A model generated the notes under the pieces. It worked only from the letters and a program-made list of their open reading frames with translations. It had not been told where the DNA came from and searched no databases. DNA of 64,000 nucleotides from Trileptium ribeirensis. Its lineage: Eukaryota > Nematoda > Enoplea > Enoplida > Thoracostomopsidae. Made by a program: the position numbers and the translations under genes. Below, one piece after another: positions 1 through 64,000 of this stretch (position 1 is its first letter; each line of letters begins with the position of its first letter). Location: the NCBI GenBank assembly GCA_030248225.1, contig JASANE010010001.1, forward strand, positions 58,769-122,768. Reading direction: 5' to 3'.

Positions 1-2050
1 TTCGAAACTGTCATGCTGTTTTATAACACATTGTCTCCTGCATATCTTGTCCTCGTGCATCGTTATTAAGATTTAGGTCGCATACGCTGTGGATGGCCCG
101 ATGCGGAATCCACTTTGATTTTCATCCAAGAGGCCCGTCGTCTCTGCGCAGCCTTTCAGCCGAGTCGCTAGAACACCGCGCGAGGATTCGGCTGACCATT
201 GGTAACACGCATACACCCCGATAGTTGTTCATATTCTACCTGTCGCCCTTTTTGAAAAGAGAGATCACCAGCCCCACCTTGGTACCGTCTGACCATTTGT
301 CTGTTCTGTTGTTGAAAATGAAATTTACCATGTTGATCACCGCTTGTTTGACTGCATCAGTAGCCGATTTGACATATGAGGTGTAGGCCATCCTGTCCCG
401 GAGCTGACTCTCTCATGTTGCCCCATTCCTTGACGATTTCCTCTGTCATCGGCACTTTGTTCAGATCCCTTGATACTGTTGTCGCACTTCTTGCCCTCCA
501 GCGGTCGGGGACCTTTGGCACTGTTCCATTAATGTCATTATGCGTTTCCTTGTATCGCTCGGCTGTGACGCCTTCGAAGTGTTATTTGAACTCCACTGGC
601 GTGAAATGATCAGGGGCCAGTGCTCTGCTCGATCTGTCGTCCAAATTAAGAATCTTGTACACCGTTCCAGCATCTCCGCGTTCTTCCGCATCCCGGAATT
701 CCGCTGTTAGGCGCTTCCACCATAGGGTTTCCCAGCTCTTCGATTTGTTTTTGTAGCGTCTGCTGCTGCCCTCAGGTGCTCGCGGTATCGGGCAAAATCC
801 GCTGTATTTGTTCCGTTTCGAGTCTGTTCCTCCCGTTTTGCTCTCAGGCATCTCTCAATTTCCTGTCGAAATTGGTGGAATCCGTCGTCCTTGCCGATCA
901 ACCTCGAGGAGGTTACTCGCTTATCCTGGATTCCGCACGTCTCTTTTGTCACATCCGTTATCTACCCGACGAGCTCTTCCCTTTCCATGTCCGTGTACTC
1001 ATGTCCGTCAGCGGTCTATGCATTGCCGGAATTCCTCTTTTTTCCGCGGTCCTTAGAAGCTCCCATTTCACATTCGCGATCCTTGTCGGCGTCCTACCTG
1101 GCGCCCTATCCACCACCCGTTGGTTGATGACAATCCTTTTCGGCTGTAATCGGAGTACCCGTCCACCTTCTCCGTTTTCAGTGACCGGACCAGAGCGTGC
1201 CTCTGACTAGCTTTCGTCAAGAAACCTTCTAACTCGAACCATTTCCCCAGTGACGGGTGGTGCCAAGTTCCCTGTCTGTATGGTTCATGGAAACTGTTGA
1301 CTCATGCGAGATCGTTTTCTCCGCACCATGTTAGGAAGTCAACACCGGCTTCATTCGTTGATCCTAAGCCATACCGGCCCCTGGCTCTGCCTGTTGCTGT
1401 TGGTTGTGCTGTTCCTATCGTCGTGTTGATGTCCCCGCCCATGACGGCGGTTTCTCTGCTGTAGCTCAGATCTAGCTGTCTTTCCAATTGTATTCGAAAG
1501 GATTCTCGTGCCGATTGCACATGATTCCACGAATCACCGCCCGTTGATGCTGGGTTTCCCCCAACCATACTACTCCCGTGCCGCGTGCCGTTATCTCCGT
1601 CAATAGTCAAATGTCCCAGCCCCTCTTTTCGCAGCAGGTCAGCACATCCCGGAGCCGTCGCCGATCGTTTTCGTTGACTGAAACCCGCTGCAGATTCCAC
1701 GTGACGATCGATCAGCTATCCCTATTGGGAAAATTGTTGAACCATGTCTCTTTCTTCTTGTCTGCTCGCTGCCTCTTTTTCTCTACTCCTATCCTTTCTG
1801 CTCCCTCGTTCAAACTCCGTCTTGCCTCGTCTTCACCATCCCTCCTCCTCGGTCGACCGTGGGGGGCCGGATTGGGACGAATGTCGGTGAAAAGCCGCAT
1901 CCAAACCAAATGCGTCACATGACGCCGTTGCAATCTTGATCCAACATCTAAATCGCCGCACATTTTTTATGGAGGTAGATGCAGAGGCTGCTGCACCCCA
2001 CTCCGTTACCTTCGGCCGAAAACGCCGCATGACCTTGGTTACCCATGTCC
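1..2050 (-). pseudogene. LINE (non-LTR retrotransposon) remnant, endonuclease plus reverse transcriptase
   Basis: The minus strand carries scattered pieces of a non-LTR retrotransposon polyprotein. The 5' part (about 1,720-1,200) reads as an apurinic-type endonuclease: TWNLQRVSVNENDRRRLR at its start, then GGDIN (the GDFN-like metal site), WCGENDL and GTWHHP further on. At 960-600 follows the linker typical of these ORFs (ETLWWKRLTAEFRDAEERGD). Near 240-180 a reverse transcriptase start is seen, with KKGDR, a stop, then NNYRGVCVLPM. Frame changes and stops occur throughout, so it is a dead copy. It continues beyond position 1, so the RT catalytic part is outside the window. The basic stretch at 1,960-1,740 upstream of the endonuclease may be the end of a preceding ORF or 5' leader. 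Family-level placement is not possible from what is visible; many invertebrate LINEs have this endonuclease-RT arrangement. Confidence 0.8.
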
Positions 2051-3213
2051 ACTACGTTCCGCACCGAGGCCTGGTGTTCCGCTTGCCGCATATAGCCTTG
2101 CTGCCTGCCACAACGAAGATGTCGAACACCTGGGAGTCCCCTAACCAATTGAAAGGGCCTATTAGTCGTCTTACTCAATTTAGGAAATCAAATCTGCAAT
2201 TAAGGTAGGCTAGCGCAATGTCTGATTTCGGCTTTCGTTAGAAACCAGGTAACTATGGTTGCCATAGTTAATGTAAGCCTTTCTGGAAGCTGGCTTAGAT
2301 GAATTATTTGGTACACTGTAATAGAAACTGCAGCGTAAAGAGCATTACGGTATTGCAAGTAACTGTGTCGTGGATGAATGCACACTGAATAAAGTATAGG
2401 CACCGTATTTTAACTAATGACATTTAAATACTCAAAATGGGCGATAAAAAATTTCGTGCCCGATCAACAATCAAAAATTCAACTTTTAACGAAATATCAC
2501 GGAAAAATTTCGCAAACTTAATTTTGGAGAGGTCTGCAGTACTGTTGGATATCAGCCTAAATATTAACTGGCTGGTTAGTGTACTAGCGGCGCAGTAGTG
2601 TCGATTTACCGGCTGACCGGCCAAAGAAAAATGCGGCCGGTGTCTAATACTAGCAGTGATTCTACCGGCCTTCTTGCTGACAAACTAGGAGTAAAAGAGC
2701 ATGTAATGAAAGTTAAGTCAAATCCATCGAAACCAGCAACAGTTGTTCCAGTCATACAGTCTTCTATTATATAACATCTACTCTACGTTTCCTTAAAGCA
2801 AACTTAATGGTATACCACATTTGAATGGTCACTGATTATAACCTCTTGTTGTAGTAGTCATCTTTCCGGCTTTCTAGCCAGCAGTGCAAAGCGCTAGTGA
2901 TGAAGTCAAATTAATCAAACCTAACCGCAGTATTCCAACCGTTGAAATGTTTCGACCATTCAATCTTCATGTATATTTAGTCTGTACTTGTTTAAAACAA
3001 ACTTTCTTATAATTACTACAACATAAAATAATAGACAAACTCGTCCTTAAATTTACCTGAACACCTGTCATCTGTCCACTTTAGACCAGTCAGATAACAA
3101 GTGGGACACGGCCCAACTTCTGCGTATTGCTTCGCTGGAATTTCAGGAAACGGTCGCGTACGCGGTGGTTCAGGAATTTTCAGTCGAGGCCCTATAAAAT
3201 GTATTGATTTTAG
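2051..3213. other. No gene seen; diverged direct duplication
   Basis: No reading frame of note. Two stretches, about 2,640-2,810 and 2,830-3,010, share an interrupted pattern (AGTCAAAT..ATC.AAACC, then ATTCCA/GTTCCA, then CTTGT/CTTA..AAACAAACTT). They look like an old direct duplication of about 200 bp. Confidence 0.35.
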
Positions 3214-3578
3214 CAAGGGTGTATTAGGGAAGAGTATGACACTTCCCTGCACTCATATGTTAGCCCCTGTTTGATGACGCAGTCGTTTTCGGCTTGACCC
3301 CCCAGCTTCTGGGGGGTAGCTCGGACTCCCCCGGTTTCTGGAGGGGTCGGTCGGACCACCTCCCCAATTTCTGGGGGGTCGGTTCAAAAGCAGCTGCTTA
3401 TGAACCGACCCCCCTAGAAATTGTGGGGAGGTGCGACCGACCCTCCCAAAAAAACTGTGGGGGGGTCCGAGCTACCCCCCAGAAACTGGGGGGGTCAGGC
3501 CGAAAACGCCCGCGTCATCAAACGCGGGCTAACATATGAGTACAGGGAAGTGTCAAACTCTTCCCTAATGCACTCTTG
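3214..3578. mobile_element. Fold-back (long palindromic) non-autonomous element
   Basis: The 365 bp form one long imperfect hairpin. The left arm starts CAAGGGTGTATTAGGG; the reverse complement of the right arm starts CAAGAGTGCATTAGGG. Both arms continue through GACACTTCCCTG, CATATGTTAGCCC, GTTTGATGACG and several CCCCC/GGGGG blocks down to a small loop near 3,390-3,400 (GCAGCTGC). The element is flanked by ATTTTAG on both sides (3,207-3,213 and 3,579-3,585). The duplication can be read as up to 10 bp (TTGATTTTAG) if the termini are set slightly further in. There is no coding capacity. The 7-10 bp duplication points to a cut-and-paste hAT- or Mutator-type helper, but the family is not decided. 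Confidence 0.8.
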
Positions 3579-3655
3579 ATTTTAGTAATACATTTCTGCA
3601 AAATAGAACGGCTCAAATCAACCCCAATGATAATGAATAATTTGCTAAATTTATC

Positions 3656-5203
3656 TTTGGGGCGCTGATCACGAACCTGGCCTCCGTTTCCCTGCATGAT
3701 CCGTGGTTCCCGAGATATGACCTATTGAAGTTGGCCCTGTGTTTTGCTGTGCTCGTTCGCTCACTCACTGTAGGTCGACTAGGCAGCCGTCAGTAACTTG
3801 ATTTGAGAACGCATCGCGTATATTTTTATTTTATTTTTATGCTTTCTTATTGCGACTTGCGTTGCTGTTCAGCTATAATTACCAATGCTCAATTGTTACA
3901 ATTAATACGGTGCATATGCATTTTTATTATGTAAAATAGTGAAAAGTTTGAAAGTTAACACGAATTCAAACATCTGATCGGTAGTGACGAGCAAACAATA
4001 ACAATTAGGCTCGAGCAATCCCCAACAAAATGTTCATCCACGTTTGTTGTGGCTCCCGCCCCGCTCACGCCACATGAATTCATCGCAAAGGGTAGGAATG
4101 ACTTCACGACAGCCAGCCTACCGGGTTTTGTTTTTCAATCTACTCCAGTACGCCTCGACTGAGTTGGTACACACTCCCGTGACTGGATCGACGAAATTGG
4201 GGGAGTGGCAGGCCGATCACTGCCCAGGGCTCAGTGACGGGTCCCGAATGACATTGGAAAATTGATCATAGAACAATTTGGGGTATTTTTTGGGTAAAAA
4301 CCGAGCCAGTTGGTCAACGAATAGCAGCTGTACCACATTTATTACCGGTTGACGGCACACAAACAATATGTTGTAAAACAATGGGTTATTTTGGCGTGAA
4401 GCGAAGAAAATTTTCGCTTGTTTTACTTTTTGCTGGAAATGAAACTGTAGGGTCATTAGAAACCGTTCGGTGAAAAAAATTTTGAATTTCGATTATCAGC
4501 TCCGCCTGCACTGACATAAAAAGAAAATAAAAAACTGTCAAAATACTCCGAATTTTTTAAACTCCGATATTGGATGGAGCCGGGTGAGGCACGGGTTAAA
4601 TATTGCATTTGAAGCTTACCTGACACTCTCCTAACTGGCATAATCGCCGGCAGCACCTTCGCTTCAGGACACCAATTTCAATTAGACCATTTATACACCC
4701 TGCATTGTCAGATTTGAAACGGAACAAATCGTTGATGTCGTACACGGTGAAAGCAAAAGGGTAGGCAGGTCCAAAAACAGCCATCGACACAAATGCAACT
4801 TCGAACAAGAAAAAGGATGCAAACGACAGACAAGGGCATGACAAAATCTTTCTCAGTAAAAAAGGATGCAAACGACAGACAAGGGCGTGAGAAAATCTTT
4901 CTCAGTAAATTTTCTCTCCCAATAGCTGGTGTACAAGTTTGCATGCTACGTTATGTGCCTAACCCGGGAGCTACATATTACGTATGCGTGCTGCACATTA
5001 CCGTATAATATATATAGTGTACATACGCTTTATCATTATACGCGATGCGTTCTCACATCAAGTAACTGACGGCTGCCGAGTCGACCCATGGTGAGTGAGC
5101 GAACGAGCACAGCAAAACACAGGGGCAACTTCAATAGATCGTATCTCGGGAACCAGGGGTCATGCAGGGAAACGGAGGCCAGATTCGTGATCAGCACCCC
5201 AAA
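3656..5203. mobile_element. Non-autonomous element with ~165-bp terminal inverted repeats
   Basis: The left end (3,656-about 3,822) and the reverse complement of the right end (about 5,038-5,203) match over about 165 bp with few differences. Both start TTTGGGG, then GCTGATCACGAA, TGGCCTCCGTTTCCCTGCAT, GTGTTTTGCTGTGCTCGTTC and GAGAACGCATCGCG. The interior (about 1.2 kb) has no transposase-like frame. I could not find a convincing target duplication next to the termini. It is most simply a deletion derivative of a DNA transposon. Confidence 0.75.
4812..4909. repeat. Two tandem 49-bp copies
   Basis: AAGGATGCAAACGACAGACA at 4,812 recurs at 4,861. Each is followed by AGGGC(A/G)TGA(C/G)AAAATC and TTTCTCAGTAAA. 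The copies differ at three or so positions, so this is a local duplication inside the inverted-repeat element. Confidence 0.8.
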
Positions 5204-7651
5204 TTACATAAGTGTGTAAATTTTGGGGCAATTCCTTGGGTTGTCATTCTGCTTCACCTTCGCCTCGGTTCCGCTGTGGCGTAGTACACCTTTAATTTTA
5301 ATTTTTTGCTACTCCTGTTGTAAGCGGAGATTATAAAGCTCGTATTTTGCTTCACAGGTTTTTATAGCTAATTCTTTGTTTACTGCAACAAACCATATAA
5401 CTGGTGGAAATAAAATACCAAAATGTGCGTCGAAATCAGATTGGTTTTAACTTTACACTCGCATTTTGTTCATTATAATCGGTACATGTACAGAATCACG
5501 AGAATACTCTCATTCACTAGATAAGCGGGCAAAAACCAGCAGTTTGAGAAACTGGCGTGGCTATTAATGCTGGCTTCTACATCTAGTGAATATTTGGCTG
5601 TATTTAGTTCAAAACCTGTAGGCTTCATAATAATAGCATTAACGTTAATAGTTGAGGCCAGCATTTACGTTAAAATAAGTCGCCCGATATGTGGAAGCTT
5701 TTCGCACATACAGCATTCGCAACGCCGTTAACGATATGGTGTACAAGGACAGCACTGCTGTTTTGAAACTATTTTATATGGTGTTCACGGTGCCATCGAC
5801 ATTTCTGTATAGTATCGTAGAAACAAAATTCCATTTAGTGAATACGATTGCGTTCGGGAAAATTTATTTTTTGCGTTATACCAATTACATTGTTGCACAA
5901 CTTTTTCAAGGCACCATCAAACAACAATATTAGCGATAGGGTGTACGTGATAGTAATAACATGCTTATGCACTTTGAAATTCGTCCATAATAATTTATTT
6001 TCCTTTTTATAAAATCTGTTTAAAATACAGGCTATCGATGACACATTTAGCGCTTGGTGTCCGTGACCCTGTCGTTTATGTTTACATAGTATGTTTAGAG
6101 GATGTTGCTGATTATACAGACACAAAACTTGCACCAGGTGGGCGATTTTTATAACGTAAATACCGCATAACAGCGTCTTTTTTGGGAATAAAGCCTCAAA
6201 GACACATGCCTTGTGGCATTGTGCTAAAATTGAAGGTATGGTTGTATATGTGGCTCATATGCTCACATTTACGGTGTGTGGTCAACTTATATATCGGATG
6301 TTTGCTGATGACTTCATCAATATTCAAATTTTTAGTAGTAAGGGCGAATGAATACTTCCCTAGATTAAATCATAATACGCGTTTCTGTTGTCTTCTATAT
6401 CTTCGCAATCAATAAAGGGATTCAGGGATGGATGATTTTTATACGAATTGAACACGCATTAGCCATTGTTACTCCTGACCTAATTTTTGATTAATTTGAA
6501 CTAGTTACCTATTAAAGTACGATGTTCTTATTAAGAAAAATTAAATCCCAACGCTCCAAGTAGAACATCCAGCTAATGTTTGATATATTTATTGCAGGGC
6601 CAGGGATCCCATCATTATATACGTGTTCTAATTGATGTATATCTATATTAATACCGGAAACACGCAAAAAATCAATGGGAATGACTATGAGTGTCCTCCA
6701 ATGAATTCTTCAACTGAGCGGAAATATTTTTGAAACATGACCTGTATTCACTCGGAGCTCTTCGTGGCACTGTGGGTTTCCTGTCTTTTAATGCTTTCCT
6801 ATGTGCATAGTAATTAATCGAAAAATCGTGATAGTAATTCATCGAAAAATCGTGAATTACATCAATACATCGATTTTGTGAGCAAAACCTATGGATTTTT
6901 GTCGGTTTGCGAAATGACAATAGGTTAAGGCAATGCTGTTATGTCCACCTATAGCTGGGAATATATGAATTCAGTTAACGGTAGTGCCAATTGTGGAGTC
7001 CTCTAACTTTATTCAGAAGACAGTTGCAGAGGTCTGCCATGGAGTAGTTATGGATGTTTGCAAGAAATTATGAAGATTCCCCACCGCTTCCATTCGACTT
7101 TTGTTCAACTTCTAAAGCACTGATCAAGATGTTTAACACTTACTTTGATGCTATTTCGGCGTAATGCGTTCACTGTCTGAGACAACCCCATATTTTAGCA
7201 TTAGTAGTACACCATCTGATGCTTAAATTTTGTACCGGAATAATGATATTATATTGCATGTTCGGTGTCTGCTTATACAATGTGGTATGTCGGTAATATA
7301 CAAAATATTTCGTTAAACGTTGAATGTTTCCATAATGTTATTGTTGATGGAGTTATATGCAGCCCGTTTTCACGCAAATGTCTTAAATGTGACATCAAAT
7401 GGGATATTCCACATTGAGTTTTGTATGGTTAGTGTTGAAAAGAACAAATATTATTATTTCAGCTTAAAAGAAATAAAATAAACGTTTAGTTCCAGTTGAC
7501 ACGTTGAAATTAAGTGATAAATTATTTTGAAACACTGGATTTTGATAGGTTAATTGTGTTGGCATGGATGTCACAACAGAAAATGCGAGATAATATATTG
7601 AAATTTGAACGATTTTAAAATGTTTGTGCGGTTTTCAGAAACTTTCATCTT
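5204..7651. other. No gene seen
   Basis: AT-rich sequence with only short frames that match nothing I recognise. A short duplication (GTAATTAATCGAAAAATCGT / GTAATTCATCGAAAAATCGT) lies near 6,810-6,855. Confidence 0.5.
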
Positions 7652-7885
7652 CTAATAACTAAATAACTCAAAGTGTTCACTCAGGTTTTTTGCCGTAGAC
7701 GTACCTTCCGGTGCCAACTCCACCTTACAATTACGACATTGCGTCCACCAAATCCAATAATTTGCGTTACACTTTTCGCATTGTTTCATCAGTTGTCGTC
7801 CGCATTTACGATCGGAACACACTTTTAGATCCCATCCGCAAATTTGTTTACAGTCCGGACAAACTCCGAACTGATTGTATGCCAT
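7652..7885 (-). CDS. Small double zinc-ribbon protein or exon
   Basis: A 77-residue frame from ATG at 7,885. It holds four regularly spaced cysteine pairs: CPDC (residues 9-12), CSDRKC (23-28), CEKC (36-39) and CRNC (50-53). This is the spacing of two consecutive zinc ribbons (DZR-like), and aromatic residues separate the last two pairs (NYWIWW). The conserved cysteine pattern is unlikely in a random frame. No neighbouring exon was identified, and the C-terminal third (from about residue 58) has no recognisable feature. It could be a short gene, the first exon of a longer one, or a domesticated or decayed transposon exon. Binding of zinc is inferred from the motif; the biological role is unknown. 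Confidence 0.5.
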   Translation of the reverse strand: MAYNQFGVCPDCKQICGWDLKVCSDRKCGRQLMKQCEKCNANYWIWWTQCRNCKVELAPEGTSTAKNLSEHFELFSY

Positions 7886-10800
7886 ATTAGCGGTTTATTA
7901 AATATTAATTTACTGTGAGATAAGTTTTACGATATGATCGAGTATATGCAAAGTTTTACAAAAGGCGCTAGTAGATCTAATGGTGGTAATTTCATATAAA
8001 GCTTTCATAGTTTTCTAGCAACTCGTGTTCCATGACAGAATGAGTAAACTTAGCTTATCGATTCAATTCGATCAATTTTATCCACAAAAGTCCGTAATAG
8101 CAGTGTGTTGATAAATTTCGATATTTTTTGGAACATACGAAGGAACTACGTAGATTGCAGACAAAACTGATGCGCTAAACGGGCTTATCGCAGGGCGTGC
8201 CTTTGGACGTGTGTGTTTTTCGGCGGCCCTTCAGCTCAGGAGTTGACTATCCCATGGTGGCGGAGGTGGATCGGTAGTGAGAAACTACCTTATTGCTCAC
8301 TAGTATAAGCTAATGTGGCAAGTTCGATTTTAAAATATGATGAGTTAGTTTGAGTATGGACATGGTTGGTGACACTAATTAGATATACCGGTCTACTAGC
8401 AGTAGAATTACCTTTATACAAAGGTTTCGCTAGTTTTATGGTAGACGTGGTTGCTGCTCGGGTATAGGTGAAGTCAGCGGATTTTTGTAATTTTGAGCAA
8501 GTTATAGAACTTTCGGTATATGTTTGTAAAATCTGTGAAATATTTATCCCATGTTGACAAGGGTAGAACTAACGCTGGGAGGGTTAAAAGTGCATAGCAC
8601 CATGAGGCAGATCAGGGACACGAAAAAGTTTCCCTGTCAACTAAGGTGAAACGCATTATGCAAAGGAAACTTTTCACCATGACCTTGAATTGGTATGTGT
8701 AATGAGTTGAACTCTATGTTAACTCAACGGTGTTAAAGGAACTTTTGAGTAACTTAAGAACTTTTATAATTTCTGGGTAAACACAGCAAACTTTGGTTTG
8801 AGTTAGTTTTCGCCACGGTGACATTCAGGAAATATTGGGTCAACGAACTGTGGGAACAAAGCGAATAATGAGGTTCAGCGAATGCCCTGTAAGACAGGAG
8901 CAAGCACTGTATTAGGCTAAACTAGGACCTTGTTACCAGAAATTAAGCCTTTAGAAGCATTGAAATTTAACTAAAACGACTTTAGCTGGGGAACCATATT
9001 TCTATGGGACCTGAATAATAGCGACTGATTTGAAATCATTTTATTTACAGGAATGTGTTATAGAAATAAAAGTAAAGCAACATATATTGGGCAACAATTG
9101 CAATGATATGAATGGCATCCCAATTACCAGTATTTGCAATAATGCCTGTAGCATCCCAATTACTAATAACATAAGATTTAACGCTTTTGACACATTTTTA
9201 AAAACAGTTTGAGTATGAATTGATACGCGCATAGTTTTAGCATGCTTTATAAGATTTAGATTGGCATTTAGGAATTTTGTTTGTTGAGGATTTTTCGCAA
9301 CATTTATTAGCATTAGACTTGCCTTACATTTTTGGAAGACTTTAAATATAACTGGATGCCAGCTATTTTGCCTTTTAGTACCATTTATCGCCGTAGGTTA
9401 GCATTCAGAAGTCTTCAGGATTTATAATTTGCAAACTTTTACTGCCAGTGCCATGCACAAGTTAACATTTGCTTTTCCATTTTGCGAAAAATTTTTGAAC
9501 CGGAATTTTTAGGATACAATTTGTTATGCAATGCAGACCCGTAGTTGTCTTGTTGCCGAATTGTAGAAGTATTGTACCCAAGAATTTCAGTTCAATATCA
9601 CATTGGGTGTTATCGAACAGCATAGGTTTTAGGTTTTGAAAAGAAAAGACAAGCAGAAAGGCGCGACCACGAAGTTACGTAATTCTTGGTAGAAAAGGCT
9701 GAGAATTTTCTAAAATTTTAAGCTTTAAATTTAGTTTAGGTTTTAAAACCAAATAAGGGTATAGGGGATTTTGAAGTAACAATTTTGAATAAACTTTAAC
9801 AAACTTATTAAAGATCAAAATAACCGATTTAACAAATAGTCTAACCAGTTAACGAGATATCGACGAGCGATTACCTAAACAGCTACCTAGGGAACTAAGT
9901 AGTTGTAGCTAAAGTATAAACCAATGAGTACCTAAAAAGGTACCGTGGAATACCCATTAAGAAATTTGCCTTGTAAATATTTGACAAGATTTAAAGTTCG
10001 AGTTGGGACATGATTTTCCTGAAATTTCACTTTTAAGGAAAGTGACACGCCGCGGCTTTCGGCGATGGAACAGTTTTTAGAAGCAAGCATGTGCCATCAA
10101 CGGGCGGTGAAAAAGCTAACGGCAGTAGAAGAATCAAACCCGTCCAGAGGTCTCTGTCAGGTACAAAGGAAATACCCAGACATGTTCCTACCAACCTCTG
10201 AAAGGGTCGTTAACCAATAGTCAGCACACCCGCTGAAGTTCTTTAACTACATTCCACCTCTGTGGGCAGGCTATGCTAGGCTAAATATATCGAACTACGT
10301 AACTGTGAACTCATTAGGCTAAAGCCTAGGTTGAACAAAGTTTGGAGCATATAATTCATAATGAACTTGAAACTGTCGTAAACACAGGACTAAATAGACT
10401 TTCAAACTATGAATTTCAAACGAAGCTTCATAAACTTAACATAGTGTAAACTCGAAAGACTCCGGGTAGAAAGTTATCAAACTTGAATAAAGATTGCCAC
10501 ATACCTCGGTTAAATCGGGTTGAAGACTGACTATTCTTCCTCAGACAATTTACATATTGCCTGCTTCCAGAAAATATGCAAATTGCCAGAAGGAGGACAG
10601 CCAGATCTTCCTACATAATTTTAGGAAGTAAAAGAATTTTTATCATTTTATAAGCTTAATACAGAAAATTATTATAAAAATTTACATAAAGTTTGGTAAA
10701 AATATCCCCAGATATATAGATATATTGCATATATGTATTTGTATATATAAATATATTATGCATGGGTAAAATTATAGCGCGTCGCCTACCATCCCCTGCC

Positions 10801-13800
10801 GACAATAGCGATGGGCGATTGCTTCTTCGATGTACCAATTGTCCCTAATGATACAGAAGAACACAAAATTGGCGTTTTAGGCAACGCATCCAAAACGTTA
10901 AGAAACAAAATATTGGCTTAATAGCGATTAGTCCTGAAACATCAGCTAACCGGTTAATGACCGTTTGACATTTAAAGTAGAAAATTTTTGTTTTGTTATC
11001 GAACGAAACCACACCGGTTTAGTGTTTTTAACGGTAGGGTTTAGGTATACACTACATGTAATGTTCACTAACTACGTGTTATCATTCGTAAAACGAAATG
11101 TATTAGCGTAACGAAAAACTACGAAATGCAAGTACTACGGTGTGCGTTGTGAAACAGAATCGTGTCAAATTAGCGAATAGGTGCATTGTGTTAGCAAGCA
11201 GACACCACCCCATTGTTTAATCAGTAGCTTCGCGTTAGTGAACTGGAAAATTTTTGAATTTGGAATTGGCTATTGAAATGACAATTTTGTTCTGTAACAG
11301 CGTTTAGTACATAGTGCCAAAAGGTTGATAGGTGGCGCAGCATAAGTTTACTCATGCATTATAGATATTTTGAAAATGTATGTATGCACCAAAAGCGGCA
11401 AAGAAAGGAGAGCAAGAAACAGGGAAAACAGCGCCTTGGGTTAATACCCCAACGCTGCATTTAAATTAAAATTTAGTGGAAAAGAAAAAATCTTGTGCAG
11501 CACAGCACGGATTAAAAACTCACGTGTTGCTTTTAAACTATTTTTTAAAAATAACGGGGCGTGGTAGGATGTAAGAGATCCAGAGAACCGACCGCCCTAT
11601 TAAGTAATACCAAACATTAATTTAAGGATTCCTCCAAGAGATCTCCGGCTCTGGGGATAAAGGAATTCGGTTCGAGCCTCTTTGGCTGCGAGCGTAAAGC
11701 ATATCCCTCAGAGGGGGGAAGCAAGGACATCCGCAGCCTTTTTTGGCAGAAAATGATTGACCAAACGTGAAAAGGGACTAACTCTGGCCGTTTTGGCAGA
11801 ACGGTTTATTTAGTGTACATGGCTATTTGAATTTTAATCCAAAAAGAAATTTTAAGTAAATTTGGATTAAATTTTGAGTATATATAAATATATATAGATA
11901 TACTTTAAATCTAAAGCGTTCCTATGAAGTACCTCAACGGTTCTAGGCAAAGCGTTTAGTTACACTGCACAGCACTATCGCTGTCCCAAAGCGCTGCAAA
12001 TTTTTAGAGAAACTTTTAAGAAAAATGGTTTGAAATTGTAGGTTTTGAGTTGATGGCAGATGCGTTCTCACGACGGTGAGCTGTCCAAAAACAGACAGTG
12101 TTTTGTTATTTGCTCGCTTAGCGAGACCTTATGAAATCGAGCCACAGTTCTTAAAAAGCGTAATGGCTGGCGTACGACGCTCGCACTCAAACGATCCAGT
12201 TTTAATCTTTCGCCAGGGCAAAAGTTTTGTAGAGCTATGCAAAATACACATTTTCATACGTTAAACGTTTGGTCAAAATCTGAATGTTCTAGAAACTGGC
12301 ACGCATCCCACCATGCTTGGGTGAGATTTTAACAGACAATGGTGATATTGTAACAGACTACGCTAAAAGCTCTACGCTTTTATAGATCATAAATAACGAA
12401 AAGTGAAGTGTTCAACATCAGATATTGAATGAGCACCAAGTTTGGTTTTGTGCTGGACGGAAGAAACCAAACTTGTCGACTCCCACATTAAACTGTATAA
12501 AATAATTATCAAGTGCAAAAATAGTAAATTAAAATGACTTGTGCTTCGCGCTTTCGAATAAATACCTCTGCGAAAGTTTTAAGGTGATCCAATACATTCG
12601 GAAAACATATATAGTAAACACAAAAGTAACCCGAGTTCCGCCTTATGTCATTGCAGGCAGAGTTTCTATTTATATTTTCTCATCAGAAGTCCTGTGTTCT
12701 GGGACCGTTTAAATTCAAATAAGTTACGCGGCGTTACGGTTATGGAATCTATTCCAAAATGGCAGAGTTTTGTAAAAATTGCGATCAATAAGGTCATTTG
12801 GGCGATTCGTATAACATAAACTATCTAGTCTTGGCAATTTCGGCCATCACGCGCCGGACGAGAACTGGCAGGTACAATCAACGGTTAGTGATGTTGGACC
12901 TTTTGGCCGGATTGACAAATATTTGCACAAGGACTATAAAAAAGTATGTGAGTACGTAAGCATGTTAACTAAACCTGGTGATAAATTTTATAAAACAACT
13001 AAGACCCTAAGACTGCAGATAAAATATCCGACGAAGCTTTGAGGAATACATTAACTTTTATAGATGTTTGGAAGCTTGTAGAGGTTATAATTTCCGCTCG
13101 AGGATCGGAGCCGTGCAGGTGTCAATTTCTTTTGAGCCGAGCCTATCCGATCCTAATCTTTTAACTCCCAAGTCGAGTCTCGAGCCAAGCAAAGCCGAGG
13201 CGACCTTCGTCAAAATGCTCGAGCCAGCTCGGTGCAGTTCGACTCGGCTCGTACACAATACGATATGCATTTGGATAATTTTAACCCATACAACACGCGC
13301 ATGGGAAAACACTGTTACTACAAAAAGCCAGGTCTATCCATCCACCGATGACAACGTCAAACCATATTTCTTTCAATAATTTCCTTGCCTCTTGGCAAGA
13401 TATATCCATGTACTTAATCGTTGCTTTGGTGAAAATAGTTTTAGCACTGGTTTCTATGTACACCATATTAACACTTCGTGAAGTCCACGGTGAGTTTATA
13501 CGTATGTCGTACAAGGGAAAAGCACCATAAACGTAAGCGAGCGAATAGTCTGCCTATTTGTTGAATTACAAAGACAAAACATTAGTTTAGTCGAGATTTT
13601 GCTTGACAGAGCCGGTGAAGTAAATTTTGGCTCAGTGTGGGTCTGTGTTGATTGAGCATGAGCTTAAACTCAAGCGATACTTAGCGAAAAGATTGCAGCA
13701 GGCGTCAAAAACGAGGTTCACTGTGTTTTATATAGTTTTAGTGAAAATTTGATTTTCAGGTAAAGTAAGATATTTGCGGTGTGGATGAGGTCGTAACTTC

Positions 13801-14248
13801 GCAGTAAAGCCGGCTACCAGTGGAAAAATATTGAGGTTTAATAATATAGAATATCCTCTAGTATTTTCTCACTCAGGGCATATCTGTGACTATAGCTGGT
13901 AATCGTAAAATTTACTTTTGTGCTCCCTGGATCATTTTCTTGGGTACGTACCAGGTGTCGCTTTGTCGGCGTAAAACAGGCAATCGCTGGTATTCTCAAT
14001 AATTTCAAAGCACCGCGGCGCAATGGTCGATACACGTCAATTTTATAGTATCTGATCCGCACCAAGATTAATCTCTGTGATCTCGGGGCGCAACTTGATA
14101 TTCATCTGTACTTTATGCCAGCGATTCAGTTTAAAGCTCAGCGAGATGAGGTCGTCTGAATATCTAAAATTTTAAATTAAACTTCGCTCCGTGCCATAAA
14201 TTAGTTGGAGAGTATGGTTTGGGCGCCTTGATGCACACGCCTATATCG
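7886..14248. other. No gene seen; AT-rich intergenic sequence
   Basis: Over 6 kb of AT-rich sequence with only short frames. A GC-richer patch at about 13,085-13,260 contains repeated GAGCCGAGCC/CTCGAGCC words, suggestive of a small decayed element. A perfect 11-bp stem (12,438-12,448 with 12,474-12,484) is present. I could not support any gene or intact element. Confidence 0.5.
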
Positions 14249-16502
14249 CGTAGGCGCAAATTCGCGGGGGGTCGGGGGGTCCGGACCCCCCCTAATATTT
14301 TGAAATTTAAAACAAGATTGACACAGCTCATTCGGATTTTATTTACATGAGAGAATTGTGAAAATTGAAAATGTTGGAAAAATTTTAAAATTCTTCCTAA
14401 CGATAATGACTGTTCAAAATATATACAGTTAGGCGTTGGCACGCTGTAGTTGCATTTAACATTTGAATTGCCAATGCCACTTAACATTTAATATATGAGC
14501 ACTTACAAAACTCCTTGCGGTAATCAAATGTCTAATTTTGTACCGCCTATTGCGGCACCTTCACAATTGCCGTCCAGACTCGTTTTGGTAATCGTTAGTG
14601 AAAATTTTTGTATTGCTTCGGTTTCAACAATATGTGCTGCCTTTGGATTTCACATTGTTTTATATATTATATGCTTTGTGCCCATCTTTATTTTGGAAGT
14701 CTGAGAATTGGGGTCGACGGCTCGGGGTCGATATCGATGCATTGCAAGGAGAAGGGAAGCCAAAAATAGGAGTCGAATGTCTCCCCTTGGAGGGGAAAAA
14801 TTTTCAAAATTTACATTTACACGTTTCAGAGGTATATCGAGCCATCCTAAGCATTTGTGTACCATTCATCCCGATTTGCATGCCTTTTATCCCAATTATA
14901 GTGCATATATGTTCATATATAATGAAGTTGATAGTAGCAGAAAATATCTCTCGACCGAGAATGGTTCCAGTGCTCTAAGATTGACAGGTATAGCGCAGAG
15001 TGAGCACGCTTAAAAATAGTGAATTCCAAAAATGATACTTTGCCGAAATTGTTTCTTTTTCAAACTTGACCATATGTTTTTAATATGTGAGTTGATTTAG
15101 AGGTGCTTCCCACCACCCGGTGCAGAATTTAATGCGCTTTATGCGTTGAAAATGTTGGTGGTTTTGCGGTCGCTGTACAACAGTTATAATTTTGCTGTAA
15201 AAGCAATGGCAAGGGGCCAAGTAGATTCCAGGCCAAAGAACTATGAAGCCCCTAAATATTGATATCTGTAATAAATTAATAACTGTTAAATTATTTAATT
15301 CCAGCATTGTTAATTTGTATCGACAACACATAATGTCTATTGTGCAATTCTTAAAGCGAAAGGCCCCTACTACTACAAAGGGGGCCGATGACTCTGTTAC
15401 CGTCACCAGTCCTAAGCGTATTTGTACTAATCATGCCGAATCAAATAGTTGCGTTCGCCAAAGTACGCCAACGACTGCGCTTGATCCTATGGAAATTACC
15501 TTCGGTATTCTGCTCCATTTCAGCCCGATGCATCACATTATGATAACCAGATACATATAGTGAACGGTAAATCAAAGACACTAACATTTCAAACCGCGTG
15601 GTATGAAAAGTATCCATGGCTGCACTACTGCGCTGCCGTGCGAGGTGTCGTATGCTACTACTGTTCTAACGCGACGAGTAAAAACCTCACAGCCCTTGCG
15701 ACAAAGGCAGATTCCGGCTTTACAACTTCTGGATTCAAAAATTGGAAGGGTGCCCTGGAAAAATTTGTGAAACACGAGAAAAGCGAAAGTCATCGCTTTT
15801 CAATGCAACAACTACGGCAACAAAAGCAGCCTGTCAACTCCATGTTATCCAAACAGATGGAAGCAAGCCAGCAAGATGCTAACACCTGTTTACGAGCCCT
15901 ATAATAACGTCCGTACAATACCTATCTCGACAAGGGCTACCATTTAGAGGGCATGAGAACAACGAGGGAAATTTTGTTTAACTTCTTAACACTAGAGCGA
16001 AGGACATCCCTCCCCTCGGCCAATGGCTTAAGAACAAAACCAACTTTACCAGCTGGGCTGCACAAAACGAAGTATTATCAATGTTGGCCGATAATGTAGT
16101 GCGGAGCGTCAGCTTCAGCGCGTTGCGTCGCTTGAAATCATGGCTGAGATCAACTATGGGTCAAGACCGGCTGAACCACGTCGCCGTATGTCACTGTCAT
16201 CAAACTCGTATAGATCAATTAGATATCAACAGTTTAGCCGCCGAATTTGCATCTAGAAGTGAGATACGCAAGAACACATTTAAGATATGACTGTAAGTTA
16301 CGTTAGGTGGGATAAGAATGTGTAAATTTCTCGCTTTGTAATATGCTATATTATTGTACCTGTGGGTGTATTGGGAATGCAAGTATCCCTCGCATTTTCT
16401 TTGCATATTTTTGGAAAATCTGCTGAAGTTCACGTTTAAAATTGGATCATAAATTTCTGATTGACTTGGACCCCCAATGTTTTGGAAGGATTTGCGCCAC
16501 TG
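14249..16502 (+). mobile_element. hAT transposon, internally deleted, with 8-bp target duplication
   Basis: CTATATCG occurs immediately outside both ends (14,241-14,248 and 16,503-16,510), the 8-bp duplication typical of hAT elements. The termini are imperfect inverted repeats: left CGTAGGCGCAAATTC, right (reverse complement) CAGTGGCGCAAATCC. A G-rich block (GGGGGGTCGGGGGGTCC) follows the left terminus. Inside, on the plus strand, is a broken hAT transposase (15,333-16,290). Protein and target duplication agree on the family. Confidence 0.88.
15333..16290 (+). pseudogene. hAT transposase remnant (TTF-type zinc finger, DUF4371 start, hATC end)
   Basis: The frame begins MSIVQFLKRKAPTTTKG at 15,333 and runs to a frame change near 15,510-15,560. 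The TTF-type zinc-finger region follows in another frame (15,560-15,904): FQTAWYEKYPWLHY, then CYYCSNA, and GFKNWKGALEKFVKHEKSES. After a stop at 15,902, about 15,920-16,080 reads LSRQGLPFRGHENNEGNF and DIPPLGQWLKNKTNFTSW, the start of the DUF4371-type hAT core. It then joins directly to the C-terminal dimerisation domain at 16,100-16,290 (SFSALRRLKSWLRSTMGQ). The catalytic core and insertion domain are missing, so this is a deletion derivative that cannot encode transposase. Confidence 0.88.
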
Positions 16503-18831
16503 CTATATCGTGGTTGTAGATAGGGGTGGCTAGGTGGTTCTTAGCCACATAAACGCCCGGCTCTTCAAGCGAAATCTATCCCAGAAGGTTACGCATACTC
16601 ACTCTCTTCCTTGCATGCCCCTTGTTCGGCGCGCGAAAAAGCAGTTGACAAATATTGGCAAAAGCTAAATTGGCAATCAGAAAAAAATTCATCGCAGATT
16701 TACAAAAACAGGCGAAAATTTATTAAAAATTGGAAAATATTTTTAATTCCGAAGAATGACAAAATTGACTAGTCTGGCCAACTTCCCATAAGCTACCGGA
16801 TCTTTGACACTTATATTGACCTATATGCAATAAAGACAAATTAATTTAAAAAAAACAGAGCTGAAATAAATATATAAAATACATCACCAACACTAAAAAC
16901 CATCCATAATAATCTCTCATCTACAGGCAAATGCATTGATATTTGAGAGGCAACAGCACAATACGTGCTCGAGTATTACTTATGTCGGCCGCGCCATCTT
17001 CATTGCACTTAACCAGAAAAGCATTCCTAATTGCAACGGCGATTGCTTCCTTGGCAATGCATTCTCGTAGGAGGGGTAAGAGTTACCTCCTATGGTTTGT
17101 ACCCTTTCTTCAGTGGGTCATGTATGGCTTGGTGCTTGACCCGGATTTCGGCGCGTCTTTTCATTGGCGCCTCGGATGGAGCATAGCCTAATGTTAGTGA
17201 AACACGATAAGCACAAAACTTACTACAAACACGGCGATGTAACAAAATGAGTCGAAAATATGTAGAACGGGTCATGGGGTATCGATACCGTTTCGTGCAC
17301 TGTTTGCTTTAGATGCGTATGTGCGTATGTTTTCATATATTTATGAAAGGTTAAAAATGTTAGGCTGTTATACAGTACTAATAATAGACGGTAATGTAAG
17401 AGAAAGTTAAACATAAACGCAATGAATAGAGCACTATCGAAGCCCTAAAACTATAACCCCGTGATGCAGATGCTGTAACGCTGGAATGTGGTACAGGAAG
17501 CCACTGGTTAAAATCCTTTCGATCTAACCAGCTGGTATTTGATATATGCATTTTTTATTGTGGTACTTTCGTCGAGTTCTTAGCTTGTTTCGTGCTCAAT
17601 TTTATGTGAACCAACGTTATAATTCGTGGTTCCACAATTTATTATAATTTATTATAATGGTTTGGAATAAAAATGAGGGAAGATTTTACATACATGCACA
17701 CCAAAAATATCATAGGTATTCATAGCATGCGAGAGATTAACTGGGTGACCGTCGGACCCTCTCATAAATGTATCTTCTCTTCGAGTCTCAGCACAAACCG
17801 AAAATCGCGCCGGAACAATTTTGAGCAAATCGACAAAAGTAGAAAAAAATTTGTAAAAAATTAAAAATTTGGAAAAAGAAGTACTAGAATTATATTTGAA
17901 TTGTGATATCCTCTAAAAGTAGTCAGTTCACGTTTATTTTGCGCTGATAGTTCGTTCCACGCAACACAACCGAATCTGATATTACTGCTACCTTTGTACG
18001 ATAAATTAGCTATAGGGTTTTTGAAAGCTGGTTTGCACTTTAGTGGTGTTTTAATCGTTGCATATGGAATTTAGGAAGTCAGTATGCTACAACACCGAAA
18101 AGATTAGCTAAACTGCTTAGGCATTTATTTCTCTTAAATTTAATTCAATAGGTTACATAGCTAATGAAGCTTTTCCGTTATTTGGTTTTTCTGTAGTCAC
18201 TGTCGGAGGTCTTATAGGCTAGTGGTGTCCAAAACGCTTAAAATTATGGGTTTTTACTTTTTCACCTGCTTATTGACTCTAAAATTTTACTTTAAGTTAT
18301 ATTTCTTAAAATTTTAACTTCCTAAAACTTCAAACTCAAACTTAGCCTAATTTACATAAGTTTCGTTTATTTGTGTAGCTAACGTCTCTTAGAGTTCGAT
18401 AATTTTTTGTGTTTACTTGAGTTAGTTGCTGGTTGGGTCTTAGCGACAATTTGATCATCGATCGTCCTTGTATACGGTTTTAATTTATATATATGTATAA
18501 CATGTTATATTAACATTGCTTGTTTTTGGTAAAATATCACTTAGCTAGTGTTTTTAGCTATCACTTAGCCTATACGTATTATTTCTGGGGCATCGACAAG
18601 TTCGATTTATGAGTTCAGGGCTTTCGCTTGACATTTTATGGATTTATACTTGCTTTTTCTGGTTTGAAATCACGCTTCCTAAATAATTGAGTCCGGAAGC
18701 TTCGCGTTACAGTGTTATAGATATTGAATTGTGCGTAAGAACGCTATACTCGGCTTTCCTGGATTATTGAGCAGAGCTTTCTACGGTGCGGAATCGCTTA
18801 TTTCTGTTGGATATTGAGTGGTGTAGTCAAA
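16503..18831. other. No gene seen
   Basis: AT-rich sequence with no frame that I can assign. The first 8 bases are the right target duplication of the hAT element. Confidence 0.5.
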
Positions 18832-20551
18832 TACCGTAAAGGGAGGTGAAATTGGGTGAAATTTTGTTTTATTTTTGCCGTTTTTTACTGATATAAGAAA
18901 TATGATCTTTTATGGTGTCACTATAACAATATGCCATTTTTCTAAACACCCACGCAATGTCGGCTTTCAACGAACCACGAATATATTTTTTTGAAAAACT
19001 TAAAATTTATTCAATCTCGCCCCGTAGTAAGGGGTAACTTTGAATTTACTTTACTGCGCAACTAGAATCAAAGATACCCCGCCGTGGGGGTGAGACTGAA
19101 CAAAATTTGAGTTTAAAAAACAGTTGTTACTCTTATGTTTAACAAATGCTTAACGGAAATGCTGAACGGCGTTACGATCTAGTGGACAAATTCCCGCAGC
19201 TTTAAAGCCTGAGACGAGATTGTCTGATTTCAGCTGATTGAACAGCTTCGACAATAAACCTGGAAGCTGAGTTTTCGGAATCGACCCTTTAACACGGCTT
19301 TCTTTGCGCCAATTTTCCAATATTTTCTTCCACGACATTTTTGCTGGCCGAAACACAGCTACATCTAAAGGTTGAAGTAAATGCGTCGCATTCGGCACCA
19401 ACGGAATAAATTTTATATTTTCGTCGATGCATGCTTTAACTACATCCACTGTAAAGTGAGATATGCGAGGTTATCCGATATCAGCGCCTTTGGGCCATTC
19501 ATTCTTCTACAGTGAGGTAAGATTATCTCGAAAAAATACCGCTCGAAACATCTCCAGTCGAACCAGCCAGACGGCGTGGCATCATAAATTGCGCCATTGG
19601 GACCGCCGCGCGTCCATCCTTCATAATAGTTTTCAGCCCTATAAACAACCATCGGGGTAGAAAAGAACCTGCACTATTTCCAGCGAACATAATGCTTATG
19701 GCTTGTTTAGAGTGCTGCGTTTGCGCTCTATGCGTTTTAAGGCACGACTACAAATGACTTTTTTGCACCAGGGTCATCAGTGACGTTTGTTTCGTCAAAA
19801 TTTATGATGTTTTCAGAAGGAACATCGCCCAAACTGTGATCCAGGTTATCAAAAAATGTGCCGATGGTTTCTCTGTTTATTTCAGCTCTAGCTGGCTTAA
19901 CATTTTGAGCCAGTCGCATAGTAAGATTATGCCGCTTAACAAAACTGCTGAGCCAATCGTTGCCAGGAAAATTGTTTACAAACCGAGCATCAACAATCTC
20001 TTTTTTGTCCAAATACGATTTTACTATACTTCTGATGTCGAACGAATCCACTGGTACCTTCCACTCACAGAGCTGAGTAACGAGATTCTTTATAAGAACT
20101 TCAGATTCATGCGAAAGCCAGGTTTGACCTCCCGGCGTCTTAGTATGCTTGCCTTTGTACTTATTGTACAGTGTCCCAACAGGAATATTGCGTTGAACTG
20201 CCGCAGCTGTTATACTTAGACGAGAGGATCGAATATCTGCAAGCGCGGCCGTTAGATCATCTGCTGTATAGCTGGTTTTGTAGTTGCGACAACCCGGCTT
20301 CCGAGTATAATTTCGAACCATAATGCGCTTATTTTAGTTAATACAGTGTAGTAGAATTAAAAAGTGAACGCATTGTAAATAATCTGAAACAGGAACTATT
20401 ATAATATAGTTAATTAGTTAACAATTCAATAGGTTCCCACCTACAATCATACGCAATCTAGGAGTCGTCATCGGTATAGACATCTAGGGGTTATTTTGAA
20501 TAGTGAAATTCAAAGTTACCCCGCGTTTCAAAGTCACCCCAGTTCCCGATA
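18832..20551 (-). mobile_element. Decayed pogo/Tigger-like transposon
   Basis: TA dinucleotides bound the element. The left terminus TACCGTAAAGGGAGGTGA and the reverse complement of the right terminus TATCGGGAACTGGGGTGA are diverged inverted repeats. They resemble the terminus of the better-preserved pogo-like element at 23,640. Copies of GGGTAAC/GGGTGA words recur near both ends. The coding part is a broken transposase on the minus strand. Confidence 0.68.
19150..20321 (-). pseudogene. Pogo-like transposase, frameshifted
   Basis: Three pieces lie in order. 20,321-19,737: MVRNYTRKPG start, an HTH-psq domain (TAAAVQRNIPVGTLYNKYKG), a CENP-B-type second helix-turn-helix (LDKKEI to PGNDWLSSFVKRHNLTMRLAQ), then the first catalytic Asp in NFDETNVTDDPGAKKS. 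19,652-19,440: VVYRAENYYEGWTRGGPNGA up to the second Asp in ALISDN. 19,449-19,150: PNATHLLQPLDVAVFRP with the third Asp, ending FKAAGICPLDRNAV. The pieces are in different frames, with stops between them (for example after residue 194 of the first piece and around MFAGNSAGSFLP near 19,690). The gene is therefore inactive although the domain order is complete. Confidence 0.88.
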
Positions 20552-22574
20552 ACTCGGCTCTAGTGGCGTCCGATAGGAACTACCTTCACACATAAGTATG
20601 TTTAATTACGATATTAAGTATATTAGTAATATTAACTTTCCCAATAAAAAACTAGGAGCCATAATATTACTAGGGGCGGCGTCGTAGTAACGAAATTAGT
20701 TAATAATAATTGACAAATTCGGCCCCACCGTGTTGAGTGAGTACTACCCGGGCGAGAGTACAGGTGAGCTTAATAGAAGCGCGTCTTGTTGGGTGCGGCA
20801 GCCAGTAGGGGCGGCTCAGCAAGAAGTGCTACTGAAAAGACTGGGCGAGTAAAGGGAGTTGAATCTCATTATCCTCTCGAGCCCCCAGTCGATCCCACGT
20901 ACTATTCTTGGTTAGCCAGTCGGGGCTTGTGCGATTTGAGCAAAGTTCGACTGAATAGTAGTCGACCGCTACTACGCATTTGTATTTAACGTTGTTCGTC
21001 AGCCATTCGGGGGCGACTTATGTAATATAACCGGCAAATATTAGTGTAAATCTAATGCTCAGGTTAACGTACTCATATACTCGTGCGGTTACCAGCCAGT
21101 CGGGGGTAGTCATGCCAACCTCAAAAGAGGACTAATAAAGCAGTACGTAACCTAAAACTAAAAGTATTAGAAATAAGTATCGAGGAACGAGTATATACCT
21201 ATGGGTGAGCGGGAGGGAATGCGCCTGAAAATAGGGAACGACGTTTCTGTAGCCGTTCTATAGGCGCCCGCTGTGGATAGCGGGTTACTCTGCAACACAT
21301 TTGGTATGCAAGTGACTAGCTATCCGTGTTTGTTCCCCTTAGGGCGAATTGGCTTTATACTCATTGGCACATTAAGTTTGAATTTCTTTGAGTATCTACA
21401 TTACCACTGTGTTTTCCCTTATGGCGCACGTCCTGCCCAACAAGGCAAATAGCATATCATTCAAGCGCCTCAGGAAATGAAGAATCGATTAATTATTATT
21501 ACGTAAAATCATTAGGGCATGTCTTTAGATGGTCTATAATAAAATAAGGAAATGGTAACAAATAAAAAGATGCATCCCATTCGGGGGCCAACCAATCTTC
21601 TACGTACATAATAAGTAGAATATAGGTCCATTCTTTTTGGGGAATATCTAAGCTCAAAAGAAAACAAATAATTGGTATAAACACTCTTCTTGTGCGAACG
21701 GTCATAAAATCGATAGGGCACAAGATGAATAACGAATCAAACTCGGAGTATTACGTTAAAATATTTGTTGCACGCTATGAAGTGTTCCGGGTTCCTGTTG
21801 CTTTTGCTTATCCACAGTCTTCGGTGACGAACCCACGTTCCAATTGCCGATTGTATCCATCCAAGGGAGTTAGCGCGCGGTACAACCTGCCGATATGGTG
21901 ACCACGCTGGTCACTATTTCGGAGTGTTCCGGCTCCCGAATAAATCTGTTTAAAAGCAGCTTAGTTTTATTCGGCTACTGGCAGCGTGTCTAAAACAACG
22001 TGCTATTATTCTTCAAACTTTTGGATAATTGTCATAGCAAAAATCTAACTTGGGGTATGAGAGGCGTATAAGCATGCGGCGACACTACACATCCGAATAA
22101 AGTGACTGTACGTCGAACACAAGTGATTATCTTTTCGGGCAGGTCTGCTATATCTTCGGCATTTGGGGTGTCTGAAAATTTTATTAAATTAATTGAAATA
22201 TGTTGAAAAATTGTATTTCCGTTCCTGAATCGCCATTCTCGGGGACGATGCATAAGTGGCTAGCGTCAATTTTCAGAACAGACAGTGGCCAGCTAATAAT
22301 TCATCAGCATGCGCAATGATTTAAAGTCTTCCGGATCTTCAAAACAACAAGGCAGTGGCAGCGCAACGAAATTCATAGTTCCGGGAGTATGTGACACGTG
22401 TGTGGTAACTCTTTGAATGTTTGAGATCTGGAGCAAAAATGATCTATGTCGGAAGCCTCTCCCTTCTATTAACCGTACGATATATATATGCGAAACAGTA
22501 GCAGGCACAGTTAAGGCGTGGAGTAAAGCGAGGAAGAAGTTTCAGAGGGACGCGCGCACACCCGCCGTTCTTTA
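20552..22574. other. No gene seen; recurring GCCAGTCGGGG motif
   Basis: No supported gene. At 20,801, 20,915, 21,002 and 21,095 a word close to GCCAGTCGGGG recurs at spacings of 87-114 bp in a somewhat GC-richer stretch (20,700-21,300). This could be a decayed tandem repeat or an LTR remnant. Confidence 0.35.
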
Positions 22575-23600
22575 TAAAAAATAAAAAAGGATGCCCGCCC
22601 CCCCTCCCCCTCCTCTTCCCCCCGCTACAGCATGATTACTTCCGCCCCCCGCCGCCGTCTTTCCCCCCTCTGTCTCTACCACCGTTTCTCTCGGCTCGGA
22701 TGCACCGACGGCCGCTTTTTTTTTTTCCCCCTTTCGCATGTCGTTGGACAGCCTCCAATAGTTTTAGTGTCGCGCCGACAGTGTGGACACCAGCTGGTTG
22801 AAGCATATTCAAGTTGATGTCGTTTAGCTCTTTGCAAATGGACGGAAAATCCGTCCGAGTTGGGTTAGCAAAAAGGACGCCAGATCCCTACCAGTTTAAT
22901 CCCCTTCACTATTTTCACCGACACGATGGACCAACTCTTTATTGTCACACATCCCACACTCTATTCTGCCTTTCTTCCTCCTTCTCTAAAAAATTTAATT
23001 TTTCGAGCAGCATAAGAAGAAGAGGTTTATTCTCCCCCATCTATCTACCACCACGCGGCGGGACCACAACGCAGGCCCCATAATATTATTCTTACCAACA
23101 TCAGCATAGGCGATGCTCTTATTATACTCCTTTGTGCGCCGGCATCATTTCTTATCATCAGCAGCATATTTGTATTTTCATACCACCTAGTTATTATTTT
23201 CTATATAAAATATAAGACACGCACAGCACCGCACCTACCCCCTTCCCCCCCACCCCCTCCCGTCCGCCTCCCGTTCCTTCTACTCCCCTCCTCCCACACC
23301 ACCTCCCCACTTCCCTCTGTCTAATACTACCCTACCATAGCAAGAATGCACTACCCACTACACATTTTATAACCATACGACCCAAGCGCCGGAGTCAGCC
23401 GCCTGAGATGCTTCTATCAGAATAAAATCCACACACTCGACACCCTCCACCCCCCCCACCACCCCCACCACCCACTCCCAACACCCACACCACCACAGCC
23501 CAGTAGAGCGGGGGGGCGGAGCTGAGATTTAGAAACGGCACTGCTACTACTACACGCTGCCACCGCCAACAGCCAGCCCACCACCCTCCCCCACCGGGGG
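22575..23600. repeat. C-rich / polypyrimidine low-complexity region
   Basis: Long runs of C and CT on the plus strand (around 22,590-22,730, 23,230-23,320 and 23,440-23,510), including CACCCCCCCCACCACCCCCA. The minus strand is correspondingly G-rich with many closely spaced G-runs. Frames through it (Gly- or Pro-rich) are low-complexity artefacts. Confidence 0.8.
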
Positions 23601-23641
23601 CGCCCACGCAAGGGTAGTAACTAATAAGTTCCCACACAGTA

Positions 23642-23665
23642 CCGTCAACTCGGGTGACTTGGGAC
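23642..23665 (+). repeat. Left terminal inverted repeat of pogo-like transposon
   Basis: 24 bp starting CCGTCAACTC, the exact reverse complement of 27,303-27,326. Confidence 0.93.
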
Positions 23666-24382
23666 ACCTTTAATGAACGCGAAGATATATAGTGTGGGAC
23701 GTATAAGTTTTTTCGTAATATTATGAGCCAGTGTATTGGTCTACATCCTTACTTTATTATGCAAAATTTAACCGATTCTGAAATAGCCGGCGAGGCCGGC
23801 TTTTTTTTAAAAACCAACATGTCCCAAGTCACCCGATGTAAGACTGATTTGGGACAACTATTAAATATAACGTATTTCACATAGATATGAGAAATATAAC
23901 CATTTGACTCATGGGGTGGGTGACTTGGGACAAATTTTAGGTTTTTAAAAAATACAAATAGCCACATCATGTGGCCAAAAAAGGAATTAAATTCAGAAAT
24001 ATGAATGACATTTACACAATGTTAGGCAACCTTAAAATTCTTCAGCGCTTAAAACTGTGATTTATATGATTGCCCAAATCTTATTACCGATAGAGCCTGT
24101 GTAACTGTTCGAAACTGTAGCTTTCCTTGAATCTGCATTTATAATCGCTTAAAATTTTGGTTTGTAACCACACCAGCTATTTTACCGCAAACACTAAACG
24201 TTATACTATTACTATATTAGCACCTGTCAGGTCATAGCACTAAGTTGTTTTATTAGTTGTGATGACTGTTTTTATTGCTCAAATCCACGGTAATCTTCTG
24301 TTTATTTACCTACTTACAAAACCATAATTTTTCGATACCGTACACTTTACGACACACTACTAACTTAATTTTTAGCGTGCTT

Positions 24383-26766
24383 TTACATTAAACTAGAAAA
24401 CTTAAAATTTCCCACTCTTGTACTGCTCGAACAAGCACACTGTTCTGGAGGCTGAAGGAAATTAACTATACTGCTCAAATCGTACCAAAGTTCATCTTTT
24501 TTGTCAGGCCAAACCCATTCACCCGGTTTTCGCGCACGATGCATCACATTAACCATAACCTTCTGTTCCGTGAGACCTGTGATTTCTCCAGGAAACTTGG
24601 CGCCACGGTAATAAACTAACACCCATTTTCCAAGACCGAGTTCGTCGTCCGTTGACTCAGCCATACGATCTGAGTCCTGCATAGGTTCTTCATTTGCGAC
24701 AGTGTCATCCTCCTGTTCAGAACTGTCAGTGCATTCTTCAGATGCGTTTCCGAAATCCTCAGAACATACGCTTTTACCAGGCACAATATTTACCTTTTTC
24801 CGTTTGGCAGGAGCTGGCTTATCATTAGTAGCAGGGTGTATTTTCCTGAGATGTTCCACTACGGCTTTGGATATGCCATCGGCGACTTGCTCACCACTGA
24901 CAAGGGGGGGAAACATTTTATCCACAACTTTGTTCGGATTCAAAGGAATAATTCCGCATCCGCGAAACCCTTTCTCGAGATTATCCAGGTTCACTCCTTG
25001 TACTAATTTGTGCAACAATGGCGGGAAACGATCCTTTGGCAGCGTTGCAAACGACGCGTTCTTCGACTTCCAGTCACGCAGAATCTTTCGCCAAAGCCGC
25101 TTCAACGGTGCGTAAAAGGCAACATCTAGTGGTTGTGTGCGATGTGTTGTATTCGGCGGAATACATACGAATCGAATAGACAAATCTTCGCACTGTTTTA
25201 TCACATCAGATGAAATGTGGCTCGACAAATTATCGCCTATCATCACTTTGGGACCATCTAGCCTGCGCGCCCATGGCTTTACAACTGTATCGAACCAGTC
25301 TTCAAAGCACGATGCATCAAACCAACCACTTGTAGAGCGATTGTACCTCGCACGCGGCGGGCCGTTGCGTGTCCAGCTTACCCATAAATTTGCTGCTTTA
25401 TAAACAACGTACACCGGCAACAATTCGCAAGATCCTGTGCCGGCAAACATTAGGCTGACGCTCCCCTTAGAGTAATTCATTATGCGCTCGGGATATTTTA
25501 CACCACGCTTGAATATAAGTTTTTCGCTTCCTGGATCATCAGACAAATTTGTTTCATCATAATTAAGGATATGAGTTGCCGGAACGCCATCTATGCTATT
25601 TGTCAAATGAGCAAAATAGCGTTGAATATCTTCCTTCGTGGCGGTTTTACGACTGCCTAAAAAGAACTAGCTGTCTATAAACACTTTGTCTAAATAGCTG
25701 TAGTCTAGCTGAAAAGAGATGTTAAACTGTAAGTTTCAGTTAAGCCCTCAGGTGATCCGTTGCTCCGATACAACCGAGATTTATACTACCTACTGCATCG
25801 AAAAAACCAACGTCGATAGCTCTTTCGAGATTTGTTTTTGCTGCCACAGCGGAATAAAAAAAGAAATTTTAACCTGCCGATCCCCTATGCGGAAACTCCG
25901 ATCGTCCCGTTTCTTTTGTATTCCACAGTTTTGGTACAAGACATGTAGCAAATAATGTACCTGATTATAGCTATAATAAAAATACCACCTAGCAAATAGG
26001 CACATACAAAATAACAGAAATTAGCACATTTTATGCATGGTGTCAAGAGACAGTGGATAAACTCACACCTTAAGGCAACTCGTGCGTATCAGTATGTTTA
26101 AATTCAAGTTGTGATACGTAGGTATCCATGGCTTGAAGCCTGATTTACAGACCTATCAAAAATGTATTCCGTAGGTGCTTTATCACAGTTTGCGATTTCA
26201 ATGCAGGTCAAAAAGTAAATCTATTCCAAATATAAGTTTATAAATAGAAAATTTCAGTTTATCAGAAGAGAAATTATTTGCAAATATAAATATAAACGAA
26301 ACTGTATAAGTTAAACTTTTATGAAATCATACTAACTTTTTACGTTTTGGCCAGTTCGCTCAGTGATGCGCTCCATATGACGATTTCGAAAAGCTCGTGC
26401 CCAGTCGGGGCCAGGCATATTATTGCGAAAGCATTTAACAACTCTGTTGGATTTGTCAAGATACATCTTAACGATGATAGAGATGTCTAATTTGGAAAAC
26501 GGAAAATTCCATTCGCTCAAAAAAATTAGATGATTTACAATTGCGGTTTCCTCTTCCTCTGAAAGAGCCGTTTGACCACCAGCTTTCTTATTGTTTTCAC
26601 CTTTCAATTTGCGATATATAGTCGATTTAGGAATTCCAAATTGTTCCTCAGCCTCGCGCGGTTTTATCGTGCCTTTTTTGCAGGCGTCAACCGCGGCATT
26701 GAGGTTTGCCTCCGTGTAATCTTGATAACGCTTCCCTCCAACTTTCTTTTTATAAATAGAAGGCAT
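24383..26766 (-). CDS. Pogo/Tigger-like transposase, two exons
   Basis: Exon 1 (26,766-26,337) starts MPSIYKKKVGGKRYQDY. It holds an HTH-psq domain (residues about 14-62; FGIPKSTIYRKLKG) and a CENP-B-type helix-turn-helix (about 67-140). Exon 2 (25,656-24,383) carries the DDE-type core: Asp177 (NYDETNLSDD), Asp285 (MIGDNLSSH) and Asp321 (TQPLDVAFY), the last two separated by 35 residues. An acidic/serine linker and a C-terminal module (KWVLVYYRG to GEWVWPDKKDELWYD) follow. The proposed intron (26,336-25,657, 680 bp) has GT (GTTAGTATG) and AG (TTCTTTTTAG) borders and joins the exons in phase. The result is 567 residues without a stop, within the size range of the family. It should bind the element's ends and cut at TA. 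The splice sites are inferred. Confidence 0.83.
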
Positions 26767-27302
26767 TGGTATTAGATGTAATATACTTTAATACACTATA
26801 GAATACACTACAGCCACGAATACTTATGAAGCCTGAAATAATAAGTGTACATAAAAACACTAATGTAATGTTGGTTGACTTGGGAAAAGGGTGAGTTTAT
26901 GGTATGACTTGGGACATATTTGTCCCAACTCACACCACACAGTCACCGAATTAAAGTAACCTCGGCTATAGCTATAGGCTAGTAATCACTGGGAACAATA
27001 ATTCGCCCGTATATATCCGAAACCTTTACGGACTGAAATAACAGAAAGTTGTAGCTTCGTGCATACTCAAAAATCCACACAACATAAAAATTTTTACATC
27101 TACGTCTAAGCCAATGTTTTCGTATTCAAGAAAACGACTCATAATTTTCCTGTAAAATGTTTTGATAGATTTAAAACTGTTTCATAGAACACATTGCTCG
27201 ATTATGTTGCTAAATGACCCCTAAAATGAATCTAACGGGTTTATGGTGTTGAAGTGCAGGTTCCCGGAAAAAATGCCAAAGTTTGTCCCAAGTCATCCCA
27301 TG

Positions 27303-27326
27303 GTCCCAAGTCACCCGAGTTGACGG
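27303..27326 (-). repeat. Right terminal inverted repeat of pogo-like transposon
   Basis: 24 bp ending GAGTTGACGG, the exact reverse complement of 23,642-23,665. It is followed by the TA target dinucleotide. Confidence 0.93.
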
Positions 27327-27331
27327 TATAT

Positions 27332-30311
27332 TGAGAGATAGCGATTTTGTCGCTATCCAATCGGGGAAGCTCTTTCAACGCCCACTTTTTTGAGTTCAAA
27401 CCCGGGCGCCCAATCGAAAAATTCCCAATATTTTGATTTTGACAGCTATCGTAAACCCTGGGTCCAAAGGTAAAGAGAGTCGGCTTCAATCGAAATCGCC
27501 GACATCAAATTTGAACCCTCCGAATACTCGGAGATCGACCATCTGTGAGTTTTCTCCCAAAATCTCAGATCTTACCCCATCTGCATTCCCAAATTCTTGT
27601 CAGAAACTTATTCAGAATCTATTACTCAGAGCTTTTAAACCTCTTACCTAACTTAGATCAGTCGTTATTCCCCAACTGTCCTACAAAAACGGTTAAATCA
27701 CCCGTCAAATTTAAAATTTCAAAGCTAAGTTCGGTGTGTTAGCATGCTTGGAGTACGCTGGAATCTGTCTTTTCCGTGTTCTTATCCGCATCCATCAAAT
27801 TTTCCCCCAGCTAACTCGCTTACTTAAAGCCAAATCTCTGCTATTTAGCGAGTTAGCTGCCTCATCCATCACCTAATTAAGCTTAACAAGAGTCCATCTG
27901 GGGTTAAATCTTGTCGCCCTGTCCATGGATAAACGTGCAAACATTGCACGTTTATATGTTGGCTTACAAGATAAAGCCAAACATTCCTAACATTCCTAGC
28001 TAAATTTCAAATATCCCGACAGGACGTCTTTGGACGTCCCGAAGGGGGGGAAGCCGAAGGCAGGAACGTGCTCATCTCGTGTTCTGGGGCGCAGCACATT
28101 CCTATGTATCTTTTGACCTATCGGGGGTCCCATTTAGGAACTCCCAGGGTGCACGGGAGGGCCCTAAACATGCCCCCCGTCTTTCCTAGTCCTATGCGTC
28201 CAGTCCGTCCGTAAAACTCATGAATTTAACAGAGTTTTACACGTGCGTCCTCATCTGTCCTGTTTTTTGTCATGTCCCTACATACTAGATATATATATAG
28301 ATATATATATATACATACATATATGCACAAATACATACATACAATACTCATGAACACATACACACACTACACAGGAGACACACAGGCGACCTGAGCGACA
28401 GAAAGGTCGCTCAAGTCCATACTAGAAACACGCAGAACCACAACAACAACCACGACACACACACATACACACACAAGGCGACAACGACAACGGCGACAAC
28501 CGACCAAAGAAGTCGGTTAGAGAGAGTGAAAAAGGAAAATAAACAACGGAAAAGAAAGGGCACGGGAAGGGAGTCGGGACAGGGGTTCCCGAGGGAATTT
28601 CAAGGGGCTGAGGAGAAATTCGGTCCCAGGACGAAGAACGGGGCCGAACGATACCAAACACGAGGGGGTAGACGCAGTGGCGGGTTGGGACCCAATTTTG
28701 GGTTCCGACATGTATTAACATACAGGGTTTTAGCGGGCTTTCCCGCTCTAACGGTGGGGCGGAGCAACGCCCGCCGGGCATCGTTGAACTCACCGTGTAA
28801 AGGCGGTTCAAACGACGGGTGTTTTCCCTGCCTTACCGGCAGCGGGTAGTGGGGCACTAAAATCACGACTAATAAGGAGAGTGTCGGTAAAAAGGGGGGC
28901 GCATTTTCGGCCGTCCCGGGTTAACGGGGCGACTGACGGAGACCCGCCGGGCATCTTTGAAGATCTCTCGACATGGCGAATGCGATGAGGGGCGTTTTGC
29001 CTACTTTTGAGTTAGGAATAAATTTTCGGTTGGTTTGTACCCACAAGCAATCGGCGTGCCAAATTGGGGGCACTTTGGCGGGTTACAACGGGCTGACGAG
29101 AAGTCGGACATCGTTGTACTCGCCCATAGCAGGCGAGTAGAATGAGGGGTCGCATGAGCCTATTTAGGGCCTAGGGTGAACTACGAACTTGGCACAAACT
29201 GACAGAGTTTTATGTTGAATTTCCGTGGTATGGCATAAAACAGGGAAGTGAGTGATATAGCAGCGGGATGACTGGTCGGATCGAGGCCCGTGTAGCCTCG
29301 CCAGATGCCTAGGTGGGTAGATGACTTGGAAACGCGTGTACTTTCACTCGCTGATCCGATGGTAACCAGAAAAGACCAGTTGTTAGTATGGTGGTCAAGC
29401 AATTTAGGGCGTCAAAGGATGCTATAAAAGAAAGGTTTTGATACGGTGGGGCGGAAAAATAAGCACACCGAGTCGCGAAGGTTACGCAGTACACATATAT
29501 ATGCATAACTATATTTCCATATGAACCTAGGTTATGTCCACTCGGAAGCATGGTCACCAGCCAAACCTAGCGTAAGTATCGGCTGTTAATTTGGATTTTC
29601 TCCTACTTGTCCCTAGAATATCTCAGGAGATCCTCCAGCGATTCGTGATGTTTTGGGCTCGTTCGAAAGCCCGAAAAATTCTCTACCGAAACGTACTCGG
29701 GGCATTTTCGGTAAATCTGAACCGTTGGACGGTTACGGGCCGACAAACAGGCCCGAGGTCCGTTATTTCCGAATAATCGGAAACTACCGTAACCCACTTG
29801 TTTCAGCCTACTTTTGCAACCATTAAGCTATGGTTTACTTTGAACCAGGTAAAATTGGGAGTCTCGATTTCGATCACTTTCCGACCCCCTTAAATTGTCA
29901 AAGGCCTCCTATTCCCGGACGGTCTAAATTTTGAAGTCTCAATGGGGGAATAGGGAGGAGTAGTCGAGTTCCGTCCAAATCCCCTATCTTAGCGCCAGTT
30001 AAAGGCTCTCTCCGGTTCTCTTCTAAATTTGTACCTTTGCCGTAGTCACGCGTCCTGGGTACCTGAGTGACTCCGTCCCACATGATATACAATCATTATA
30101 AAACATGCAAAGGCATAAAAATAATGGCAAACACACGTTTATAACAAAGACAGCAATATTACCAAAGCAATTACCAATGACCATGGCGCTCGGCAACACA
30201 TGAAAACTTAGTTCCGGTGACTGTGTCTGGTTCGATTTAAGGCGCGTTTAGGCCATCTTGACGTCGAAATCCTGTAAGATACACGTAACGGGCCGGAACG
30301 GGCCTGTTACA
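27332..30311 (-). repeat. 3' LTR of element A
   Basis: On the element's strand it starts TGTAACAGGCCCGTT and ends ATCTCTCA. It aligns along its whole length with 50,866-53,859, with scattered substitutions and short indels (for example an extra GGCCGGAACG just before the end at 30,301, and a changed stretch near 27,468). A purine-containing run (AAAAATATAAGAGA on the element strand) sits directly outside at 30,312 and may be the polypurine tract. Frames predicted inside the LTR have no recognisable product. Confidence 0.93.
28393..28412. promoter_or_regulatory. Conserved LTR hairpin, left LTR of element A
   Basis: GAGCGAC (28,393-28,399) pairs with GTCGCTC (28,406-28,412). The same hairpin is in the right LTR (51,931-51,950) and in the diverged LTR of element B (55,100-55,119), where its surroundings differ. 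Conservation suggests a cis-acting role in the LTR transcript, such as termination or processing; this is inference. Confidence 0.5.
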
Positions 30312-30906
30312 TCTCTTATATTTTTAAATGGAAATTTTCGGACTTAATTATTCGGGTTGGGAGGCAATTTGCTTTGTTGTTCTTATGGTAAAGTTCGTGC
30401 CTATATTGGAGTCTCCGATGACTAAGACCCCTTTTTCAAAAAAAATTTTTACATGAAAATTCCGGTTTCCTAGTCTAATTTGTGTTTATCCTGCTAAATT
30501 TTAAAGTTGGTTGCTTTTGAAGAATTTCTCAAAATATGTTATTTGGTTCAAATTTGGCCACATTTCCGACGAGTCCTTCCTGGTTCCTGACAAGTTCTAG
30601 ATCCTGAAAAGTCCTCCTCTTATATTTTATAAAGGGCAAAAAGGACTTTTTACTAGGTTTTCAAAGAATTTTTGTGAAATGATCCGAATCGTTTGGTGCG
30701 TTTTCCTGCCATGGTGCCATGGTTAAGTTATGCATAGGCAAATTTACATTACAAATGCAAAATAAGTAATTACATACGGCATACATTATTAACGTCATAA
30801 CGTTATTACATAGTACATCCCGTCCGGGTTTACAGCCGGTCTCTGCCTTCAAATTCTTAAATAGCTAGTACTTATAATGTCCTGTTGGAATTCCCTACCC
30901 CTTGTT
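30312..30906 (-). other. 3' untranslated stretch between NADAR ORF and 3' LTR
   Basis: AT-rich, with no frame of note. It lies between the last ORF stop (30,907) and the 3' LTR. Confidence 0.55.
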
Positions 30907-32040
30907 TTATTCCCAATTGTTGGTTGCTAGGCTCTGTTGGATCCACGTATGGAAATATCCGAGATAGGGTTCGGTAATGTGTGGCTCCGCAAGTTTGGCA
31001 CCGTCCGTACTATTTTCCCACGCTCCCGATTCGTTCAGTTCGGGTGGGTAGTCGGGCATCGACGACTTCTGCATCCTGTCGGGGAACTGCCATTTTATGT
31101 CCTGGAGTAGTTGAGTGAATTTGTCGTGCCATTCAGTGGTGTTGTCTTGTCCAATGTCCCAATGTGGCGGGGGCGGGGCAATGATTGCTCGGGCTTCATC
31201 ACTGAGTAGGTAGTCGAATGAACAGATATATCGGCGCACTCGACGCATAACTTTGCTGTGCGTGTCCAGCAAACGACCTTCGTGCGGCTTCGATCGTACG
31301 GCCGTTTTATATCCACCAAGGATTATGACTGTCTTGGTCTGTGGCGTGGCGATGCACGTCGCCAGCCGGACTAGAAATTGCATGGTGGCTCCTGGCCACG
31401 CCAGGGCGAACCACCCTTTCGAAGCGGCCATGTTGACCAAGGGCGCTGCTAACGAATCGCCCAAAATCAAGATAGTTGGCCATGAGGCGGCGTTATGGCG
31501 AAGGAATAATCGAACCTCCTCCAATAGGCGACCCATAACATTGTGGCATGGTCGCGGTTGTTTGCCGAAAGAGATGTCGTCCGGCCCTAGGCCAATTCCC
31601 CAGAATGAATCGGATCTGTTCGCCTCGAGCAATTGGGTGAATCCGGCGGCTAGTAGGGCGTCCCTGAACCGAGGAATCTTGAATTTCTCCAGTAGCACCG
31701 TCCGCATAAGGTGAGGGAGTACTGGGCGGAGGCGCTCGGTTGTTTCCGGGTCCAGGAACTTTTGCTTGTTCCTACGGCAGATGGCTTTGATGTCTCGAGC
31801 TCCCATTTTCAAGTCCGAAATGTCCTGTCTCGCCTGTTCCTCGTCGAATAAATAGGTGACGAGGAGATGGTATCCTTGCTCCGTTGAGGCATACTCGATG
31901 GGATACTGATTTATTGTCTGGCCCAAGGGAGCCATGTTTGAGAGTTCCGGCCAGTGTGTGCCTTTGGACAGGAACGTTTCAATCGGCGCACCATAGTTAA
32001 TGGTGTAGTACGGCACCCGAGGTTGCGGAAGTTGTTCCAT
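30907..32040 (-). CDS. NADAR (YbiA-like) domain fused to GDSL/SGNH-like domain
   Basis: An intact 377-residue frame, the last ORF before the 3' LTR. Residues about 20-160 show the NADAR/DUF1768 pattern: WPELSNMAPL (FLSN-like), YASTEQGYHLL (the P-S-V-E-H-x-Y-Q-like helix with Glu54), an ARDIKAICRR region, and the closing AGFTQLLEANRSDSFWGIGL. In characterised NADAR proteins this fold acts on ADP-ribose-type N-glycosidic bonds (YbiA on riboflavin intermediates; others on ADP-ribosylated guanine). Residues about 185-310 look like an SGNH/GDSL hydrolase: TILILGDSLAAP (block I, Ser196), WPGAT (block II), VIILGGYKTA (block III, lacking the usual Asn) and HWD or WHDKF near 293-306. The missing Asn makes hydrolase activity uncertain. 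Presence as an ORF of a retroelement is inferred from its place inside the LTRs and its strand. The function in the element is unknown. Confidence 0.72.
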   Translation of the reverse strand: MEQLPQPRVPYYTINYGAPIETFLSKGTHWPELSNMAPLGQTINQYPIEYASTEQGYHLLVTYLFDEEQARQDISDLKMGARDIKAICRRNKQKFLDPETTERLRPVLPHLMRTVLLEKFKIPRFRDALLAAGFTQLLEANRSDSFWGIGLGPDDISFGKQPRPCHNVMGRLLEEVRLFLRHNAASWPTILILGDSLAAPLVNMAASKGWFALAWPGATMQFLVRLATCIATPQTKTVIILGGYKTAVRSKPHEGRLLDTHSKVMRRVRRYICSFDYLLSDEARAIIAPPPPHWDIGQDNTTEWHDKFTQLLQDIKWQFPDRMQKSSMPDYPPELNESGAWENSTDGAKLAEPHITEPYLGYFHTWIQQSLATNNWE

Positions 32041-32162
32041 GTCGTTGAATTTCTTGAATTAGCGATTCCTGCAATAGTATTCATCGCCATTAGTGGCGGC
32101 TCTTGAGGGAGTTTGGTGGCGGGAGCTTGAGTTTTCTGGGGTGTTTTCGAGTGGTTTAGGCG

Positions 32163-32723
32163 TTACAACCGTCTCCCGCGAGGCGGTTGTCTAGGAGGTC
32201 GGACTACTTCCAGTCCGACATCGTCAGGTCGTAATTGTCTTTGTCCACTATCCTCGTCAGGTTCCAAGTCCGGATGTGCGGATAACATGTCTTCGATGTC
32301 CTGTTCGTCGAATATATCCCTACAAGGTTCAAACATGTCGTGCCGTGCACGAGCACTACCAGATGGATAATCCATCGGCATAACAGGGTCACGATGTCGA
32401 GTCGGTGGAGCGAGGGGTATAGTCCGTCGAGCTTGTGTGGCAACTTGGGGTTTTAACCGTCGGGTGTCAAGGTGTGGTATTATGACTCGAGCTTCTTCTC
32501 CGTGTGGTAAATAGTCTTCATACCAGCGACAACGGTCCCTGGCTTGTCTATGTGGTTGTCGGCGGGTAGGTTGAGGGGTTTCTTCCCTCTCTTTAACTTC
32601 AGGTGCAGAGGGTCCCATCTCAGGAGATCCCTCGCTCTCCTCCGTTGAAGGGTCAAGCTCAAAGTGGGGCCTTCGACTAGGTCCTGGTAGAAGTTGACTT
32701 CTTCTTCTTCTTCTTCTTCTCAC
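32163..32723 (-). CDS. Arg-rich accessory ORF of element A, unknown function
   Basis: 186 residues, starting MRRRRRRRSQ from an (AGA)n run at 32,697-32,720. It is proline-, arginine- and acid-rich (EESEGSPEMGPSAPEVKEREE), with a hydrophobic-poor acidic centre (DIFDEQDIEDMLSAHPDLE) and a basic end (RPPRQPPRGRRL). No domain is recognised; the composition suggests a disordered nucleic-acid-binding or regulatory protein. It lies between the integrase tail and the NADAR ORF and may be a separate product or the end of the integrase tail after a frame change. The start is uncertain because the AGA run can slip. Confidence 0.45.
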   Translation of the reverse strand: MRRRRRRRSQLLPGPSRRPHFELDPSTEESEGSPEMGPSAPEVKEREETPQPTRRQPHRQARDRCRWYEDYLPHGEEARVIIPHLDTRRLKPQVATQARRTIPLAPPTRHRDPVMPMDYPSGSARARHDMFEPCRDIFDEQDIEDMLSAHPDLEPDEDSGQRQLRPDDVGLEVVRPPRQPPRGRRL

Positions 32724-32778
32724 CGTTTGTCGCCCTTATGGGCATGGTGTAACCTGAATTGGTGGGGTTGTTGTGGTT

Positions 32779-33015
32779 TCACTGTTGACCGCGTCCACCG
32801 CATGACTTCTGATGACGTGACATATTTGTCGCGCTTTTCATTTGTAGGCACAGCTCGCATTGCTTCAGTTTCGGTTGATACTTTCGGGCGGTCGGTGGTC
32901 TCGCTGTTACTGCGGTATCAGTTGCCGTTATTTCTGAAGTTGCAGCTGTCGGGGTGGCAGCGTTTTTTCGAAGGCTGCACCTTTCTTTGTAGAAGTTGAC
33001 TAAGAGGCACTTCAT
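32779..33015 (-). CDS. C2HC-type zinc finger piece, end of integrase tail in a shifted frame
   Basis: A short frame overlapping the end of the long integrase frame by about 100 bases. It contains CELCLQMKSATNMSRHQKSC, a plausible C-x2-C...H-x4-C zinc finger, and ends at 32,779. The integrase frame stops at 32,918 just as this frame opens. It is probably the true C-terminus displaced by a frame change near 32,950-33,010, but an independent product cannot be excluded. Confidence 0.4.
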   Translation of the reverse strand: MKCLLVNFYKERCSLRKNAATPTAATSEITATDTAVTARPPTARKYQPKLKQCELCLQMKSATNMSRHQKSCGGRGQQ

Positions 33016-36000
33016 CCTCCTCGTCTTCCCAACTAACTTGTGATTGAGCTCTGGCTGGGGTCTGTTTACGTGGTTTAGCGCGTGATGGTCGAGTTAGGAC
33101 TCCCTTGAGGGTGGAGGGAGCGCTACGCGGCGGCGCTCTTCCCTTCCTCCCGGTAGAGAAGCCCTTGGTTGACTCGCCAATGGTTGATGTTGTCTCATTG
33201 TCCTTGTCTGCAGTCTGTGGTCGTAATCGTTTCGGTCGACCGCCTTCCGAAGACTCGGAAGGTCGGCGTTGTTTACTTGTGCTCTGCTTACTTGTTTCTC
33301 GTTGTCGAGCTAAACTTTCAATAAATTCTTCTACAATCCCATCAGCTGCTATTTGGTCTTCCGAAGGGATGTATTGTATGGGAGATCCCCTTAAGTACTC
33401 CATTAGTTCAGTCACATCTTGTATCTCTCCTCGGGCGCGGGCGGTTTCCTCTCTTTTTCTCCGTATTTCTTGAATTTCCCATTCCCATTGTACTAGTTCG
33501 TTCTGTCTTCGGGTGGTCCATCGACCGAAGGATGGTTCCTGCGGAACTTTGGTTCCTCGTTCCTGCAAGGGCGATAATAGGGGTGGCACCACCCACCGTT
33601 GAGGTGGTGTCGGAAAGTCGGTTGTTTCAGGTGAGGTAGTCTCCGAGCTTATGGATGACGCTGGTCCCCTGGTCGGCGCGGAAGTCTTAGTTGGCTTTCG
33701 TCGTGGTTTAGGCTTAGGTTTCGGTGTTGGTGCAGGTTCTAGCGGAGGTTGGCTACTTGCTGCAGCGGATTCCGCGGGTTGTGGTCTAGGAGGGGTGTGA
33801 TATGGTGTGAGCCATTCTTCTGGAACATAGTCCTCTATTGTGGCTTCGAATCCTCGGGGCATTAGAGGTGTATGTGGCAGTGGTGTAGGTGGGGCGGAGT
33901 ATGCCTGACGAGGTATGGAATAGGGTTGTTCATAAGACGCGGTAGGCTCATAATAGGTGTGGTATGGTGTCACTGGCTTGTCTGATTCAGTCACTAAGCG
34001 TTGCGTCTGGGGGCTGCGGGATGTTTGAGTGGCGATTGCGGCTCGGCGTTGGGCAGGCGTAAGCGGCGAGGTTTGTACGACATGTTCAACTGCTGAGGTC
34101 GGAGATGCAGCTTGTTCTGGAGTGTGTGGCGAGTGTTCGTCCGGATCCTGCGAAGCGAGTAACTCTACGAGACCTAGGTCATTGACATTGAATGGTCGCA
34201 GTGCGCGTCCGTTGTCTGAGCGCTTCACCTTTAGAGGCCTTGTAGGCTCGTCAGTCCGCACTGCTCGTTCCGGTTCCCGTAGAGTTACTGGGGCGGTGTG
34301 TTGTCCATACACAGGCGAGAAAGTGCCAGGTGGTTTATCAAGCGCGTAAGGCAAGTTAGCGGGGTCCTGGGTGGCGAGTTCCTGTGATATAGCGGGCCAT
34401 TCGGTGTCTGGGGTTCTGTCAGGGTCACAAAGGGGGAGCCTATTTTGTTGCGGGGCTCCGAATGAGCCTTGAGCCTGAATGGTCAGCTGTTCAACTGCGG
34501 CGCGATGTATGTCTGCCTGCGCTTGCGTGTATTCTAAATTAGGCTCTCCAATTTCTACACTAGCGACGTCGGAAGCACCATCAATCTCCTGGCGCAACCG
34601 GTCGACTGCTTCTGGATCGGCAGCCTGTAATTCCCTAGCGAAGTATTTATCAGCGAGGATAGTTTCTCCGGGTTCCTGTAGTGCAGCCTCAATGTATGCG
34701 GGAGGGACTGCTTTAAGTAAATCGGCCATGTCGGGGAAGCTGCTTAACGGGCGATAGCATGGTTTGGTGCGATTTATGTGAACGACGTTGTCGGATGCAT
34801 TAGGTTGTCCAGGGAGTTTAACGCAGATGCAGGGGAGCATTATTTTAGTGATTTGATATGGTCCACACCATCGGCGTTCTAGTTTGCGCGATAATCCTGG
34901 TGTGGTGTAGTATCGATACACCCATACATGGTCATTAACACGATAGTCTGGGACCTTGATCTTACGATTGTAATAGCGTTTTCGGTATTCCCTAGCGGAT
35001 TGCATGGACCGATAGGCTCGATCCCTAATGGTGGCTAACCACCGTTGCACGTTAGCGCGATATGCTTCTGCTCCGGGGTAGCGTCCCCAATCCGTCTGTG
35101 TTTCGATTCCACCCGGTACACGGGGTTGGAATCCGTGCATGAGCATGAATGGCGGATAGTGCGTGGAAGCGTGTACTGCTGAATTGTAGGACATGATGCA
35201 ATACGGCAGGACTTCGTCCCATGTAGTATGGTCCTTTTCGGGCAGTGCTACTCTTAGGAGAAATAGTAGTGTGCGGTTAAAGCGTTCGATTTCTCCGTTC
35301 GCCTTCGGGTTATAGCTGAGCGTTTCGCGTTTAAACGTATGTAGCCTAGCGCACAAGGCTTCCATTACTTCCGAGACGAAGCATCCACCTCGATCTGAGA
35401 CTAGCTCCTCGGGTGCCCCGTAGCGGCACACCACATCTTCGACGAAGACCTTGGCCACACTCTTAGCGGTTTGGTCCGGCAAAGCAGCGGCAATTACTAG
35501 CTTCGTGAATTGATCGATAAAGGCTATTACGTACCTATTTCCGTTTCGGGATAGCACCCGAGTGTCCAGTATGTCGACAAACATGCGATGCATGGGTGCA
35601 CTAGCCAACGGGTTCTCTCCGAGCGCGGCTCGAACATTTTGTGGTAGATTGCGTGATCGCTGGCAAAGTACACATCGCTTAACGTACTCGTCCACGTCCT
35701 TACCCATGGTTTCCCAATAATAGAATTGCTTGAGTTTGCTCAGCAGACGATCTCTACCTGCATGTCCACCGAACAATGTGTCGTGTTCGTGTTTAAGTAT
35801 TTGTCGTATGAGCAGTCTGGGTACGCATAGTTTAGGTCTATGGTCGTTTGGCATGATAGGGTGTAGGTATAGAATGGCAGTGTCAGGACAGAGTCTGTAA
35901 TGGTGGGCTTCTCGTTTTAGAGTGGTCGCTGCCTTTTCATCGGTTGGTAACTGTCGCGTGTGCAGATACCACCAAATAGGGCCAAATTGTTTGTCTCTAC

Positions 36001-36190
36001 GTTGAATGTATGGTATGTAATTAAGGAGATTCCTCCCCTCGTATTGCTGAAAGTGCGGTAAATATATGTGTTCTCCGGTGTCATGGACCTGTTCGGGGCG
36101 TTGTAGTTGTATTCGTGGTCCGCATGCGTAAGCAACCCTAATTAAAGTGTCGAATTCCTCTACTTCTGGTAAGCCTCCATATCTCTGTCG
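32918..36190 (-). CDS. Integrase of element A with very long C-terminal tail
   Basis: The frame is open from about 36,190; the ATG at 35,854 is internal. Counting from that ATG: zinc-binding HHCC (His24, His31 in GGHAGRD, Cys61 and Cys64 in CVLCQ), then the catalytic triad Asp94 (FVDILD), Asp154 (VSDRGGCF) and Glu190 (NGEIERFNRTL), with 35 residues between the last two. A GPY/F-type module follows near 328 (RRWCGPYQITKI). This is a complete Gypsy-type integrase core that joins cDNA to the host genome. The remaining approximately 590 residues form a tail rich in Pro, Thr, Ser, Gln and charged residues, with basic clusters (GGRPKRLRPQ) near the end, far longer than normal. Its start is out of frame with the RNase H/linker frame upstream. 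Confidence 0.87.
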   Translation of the reverse strand, partial: RQRYGGLPEVEEFDTLIRVAYACGPRIQLQRPEQVHDTGEHIYLPHFQQYEGRNLLNYIPYIQRRDKQFGPIWWYLHTRQLPTDEKAATTLKREAHHYRLCPDTAILYLHPIMPNDHRPKLCVPRLLIRQILKHEHDTLFGGHAGRDRLLSKLKQFYYWETMGKDVDEYVKRCVLCQRSRNLPQNVRAALGENPLASAPMHRMFVDILDTRVLSRNGNRYVIAFIDQFTKLVIAAALPDQTAKSVAKVFVEDVVCRYGAPEELVSDRGGCFVSEVMEALCARLHTFKRETLSYNPKANGEIERFNRTLLFLLRVALPEKDHTTWDEVLPYCIMSYNSAVHASTHYPPFMLMHGFQPRVPGGIETQTDWGRYPGAEAYRANVQRWLATIRDRAYRSMQSAREYRKRYYNRKIKVPDYRVNDHVWVYRYYTTPGLSRKLERRWCGPYQITKIMLPCICVKLPGQPNASDNVVHINRTKPCYRPLSSFPDMADLLKAVPPAYIEAALQEPGETILADKYFARELQAADPEAVDRLRQEIDGASDVASVEIGEPNLEYTQAQADIHRAAVEQLTIQAQGSFGAPQQNRLPLCDPDRTPDTEWPAISQELATQDPANLPYALDKPPGTFSPVYGQHTAPVTLREPERAVRTDEPTRPLKVKRSDNGRALRPFNVNDLGLVELLASQDPDEHSPHTPEQAASPTSAVEHVVQTSPLTPAQRRAAIATQTSRSPQTQRLVTESDKPVTPYHTYYEPTASYEQPYSIPRQAYSAPPTPLPHTPLMPRGFEATIEDYVPEEWLTPYHTPPRPQPAESAAASSQPPLEPAPTPKPKPKPRRKPTKTSAPTRGPASSISSETTSPETTDFPTPPQRWVVPPLLSPLQERGTKVPQEPSFGRWTTRRQNELVQWEWEIQEIRRKREETARARGEIQDVTELMEYLRGSPIQYIPSEDQIAADGIVEEFIESLARQRETSKQSTSKQRRPSESSEGGRPKRLRPQTADKDNETTSTIGESTKGFSTGRKGRAPPRSAPSTLKGVLTRPSRAKPRKQTPARAQSQVSWEDEEDEVPLSQLLQRKVQPSKKRCHPDSCNFRNNGN

Positions 36191-36957
36191 AGCAGTTGTC
36201 GGTAGCGTGCATGGTCGAGCGGGTTCAGGTGTGCCGGCCGTGGCACGGGTGAACTCTCACTCGCTGCAATAGGAGCGGGCGGTGTCGGAGCGGTCGGGGG
36301 TTCCTGAGGCTGCGGGGGTTTGGCGGGTGGTTCGGGTGCTGAAGGGGGTCCAGGGGTCGGTTCACCAGTGGGTTCTGGCGGTCCTGGGGCAGTTGTCCGT
36401 CTCCCGGGTACCTCGACTCCTTCAGGCCTTGGGTCGTCTACGTCTCCACAGAAGATGAAACGTGCCGGGTCCGGTAGGGGGTCATAACCAGGTGCTCCGA
36501 ACATACGATAGAAACGTTCTCTGACGTACTCGGGTGGTAGGGTAACAGGAGCGGCCGGTGGGAGTCCCATGAGTTGTCGAGTAAGTCGTTTCCAGACTTC
36601 CTCAGTGGGAAATCGACGAGGCGGTTTAGCTGGGGTTTTGCCTTTACCACGATCCTGTCTTTTAACGGCTACAGCAACCATTCGAGGATGGTCCTGTTCG
36701 TCGCATTCAGCTTCGTCCGAAGAGTAAGAAAATTCCACGTCATGTCGGGGATCGCGTGAAAGTCCGTCTGCATTGGCATTAGCCTTACCTGGTCTATATT
36801 CAATGTTGAAACCACCGAACTCCATCAGTAATTCGTTACGCCATTGAGCTAGTCGCGAGTTTCGCGGCGGTCTCTGTTGAAGTGGTGGTCGGAGTGTAAG
36901 GAGATGTGGAAGAGTCAGTATGGCGGATCGGTGCCGGGTCAGGGAGGATGTACTCAT
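36160..36957 (-). pseudogene. RNase H C-terminal remnant plus Pro-rich linker
   Basis: Residues 35-68 of this frame (about 36,855-36,753) match the end of a Gypsy RNase H domain: RLAQWRNELLMEFGG, then NIEYRPGKANANADGLSR. The catalytic RNase H residues upstream are missing because the RT frame is joined almost directly to this point by a deletion. After the domain comes about 195 residues of linker, acidic then strongly proline-rich (PGPPEPTGEPTPGPPSAPEP), ending with a stop at 36,160. Integrase follows in a different frame, so one more frame change lies near 36,160-36,200. Confidence 0.82.
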
Positions 36958-37870
36958 ACTGTCCGTGGACAGTGACGAAGGAGGTTTTCTCCTTGGTCTC
37001 GGGGTCCAGTTCTAATTGCCAGAAACCTTTGTTAAGATCCAAACTGGACATGAATTTGGTGTTTCTGAGACAGCCTAATATGTCATCTATGCGGGGTAAC
37101 GGGTACAAGTCGCGTTCGGCAACTACGTTGAGCTTACGGAAATCAACACACAAGCGTAAGGTACCGTCACTCTTGGTGACGTAAATGATGGGAGAGCCCC
37201 AAGGTGAATCTGACGGCGTTATAAGGCTTGCTTCTACCATATTGTTTAATTCCTCACGCAAGGGCTCCCTTAATGAATGTGCTAGGCGATAGGGTACCTG
37301 TTTAATGGGCCTTGCGTCTCCAGTAACGATCCTGTGCTGGTGCACACCACATCTGCCTAGATCAAACGGGTGTACACTAAATATATCTGCATTCTCAGAG
37401 ATAGTCGTTTTCAATTGTTTAAGTTCGAAAGGGTTTAGGGTCGTTTGTCCAAAGTCAATTTTGCTCAAGACCTGTATGGATCGCTCTGTGTCGATTGTCT
37501 TCTTTGGTTCACTTATAATTTGGACAACGTTGTCTCGTGTAACGCCGATGTTGTTGCATTGCTTAGTGCGTCTTGGAGGGTCAAGTTGTAACAAACGCTT
37601 GTTACTGTCATATAAGAACTCGACCTCGTTATCTTCAAGCATCTCAATATGTCCGATTGTTTGTCCGGCGTGTATAGCGACGGGAAAGTTCCCAAAGTTC
37701 ATTAGTGCTATTGGTATCATGCGTTGTCCAGTAAGTACCAGAGAGTGAGCAATAGCAATGTCCCTGATGAAAGGGTCAGGCACAAATAAGGCTTGACCTG
37801 TCGGTGGTTGAGTGATTTCCGGGATGGCGTTGATAAATAACTCTGTGTACTTGAGTGTATTTTCTGGTTA
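36836..37870 (-). pseudogene. Reverse transcriptase, truncated before the YxDD motif
   Basis: Open from about 37,870 on the minus strand. The RT-specific motifs present are LITPSDSPWGSPIIYVTKSD, LRLCVDFRKLN, YPLPRIDDIL and the motif-A catalytic Asp in SSLDLNKGFWQLELD, then KTSFVTVHGQYEY. At about 36,945 the homology stops abruptly and the sequence goes into RNase H C-terminal code. The rest of the palm with the YxDD pair, thumb, connection and most of RNase H are absent, a loss of roughly 1 kb compared with intact Gypsy elements. The protease frame ends at 37,776 and overlaps this one by a +1 shift. No polymerase activity is possible from this copy. Confidence 0.9.
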
Positions 37871-38650
37871 CCACGTTGATAACCGGTGGTCTATAATCCC
37901 CTTGGTCGGCGAAAGGTGCCGAGCAATTTTCGGTTCCGTTGGATAGGTCCAGGCAACGATCTTTGAAGTTGATGGCGACATAAGGTAATAATGCCATGAA
38001 GTCAGTGCCTAAAATGCATTCGTACGGTGTATCTGTTGTTACCTGAAAGTCACACGGTGTGCTTGACGATCCTATTGTGATCGGCGCTTTCACTACTCCG
38101 CTGATGGTCAGTTCTTGTTGTGTAGCCGATACTATCCGAGTAGTGTTCGTGTCACGAGGGACCAGTCCTAAACGGGCAGCTAGGGCTTGGGACATGATTG
38201 AGACGTCAGCTCCAGTGTCTACAAGGGTCATAACTGGGGTACCAAGTATGGTTGCATTAACAAGTAGTGGAGTGTTGCCTGCATTCATCGTGTTTAATTG
38301 TCTAGTGAACACACCTTGACGAGGTCCACGGCGTAAGTCGCGAGTGGGAGCGACAAATAGTTCGTCGTCCTCGATAAAGACAAGTTCTTCCTCGGATGAG
38401 TTGCGTGATGTCAATAGTCTGTTCGAACGACGTGGGGCACGGCTAGACGCGACGGACACGCGCGGCGTTCTCGAAGGCCCAACCGTGACCTCAGTGGGTG
38501 AAGTCCTATCTGAATGGGGAAAGTTGTCTTCCGCGGGTGGAGCACTCGGTAATCGGGGTTTCGCTCTAGTCCATCGAATCACTTTCCTAGGCTTGCTATC
38601 GGTCCTAATTAATCGTCCACGACATGGGAACCATCGGGGAATGTAGTGTC
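37776..38650 (-). CDS. Retropepsin (aspartic protease), continuous with env tail
   Basis: The same open frame that encodes the env transmembrane segment continues through a basic/serine-rich spacer and an acidic patch (SSEEELVFIEDDELF) into a retropepsin domain of about 115 residues (about 38,276-37,929). Its marks are LLVNATILGTPVMTLVDTGA with the catalytic Asp-Thr-Gly, ADVSIMSQALAARLGL, and the second hydrophobic-Gly strand CILGTDFMALLPY. A viral protease of this kind cleaves gag and pol polyproteins. There is no stop or start between the env membrane anchor and the protease. Protease is therefore either made as an Env-Pro fusion, from a spliced RNA, or from an internal start. Confidence 0.87.
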
Positions 38651-40504
38651 CGTACTTAGGCGGAAGCTTACACTTGGTCATGAAATAGATCAAACTAATC
38701 AGTCCTACAGCGCCGGTAATGATGAAATAGGGCAAGAATCCCGTATATTCCACAGCGGGAAGATTAACCACGCTACGTACTTGATCCTTAGCTATCTGCG
38801 CGACCCGCAAATTGATAGCCTTGGCATTGTCGAGTGAGTCCCAAGTCAGGGGTCTCAGTTTGGTACCGGATAGCCGGTCGATAGTGACATTTGGTCCGAA
38901 TTTTATTGTAATCTTCTCGGGTTTCAACATGCTAGTAAGCACTATTGACCCTATGACTAACTGAGTGTAGTTTCCGTGCGGAAACCACAAAACTCCATTA
39001 GGTGGAACTTTTATTGTCTTACCCATTGTCACGTGAGCTAGCTGTCGTCGGTTCGTCAGTATAACCTCGGGTTCCCTAATCCGAATTAGTACACCTTGTA
39101 TAGTTGTGTGTACGGACGTGTCATTGGCAAGTGGACCTATCAATGAGCGGTTGCTACATGTGTGCTTAATGGTCTCAGGCACATGTTCGCCTGCAATAAT
39201 ACATTCCAAGCAATGAGTGCTATGATCAGTTATCAGCGCGTGTGGCTCACAAAAAGCGATTCCTGGTCTTTGCTTGCGAGCTCCTAGATTTAGTGATTCG
39301 AAGGGAATGTGCCCCAAGCGGGCAGCGTATTGGGGGAGCGGCAATCTCAATTGCGTTAGCGTGGCAGGTGCATTCCAGCCGGTGTTATAAATCCGAAAAT
39401 AGGGTCGTACGTCATTGCGCATCGGCAATGGTAACTGTAAAATAAATCCAAAGCGGAATGCGGTTAAATCCACGCTCACAGGCATGACGCGACCAAACTG
39501 ATAGGCGAGACTAGGCTCGCGCATGAGGATAGTCTTGGAAATGCGTGGGCCCATGGAAAATAACCGTCGTAACATGACGACATCGATAACGGCGGGAGAT
39601 AGTTCGCCGTTCAGCATGGATTCCATTATAGCTTGTACCGACGAGCGCATATTGGCTCGAAGGATGTGGTGTATTAGCTGGTGGTGCACATGCGCGATCT
39701 CTTTCTGATCAGCACACCTAATCTGTTCGATCATAGAGACTACCTGTTGCATGCTGTGGTGTAGAAACGCGTAGATGTCCTCGTTAGCTCGGGTCAGTTG
39801 CCTAATGGCTTTGGTGTTTCGGAACGAGACATCGTTTGTCTCACGCATGAATTTCTCGAGGACAGTTACCTGCTGACGCACATTGTTAATTTGGAAAACG
39901 CCATTCCCAGGCCCAAGAAACCTGAGACGGCACCTGCAGCGGCAGCGATTAGGCTGGCAAAGCGTTTCTCCCTTTTATGTGTGAGATCACACAATTGCTC
40001 GTTTGCGACGCAAAAAGAATGCACAAGTAGCGAATAGTAATTGGTGTCCAGTACACCATGATAAGCGTCATCCAGCTCGCGTTCCAAAGCTCTTAAGGTC
40101 TCATATAGCTGTGGATATTTGGTGCAGTTAATCTTTCGACAACAATCAGCACGACACGATCCGTTTGCTTCGTAGGGTGGGCAGAATTCACTCACGTAAG
40201 GATCAGACTTGCGTTCCCAATCGCGAAGTGATAACTGCAACACCACCGGCAAATGCGTTGTTTGGTCAGAGGTGACCACCAAGCCCTGTGGCTCGATGAC
40301 CACTCCTACTTGGCGATTGACAAAAGCACCTAAGCGTGAGATTGAGTCGCTAAATGGCGAGAGCGTTGCGCGTGTTGAGCTAAGCGCTGAGAGCCAAAGT
40401 AATAATAGAATTGTACAGACCCTCCACATACCTGAAGGGTGTCCGAGGCCATTACTGAGGCTCGGCGAAGAGGGTCGTACCCCATTTCGGTTGGGTTCCC
40501 TCAT
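38650..40504 (-). pseudogene. env: Envelope-like fusion glycoprotein, frame-broken
   Basis: The frame opens at 40,504. The likely start is the Met at 40,429, directly before a signal peptide (CTILLLLWLSALSSTRA) and 22 bases after the stop of the preceding ORF. A short cysteine-containing N-terminal subunit with N-glycosylation sites (NGS, NCT) ends at a furin-type site KREKR (39,976-39,962). A fusion-peptide-like Ala/Gly-rich hydrophobic stretch follows at once (39,961-39,896), then a heptad-like helical region, about 400 residues of ectodomain with several Cys and NxT/S sites, and a transmembrane segment (38,741-38,672). The short-then-long subunit layout resembles baculovirus F and errantivirus envelopes. 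The frame changes near 39,880, just after the fusion peptide, so this copy encodes no complete Env. Homology is inferred from architecture. Confidence 0.78.
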
Positions 40505-43500
40505 GGTCTCTATTCACGATTTGTTCCGTAACGTCGCTTTTAGTTTCCTCGTCGCTCGTTTCCGTGTCACTCGGCTCAGTCATGCATTCTTGTTGAGCGG
40601 AATCACTATTGGAGTCATCCTCCGACTCCTCTTCAGATGAGTCGAGGTAAGCGGCTAAGGCCGTGGTTAACTGCTCGTCCAAATTCGGGACGGAACAGTT
40701 GGTGTCCTCGTCCGGAAACAAGTATAGTTCTGAAATTAGGCGATCCCTGCCCAATTTTAGTCCAACAGACGTGTTTCCCTCTGTCTCAAGCAGTCCTGCA
40801 ATGTCAGGGCGCCGCAGAAGTCTCAAGCGTGCGCTAAGCAGTACTAGTCGAGCAAGTCGGTGGGTTTCGTCAACGAATTCCATATTGCTCATTGCTTGGT
40901 CGACAAAGGAGTTAATCGGGACACCTCGCGTATGTTGGTTCTGGTAGATGAATTCGACCAGATAAGGCGCCTCACACAAGAGATCATGTAACTCGAGGTT
41001 CGCCTCGCGGAAAGTTTTCTGCATTCTGGCTGACTGAATTCCGACGTAGAAAGGCCAATGAGGTGCTATGTATCCATCCGGTAGGATGGACGCGCAAGCG
41101 GTGCTTAACGTACCATCGTAAGTCCACCTTCCTCGTTGACCGTAAAAGTAACAGCTTAAGCCTATGTCCCGCGAATCTCTTGTATGGCATTCCTTGCACT
41201 GTCGACACACAGGATCCCTACTCAACTCCAACTCGAATTCCCTCTCAACAACCTGTTGGAGCGTGTGGCCATTCACGCATTGGCCCACCAGATCGATGAA
41301 AGATTCCAACGAAGCGAGAGTTACAGGACCAAGGCACATTCCCGTTATGCAGTGCCCAATTGGAGAAGCCATACCTAATATACTGCTTAGCATTGCGGCG
41401 TCTCGCTGTAAAGTGGGGCGTGTGCTAACCTCGAAGCGGAGCTCAAACAGTCGGCTCAAATTGTTTAGCTGTTCCATTACGAGTATTACTCTCCGATAAA
41501 AGAGAGCTTGCGGTTGCAATGCCAAAGGTTGTCCGAAGTTAGCATTGATTTCACTAGCTCTAAAGTTAATTGGTATTAGTCCTTCAGTTGGCTCGTTACG
41601 CGCATCCTCAGTCAAGGCTATGCGAGTAAATTGGTAAGCTGCGGTCTCGGCATGGTCCGTAGACAGAGTGAACAATGTGTCAGTCCCAAGGATTCGGTTA
41701 CGTTCCTCGTCCGTCATCGCTCTAACTCGTCCAGGTTCTATCGGCATATTGTTGGGAAGACAAAGTCCAGACATGTCCAGTAATCGCTTGTCCAGTTGGT
41801 GTACGCGTTCGTCATTGACTTCTCGTATGTATTTAAGCAAATTCTCTTGTCCCATGCACGTGTCCGAGTCCTCGCTAGTCACACTCACTGATTCCTCCGA
41901 ATTACCCGGGGACATACATGGTCTCCCTTCGACGGATTCCTCAGTGGTCGTACCTATTTCGTCTGGGTTACCCGAATTACCCGAGGGCATACTAGGCGCC
42001 TCTTCGACGGGTCCCAGGATATCGCTGGAAATGTCGGCCAACGTATCAGTGGAGCTACCTAAATTACCCGGGCGCATACAAAGCGTCCCTTCGATAGGGT
42101 CTCCACTGAGGCTATCGACCAATGGATCCGAACTCAACTCTTGCACACTTCCCGTACCGATACTGCCACTATCGCTGCCTTCGCTTAGATCGCTTCCTCC
42201 GACAGCACCCTCTCCTTCCTCAGAGCGGATAGACAATTGACTGGCTCGCAGGCTTAAATCAATGCCATCATCTGATGGTGCACGCGGTAGTTCGTTGTTG
42301 TGTTCGCGACGTACCTCCCACACCCCTTCACTATGCCACTCTCGTGCGTCAGGGCTGGGTTCGCGTCGGTAGCAGTCGGCATTCGGATCCACCCAATTGG
42401 CCCAAAATTCCTCATCATCCAGCATGCCTTCCTCATCCATATCGTTGCACTCATCATAGCTATTATCGGGTTCGTCCGGTGCTGCAGTCACACGGAACCC
42501 AAGCTCATTCTCTGATTCATTTTCACCGTTATCACGCTCCTGCAGAGTACCCTGACTTAAATTACACACTTCCGCTTCGCTAATATAGTTCGCCTCGCTC
42601 GCCACGGATCCGTTTCGTTCCATTAGGAGTTCACCTGACTCCTTTAATCCAACAACTCCAACAAGTTCAACACACTCAGCGCTATCCTTCACGCTGACTT
42701 CATTACAAGATTCATTGAAAAAACTTAACTCATTGCAAGTCACGTCGTTGCGCGCTTCAGCGACGGTGGGCGCGACGGAAGCCTCACAATGCGATGGACA
42801 GTCTTTATTTGCCACCCTGCAATCTACATCCCCATACCTGGGCAGACCCCGGGCAATACTTTCAGGCCCAACGATCATACCCGCTTCATTGGCGCGAACG
42901 GCCGCGAACCCGTCGCTATCTCGGCTTGGGTACGGGTGACAAGGGCGGCCCCGGTCAGCATCAAGGAAGGACCCAATGACCGTGGAACCCCTTGCCAATG
43001 AGGTCGGGAAAGTCACCTCAAGTCCATCAGTAGCATATTTCGCCGGCTCGAAGTAGCATTCAATTACATCAACATCACTTCCATTATCATCTTCCAAAAA
43101 TTCACTAAGGCTACAAGCGCGTCCTAACTTAGGCAAATCAATACACTCATACGACACACAATTCTCACCAGCACACAAGGGACGACCCGCGCGGCGGTCC
43201 GGCCCACATACTACATCATACGACCTATAATTTAGAACGGAACTAGGGCTAGGCGGCCCTGATGAGACGTCCTCATCGTACAGCCTAGCCTCCCTCGTCC
43301 CTGGTCGTCCGCCGACCTCTAAAAACTCCATGTGTGCCTCACACGGCGACCCGAATAAATCCAATTCTTCCTGAGCCATATCAACATCATCGGCTTCCCT
43401 GCCGGAATCATCAACACCAACACTCTCAACACACGGATGGCCAGCCACAGAGGAGGAAAATAATAATAATGGCTCATCAACAACAACATCATCTTCACTC

Positions 43501-44106
43501 ACAGTCCCTGCAGTCATCTCCAAAGAGCTGGGGGTCCCGGAATTCCCCCTTGAGGTGATTCCCTGGGGAGTACCGGTAATAAATTCAACACTTCCCTTAT
43601 AATCCCTCAACCTATAATTTTGAACACAGCCGTCTTCCATTTCCTCACAAATTTCCATACTTCCATTACTATCCTCTGCTGCGGTTAGAGTTCGTGCGTT
43701 CATACCGAATCCACGCATGGCCGGGCAGTTCGATTGACTAGTCGACCGCTCGCCTCGCTCTTCGACACTTTCTTCGCTCGCTGATATATACACGTGGATC
43801 AGCACCTGCGCTAGGGGCGTCCACACATAACATAGACATTCCCTCTCCCACGTATCCCTCTTTTTGGTGTTTTATATTTTCTTTGCTATATACAGTGTTA
43901 GCAAGCTCAATTCCGTATTGTTCGTCGTCCAAGTCCCTAGGGCACAATTCCATAAGTCCGGGGATGTCCATACCCTGAACGAGATCACGGGTCCTTGGGA
44001 GACGCGCGGCATCAGCCCACGAAGTGGACGTGATCACGTTCAGGTGTCTCTCAACAAGTCCTTCCATAGTCTCAAAATCGTCCAAGTCATCGTGTCTGTT
44101 CAACAA
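40452..44106 (-). CDS. Large acidic ORF of element A, unknown function
   Basis: The main frame covers 43,826-40,452 (1,124 residues). A 123-residue frame upstream (44,106-43,738) overlaps its start in another frame and itself follows gag after an in-frame TAG. The N-terminal two thirds is very acidic and Ser/Gly-rich, without recognisable fold and with imperfect repeats of (G/S)NSG/GNLGSS-type and MxPGN words (about 42,100-41,880). The C-terminal third (about 41,780-40,640) is globular-looking, helix-rich and has a cysteine cluster (DPVCRQCKECHTRD, LSCYFYGQRGRWTYDG). The end is again acidic. No family is recognised. It sits where nothing is usual in Gypsy elements, between gag and env, and could be a structural or transcription-related accessory protein. 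Confidence 0.6.
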
Positions 44107-44124
44107 GTATCCGTCGTCGTCATA

Positions 44125-45897
44125 CTATGGTTCATCTGTGCTCGCAATTGCGTTTACTCGTCCAATTGGTTCACTATGTCCTAGCTTACCTTGAATCATA
44201 CCCAATTCACGACTGAGCACTTCTAATCGGTGAGTAGTGGCTGGGCTTGGTTCTCTATTGCCATTACCCTGCGATGCGCTGCAATTTAGCTGGTATCGCC
44301 GGCGCGGTACAGCGCCGCTATTTCGGTTGCTGTCGTACCGTGAGTAAAATCGACCGGGCTGCTGCTGGGGCCCCATACCTCTATTAGGTGGGGGTCGTTC
44401 GCTTTGGGCGCGTTGATACCCATAGGCCGGTGCCGGCCGGTTGTTATAGTTATCGGCTGGGCGGTTGGCAACGTATTCCCCGTTTCCGCGATTATTATTA
44501 TTAGCGAATCCTGGCGGTGGTCGGCCATATTGCGGTCCCGCCTGGTTCGGTCCGCTCAGTCGCATTCCAACATTGGGTGGATTGTTCCACCCGCAATTAG
44601 TCCGATATCCGTTTCCATTTTCGGCTCGCCGAACCTGTGGCGGTGGGCCTCCTCGGCCCGTATTATAGTTATCGGTTCGTGGGTAGGCAGCCACGCCATT
44701 TCTTAGCCCTTGCTGCCCTGGCTCTCGACGCACAGCTCCAGCTGCGTAGGCTGGGTTTGGGTCGACGTTGCGCGGCGCGCCATTCACAGCAGCGGGCGGA
44801 TAACGCACGTTATACGGGCATTCGCGCATGACGTGTCCGGGTTCTCCGCAGCGATAGCAGGTAATATGCGGTATCGGCAAACACGGCGGCGCAGCGGGTG
44901 AGCCAGGCACAAACGGCGGCGCCAGAGCGTTAAGCTGGCGCGTGTTCTCGACCCTCTTATCAATCACATCCAGCAACCGACTTATTGTATCGCTATTGTT
45001 GTTATTTGCCTTACGATGCTCCTCCATCATATTTTGAAGCTGTGTGATCAGACCTTCACCTCCTTCCTCAAGTAAAGAATTTACCATTTTGACACGAGGC
45101 TTACTAGCGACGGGTGCGTCTGGGTCGGGGCAAGCAGCGCTAGCATCTTCGTATCGCTTAGCAACACCCACGGTATCCCGAAAGGTCTCACACTCATGGA
45201 TCTGGTTGAGAACCTGCCTACGTACCTCAGGTCACAGGCCTCGTTGGAAAAACATGCGAAGCATGGTATCCCGTTGCTCGTCTTCCATGTCGGGAAAAGC
45301 ACGATCACACAACTTCTGCAATTCTAAACCGTACATTGCCAATGGCTCATTTGCTCCCTGTTGTCGTGTGCACAGTCCTGACCATGATTTCTCTGGACGG
45401 CGAGATGATGAAAATAAAAAGCGTAAGTTGGCGACCAATCCTAGAAAACTTTGGCGCTTTCCCGGTGGAAGGCCCTCAAAGGCCTCTCTGGCCGGTCCAC
45501 GCAAAAGGGCTGGTACGCAAATTAATTTTCGGCGATCATCCCAACCATTGGCGTTGGCGAGACGGTTATACATTCGGACCCAGTCCTCGAAGTCCTGGCC
45601 TCCTGGTTTCCCAGCAAAAGTAGGCATATCTCTTAAAGGGATCATAGGGGGACCAGCTGGCTGAGTGGTCAGGTGCTGCAGAATAGCGTTGGCAGTATTT
45701 GTATCCAGTCCGGGTGATTCAGAAGCCTCTCCTCGACGGAGTTGTCCAGGGGGTCGGGGCGGGGGAGTGAGCGGTCGCTCACCAGTATTGGCGGCATGTC
45801 GGGGTCTGGTGCGGACATGGTCCTCCATGGGTCCGTCCGTCCAGTCAAGAAAGTCGTTGGTTTCCAAGTCTCCGTTATGATTAACGTTGGAGTCCAT
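44125..45897 (-). pseudogene. gag: Gag polyprotein, interrupted by an in-frame TGA
   Basis: Starts MDSNVNHNGDLETNDF at 45,897. The capsid-like retrotransposon gag core lies at residues about 88-240: PTFAGKPGGQDFEDWVRMYN, then LLRGPAREAFEGLP and MEDEQRDTMLRMFF. An in-frame TGA at 45,234-45,232 interrupts the core; the same frame continues on the other side (PEVRRQVLNQIHECETFRD) to 44,125. A CCHC zinc knuckle follows (CYRCGEPGHVMREC), then a long Asn/Gly/Arg/Pro-rich nucleocapsid tail. Gag packages the RNA and forms the particle. The stop is most simply a mutation within the domain, since it does not lie at a domain border, but programmed readthrough cannot be excluded. The frame ends in TAG at 44,125 and stays open beyond. 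Confidence 0.87.
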
Positions 45898-47344
45898 TTA
45901 CTCGATTATCTTTCTTCGGCGTCCGGGTATATCAAGTGGGATCTGGTTTAGGTATTGTCAAGAATAGTGGTTAAACGGGCGTTTAGCTTCAACAAAACTC
46001 AGCGAAGCGACAAGCGTTATTAGTCTTTTTTGACGGTCAAATTTGAGGTACTTAAACTTACTCTGCCCAATAGAATAACAGAGAAATAAACCGCGCAAAT
46101 GAGTTGTCAGTAGGAAACTCAACGGTCCTAGTAGGCAAGAGAATCAAACTCTGCAAGAACGATCGTGAAAATCACTTCAGAATAATCAATTGTAGAGCGG
46201 CGCTTCGACGCTACGCTACTATACTATAGGAGCAAAACACAATACCCAAAAGCTGTTATACTACTGCCACAAAAGTATGCAATTGCTAAGCTAGGACACA
46301 CAAAGATGTTAATAAAAGCACAGCAAGTTAAAGTATAATAAAACTGAACAATATTTACAATGTCCACAGCCAATGTTCACGTATCTTCCAACCAGAGCGT
46401 CCACTGATCGAAACCGATTCCCGGAGCGGAAAGGCGAAGCGTAATTGTCACCGAGTAGCAGTACGCGATGTTTCACCAGGCAGCCGGTATACGTAACGTC
46501 AATAGTACGAATCACGTCGCTAGTTCTGACACAGTCCGAGCAGCAAAGTTAGGGCACGCGTTACCAGTGAACGGGATATAGGGCAAGGCGATGTCTGTCG
46601 ATTCGCAAATATCTGACAAGTCCCAACGGCGCAGTGGTCGTGTTAGTGTTCAGTGTCAGCGATAGTTAGTCCCAAGTCGACGAATAAAATGGCGACGGTA
46701 AAGTGAGTCGTCGGTATAAATAGTCGTAAGCAGAATTACGAGGCCAATGTAAGGAAACGTCGAAGCAATACCAACGGGATCAAATAATAGTCGCGCAGCG
46801 AAGTTTATATAGTATGATACGTGTTAACAGATTAGTTAGTTAGTTTAAGTCACGTAACCAAAACGATACCTGAAACAGTGCCCGTTGGTTACCTGGTCTG
46901 GGGCGTTCACGTAACACGGTACGCCTAGTAAAGTCGCGGGTTACCGCCCGAGTCGGTATAAAGTTCGCAGGTTAACATCATTGAACGCAGAACGAGGCAA
47001 GGGCAAATGTACACACATGGGCACAAAATAAAATAACGCAAAACAATGGCAGAGACACACAAGATACACCACCGTTCTCTTGCGAGAGGTCCGTACAAAA
47101 ATAGAAATCGAACTTATGTGGGGGTGTCAGCAAAATTTTTGGGCATTCCTACAAGCAATGATAGTCCCCAATATCAACTAAACGAACTGGGCGCCGCAAG
47201 CAAATCGTCTCACGGCGAGCGGGATGGACGAAGAAAGTTAACCTCACTTCGTGGGGGTTGAACGGAAATTTCGACGCCTCACGGCGTAGCCCCCAACGAT
47301 GTAATAACGGTGACGTAGCTGCATGGCGCAACTTCCTAACACCA

Positions 47345-47620
47345 TGCCCGTACGACCCCGGCTATCATAACCTCAAGGGCGGACCCTAAGTTTTCCATTT
47401 TAGTCGCTTTTCTTGGTCAGACCCAAGAAGTTACGGAGCTTAGCAGGCCGCAGGCGCGCTTCACGGGGTGTGTTCGGACCCCGCCCGATTGGTTGCGCAC
47501 GTGTCTAGTATCCTGGTATGATTACTGAGGTCCCCCAGGGAGGTTGACACCGAAACCTGCTCACAGGTCATAATGTCAAACCGATATTCCCTGTCCTAAT
47601 CTAATGGAAGTTGATTTTTC
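47345..47620 (+). repeat. Module shared with 57.07-57.30 kb, possibly 5S-rRNA-like
   Basis: This stretch aligns in direct orientation with 57,070-57,300: ATGCCCG..ACCCCGGCTA, GGTCAGACC, GAGCTTAGCAGGC, GTGTTCGG, CACGTGTCTAGT, TGGTATG, GAGGTCCCCC, CCTGCTCACAGGT and ATTCCCT. Elements A and B, in which the two copies sit, point in opposite directions, so the module is inverted relative to one of them. A faint resemblance to the middle of eukaryotic 5S rRNA (GGTC.GACC..GAAGTTA...AGCAG) is visible, but it is too weak to call it an RNA gene. Confidence 0.5.
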
Positions 47621-49193
47621 TAGCGTAAACTGAAGTAAAATGCGTGATAAGTTTAGTTTCGCCATGTAAATTTTGGGTTCTGCTGAGTTATCCTTAGCCG
47701 AACACTTTGTCTGTTGTAGCCATGTGGCCCCCACAGGGTTCCGACATGCCCTGAAATGTTTAACGTCGGACTATCTCTTTTGTAATACGGTAACTTGACT
47801 GTGTTAATGTCTAGTGATAAGGTGTTCCTATTAAATTTTGTCTCCGGTGCGAGTGCAACCATTAAACGAGTGAGTTTGACTATTAATTTCGAGGACCATT
47901 CTCGCTGCAAGGTCATTACACAACTATGTCAATATTGGTGGCGAACCGCTCGTGTCAGGGCTTGGGGTATTTGCGTCCGCAAGCCGTGGCACGAAGGGTT
48001 GGCCTGTCTAGTAGGACACACTTATAACGCTGAGAATTCAACAACACGGGACGCGTCAGCTGATTTCAAGAGTTTATTTAGTCATATATACAGTATCAGC
48101 AAGTAATGGGCAAGCAGGGTCATATACGATACAATACGATCTCGACGACAACACTTTATCACTCCGGTCGTTGATTCACTTGTCTATTGCTGGAAGGGGA
48201 GCGGGGCGGCAGGAGCGACGACGTTCCCGGCAATGCCGGGCCAGAATCTATGCCCGAGACGTTTACTGATTAGCTGCAACGAACTCAGTCACGACGCGGG
48301 TCGGGCGTTCTGGCGTGCTTCGGAATTCGCTCTTACTAGCGCGCGGCGTTATACACAAAAAGAGATGTTTCGTTTCTTTCGTCAAAAGGCAGGACTCGGG
48401 GTACGAGAAAGCACAGAGTCTCCGGCGCAAGATAAAACATGGTCGTATTGTCGAAACCAACTATTATACAAATCATTCCACAGTCAAGAACAAATGGTCA
48501 CCTATGGTACAAGTGAACGAAGGTTAACAGTACTCAGTTTACAATAAGCGATGTGCCTACTCGGTCGTCAGATGTGGAAGTTCGGTTCGTCTGCATTCTT
48601 TTGTCCTACAAAATGCCTAACATCCTTATCGAGTATCCCACAACGTTTCGCCCTCGTGACGGGTCATGTGCAAATTGCTAATAGTCTCAGCATCTCCAGC
48701 ACTTCAAGCGGAAGCTCGCGGAAGCTCAGTTGGCTCGAGTCCTCAAAGTTCATTTATGGTTGACTTCCAACGGCGGGGGTGAACTTTAGTGGTGGAGGAA
48801 TAGTTAAGCTACGTAATAAGTATCGAGGACGCCGTTTTGATCACGTTAATGGGGTCGCCCTTAGCCACTGTTCAACGATCCTAATAAGAGTATGCCTAGG
48901 CAATTGCCATCCTCAACGATCTACCAGGCGATCATCATCGCTGTCCTAGCCGTTTCAAGCGGGTGAGCGTGTCTACTCGACGATCTTGGCTAAGGTCGCA
49001 CTCTGGGGTGCGTTTAGGGTTGAGTCATGGGGCGGACGCTTCCGCGTCCCTTTTGGTTGGCGTTTCTCTGGGGTTTTTCTTTCTTTTCCCCCTTTTTCTG
49101 CTTTGTTTCCCTTTTGTTTGTTTCCTTTGCTTCCTTTGCTGTTGTTCTCGTCTTTTGTGTTCACTCTCTCTATCTTATCCTATTGCCTTATTT

Positions 49194-49253
49194 CACTGTA
49201 CACGTTGAAATTGTACAGTGTCTCAACTGCACTATCGAAATTGTGCAGTTGAG
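49194..49253. other. Twin perfect stem-loops in the element A leader
   Basis: Stem 1 is CACTGTACA (49,194-49,202) with TGTACAGTG (49,212-49,220). Stem 2 is CTCAACTGCAC (49,222-49,232) with GTGCAGTTGAG (49,243-49,253). Both loops contain GAAAT, while the stem sequences differ and remain perfectly paired. This looks like a duplicated RNA structure maintained by compensating change. Confidence 0.72.
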
Positions 49254-49278
49254 TTATTACTGAAATTTTAATAAATTT

Positions 49279-49357
49279 GGTCAGACCTCGATGGTCGAGT
49301 GGTTAAAACCTAGAGATCTGCAGCGGACTTAAATCCTCCGTGCAGGATCGAAACTCA
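49279..49357 (+). ncRNA. tRNA-like (class II) sequence, degenerate
   Basis: A-box-like TGGTCGAGTGG (49,292-49,302) and B-box-like GGATCGAAACTC (49,345-49,356) are at the spacing of a tRNA with a long variable arm; GGACTTAAATCC (49,325-49,336) could form that arm. The acceptor and anticodon stems do not close, so it is not a functional tRNA. It may be the head of a SINE or a tRNA pseudogene. Confidence 0.4.
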
Positions 49358-50865
49358 ACAAGGGAAAGTGAAAAAAAGAGAGAGAGACAAAAATGGTGAA
49401 AGCTAAATCGGGGCATACATAGTACATAGCCTAACGGGCAACCAGTGATAAAATAGAAAAATACTTAAACTCAGCGATCAAGTCGCCCTGAAAAGAAAAC
49501 GGGGTTTTGCACTTTCTCGGTTTAGGGGTCAAAACGATTCGCGAAGGGTCGCGATTTTTCTTTTATTAAAGTGAGAGTTTTATGGTTTCACTTTGAACAT
49601 TGAGCACTCTAACGCGCCTTTGAAAGCGTTTATTGGATCCAATCTTGGTACCTAGCCAGGCCGTCGGTTCATTTTAGTGGGAAGTGATTTTCCTCGACGT
49701 TACCACCGAGTTTAACCATGTACGTGTGCTAGAGTGAACCTTGGTGATCTTAGTGGTTTGGCTAGAGTGTTTTGAGAAGAACGTGATTTGTCGCCGTCAA
49801 TTTACCGAGCCACTGACAAGCGATGTTGTACGGGGCGGTCGGGATCTCGGGCAGTCTAGTCTACTCTAAGTGAAGCTCCTTCAATCCTTAATAATACACC
49901 AAACGCTTATCCTTACAAATCGAGAGCATACCGCAAACCGACAATGCTGAGTAAAAAGTTGCTCCTTACGGAGTGCCAAGACCTTATGCTCAAGCTGAAA
50001 TCACTTAGAATTTGCTTAGTCTTTTGTATTCCCCAAATTCGCTTAGCTCAAACTGATAAACGAAATTTTGGGGCTTCCTAAAGCCCGACAGAGGCTAGTC
50101 CCCTGTCCCTATCTGCAAAGTCAGTCCGCACTCAAGCAGCGGCATGAGTGTCGAACAGTCCACTAAGCTGAAAATTTGTAAACCATAATCGTGATTAAAG
50201 ACAAGCAAGTACGTTCCTATGATTTCATTGGTAAATTTTACCGTGGTCCACTCAGGAAAATTCCACAGCCCTAACTCAAGAGTAATAAGTAATGTAAAAG
50301 CGTTTGGACGAGAAGCGTCCGTTTTGATTTGCCTTACCTATGACCACGGGGAATCAGAACTACTTCGACTTTGGCGTCCCCAACTCAACACCTTCCGTGC
50401 ATTCGCTCAGGATGCCCAAAACGGAACTCGACTGGAGGAGGTTAGTCAGGAAACTTGTAAAAGTAGAGTAAGTTGGCATGTAAAGCGGAGCGTCCACTAA
50501 CGGACGGGAGTGTCAACTATTGCTACAAAATTTTACTTTGATGAACGATCTGTTACAACCACAAATGGGGAAAATAAACCCCCATGCGCTCGACTCTCAT
50601 CCTGACTTACTAAGTTCGATCCGGGACAGCAACTGCTAGTCCCCTTCCGTGAGACAAGGGATGCCTACACGGGTCCTCCAACGTCGAATCCCATTCCAAA
50701 CCGTGAAAACAAAAGCACAAGAAAGCTAAAAGCCGAGGCGAAACCATATAATAAAACTTAAGCGTCGGAGCCGGTCAGTAAAGTCGACCGAACTCCGCGC
50801 TGCCGAAGTCGGACTGATTCCAAGAGACGACGTGGTAGTCGTCGCTTCAAAATTTTCACCTATAT

Positions 50866-53859
50866 TGAGAGATAGCGATTTTGTCGCTATCCAATCGGGG
50901 AAGCTCTTTCAACGCCCACTTTTTTGAGTTCAAACCCGGGCGCCCAATCGAAAAATTCCCAAGATTTTGATTTTGACAGCTATCGTAAACCCTGGGTCCC
51001 CTTTAGAGAGAGTCGGCTTCAATCGAAATCGCCGACATCAAATTTGAACCCTCCGAATACTCGGAGGTCGACCATCTGTGAGTTTTCTCCCAAAATCTCA
51101 GATTTTACCCCATCTGCATTCCCAAATTCTTGTCAGAAACTTATTCAGAATCCATTACTCAGAGCTTTTAAACCTCTTACCTAACTTAGATCAGTCGTCA
51201 TTCCCCAACTGTCCTACAAAAACGGTTAAATCACCCGTCAAATTTAAAATTTCAAAGCTAAGTTCGGTGTGTTAACATGCTTGGAGTACGCTGGAATCTG
51301 TCTTTTCCGTGTTCTTAACCTCATCCATCAAATTTTCCCCCCAGCTAACTCGCTTACTTAAAGCCAAATCTCTGCTATTTAGCGAGTTAGCTGCCTCATC
51401 CATCACCTAATTAAGCTTAACAAGAGTTCATCTGGGGTTAAATCTTGTCGCCCTGTCCATGGATAAACGTGCAAACATTGCACGTTTATATGTTGGCTTA
51501 CAAGATAAAGCCAAACATTCCTAACATTCCTACCATTCCTAGCTAAATTTCAAATATCCCGACAGGACGTCTTTGGACGTCCCGAAGGGGGGGAAGCCGA
51601 AGGCAGGAACGTGCTCATCTCGTGTTCTGGGGCACAGCACATTCCTATGTATCTTTTGACCTATCGGGGGTCCCATTCAGGAACTCCCAGGGTGCACGGG
51701 AGGGCCCTAAACATGCCCCCGTCTTTCCTAGTCCTATGCGTCCAGTCCGTCCGTAAAACTCATGAATTTAACAGAGTTTTACACGTGCGTCCTCGTCTGT
51801 CCTGTTTTTTGTCATGTCCCTACATACTAGATATATATATAGATATATATACATACATATATACACAAATACATACATACAATACTCATGAACACATACA
51901 CAAACTACACATGAGACACACAGGCGACCTGAGCGACAGAAAGGTCGCTCAAGTCCATACTAGAAACACGCAGAACCACAACAACAACAACAACCACGAC
52001 ACACACACACATACACACACAAGACGACAGCGACAACGGCGACAACCGACCAAAGAAGTCGGTTAGAGAGAGTGAAAAAGGAAAAGAAACAACGGAAAAG
52101 AAAGGGCACGGGAAGGAAGTCGGGACAGGGGTTCCCGAGGGAATTTCAAGGGGCTGGGGCGAAATTCGGTCCCAGGACGAAGAACGGGGCCGAACGATAC
52201 CAAACACGAGGGGGTAGACGCAGTGGCGGGTCGGGACCCAATTTTGGGTTCCGCCATGTATTAACATACAGGGCTTTAGCGGGCTTTCCCGCTCTAACGG
52301 TGGGGCGGAGCAACGCCCGCCGGGCATCGTTGAACTCGCCGTGTAGAGGCGGTTCAAACGAGGGGTGTTTTCCCTGCCTTACCGGCAGCGTGTAGTGGGG
52401 CACTAAAATCACGACTAATAAGGAGAGTGTCGGTAAAAAGGGGGGCGCATTTTCGGCCGTCCCGGGTTAACGGGGCGACTGACGGAGACCCGCCGGGCAT
52501 CTTTTAAGATGTCTCGACATGGCGAATGCGATGAGGGGCGTTTTGCCTTCTTTTGAGTTAGGAATAAATTTTCGGTTGGTTTGTACCCACAAGCAATCGG
52601 CATGCCAAATTGGGGACACTTTGGCGGGTTACAACGGGCTGACGAGAAGTCGGACAGAGACCCGCTGGACATCGTTGTACTCGCCCATAGCAGGCGAGTA
52701 GAATGAGGGGTCGCATGAGCCTATTTAGGGCCTAGGGTGAACTACGAAGTTGGCACAAACTGACAGAGTTTTATGTTGAATTTCCGTGGTATGGCATAAA
52801 ACAGGGAAGTGAGTGATATAGCAGCGGGATGACTGGTCGGATCGAGGCCCGTGTGGACTCGTCAGATGCCTAGGTGGGTAGATGACTTGGAAACGCGTGT
52901 ACTTTCACTCGCTGATCCGATGGTAACCAGAAAAGACCAGTTGTTAGTATGGTGGTCAAGCAATTTAGGGCGTCAAAGGATGCTATAAAAGAAAGGTTTT
53001 GATACGGTGGGGCGGAAAAATAAACACACCGAGTCGCGAAGGTCACGCAGTACACATATATATGCATAACTATATTTCCATATGAACCTAGGTTATGTCC
53101 ACTCGGAACCATGGTCACCAGCCAAACCTAGCGTAAGTATCGGCTGTTAATTTGGATTTTCTCCTACTTGTCCCTAGAATATATCAGGAGATCCTCCAGC
53201 GATTCGCGATGTTTTGGGCTCGTTCGAAAGCCCGAAAAATTCTCTACCGAAACGTACTTGGGGCATTGGTAAATCTGAACCGTTGGACGGTTACGGGCCG
53301 ACAAACAGGCCCGAGGTCCGTTATTTCCGAATAATCGGAAAGTACCGTAACCCACTTGTTTCAGCCTACTTTTGCAACCATTAAGCTATGGTTTACTTTG
53401 AACCAGGTAAAATTGGGAGTCTCGATTTCGATCACTTTCCGACTCCCTTAAATTGTCAAAGGCCTCCTATTCCCGGACGGTCTAAATTTTGAAGTCTCAA
53501 TGGGGGAATAGGGAGGAGTAGTCGAGTTCCGTCCAAATCCCCTATCTTAGCGCCAGTTAAAGGCTCTCTCCGGTTCTCTTCTAAATTTGTACCTTCGCCG
53601 TAGTCACGCGTCCTGGGTACCTGAGTGACTCCGTCCCACATGATATACAATCATTATAAAACATGCAAAGGCATAAAAATAATGGCAAACACACGTTTAT
53701 AACAAAGACAGCAATATTACCAAAGCAATTACCAATGACCATGGCGCCCGGCAACACATGAAAACTTAGTTCCGGTGACTGTGTCTGGTTCGATTTAAGG
53801 CGCGCTTAGGCCATCTTGACGTCGAAATCCTGTAAGATACACGTAACGGGCCTGTTACA
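50866..53859 (-). repeat. 5' LTR of element A
   Basis: Direct repeat of 27,332-30,311. It contains the same hairpin (51,931-51,950), AT microsatellite (about 51,831-51,860), (CA)n/(CAA)n stretches and G-rich blocks. The primer-binding site should lie just left of 50,866; the element strand there reads ATATAGGTGAAAATTTTGAA. I cannot match it to a particular tRNA. Confidence 0.93.
51931..51950. promoter_or_regulatory. Conserved LTR hairpin, right LTR of element A
   Basis: GAGCGAC (51,931-51,937) with GTCGCTC (51,944-51,950); identical to the copy in the left LTR. Confidence 0.5.
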
Positions 53860-55773
53860 TGTTAAGATTGAAATCAAAAATATTAAGTTTACTTGGTTTT
53901 AGCGATACATTAAGTAATGGTCACGGAAAACAACAAGTCGCAACAAGCGTTATTCTTACGTTTGGTAGCCTTCGCGATCATAAGGAACGACAGATGTCGG
54001 GTTCATTCGAAGGCCCGTCACCGTCTACTGTACCATGATCCGAAAAATAACCGGAACCGGCTGGTAGAACACTTTGGGAATTGTGGTTGGACATCCAAAG
54101 ACGCCCCGGACAACGCCGGAACTTCGCTTGTAACATATAGAGACAACCGCTACTTACGCTAGGTGGGATTGTCAAGGTGGAACCCGGACTGTTACCATCC
54201 ATATATTTAGGACATACCATATATAAAATATGTAAATGTATATACTTGTGTGTGTGCCCTGTGGACAACTCTTTCAGGTAGAACAGCTTCGTTTCCGTAG
54301 CAAATTGTAGTATGCAACTAATGCAAGCCCCCACTTTCCGACATCCTCGTTGCCCTACCACTCGTCCGAACCGGCACATGCGACCCCTCGTTTTGTTCAT
54401 AACGATTAGCTGAGTCCAACGACGTGCGTCGAACCTTCGTCCGAGTCCCTCCTGACTCGCAGTGGTCACTCAAAGATGCCTAGAAAGCTGCTGCCGACCG
54501 CTGATGGGCACTGATAATTCGAGATTTTTCGCTCAACTCTAAAATGGGCGAACTGCGCCTCATTGGATTCGTCTCGATGAGTCATCTCCAAAAATACCCG
54601 GCGGGTCTCGGTCCGCCGCCCCGCTAACCCTGGACAACCAACAAAAGCGCCTCTACCGTAGCCACTACTCTCTCTAATAGCCGCAATTTTAGCACCGTTC
54701 TTACCCCTGCCGCCCCGGTGGCGATATCACCCTCATTTAAATTGTCATTGGACGACGAGTCCAGCGATACCCGGCGGGCGTCGCACCGCCCAACCGTTAA
54801 CGCAGGAGAGCCCGCTAAAACTCCCCATACTAATATACATCGGAACCCATAAATGGGTCCCGACCCGCTTCTATGTCTACCCCCCTTGTGTTTGGTATCA
54901 ATCGACCCCGTTTTCCGTCCTGGGACCGAATCTGACCCCAGCCCTCGGAAATCTTCCCAGATTCCCCTTGTCCCGCTTCTCTTCCCACGCCCGCTTCGTG
55001 TCCTCGCTGCCCTTTCGTCTTCTTGTCCTCGCTCTCTCTAACCGACATTTTTCTTTTGTTGTTGTTGTTTTGGGTGTGCTGTGTGTATTTGTTTATCCTG
55101 AGCGACCTTTCTGTCGCTCAGGACGCCAACATGACTAATGTGTACTGTGTGTGTTTGTGTATGTGCTCGTGTGTCTTCCATGAGTATTTGTAGATAGATA
55201 TATGTATATATATGTATATATATATATGTATGTATGTATACATAAGGACACAGAAAAAACGGACAGACAAGAACATCGTATACTACACTAAAATTTAGAG
55301 TTTTACGGACGGACTGGACGCCGACGATTAGGACGGACGGGGGGTGAGTTTAAAGCCTTCCCATGGGTTTTTGCGACCCCCGAGCAGGTCACCCCACCCC
55401 AATGGGAGTCCCTTGGAGGATGCTCTATCTTCAACTTCGAAATGGGTTGATCCCCGTCGTTAGTTCCCACCTGGAGCATGTGGAAACCAGTCAAGTCAGC
55501 TAGGAACCACGAGTGAAAATGCTTTTTCTCGATGTTTTGCTGTGTCCTCGCGCATAGGGTCACTTTCCACAACGCGTTTGAATCCAAATTGACGAGCGGC
55601 ATATCATGACCACAAAGGAAATGTCGTTGTTGGCCGACCCAATTAAGGCAGGAAAGCTTAAGCATTCGATTTTCCGGAAGTGTCCGCAATTGGACAGTGA
55701 ACTAAAACCCAAGAAAAATGGGCGTTGCCCGGCCAACGACGATTGGATAACGACGAAATCGCTTTCCTAAACT
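53860..55773 (+). repeat. LTR of element B, diverged relative of element A, opposite orientation
   Basis: Reading on the plus strand, this follows the same order as element A's LTR read on the minus strand: a GGGTTC..TTCGAA.GGCCCGT block, GGCGGGTCTCGGTCCGCC, the GAGCGAC hairpin, (GTT)n and AT microsatellites, and GATTGGATAACGACGAAATC just before the end near 55,773. It is shorter (about 1.9 kb) and clearly diverged. It starts with TG directly at the outer CA of element A's 5' LTR, giving a head-to-head junction with no sequence between. The exact start is less certain than the end. No partner LTR is in the window. Confidence 0.68.
55100..55119. promoter_or_regulatory. Conserved LTR hairpin, element B
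   Basis: GAGCGAC (55,100-55,106) with GTCGCTC (55,113-55,119); the counterpart of the hairpins in element A's LTRs. Confidence 0.5.
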
Positions 55774-57069
55774 ATGGGCAGAAAATTCGAGGCGACGACC
55801 AACGCGTCGACTCGTCGAATCAGTTGGACTTCGACAGCGCGGAGTTCGGTCGACTCTACTGACCGGCTCCGACGCTATATTTTTATGTTCCTAGTTTTCC
55901 TGCGACTCGGGATTTCTCTCGTTTTTCGTTTTCGCTTCGGATTTACTCGAAGGACGAAAGATTTCCGCGTTGGTCTATACCTCGCGAAGGGGGTTCAGCT
56001 GGTGCTGCCCCAAGGATCGACAGTCGTAAGTGTGAGGAAGGTTTAGCGACAACAGGGATTTATTTTCCCTGTTAATTGAAGAGTAACAGACTATTCGTTT
56101 AGCTTCCCCGGAATGTATCGCGCCCTTCGTACTTAGGTAGAAACATTCTCGTTCAGGTTCTAACTCCCGGTTCCCCCCGAAATGCTACACACAACCCATT
56201 TCTGGAATCAATCATTAATATCGAGTTCCGACGTAGGAGACGTTAGGCGATTCGAGATGTACCCGTATAGAGTGCAGTGAGGACTGATCAAACCAATGCG
56301 AAGTCTTTATGATTCCCCGTGGTCATAGGTAAGGCAAAATAAAATGGACGCTTCTCGTCCAGGTTTTACATGACTTGCTTCTTTTGAGGTAGGATCGACG
56401 ACTTTTCCTGAGCCGACCACGGTTAAATTTCCTGAACGTGCAGGTCACAGAAAACAGGGAGTTGTTCAATGGTTTTGCTATGATGGTTTCCAAATTTGAA
56501 GTTTAGTTGATCGTTCAATGCTCATGCCGTGTTTGAGCTTGGACAGAATCGCAGATTAGGGACGGAGGAGTAGCCTCCGTCGGGTTTTAGGAACCCTTAA
56601 AATTTCGTTTTGTTCTTTGAGCTAGGAAGATTTGGAAGCACAAAAGACGGATCAAATTTTAGGTAGTGAAGCTTGAGTTTAAGCTGTTTGCTGTTTGAAC
56701 GGATTATTGTCTAGGGATCGTCTCGGTTTAAATTATTTGACTTTGACCTTAGGGCGTTTAAATCAATTCTGTAAGTATCTCATTCGAGCACGCATTTCCT
56801 TGCGACGACTGACCGGATTAACTTTAGACGCCCCTCTAGACCCTGGATTATTCGAAAATGAGCTGGAGGAGCAAGCCCTCAGCTGAGCAAAATTTCGCCG
56901 ACCTCGACCTGGGGCGATGGTGCTTCGTTTCATGGTGATACACCAGTTCTCACTCTAAATAACTATGTTGCTAAAACCATTAAATTTACCGGTGTTCTCC
57001 AGTGTACTAGGACCAGTTATGACCCTAAGGGATCCCAGCTGCACCACCCTAGAATTTCACTGTGGTGCC

Positions 57070-57300
57070 CGGTCAACCCCGGCTTACACGATTCCCCGGT
57101 GGACTCTGGTCTGACCGATGGGAACCGCTTAGCTTAGCGGGCTGCTCGGCGGGTTTACCAGGGTGTTCGGCCTGGGCCCTATAGTGGCCCACGTATCTAG
57201 TGGTATGGAGGTCCCCCGGAGGGAGGGTCATCCCCTGGGCCTGCTCACAGGTAATGAGGTTGACCCGTCATTCCCTCTATTTCTGTGGTTGAATTTTATG
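57070..57300 (+). repeat. Second copy of the shared module (see 47,345-47,620)
   Basis: Direct-orientation match with 47,345-47,620, lacking about 25 bp present there before GGTCTGACC. Flanking sequences are not shared in this orientation. Confidence 0.5.
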
Positions 57301-58239
57301 CCTTATGCAAGTTTCAACACTTTGCCTAGCCGTAGGGCTTGTTCGCGAAAGGCTCCGTTGAGCCGAGGGATGGTAGCCTACCGCTAGGCTGTCATTGTGC
57401 AGAGGCGCGTTTGGGTTGCCTTAGTTCCAGTTAGGGCTGAACACCCTGAGCCTGCTCGGTCCTAGATATGTATAAGTATTTGGGAGTACGGAGGGTCGTT
57501 GGTTCTACGAAAGCTAAATAGGTGTACCTAGGATCGTTGGTAACGAGTGACAGACGGGGTGTAGGTGCACGCGGAGCTGAGGAACGCTGCGGGTCGACTA
57601 ACTCAGTCGTAGTTAAGCCACTGCACTTGATATGGAGGCAGCCGAAATTTAACACTAATAGGCCGAAGCAGACACTCAAGCAAAACGCGGGGATAGGGTG
57701 GCGGGGATAAAAACGGCATGGCGGGAGCGAGCATCATGGGGTAACGAGCCGGAGGAAGACGAGGAGCCTAAATCAAGCAACATTGAGCTCCTAAATGGGA
57801 GTCGTGCACTTTTCTTAGAACAGCGGGTCCTGGTTTAAAATCGATCTAGTTCGCCTACTAACATTCACGCGCAGAATTTTATTATTTGGTTTTCCCTTTT
57901 TGAATAACCAAAACAACGATCATGAATAAAGTATCACCCAATTGGGTGCACACAAAAGTATGCTTATATATATACAACGCGGTGGGTCCCAAGTTCCGTG
58001 CCTCACGATACCTACGTAACAAAACCCCGTGCTGCGAACCAGCCTTTTGCTCTTTATTTCTTTGGGTGACGAGAAACGATTTGACCCGACCTTTAATGGT
58101 CTGTCGCGAAATTTCCAACGATTAACAACCCCGATTGGGATGACGAAATTATGTTCTGTGAGCTCCGTTTGGGCGGGCTCTTTTAGAAACGCGAAACCCC
58201 ACAACCTGAAGTTATTAGCAGAGCCTTAGCTTTGGACTT

Positions 58240-59000
58240 ATCCGCGCGTCGGTTCTGCAGAATTCTGCTACTATTTCTAACACTAAATTTTCGTGAATTA
58301 TCTAGTTCAATCGCAAAGCGTAGGCGCAGCACTTACGGGAGCGCAAGGCATCCAACGGACACCACAGCACCCGCAGGGGCTGCCCCTGTTCCTAAGCCTA
58401 AGCAGAAAATTTGAAAAGCTGTGAAACGCCTCGGGCGGGCCTCTTCTACGCGTCTGCAGGTCGAAGAGACCACCCGAGCTAAACATGAACTTCCAAATCT
58501 CAGTGCCTATATTTTACTCTGAACATCGTGCGCCTATCACCACCAGCAAAATTCTCTGAGGCGTTCCAAACGCCAAACAAGTGCTACGCTAACAACAAAA
58601 TTTTTTAGCCTGAACTCTAAAACAATTTTGGGAACTGCCAGGTACTACACCCACTGGACGCTCACAAGAACACTGCCCAGTGGGTGGGGAACCAGTCGAG
58701 CATGGGACAGTTTCTGATTTAGATTTATCCGACGTCTATCAGTTCCGAATTTTCGTGCGCAAGCGCGACACTTGCGGGGGCCCGGGGCATCCATCAGACG
58801 CCCCAGCGCCTGCAAGGGTCACCCCTTGGTCGAAACACAAACTACGGGAAATTCTCTGATTGAAAAGGCCTCGGGTGGAGCTCTTCCGCACGTCTGCATA
58901 CCGAAGAGTCCACCCGGGCAAGAAGCAAACGGAAAGCAAAGGCAAAATCGAAAGGACAACGAAAACCACGGCGACAACCGCCGTCAAAACACGTCAAATT
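58240..59000 (+). repeat. Two diverged tandem copies of a ~480-bp unit
   Basis: AATTTTCGTG, GCGCA.CACTT.CGGG, GGCATCCA.C.GAC.CC, CGC..GGG..CCCCT, GAAAAGGCCTCGGG and TCTTC..CACGTCTGCA.. occur in the same order at 58,285-58,480 and again at 58,745-58,920. They end in CCACCCG(A/G)GC. The unit is probably part of the element B leader. Confidence 0.6.
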
Positions 59001-60337
59001 TTTGCGAGTAAACAGCTTGACTGGTCCCACTGCTCTAACAGGCTGTCTGCTTTTATAGGCCGACTTATTGCCACCCCCCTTTATTTAGCAGGTCGGGCCC
59101 TTGACTCGGTTGGCGTCTTTGAATTTGAAATTTGCACGTTATTAGCATAGTTAAAGCTTGTAACTGTACATCTGCAATAGTTATCAGCGAAATTAACGCG
59201 ACACTCCAGCTATCGGGGGCTGTCGACTAAAAATAACTTGTATTAGCGTAAATCTAAGGAATCAGGTTCAGATGCTCCGTTATATATTTGTGCAGTTGTC
59301 TGCCATCGTGGGCGATTGCATCAACCTCACTGGAAAAGTACGTAATAGAACTAACCTAAACCTCAACGAATAAAGAATAATAACAAAAGAGCTATATGCA
59401 TAGAGCATTGAGTGGCTTAGACCGAAGGACAACTAGAACCAAACTTACCAGTGCAACATAGGTTTGTGCTAACCTGGTGATACTAAAAGAAGTGTGCCTT
59501 ATTTGTGTTCTATGTATTTTATATAAATATTTTTAAATGTGGCTTTGGTGGTTAGTTAGCTGGATCCTGAAACGTAATATAAACTATTGCGACCAGTTTC
59601 AGCTTTCTTAGCTTTTGTCTGTTTAATTGTCGGAGGTTCAGTAGGCTGCAAAAGGGTTTCTCGAGCCCAGACTTACCCAACCACCCAAAGTTTGCATTTT
59701 TTGTACTAAAATTCGTAAAGTAGCTAACAGTTTTAGTTGATTTTGAACAGTTCCAAAAGAAAAATGATAGTACTGCGTCGTCTATGTGTTCGGAATGAAT
59801 TGTTTTATGTTGCTGCGCCACTATGTTCTAAACGAGTGACATTTCCAGTCAATTGGTAAATCTGCAGAAACAATTATGGCCAATGAGTTAAGGAAATATA
59901 ATTACAGTGTTGAATTTTTCATTCATAAATGGGCAGAATACCTCAGATATTTAATTTTTCTCCAGGTTCGCTGGGAAAAATTATAAAATTACTTGCGGAT
60001 CAAGAAATATATCCTAGAACATTAACACAAAAATCTTGGATTTGTTTGCATGCAAAGCCGCAGGCACCGTATATTACGGATTACTGGTATTGGCTATTAA
60101 TTGCAGAGTTAATTGGCTTCTTAGCAACCTTGGTTTGGTAGTAATCACGTAGCATTCGGGCATAGATGTTTTCATGGATTCTGAACTCAGATGATCTTTA
60201 CGGAATTTATAGTTTTGCTACATGGTTCTGAGTCGCGAGTTCTTTCTGGCAATTTTGGAGTTCAATTCGATTTTTACGCAAAGAATTGCGTGTTACACGG
60301 TTATACGTGGAATAGTTATAGCTGAAGAATAGTTATA
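59001..60337. other. No gene seen
   Basis: AT-rich sequence with short frames only. Nothing recognisable on either strand before the satellite begins. Confidence 0.5.
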
Positions 60338-61084
60338 CGGAATCATCTACAGGAATATGTTTTAAAATTCGGAGAGGTATGTGTGACTTTCTACAGGGGT
60401 ACATCGAATTTTCGATACAGTCATACGGAATCATCTGCGTGATTATTTTTCGAAATTCGGAGAGGTATGCATGTCTGACTTTTTACAGGGTTTTTAAATT
60501 TCCCGATATAGTTATATAGAATCTTCTACAACAGTATGTTCAAAATCCGGAGAGCTCTGCGTGACTGTACAGGAGTACTTGAAATCTCCGACAGAGTTAT
60601 ACCTAATCATTTACAGGAATATGTTCCAAAATCCGGAGAGGTATGTGTGACTTTTTACAGGGGTACTTCAAATTTCCGACAGTTATGCGGAATCATCTAC
60701 AGGAATATATATGTTTTAAAATTCGGAGAGGTATGTCTGACTTTTTACAGGGGCTTTTCAAATTTCCCAATATAATTTTACGGAATCTTCTACAGGAATA
60801 TGTTTCAAAATTCGGAGAGGTATGTGACTTTCTACAGGGGTACTTCGAATTTCCGACAGTCATACGGAATCACCTGCGGGACTATTTTTCGAAATTCGGT
60901 ATGTATGTCTGACTTTTTACAGGGGTTTTTAAAATTTCCCGATATAGTTATACGGCTTCTTCTACAGGAATATGTTTCAAAAGTCGGAGAGGTATGTGTG
61001 ACTTTCTACAGGGGTACTTCGAATATTCGATAGAGTCATACGAAATCATCTGCACGAGCATTGTTCGAAATTCGGAGATTTATG
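60338..61084 (+). repeat. Satellite, unit about 84-91 bp
   Basis: CGGAATCATCTACAGGAATA-like starts recur at about 60,338, 60,427, 60,517, 60,603, 60,689, 60,780, 60,864, 60,951 and 61,039. Each unit contains AAATTCGGAGAGGTATGT, GTGACTTTCTACAGGGG and a variable end. At least two unit types (TACAGGAATATGTT and TGCGTGATTATTTTT) are interspersed, which suggests a higher-order pattern. Frames across it translate to a 29-residue repeat but are judged a by-product of the period. Confidence 0.85.
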
Positions 61085-62584
61085 GGTCATTTCACGAAAC
61101 CATGTACGTTTGAAACGCCATTTTTGAAGACAAAATGAAACGTTTTCGTATGGACATTGTCTAGACCCCTTCCGACATAAAAAACCTGAATTTTTCGAAT
61201 ATCGGCGTCTCTATGCAAAACGAGTTACTGGAAACCTGCTACAGGGGCAGCAAAGGGTACCCCTGGGGGTCAAATTTTAATCTGAGATAAATCATTATTC
61301 TGTAGGGTAACGCAGTGACACGTGAACCATGGTCTGTTTGTATGCAAGTCAGACCAAAAGGGTCACGGTCAAGCCATTTGGAGGGTTGCGACCGAAAATT
61401 GGTGCAGCTAGGGCGCTTTTATGGTTAAAAATCGACCAATTTAGAACAAGCCTGTCGCAGAAGTTTTTTAGCGCAACGGAGACAGCATCTTCAGATAACA
61501 TTTTATGCTCACAAACCAACCATGAGTGGGGGATGTCCTACAAAAAATTTCAGGCAGATCCTTAGGGCTTGTAAAAATTGGCACCCCGATATGTGTTAGT
61601 CGGGGGGCTACACGGTCCTACAACATACGTTGCGTGAAACTTTGTCTACTTCTAGAGATTCTAGATTTATTTTAACACGCTGCTGCTGTAAAACAAACAC
61701 AACTGACGTACGATTAGCTTACATTTAGGTGATGATACCAAGGACAATGCGAAGGATAGATGTGCGGGCAGGCAGAAGGATTCCCTAGCTACCCAGTTAA
61801 CAGCACGGCCCCATATCATGGTCCAATGATGATGAACCTATATTTTAATACGATTCCTGCGACCTTCGGTTTCTTTTATTATACATGCGGTCAGGTCTGG
61901 GGTTACATTTCCATTAAAAAATTTTAATACATGGGTCGATTCTAGTGGGGCGTTACTTTGTTTCTATCTGGCCTATTGTAAAACTGTATGCAAAATTTGG
62001 CTTTTTTAAATTTCATTTTCGGCAGGTCGGGGGGGCTACATTTTGCATACCCAATTTTTGGCATTTTATGACCTTCGACCTCATAAACAAACAACACATG
62101 GACAGACGCTGATATTTGTTTTTTCAATAACACCTGTACTGATTACGACTACCGTTATATAGCATTTTTGGCGCTAGTACACATTGCCGTTATTTACCAG
62201 CGTATGCAAGCAATCAGATTTGACCTTGGTCGGGGGGGTACATGTGAAAAAATTTTTTGGAAGCTTGACGTCAGCTTCAGTGTCGATGCTTACTCCCAAG
62301 TTTTTCCGGAAAAATTAGCAAATACCAAAGGATCACACTGAAATGCGAACGTTTATAGTGGGGCATGTGTTTTTGGCTTCATTTGGCCAACCTGGGTTGA
62401 CGGCCTCCTGCTATGTTAAGGATACAGAGGTCCACCATACCTCATTATGACCGTCGGACATGCTATTACTACATCTCACAGCGACATTAAATTTCCTTCC
62501 AAAAGACTGGTGCTATGGGCCAAAACGTGTCGATGTAGCTCCCCCCTCCCCCCGACTAATTACATGGTTTCGTGAAATGACCCC
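61085..62584. mobile_element. 1.5-kb terminal-inverted-repeat element inserted in the satellite
   Basis: The left end GGGTCATTTCACGAAACCAT and the right end (reverse complement) match, and both sit in the middle of satellite units (left ...CGGAGATTTAT, right TATGTCTGACTT...). TA or TAT may be the target duplication. The interior has no transposase frame but repeats GTCGGGGGG(G)CTACA-like words (61,594, 62,027 and 62,228, with an inverted version near 62,540). It is non-autonomous and its family is undetermined. Confidence 0.75.
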
Positions 62585-62825
62585 TATGTCTGACTTTTTT
62601 ACAGGGGTTTTTCAAATTTTGCAATATATATAGTTGTACGGCTTCTTGTACAGGACTATGTTTCAAAATTCGGAGAGGTATGTGTGACTTTCTACAGGTG
62701 TACCTCAAATTGCCGACAGTTATGTGAAATTTTTTACAGGAATATGTTCCAAAATCCGAAGAGGTATGTGTGACTTTCTACAGGGGTACCTCAAATTTCT
62801 GACAGTTATTCGGAGCTATATATAT
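62585..62825 (+). repeat. Satellite continuation after the insertion
   Basis: The same units resume: CTATGTCTGACTTTTTTACA, then TTCTTGTACAGGACTATGTT (62,641), ATGTTCCAAAATCCGAAGAG and TCTGACAGTTATTCGG (62,796). The array ends at the hAT-like element. Confidence 0.8.
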
Positions 62826-62827
62826 AT

Positions 62828-63998
62828 CAGGGAATAACCGGAACCGAAATTTACCGGAACCGGAACCAGCAACCGGAACCGTCCATTTAAACCGGATCCG
62901 GAACCGGAACCTGGTCTTCGAAATATATATATTTAGTAAAACAGATGATGGAAGAAATGAAGGTATAGGGATTTAAAATGCATTAAAAATTACTTTTACA
63001 TTAAACTTAATGTATTGCGATGGTATTATTGCCTTTCTGAAACTTTAGAGACTGAAGAAGCTAATAATGTTTATTTATCGATCAAATATGTCGGTTTTTG
63101 GACATTCAGAGCAAAACATGTCTTCCACTATACACCATTGCGTATACTGCGTCAAATCGAATGTGCTTACAAAGCTTGGAGCGTAGAATACACACTTTCG
63201 CTCTGTCTCCGGTCGCCTCCCTTTACTACACATACGTTTGTTGCATGTTCTTCTGTAGGAAACTTAAAATTATTGGTTTATATATGATTCTAAGATAAAA
63301 TAATAGATAGAAGGTAATTTTCTCATCAGTGGTCAGAGACACTCTTTAGGCTAGCGTTGGACAAACAGTGCCCGTCAGTTAGATCATAATGATGATAACT
63401 TTCTAATCATAATGCTATAAATGAGACACACTGTGATGCTGCTCGCACAGTTTCAATAAATACAGCTCATTGCCAAGAAAGCAGTTTCTAGTTGCGTTGC
63501 AGATAACGTTAGTTTACTTCAATTTAGACTGATTTACCAAGTTTACAAGCGCACTGGCGCGTGCTTGACGCAATTTATGTTAGCCAAGCATGCCCTAAGT
63601 ACTTCTGCGTAAGCCATACTCTGTTACCGAGTTGGACCGGTTTAATTCAAACGTATCCCACAGACTTCTGGATGTGTAAAATAGCTGCTACAAGCATCGA
63701 CCTGGCTTTGATTTAACAAACTCCTGCAGGTTATTATGAAATATTCCTGCTCAAATTATGAAAAATGAAAAAATCAAATTATGTGCCCTACTTTCTTTTG
63801 CTTGGTTGTATTGGAGCTTGATCATTGTATAATATATTACATATGTTTGGCTTACAGGATGAAGCAAAAAACGTGGGAAATTTCAAACAAAATTTTTAAA
63901 CCGGAATTCCGGTTCCGGTATGGTTTTTGCTCTTTGCCGGAACCGGAACCGGAACACGATTTTCGCCGGAACCGGAACCGGAATTCCGGTTACTCCTG
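62828..63998. mobile_element. hAT-like non-autonomous element with CCGGAACC-rich ends
   Basis: The left end is CAGGGAATAACCGGAACCG and the right end (reverse complement) is CAGGAGTAACCGGAATTCC. Both carry several GGAACC/CCGGAA words. The 8 bases before the left end are ATATATAT; the right end is followed by AT at the window edge, consistent with an 8-bp duplication but not provable here. No transposase motif was found in the interior frames. Confidence 0.62.
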
Positions 63999-64000
63999 AT

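What the first reader, a model, noticed from the sequence alone, without database searches (positions are those of the whole stretch)
37776..40504. Env located between gag and pol, with the Env tail continuous with the protease
Seen: on one strand, inside one pair of LTRs, a glycoprotein-like unit (signal peptide, furin site KREKR, fusion-peptide-like stretch, transmembrane segment) precedes retropepsin, RT and integrase. The frame runs without stop from the membrane anchor (38,741-38,672) into the Asp-Thr-Gly of the protease (about 38,217). Known: errantiviruses and retroviruses place env after pol. Inference: this lineage expresses an Env-Pro(-Pol) polyprotein or uses splicing to start Pro-Pol, an expression strategy I do not know from described Gypsy elements.
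Basis: partly seen in the sequence, partly recalled or inferred. Interest (0 to 1): 0.88.

Follow-up and report, generated by a model that had tools for sequence, protein, structure and literature searches.

The report
Retroelement with mid-polyprotein envelope gene
A giant virus-like jumping gene, found in many related copies in one genome, carries its envelope-like protein in the middle of one huge protein chain instead of at the end, a rare layout reported before in flatworm elements called Burro.

Summary
On the minus strand, inside LTRs 27327-30294 and 50861-53852, lies a 26.5-kb Ty3/Gypsy element in the order gag, ORF2, env-like glycoprotein, protease, RT, RNase H, integrase, NADAR ORF. 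Membrane anchor and protease share one 732-codon frame. This copy is damaged: the glycoprotein lies in two frames, about 0.7 kb of RT/RNase H is missing, gag has a stop.

It is no one-off rearrangement. The env-protease stretch recurs at 39 other scored places in the same genome (88-91% identity). In pieces of 20 of these, ORF2-env-protease keep order in 20 and the whole order through integrase in 17. Env reads in one frame in 15 of 20; ORF2-Env-PR-RT-IN is one open frame of 3,300 codons in 4 of 20; gag joins ORF2 in frame in 7 of 9. Env and the Env-protease linker show purifying selection. The window's frame changes are local decay; the family most likely encodes one polyprotein of about 4,700 codons.

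New here: a NADAR accessory ORF, different mid-region content, and evidence of selection.

The parts
50861..53852 (-). 5' LTR (edges by BLAST; true ends may lie a few bases away)
45898..50860 (-). leader of about 5 kb without an ORF of 150 codons
43738..45897 (-). gag with CCHC zinc knuckle, interrupted by an in-frame stop at 45232; frame runs on to 43738
40452..43871 (-). ORF2, 1139 codons, net negative charge, no Pfam family; in frame with gag and env in other copies
39866..40513 (-). env-like N part: signal core, KREKR furin-like site, fusion-peptide-like span
37776..39974 (-). env-like C part with membrane anchor (38738-38682), linker, and protease (DTG at 38219), one frame
36836..37867 (-). 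spacer and N-terminal part of RT; cut by a deletion of about 0.7 kb
36160..37011 (-). end of RNase H (by eye and by match to other copies) and connection to integrase
32918..36256 (-). integrase (H2C2, rve) with long C-terminal extension
32163..32735 (-). 190-codon ORF; in the one other 3' piece read it continues the integrase extension in frame
30907..32058 (-). accessory ORF: NADAR domain (PF08719, E 6.8e-14) plus an SGNH-hydrolase-like half (by eye, no Pfam match)
27327..30294 (-). 3' LTR (edges by BLAST)

Best explanation
A degraded copy of a giant multicopy Ty3/Gypsy retroelement whose coding region is one polyprotein, Gag-ORF2-Env-PR-RT-RNaseH-IN-extension (about 4,700 codons), followed by a separate NADAR-containing ORF. 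Shown in pieces: gene order, shared frame, selection, and dozens of copies at least. Inferred mechanism: Gag and ORF2 are made in the cytosol; an internal signal sequence threads the Env ectodomain into the ER; the single anchor returns the chain to the cytosol, so that PR, RT and IN sit on the inner face, tethered to the Env tail. A furin-like protease cuts Env outside, and PR cuts itself and Pol free inside. Gag, Env and Pol would thus reach the same membrane as one chain, coupling Pol packaging to Env without a Gag-Pol frameshift.
For: 39 other scored places with the env-protease stretch at 88-91% identity. Order kept in 20 of 20 pieces for ORF2-envN-envC-PR and in 17 of 20 for all eight probes. 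All 13 frame anchors from ORF2 to integrase in one frame in 4 of 20, the same number open across the whole 9.9-kb piece; Env in one frame from signal to tail in 15 of 20, without any stop in 11 of 20; gag and ORF2 in one frame in 7 of the 9 gag-side pieces that hold gag, of 12 read. Ratio of third-position to mean first/second-position difference: 6.5 (Env N), 8.5 (Env C), 4.5 (anchor plus linker), 8.2 (PR), 9.5 (RT), 8.7 (IN), 3.3 (ORF2). Furin-like site 20 of 20, DTG 20 of 20, anchor 18 of 20, fusion-peptide-like motif 17 of 20; signal core at 1.9 or more on a 13-residue scale in 18 of 20. The closest solved RT is Ty3 (E about 1e-87). Precedent: Burro.
Against: No RNA or protein data: a shared frame permits, but does not prove, translation as one chain; splicing or internal starts could still be used, and there are Met codons just before the protease. 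16 of 20 pieces carry a stop or frame change somewhere. No copy was read end to end, so the total length is a sum of spacings from different copies, and the in-frame join of the integrase extension to the 190-ORF rests on one piece. The glycoprotein has no sequence or profile match to any known Env, and its structure model was unusable. On a 19-residue scale the signal core passes 1.6 in only 2 of 20.
Confidence: 0.8

Rival explanations
1. Same gene order, but separate expression: Env and Pro-Pol are made from spliced or internally initiated messages, and the common frame is a relic or a convenience.
For: Env begins with a signal-like core that would suit a separate start, and in the window copy a Met precedes it near the start of its frame; Met codons lie just before the protease. 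Retroviruses and errantiviruses make Env from another message (passages; general knowledge).
Against: The ORF2-Env and Env-PR joins stay open and in one frame in many copies, and the anchor-PR linker itself is under selection in that frame. This does not exclude additional spliced messages.
Confidence: 0.15
2. Rearrangement, nested insertion or misassembly put an env before pol in this copy only.
For: This copy has other damage: RT deletion, frame changes, a gag stop.
Against: The same order with near-identical spacing on 20 other contigs; 39 other scored places with the join intact at DNA level.
Confidence: 0.01
3. The glycoprotein is a membrane protein other than a fusogen, for example a capsid-membrane tether.
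For: No match to any Env family or solved fusion protein.
Against: Signal core, furin-like site directly before a hydrophobic glycine/alanine-rich span, a single C-terminal anchor and several N-glycosylation motifs, with furin site and anchor conserved in 20 and 18 of 20; the position equals that of the Env region of Burro.
Confidence: 0.12

Closest known systems
Burro giant Gypsy elements of planarians (Arkhipova and Yushenova 2019, PMC6431247, section 7 read; original report by Grohme 2018 not held)
   Same: Ty3/Gypsy, giant, one very long polyprotein (4,873 aa there; about 4,700 codons here, summed from pieces), CCHC Gag first, extra stretch between Gag and Env, Env in frame directly before PR, accessory ORFs
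   Different: No BCL2, MATH, BIR or ankyrin family found in ORF2 and no dUTPase between PR and RT by Pfam; a NADAR ORF follows the polyprotein; internal region about 20.6 kb against up to 25 kb; host unknown, its flanking DNA about 41-43% GC whereas S. mediterranea is over 70% A/T (PMC11410931 passage). No Burro sequence was available to compare
Errantiviruses (Drosophila gypsy group)
   Same: Ty3/Gypsy pol with an envelope glycoprotein
   Different: env is a third ORF downstream of gag and pol there (PMC12992720 passages); here in frame before PR
Bdelloid rotifer LTR elements TelKA, Vesta, Juno (PMC5408684, abstract and passages)
   Same: animal LTR elements with a captured env or GDSL/SGNH ORF
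   Different: these are ORF3 types; the passages describe no env between gag and pol
Ectocarpus Gypsy families with NADAR (PMC12477816 passages)
   Same: NADAR domain in a Gypsy element
   Different: [quoted passage not shown] here in a separate 3' ORF with an SGNH-like half

Membership tests
Ty3/Gypsy (Metaviridae) | PR-RT-RNase H-IN order and Ty3-like RT | tested here: met
Burro-like giant elements | env in frame between gag and PR | tested here: met
   that it is an env rests on anatomy and selection
Burro-like giant elements | single polyprotein of about 4,900 aa | tested here: inconclusive
   met in pieces: 3,300 codons open in 4 of 20 pieces, gag-ORF2 in frame in 7 of 9, integrase extension plus 190-ORF in frame in 1 of 1; no copy read end to end
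Burro-like giant elements | accessory domains (BCL2, MATH_TRAF, BIR, ankyrin and others) | tested here: not met
   no Pfam family in ORF2 of the window or in the ORF2 part of one other copy; more sensitive profile comparison not available
Burro-like giant elements | dUTPase-like domain between PR and RT | tested here: not met
   no Pfam match in the spacer of the window or of one other copy
Burro-like giant elements | sequence kinship with Burro RT or Env; planarian host | not testable with these tools
Errantivirus | env 3' of pol as a separate ORF | tested here: not met
Errantivirus | Env homologous to baculovirus F | tested here: inconclusive
   no Pfam or PDB sequence match; model unusable
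Retroviridae | gag-pol-env order | tested here: not met

The most novel reading that the evidence does not exclude
A lineage of infectious giant retroelements, possibly in a host outside planarians, makes Gag, Env and Pol as one membrane-threaded chain, in the manner of a flavivirus polyprotein, with the protease leashed to the Env tail so that assembly, Pol packaging and Env maturation become one event; it also carries a NADAR/SGNH enzyme that may remove ADP-ribose marks placed by the host.
Probability: 0.3. Interest if true: 0.78.

Novelty: new variant of a known kind. Interest (0 to 1): 0.58.

Why it matters
Retroviruses and errantiviruses commonly set the Gag to Pol ratio by frameshift or readthrough and make Env from another message (general knowledge). 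A selected polyprotein with Env in the middle breaks both rules and predicts equal synthesis and a membrane-tethered protease. In what I could read, this layout rested on a short passage about planarian Burro. Here it is seen in a family of dozens of scored copies, with measurable selection on Env and on the Env-protease junction, which makes the question of how such an element is expressed directly testable.

Tried and rejected
Rearrangement, nested insertion and misassembly: rejected by the copies. Programmed frameshifting at the window's frame changes: rejected, because other copies mostly keep one frame there. Codon-usage scoring to follow the frame was too weak to use; stop-free runs carried the signal. 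Protein database searches: env-protease, none of 7994 scored candidates at E <= 0.001; NADAR ORF, none of 3404 at E <= 0.01. Integrase: 97 relatives with the usual Gypsy domains listed and no NADAR among them. Of these 97, 19 match the protease; 2 of the 19 have a hydrophobic span before it, one of the 19 was not evaluated, and none was followed up. Scans of viral contigs found no relative. Structure models of Env C and ORF2 C: mean pLDDT 36 each, not used. Host identity: the COX1 search gave only two overlapping matches with internal stops. The three pieces that lack 3' probes and three gag-side pieces without gag were not followed up.

Literature: searches for env between gag and pol, env upstream of pol, and Burro with env showed no second case in their listings, but of those listings I opened only PMC6431247, PMC10309623 (Cer1; passages), PMC5408684 and PMC11410931. 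NADAR with retrotransposons or LTR: only PMC12477816 was opened. Chary and Hayashi 2025 and Grohme 2018 are not held and may say more, so no claim of absence from print is made.

Corrected on checking: a count of LTR substitutions included flanking columns and is replaced.

Full report
What is there. The window's minus strand carries a 26.5-kb LTR element: LTRs at 27327-30294 and 50861-53852, 96.8% identical, with 53 mismatches and 9 gap openings over 3001 columns. Between them lie, 5' to 3', a leader of about 5 kb without an ORF of 150 codons, gag with a CCHC knuckle, a 1139-codon acidic ORF2, a glycoprotein-like unit, retropepsin, part of RT, the end of RNase H, integrase with a long extension, a 190-codon ORF and a 383-codon ORF with a NADAR domain. 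I saw no target-site duplication at the edges (by eye).

The finding itself. The stop-free frame 39974-37776 runs through the C part of the glycoprotein, the anchor (38738-38682) and a linker to the protease DTG at 38219. Runs this long do not arise by chance here (200 shuffles, longest 334 codons; linker open in 20 of 5000 shuffles).

Other copies. The window lies in a 687-Mb assembly of 20,229 contigs. The env-protease stretch has 40 scored matches out of 638 first-look candidates; 39 are elsewhere, at 88-91% identity and nearly full length. I read pieces of 20 of these 39. ORF2, env N, env C and PR are present in order on one strand in 20 of 20; RT in 19 of 20; all eight probes through the integrase extension in 17 of 20. 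The distance from PR to integrase is 3,133-3,154 bases in 16 of the 17 and 2,895 in one, against 2,450 in the window, so the window lacks about 0.7 kb of RT/RNase H; the piece of another copy has complete RVT_1 and RNase H domains.

Frame. Relative to the protease, all 13 anchors from ORF2 to integrase share one frame in 4 of 20 copies; three more that lack 3' anchors show one frame over all anchors that they have; the other 13 show scattered frame changes or split matches, and none of the window's three changes is general. The same number, 4 of 20, is open over the whole 9.9-kb piece, 3,300 codons, from within ORF2 to the integrase extension. Env reads in one frame from signal to tail in 15 of 20, without any stop in 11 of 20. 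The gag anchors were found in 9 of 12 gag-side pieces, and gag and ORF2 share a frame in 7 of 9. In the single 3' piece read, the integrase extension and the 190-ORF are one open run of 561 codons, followed by a separate ORF with NADAR. Adding spacings gives about 4,700 codons; no copy was read end to end. The NADAR stretch has 39 other scored places (634 candidates); on all six contigs outside the window's own that both listings share it lies about 6.34 kb downstream of the env-protease stretch on the same strand. Gag has 39 other scored places (506 candidates). The listings are capped at 40, so copy number is a lower bound.

Selection. Across the 20 copies plus the window, pairwise differences at codon positions 1, 2, 3 were 4.5, 1.8, 20.4% in Env N and 3.9, 1.3, 22.4% in Env C, like PR (4.6, 1.4, 24.4), RT with spacer (3.9, 1.5, 25.6; 19 copies) and IN (4.1, 1.2, 23.1; 17 copies). 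The anchor plus linker gave 5.5, 3.5, 20.2, the ORF2 C half 7.7, 5.0, 21.1, and the integrase extension 4.2, 4.7, 23.6 (17 copies). These are raw pairwise counts without a tree, but the contrast is large: Env and its junction to PR were kept as protein while the family multiplied. Landmarks are conserved: furin-like site 20 of 20, DTG 20 of 20, anchor 18 of 20, fusion-peptide-like motif 17 of 20. The signal core reaches 1.9 or more on a 13-residue scale in 18 of 20; with 19 residues and a 1.6 cut-off only 2 of 20 pass, since the core is short.

How it probably works. The topology fits: an internal signal sequence, a lumenal ectodomain with a furin-like site, a single anchor followed by basic residues, then protease and Pol on the cytosolic side, where Gag and ORF2 also lie. 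Inferred: Gag, Env and Pol reach the membrane as one chain, which signal peptidase, a furin-like protease and the retropepsin then cut. PR cutting the Env tail would recall the activation of murine leukaemia virus Env by tail cleavage (recalled). The role of the NADAR ORF is open; NADAR proteins act in pathways of NAD and ADP-ribose (passage of PMC12477816).

Known or new. [quoted passage not shown] The layout here is the same. The window family lacks, by Pfam, the named Burro accessory domains and a dUTPase, and adds a NADAR ORF. Kinship with Burro could not be tested. The DNA around the element is 41-43% GC, unlike the A/T-rich S. mediterranea genome, which hints at another host but does not show it. 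I file it as a Burro-like variant, not as a member of Burro.

Limits. The glycoprotein has no sequence match to any known Env; that call rests on anatomy, on selection and on the position that it shares with the Env of Burro. There is no RNA or protein evidence. The window's own copy is certainly inactive as it stands: RT is deleted.

Noticed in passing
30907-32058 (-): NADAR domain (PF08719) joined to an SGNH-hydrolase-like half (by eye), a separate ORF downstream of integrase; recurs in the family.
   Followed up: partly
54535-56691: Fragments of a related element in the opposite orientation: LTR-like match (about 69-79%) and leader match (73%) to the main element; no match to its coding ORFs in the window.
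   Followed up: partly
32163-32918: The window has roughly 0.3 kb more than the one other 3' piece at the junction of the integrase extension and the 190-ORF, which splits the 190-ORF off.
   Followed up: partly
45898-50860: Leader of about 5 kb between 5' LTR and gag without an ORF of 150 codons.
   Followed up: no
24383-26787 and 19737-20333: Pogo/Tigger-like DNA transposon pieces on the minus strand: DDE_1 and HTH_psq domains in the first, a similar-looking N-terminal part in the second (by eye).
   Followed up: no
60271-62856: Degenerate tandem repeats with spacings of about 86-88 bases.
   Followed up: no
3197-3595 and 3656-5203: Two inverted-repeat structures, arms of 120 nt (83% complementary) and 167 nt (92%).
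   Followed up: no
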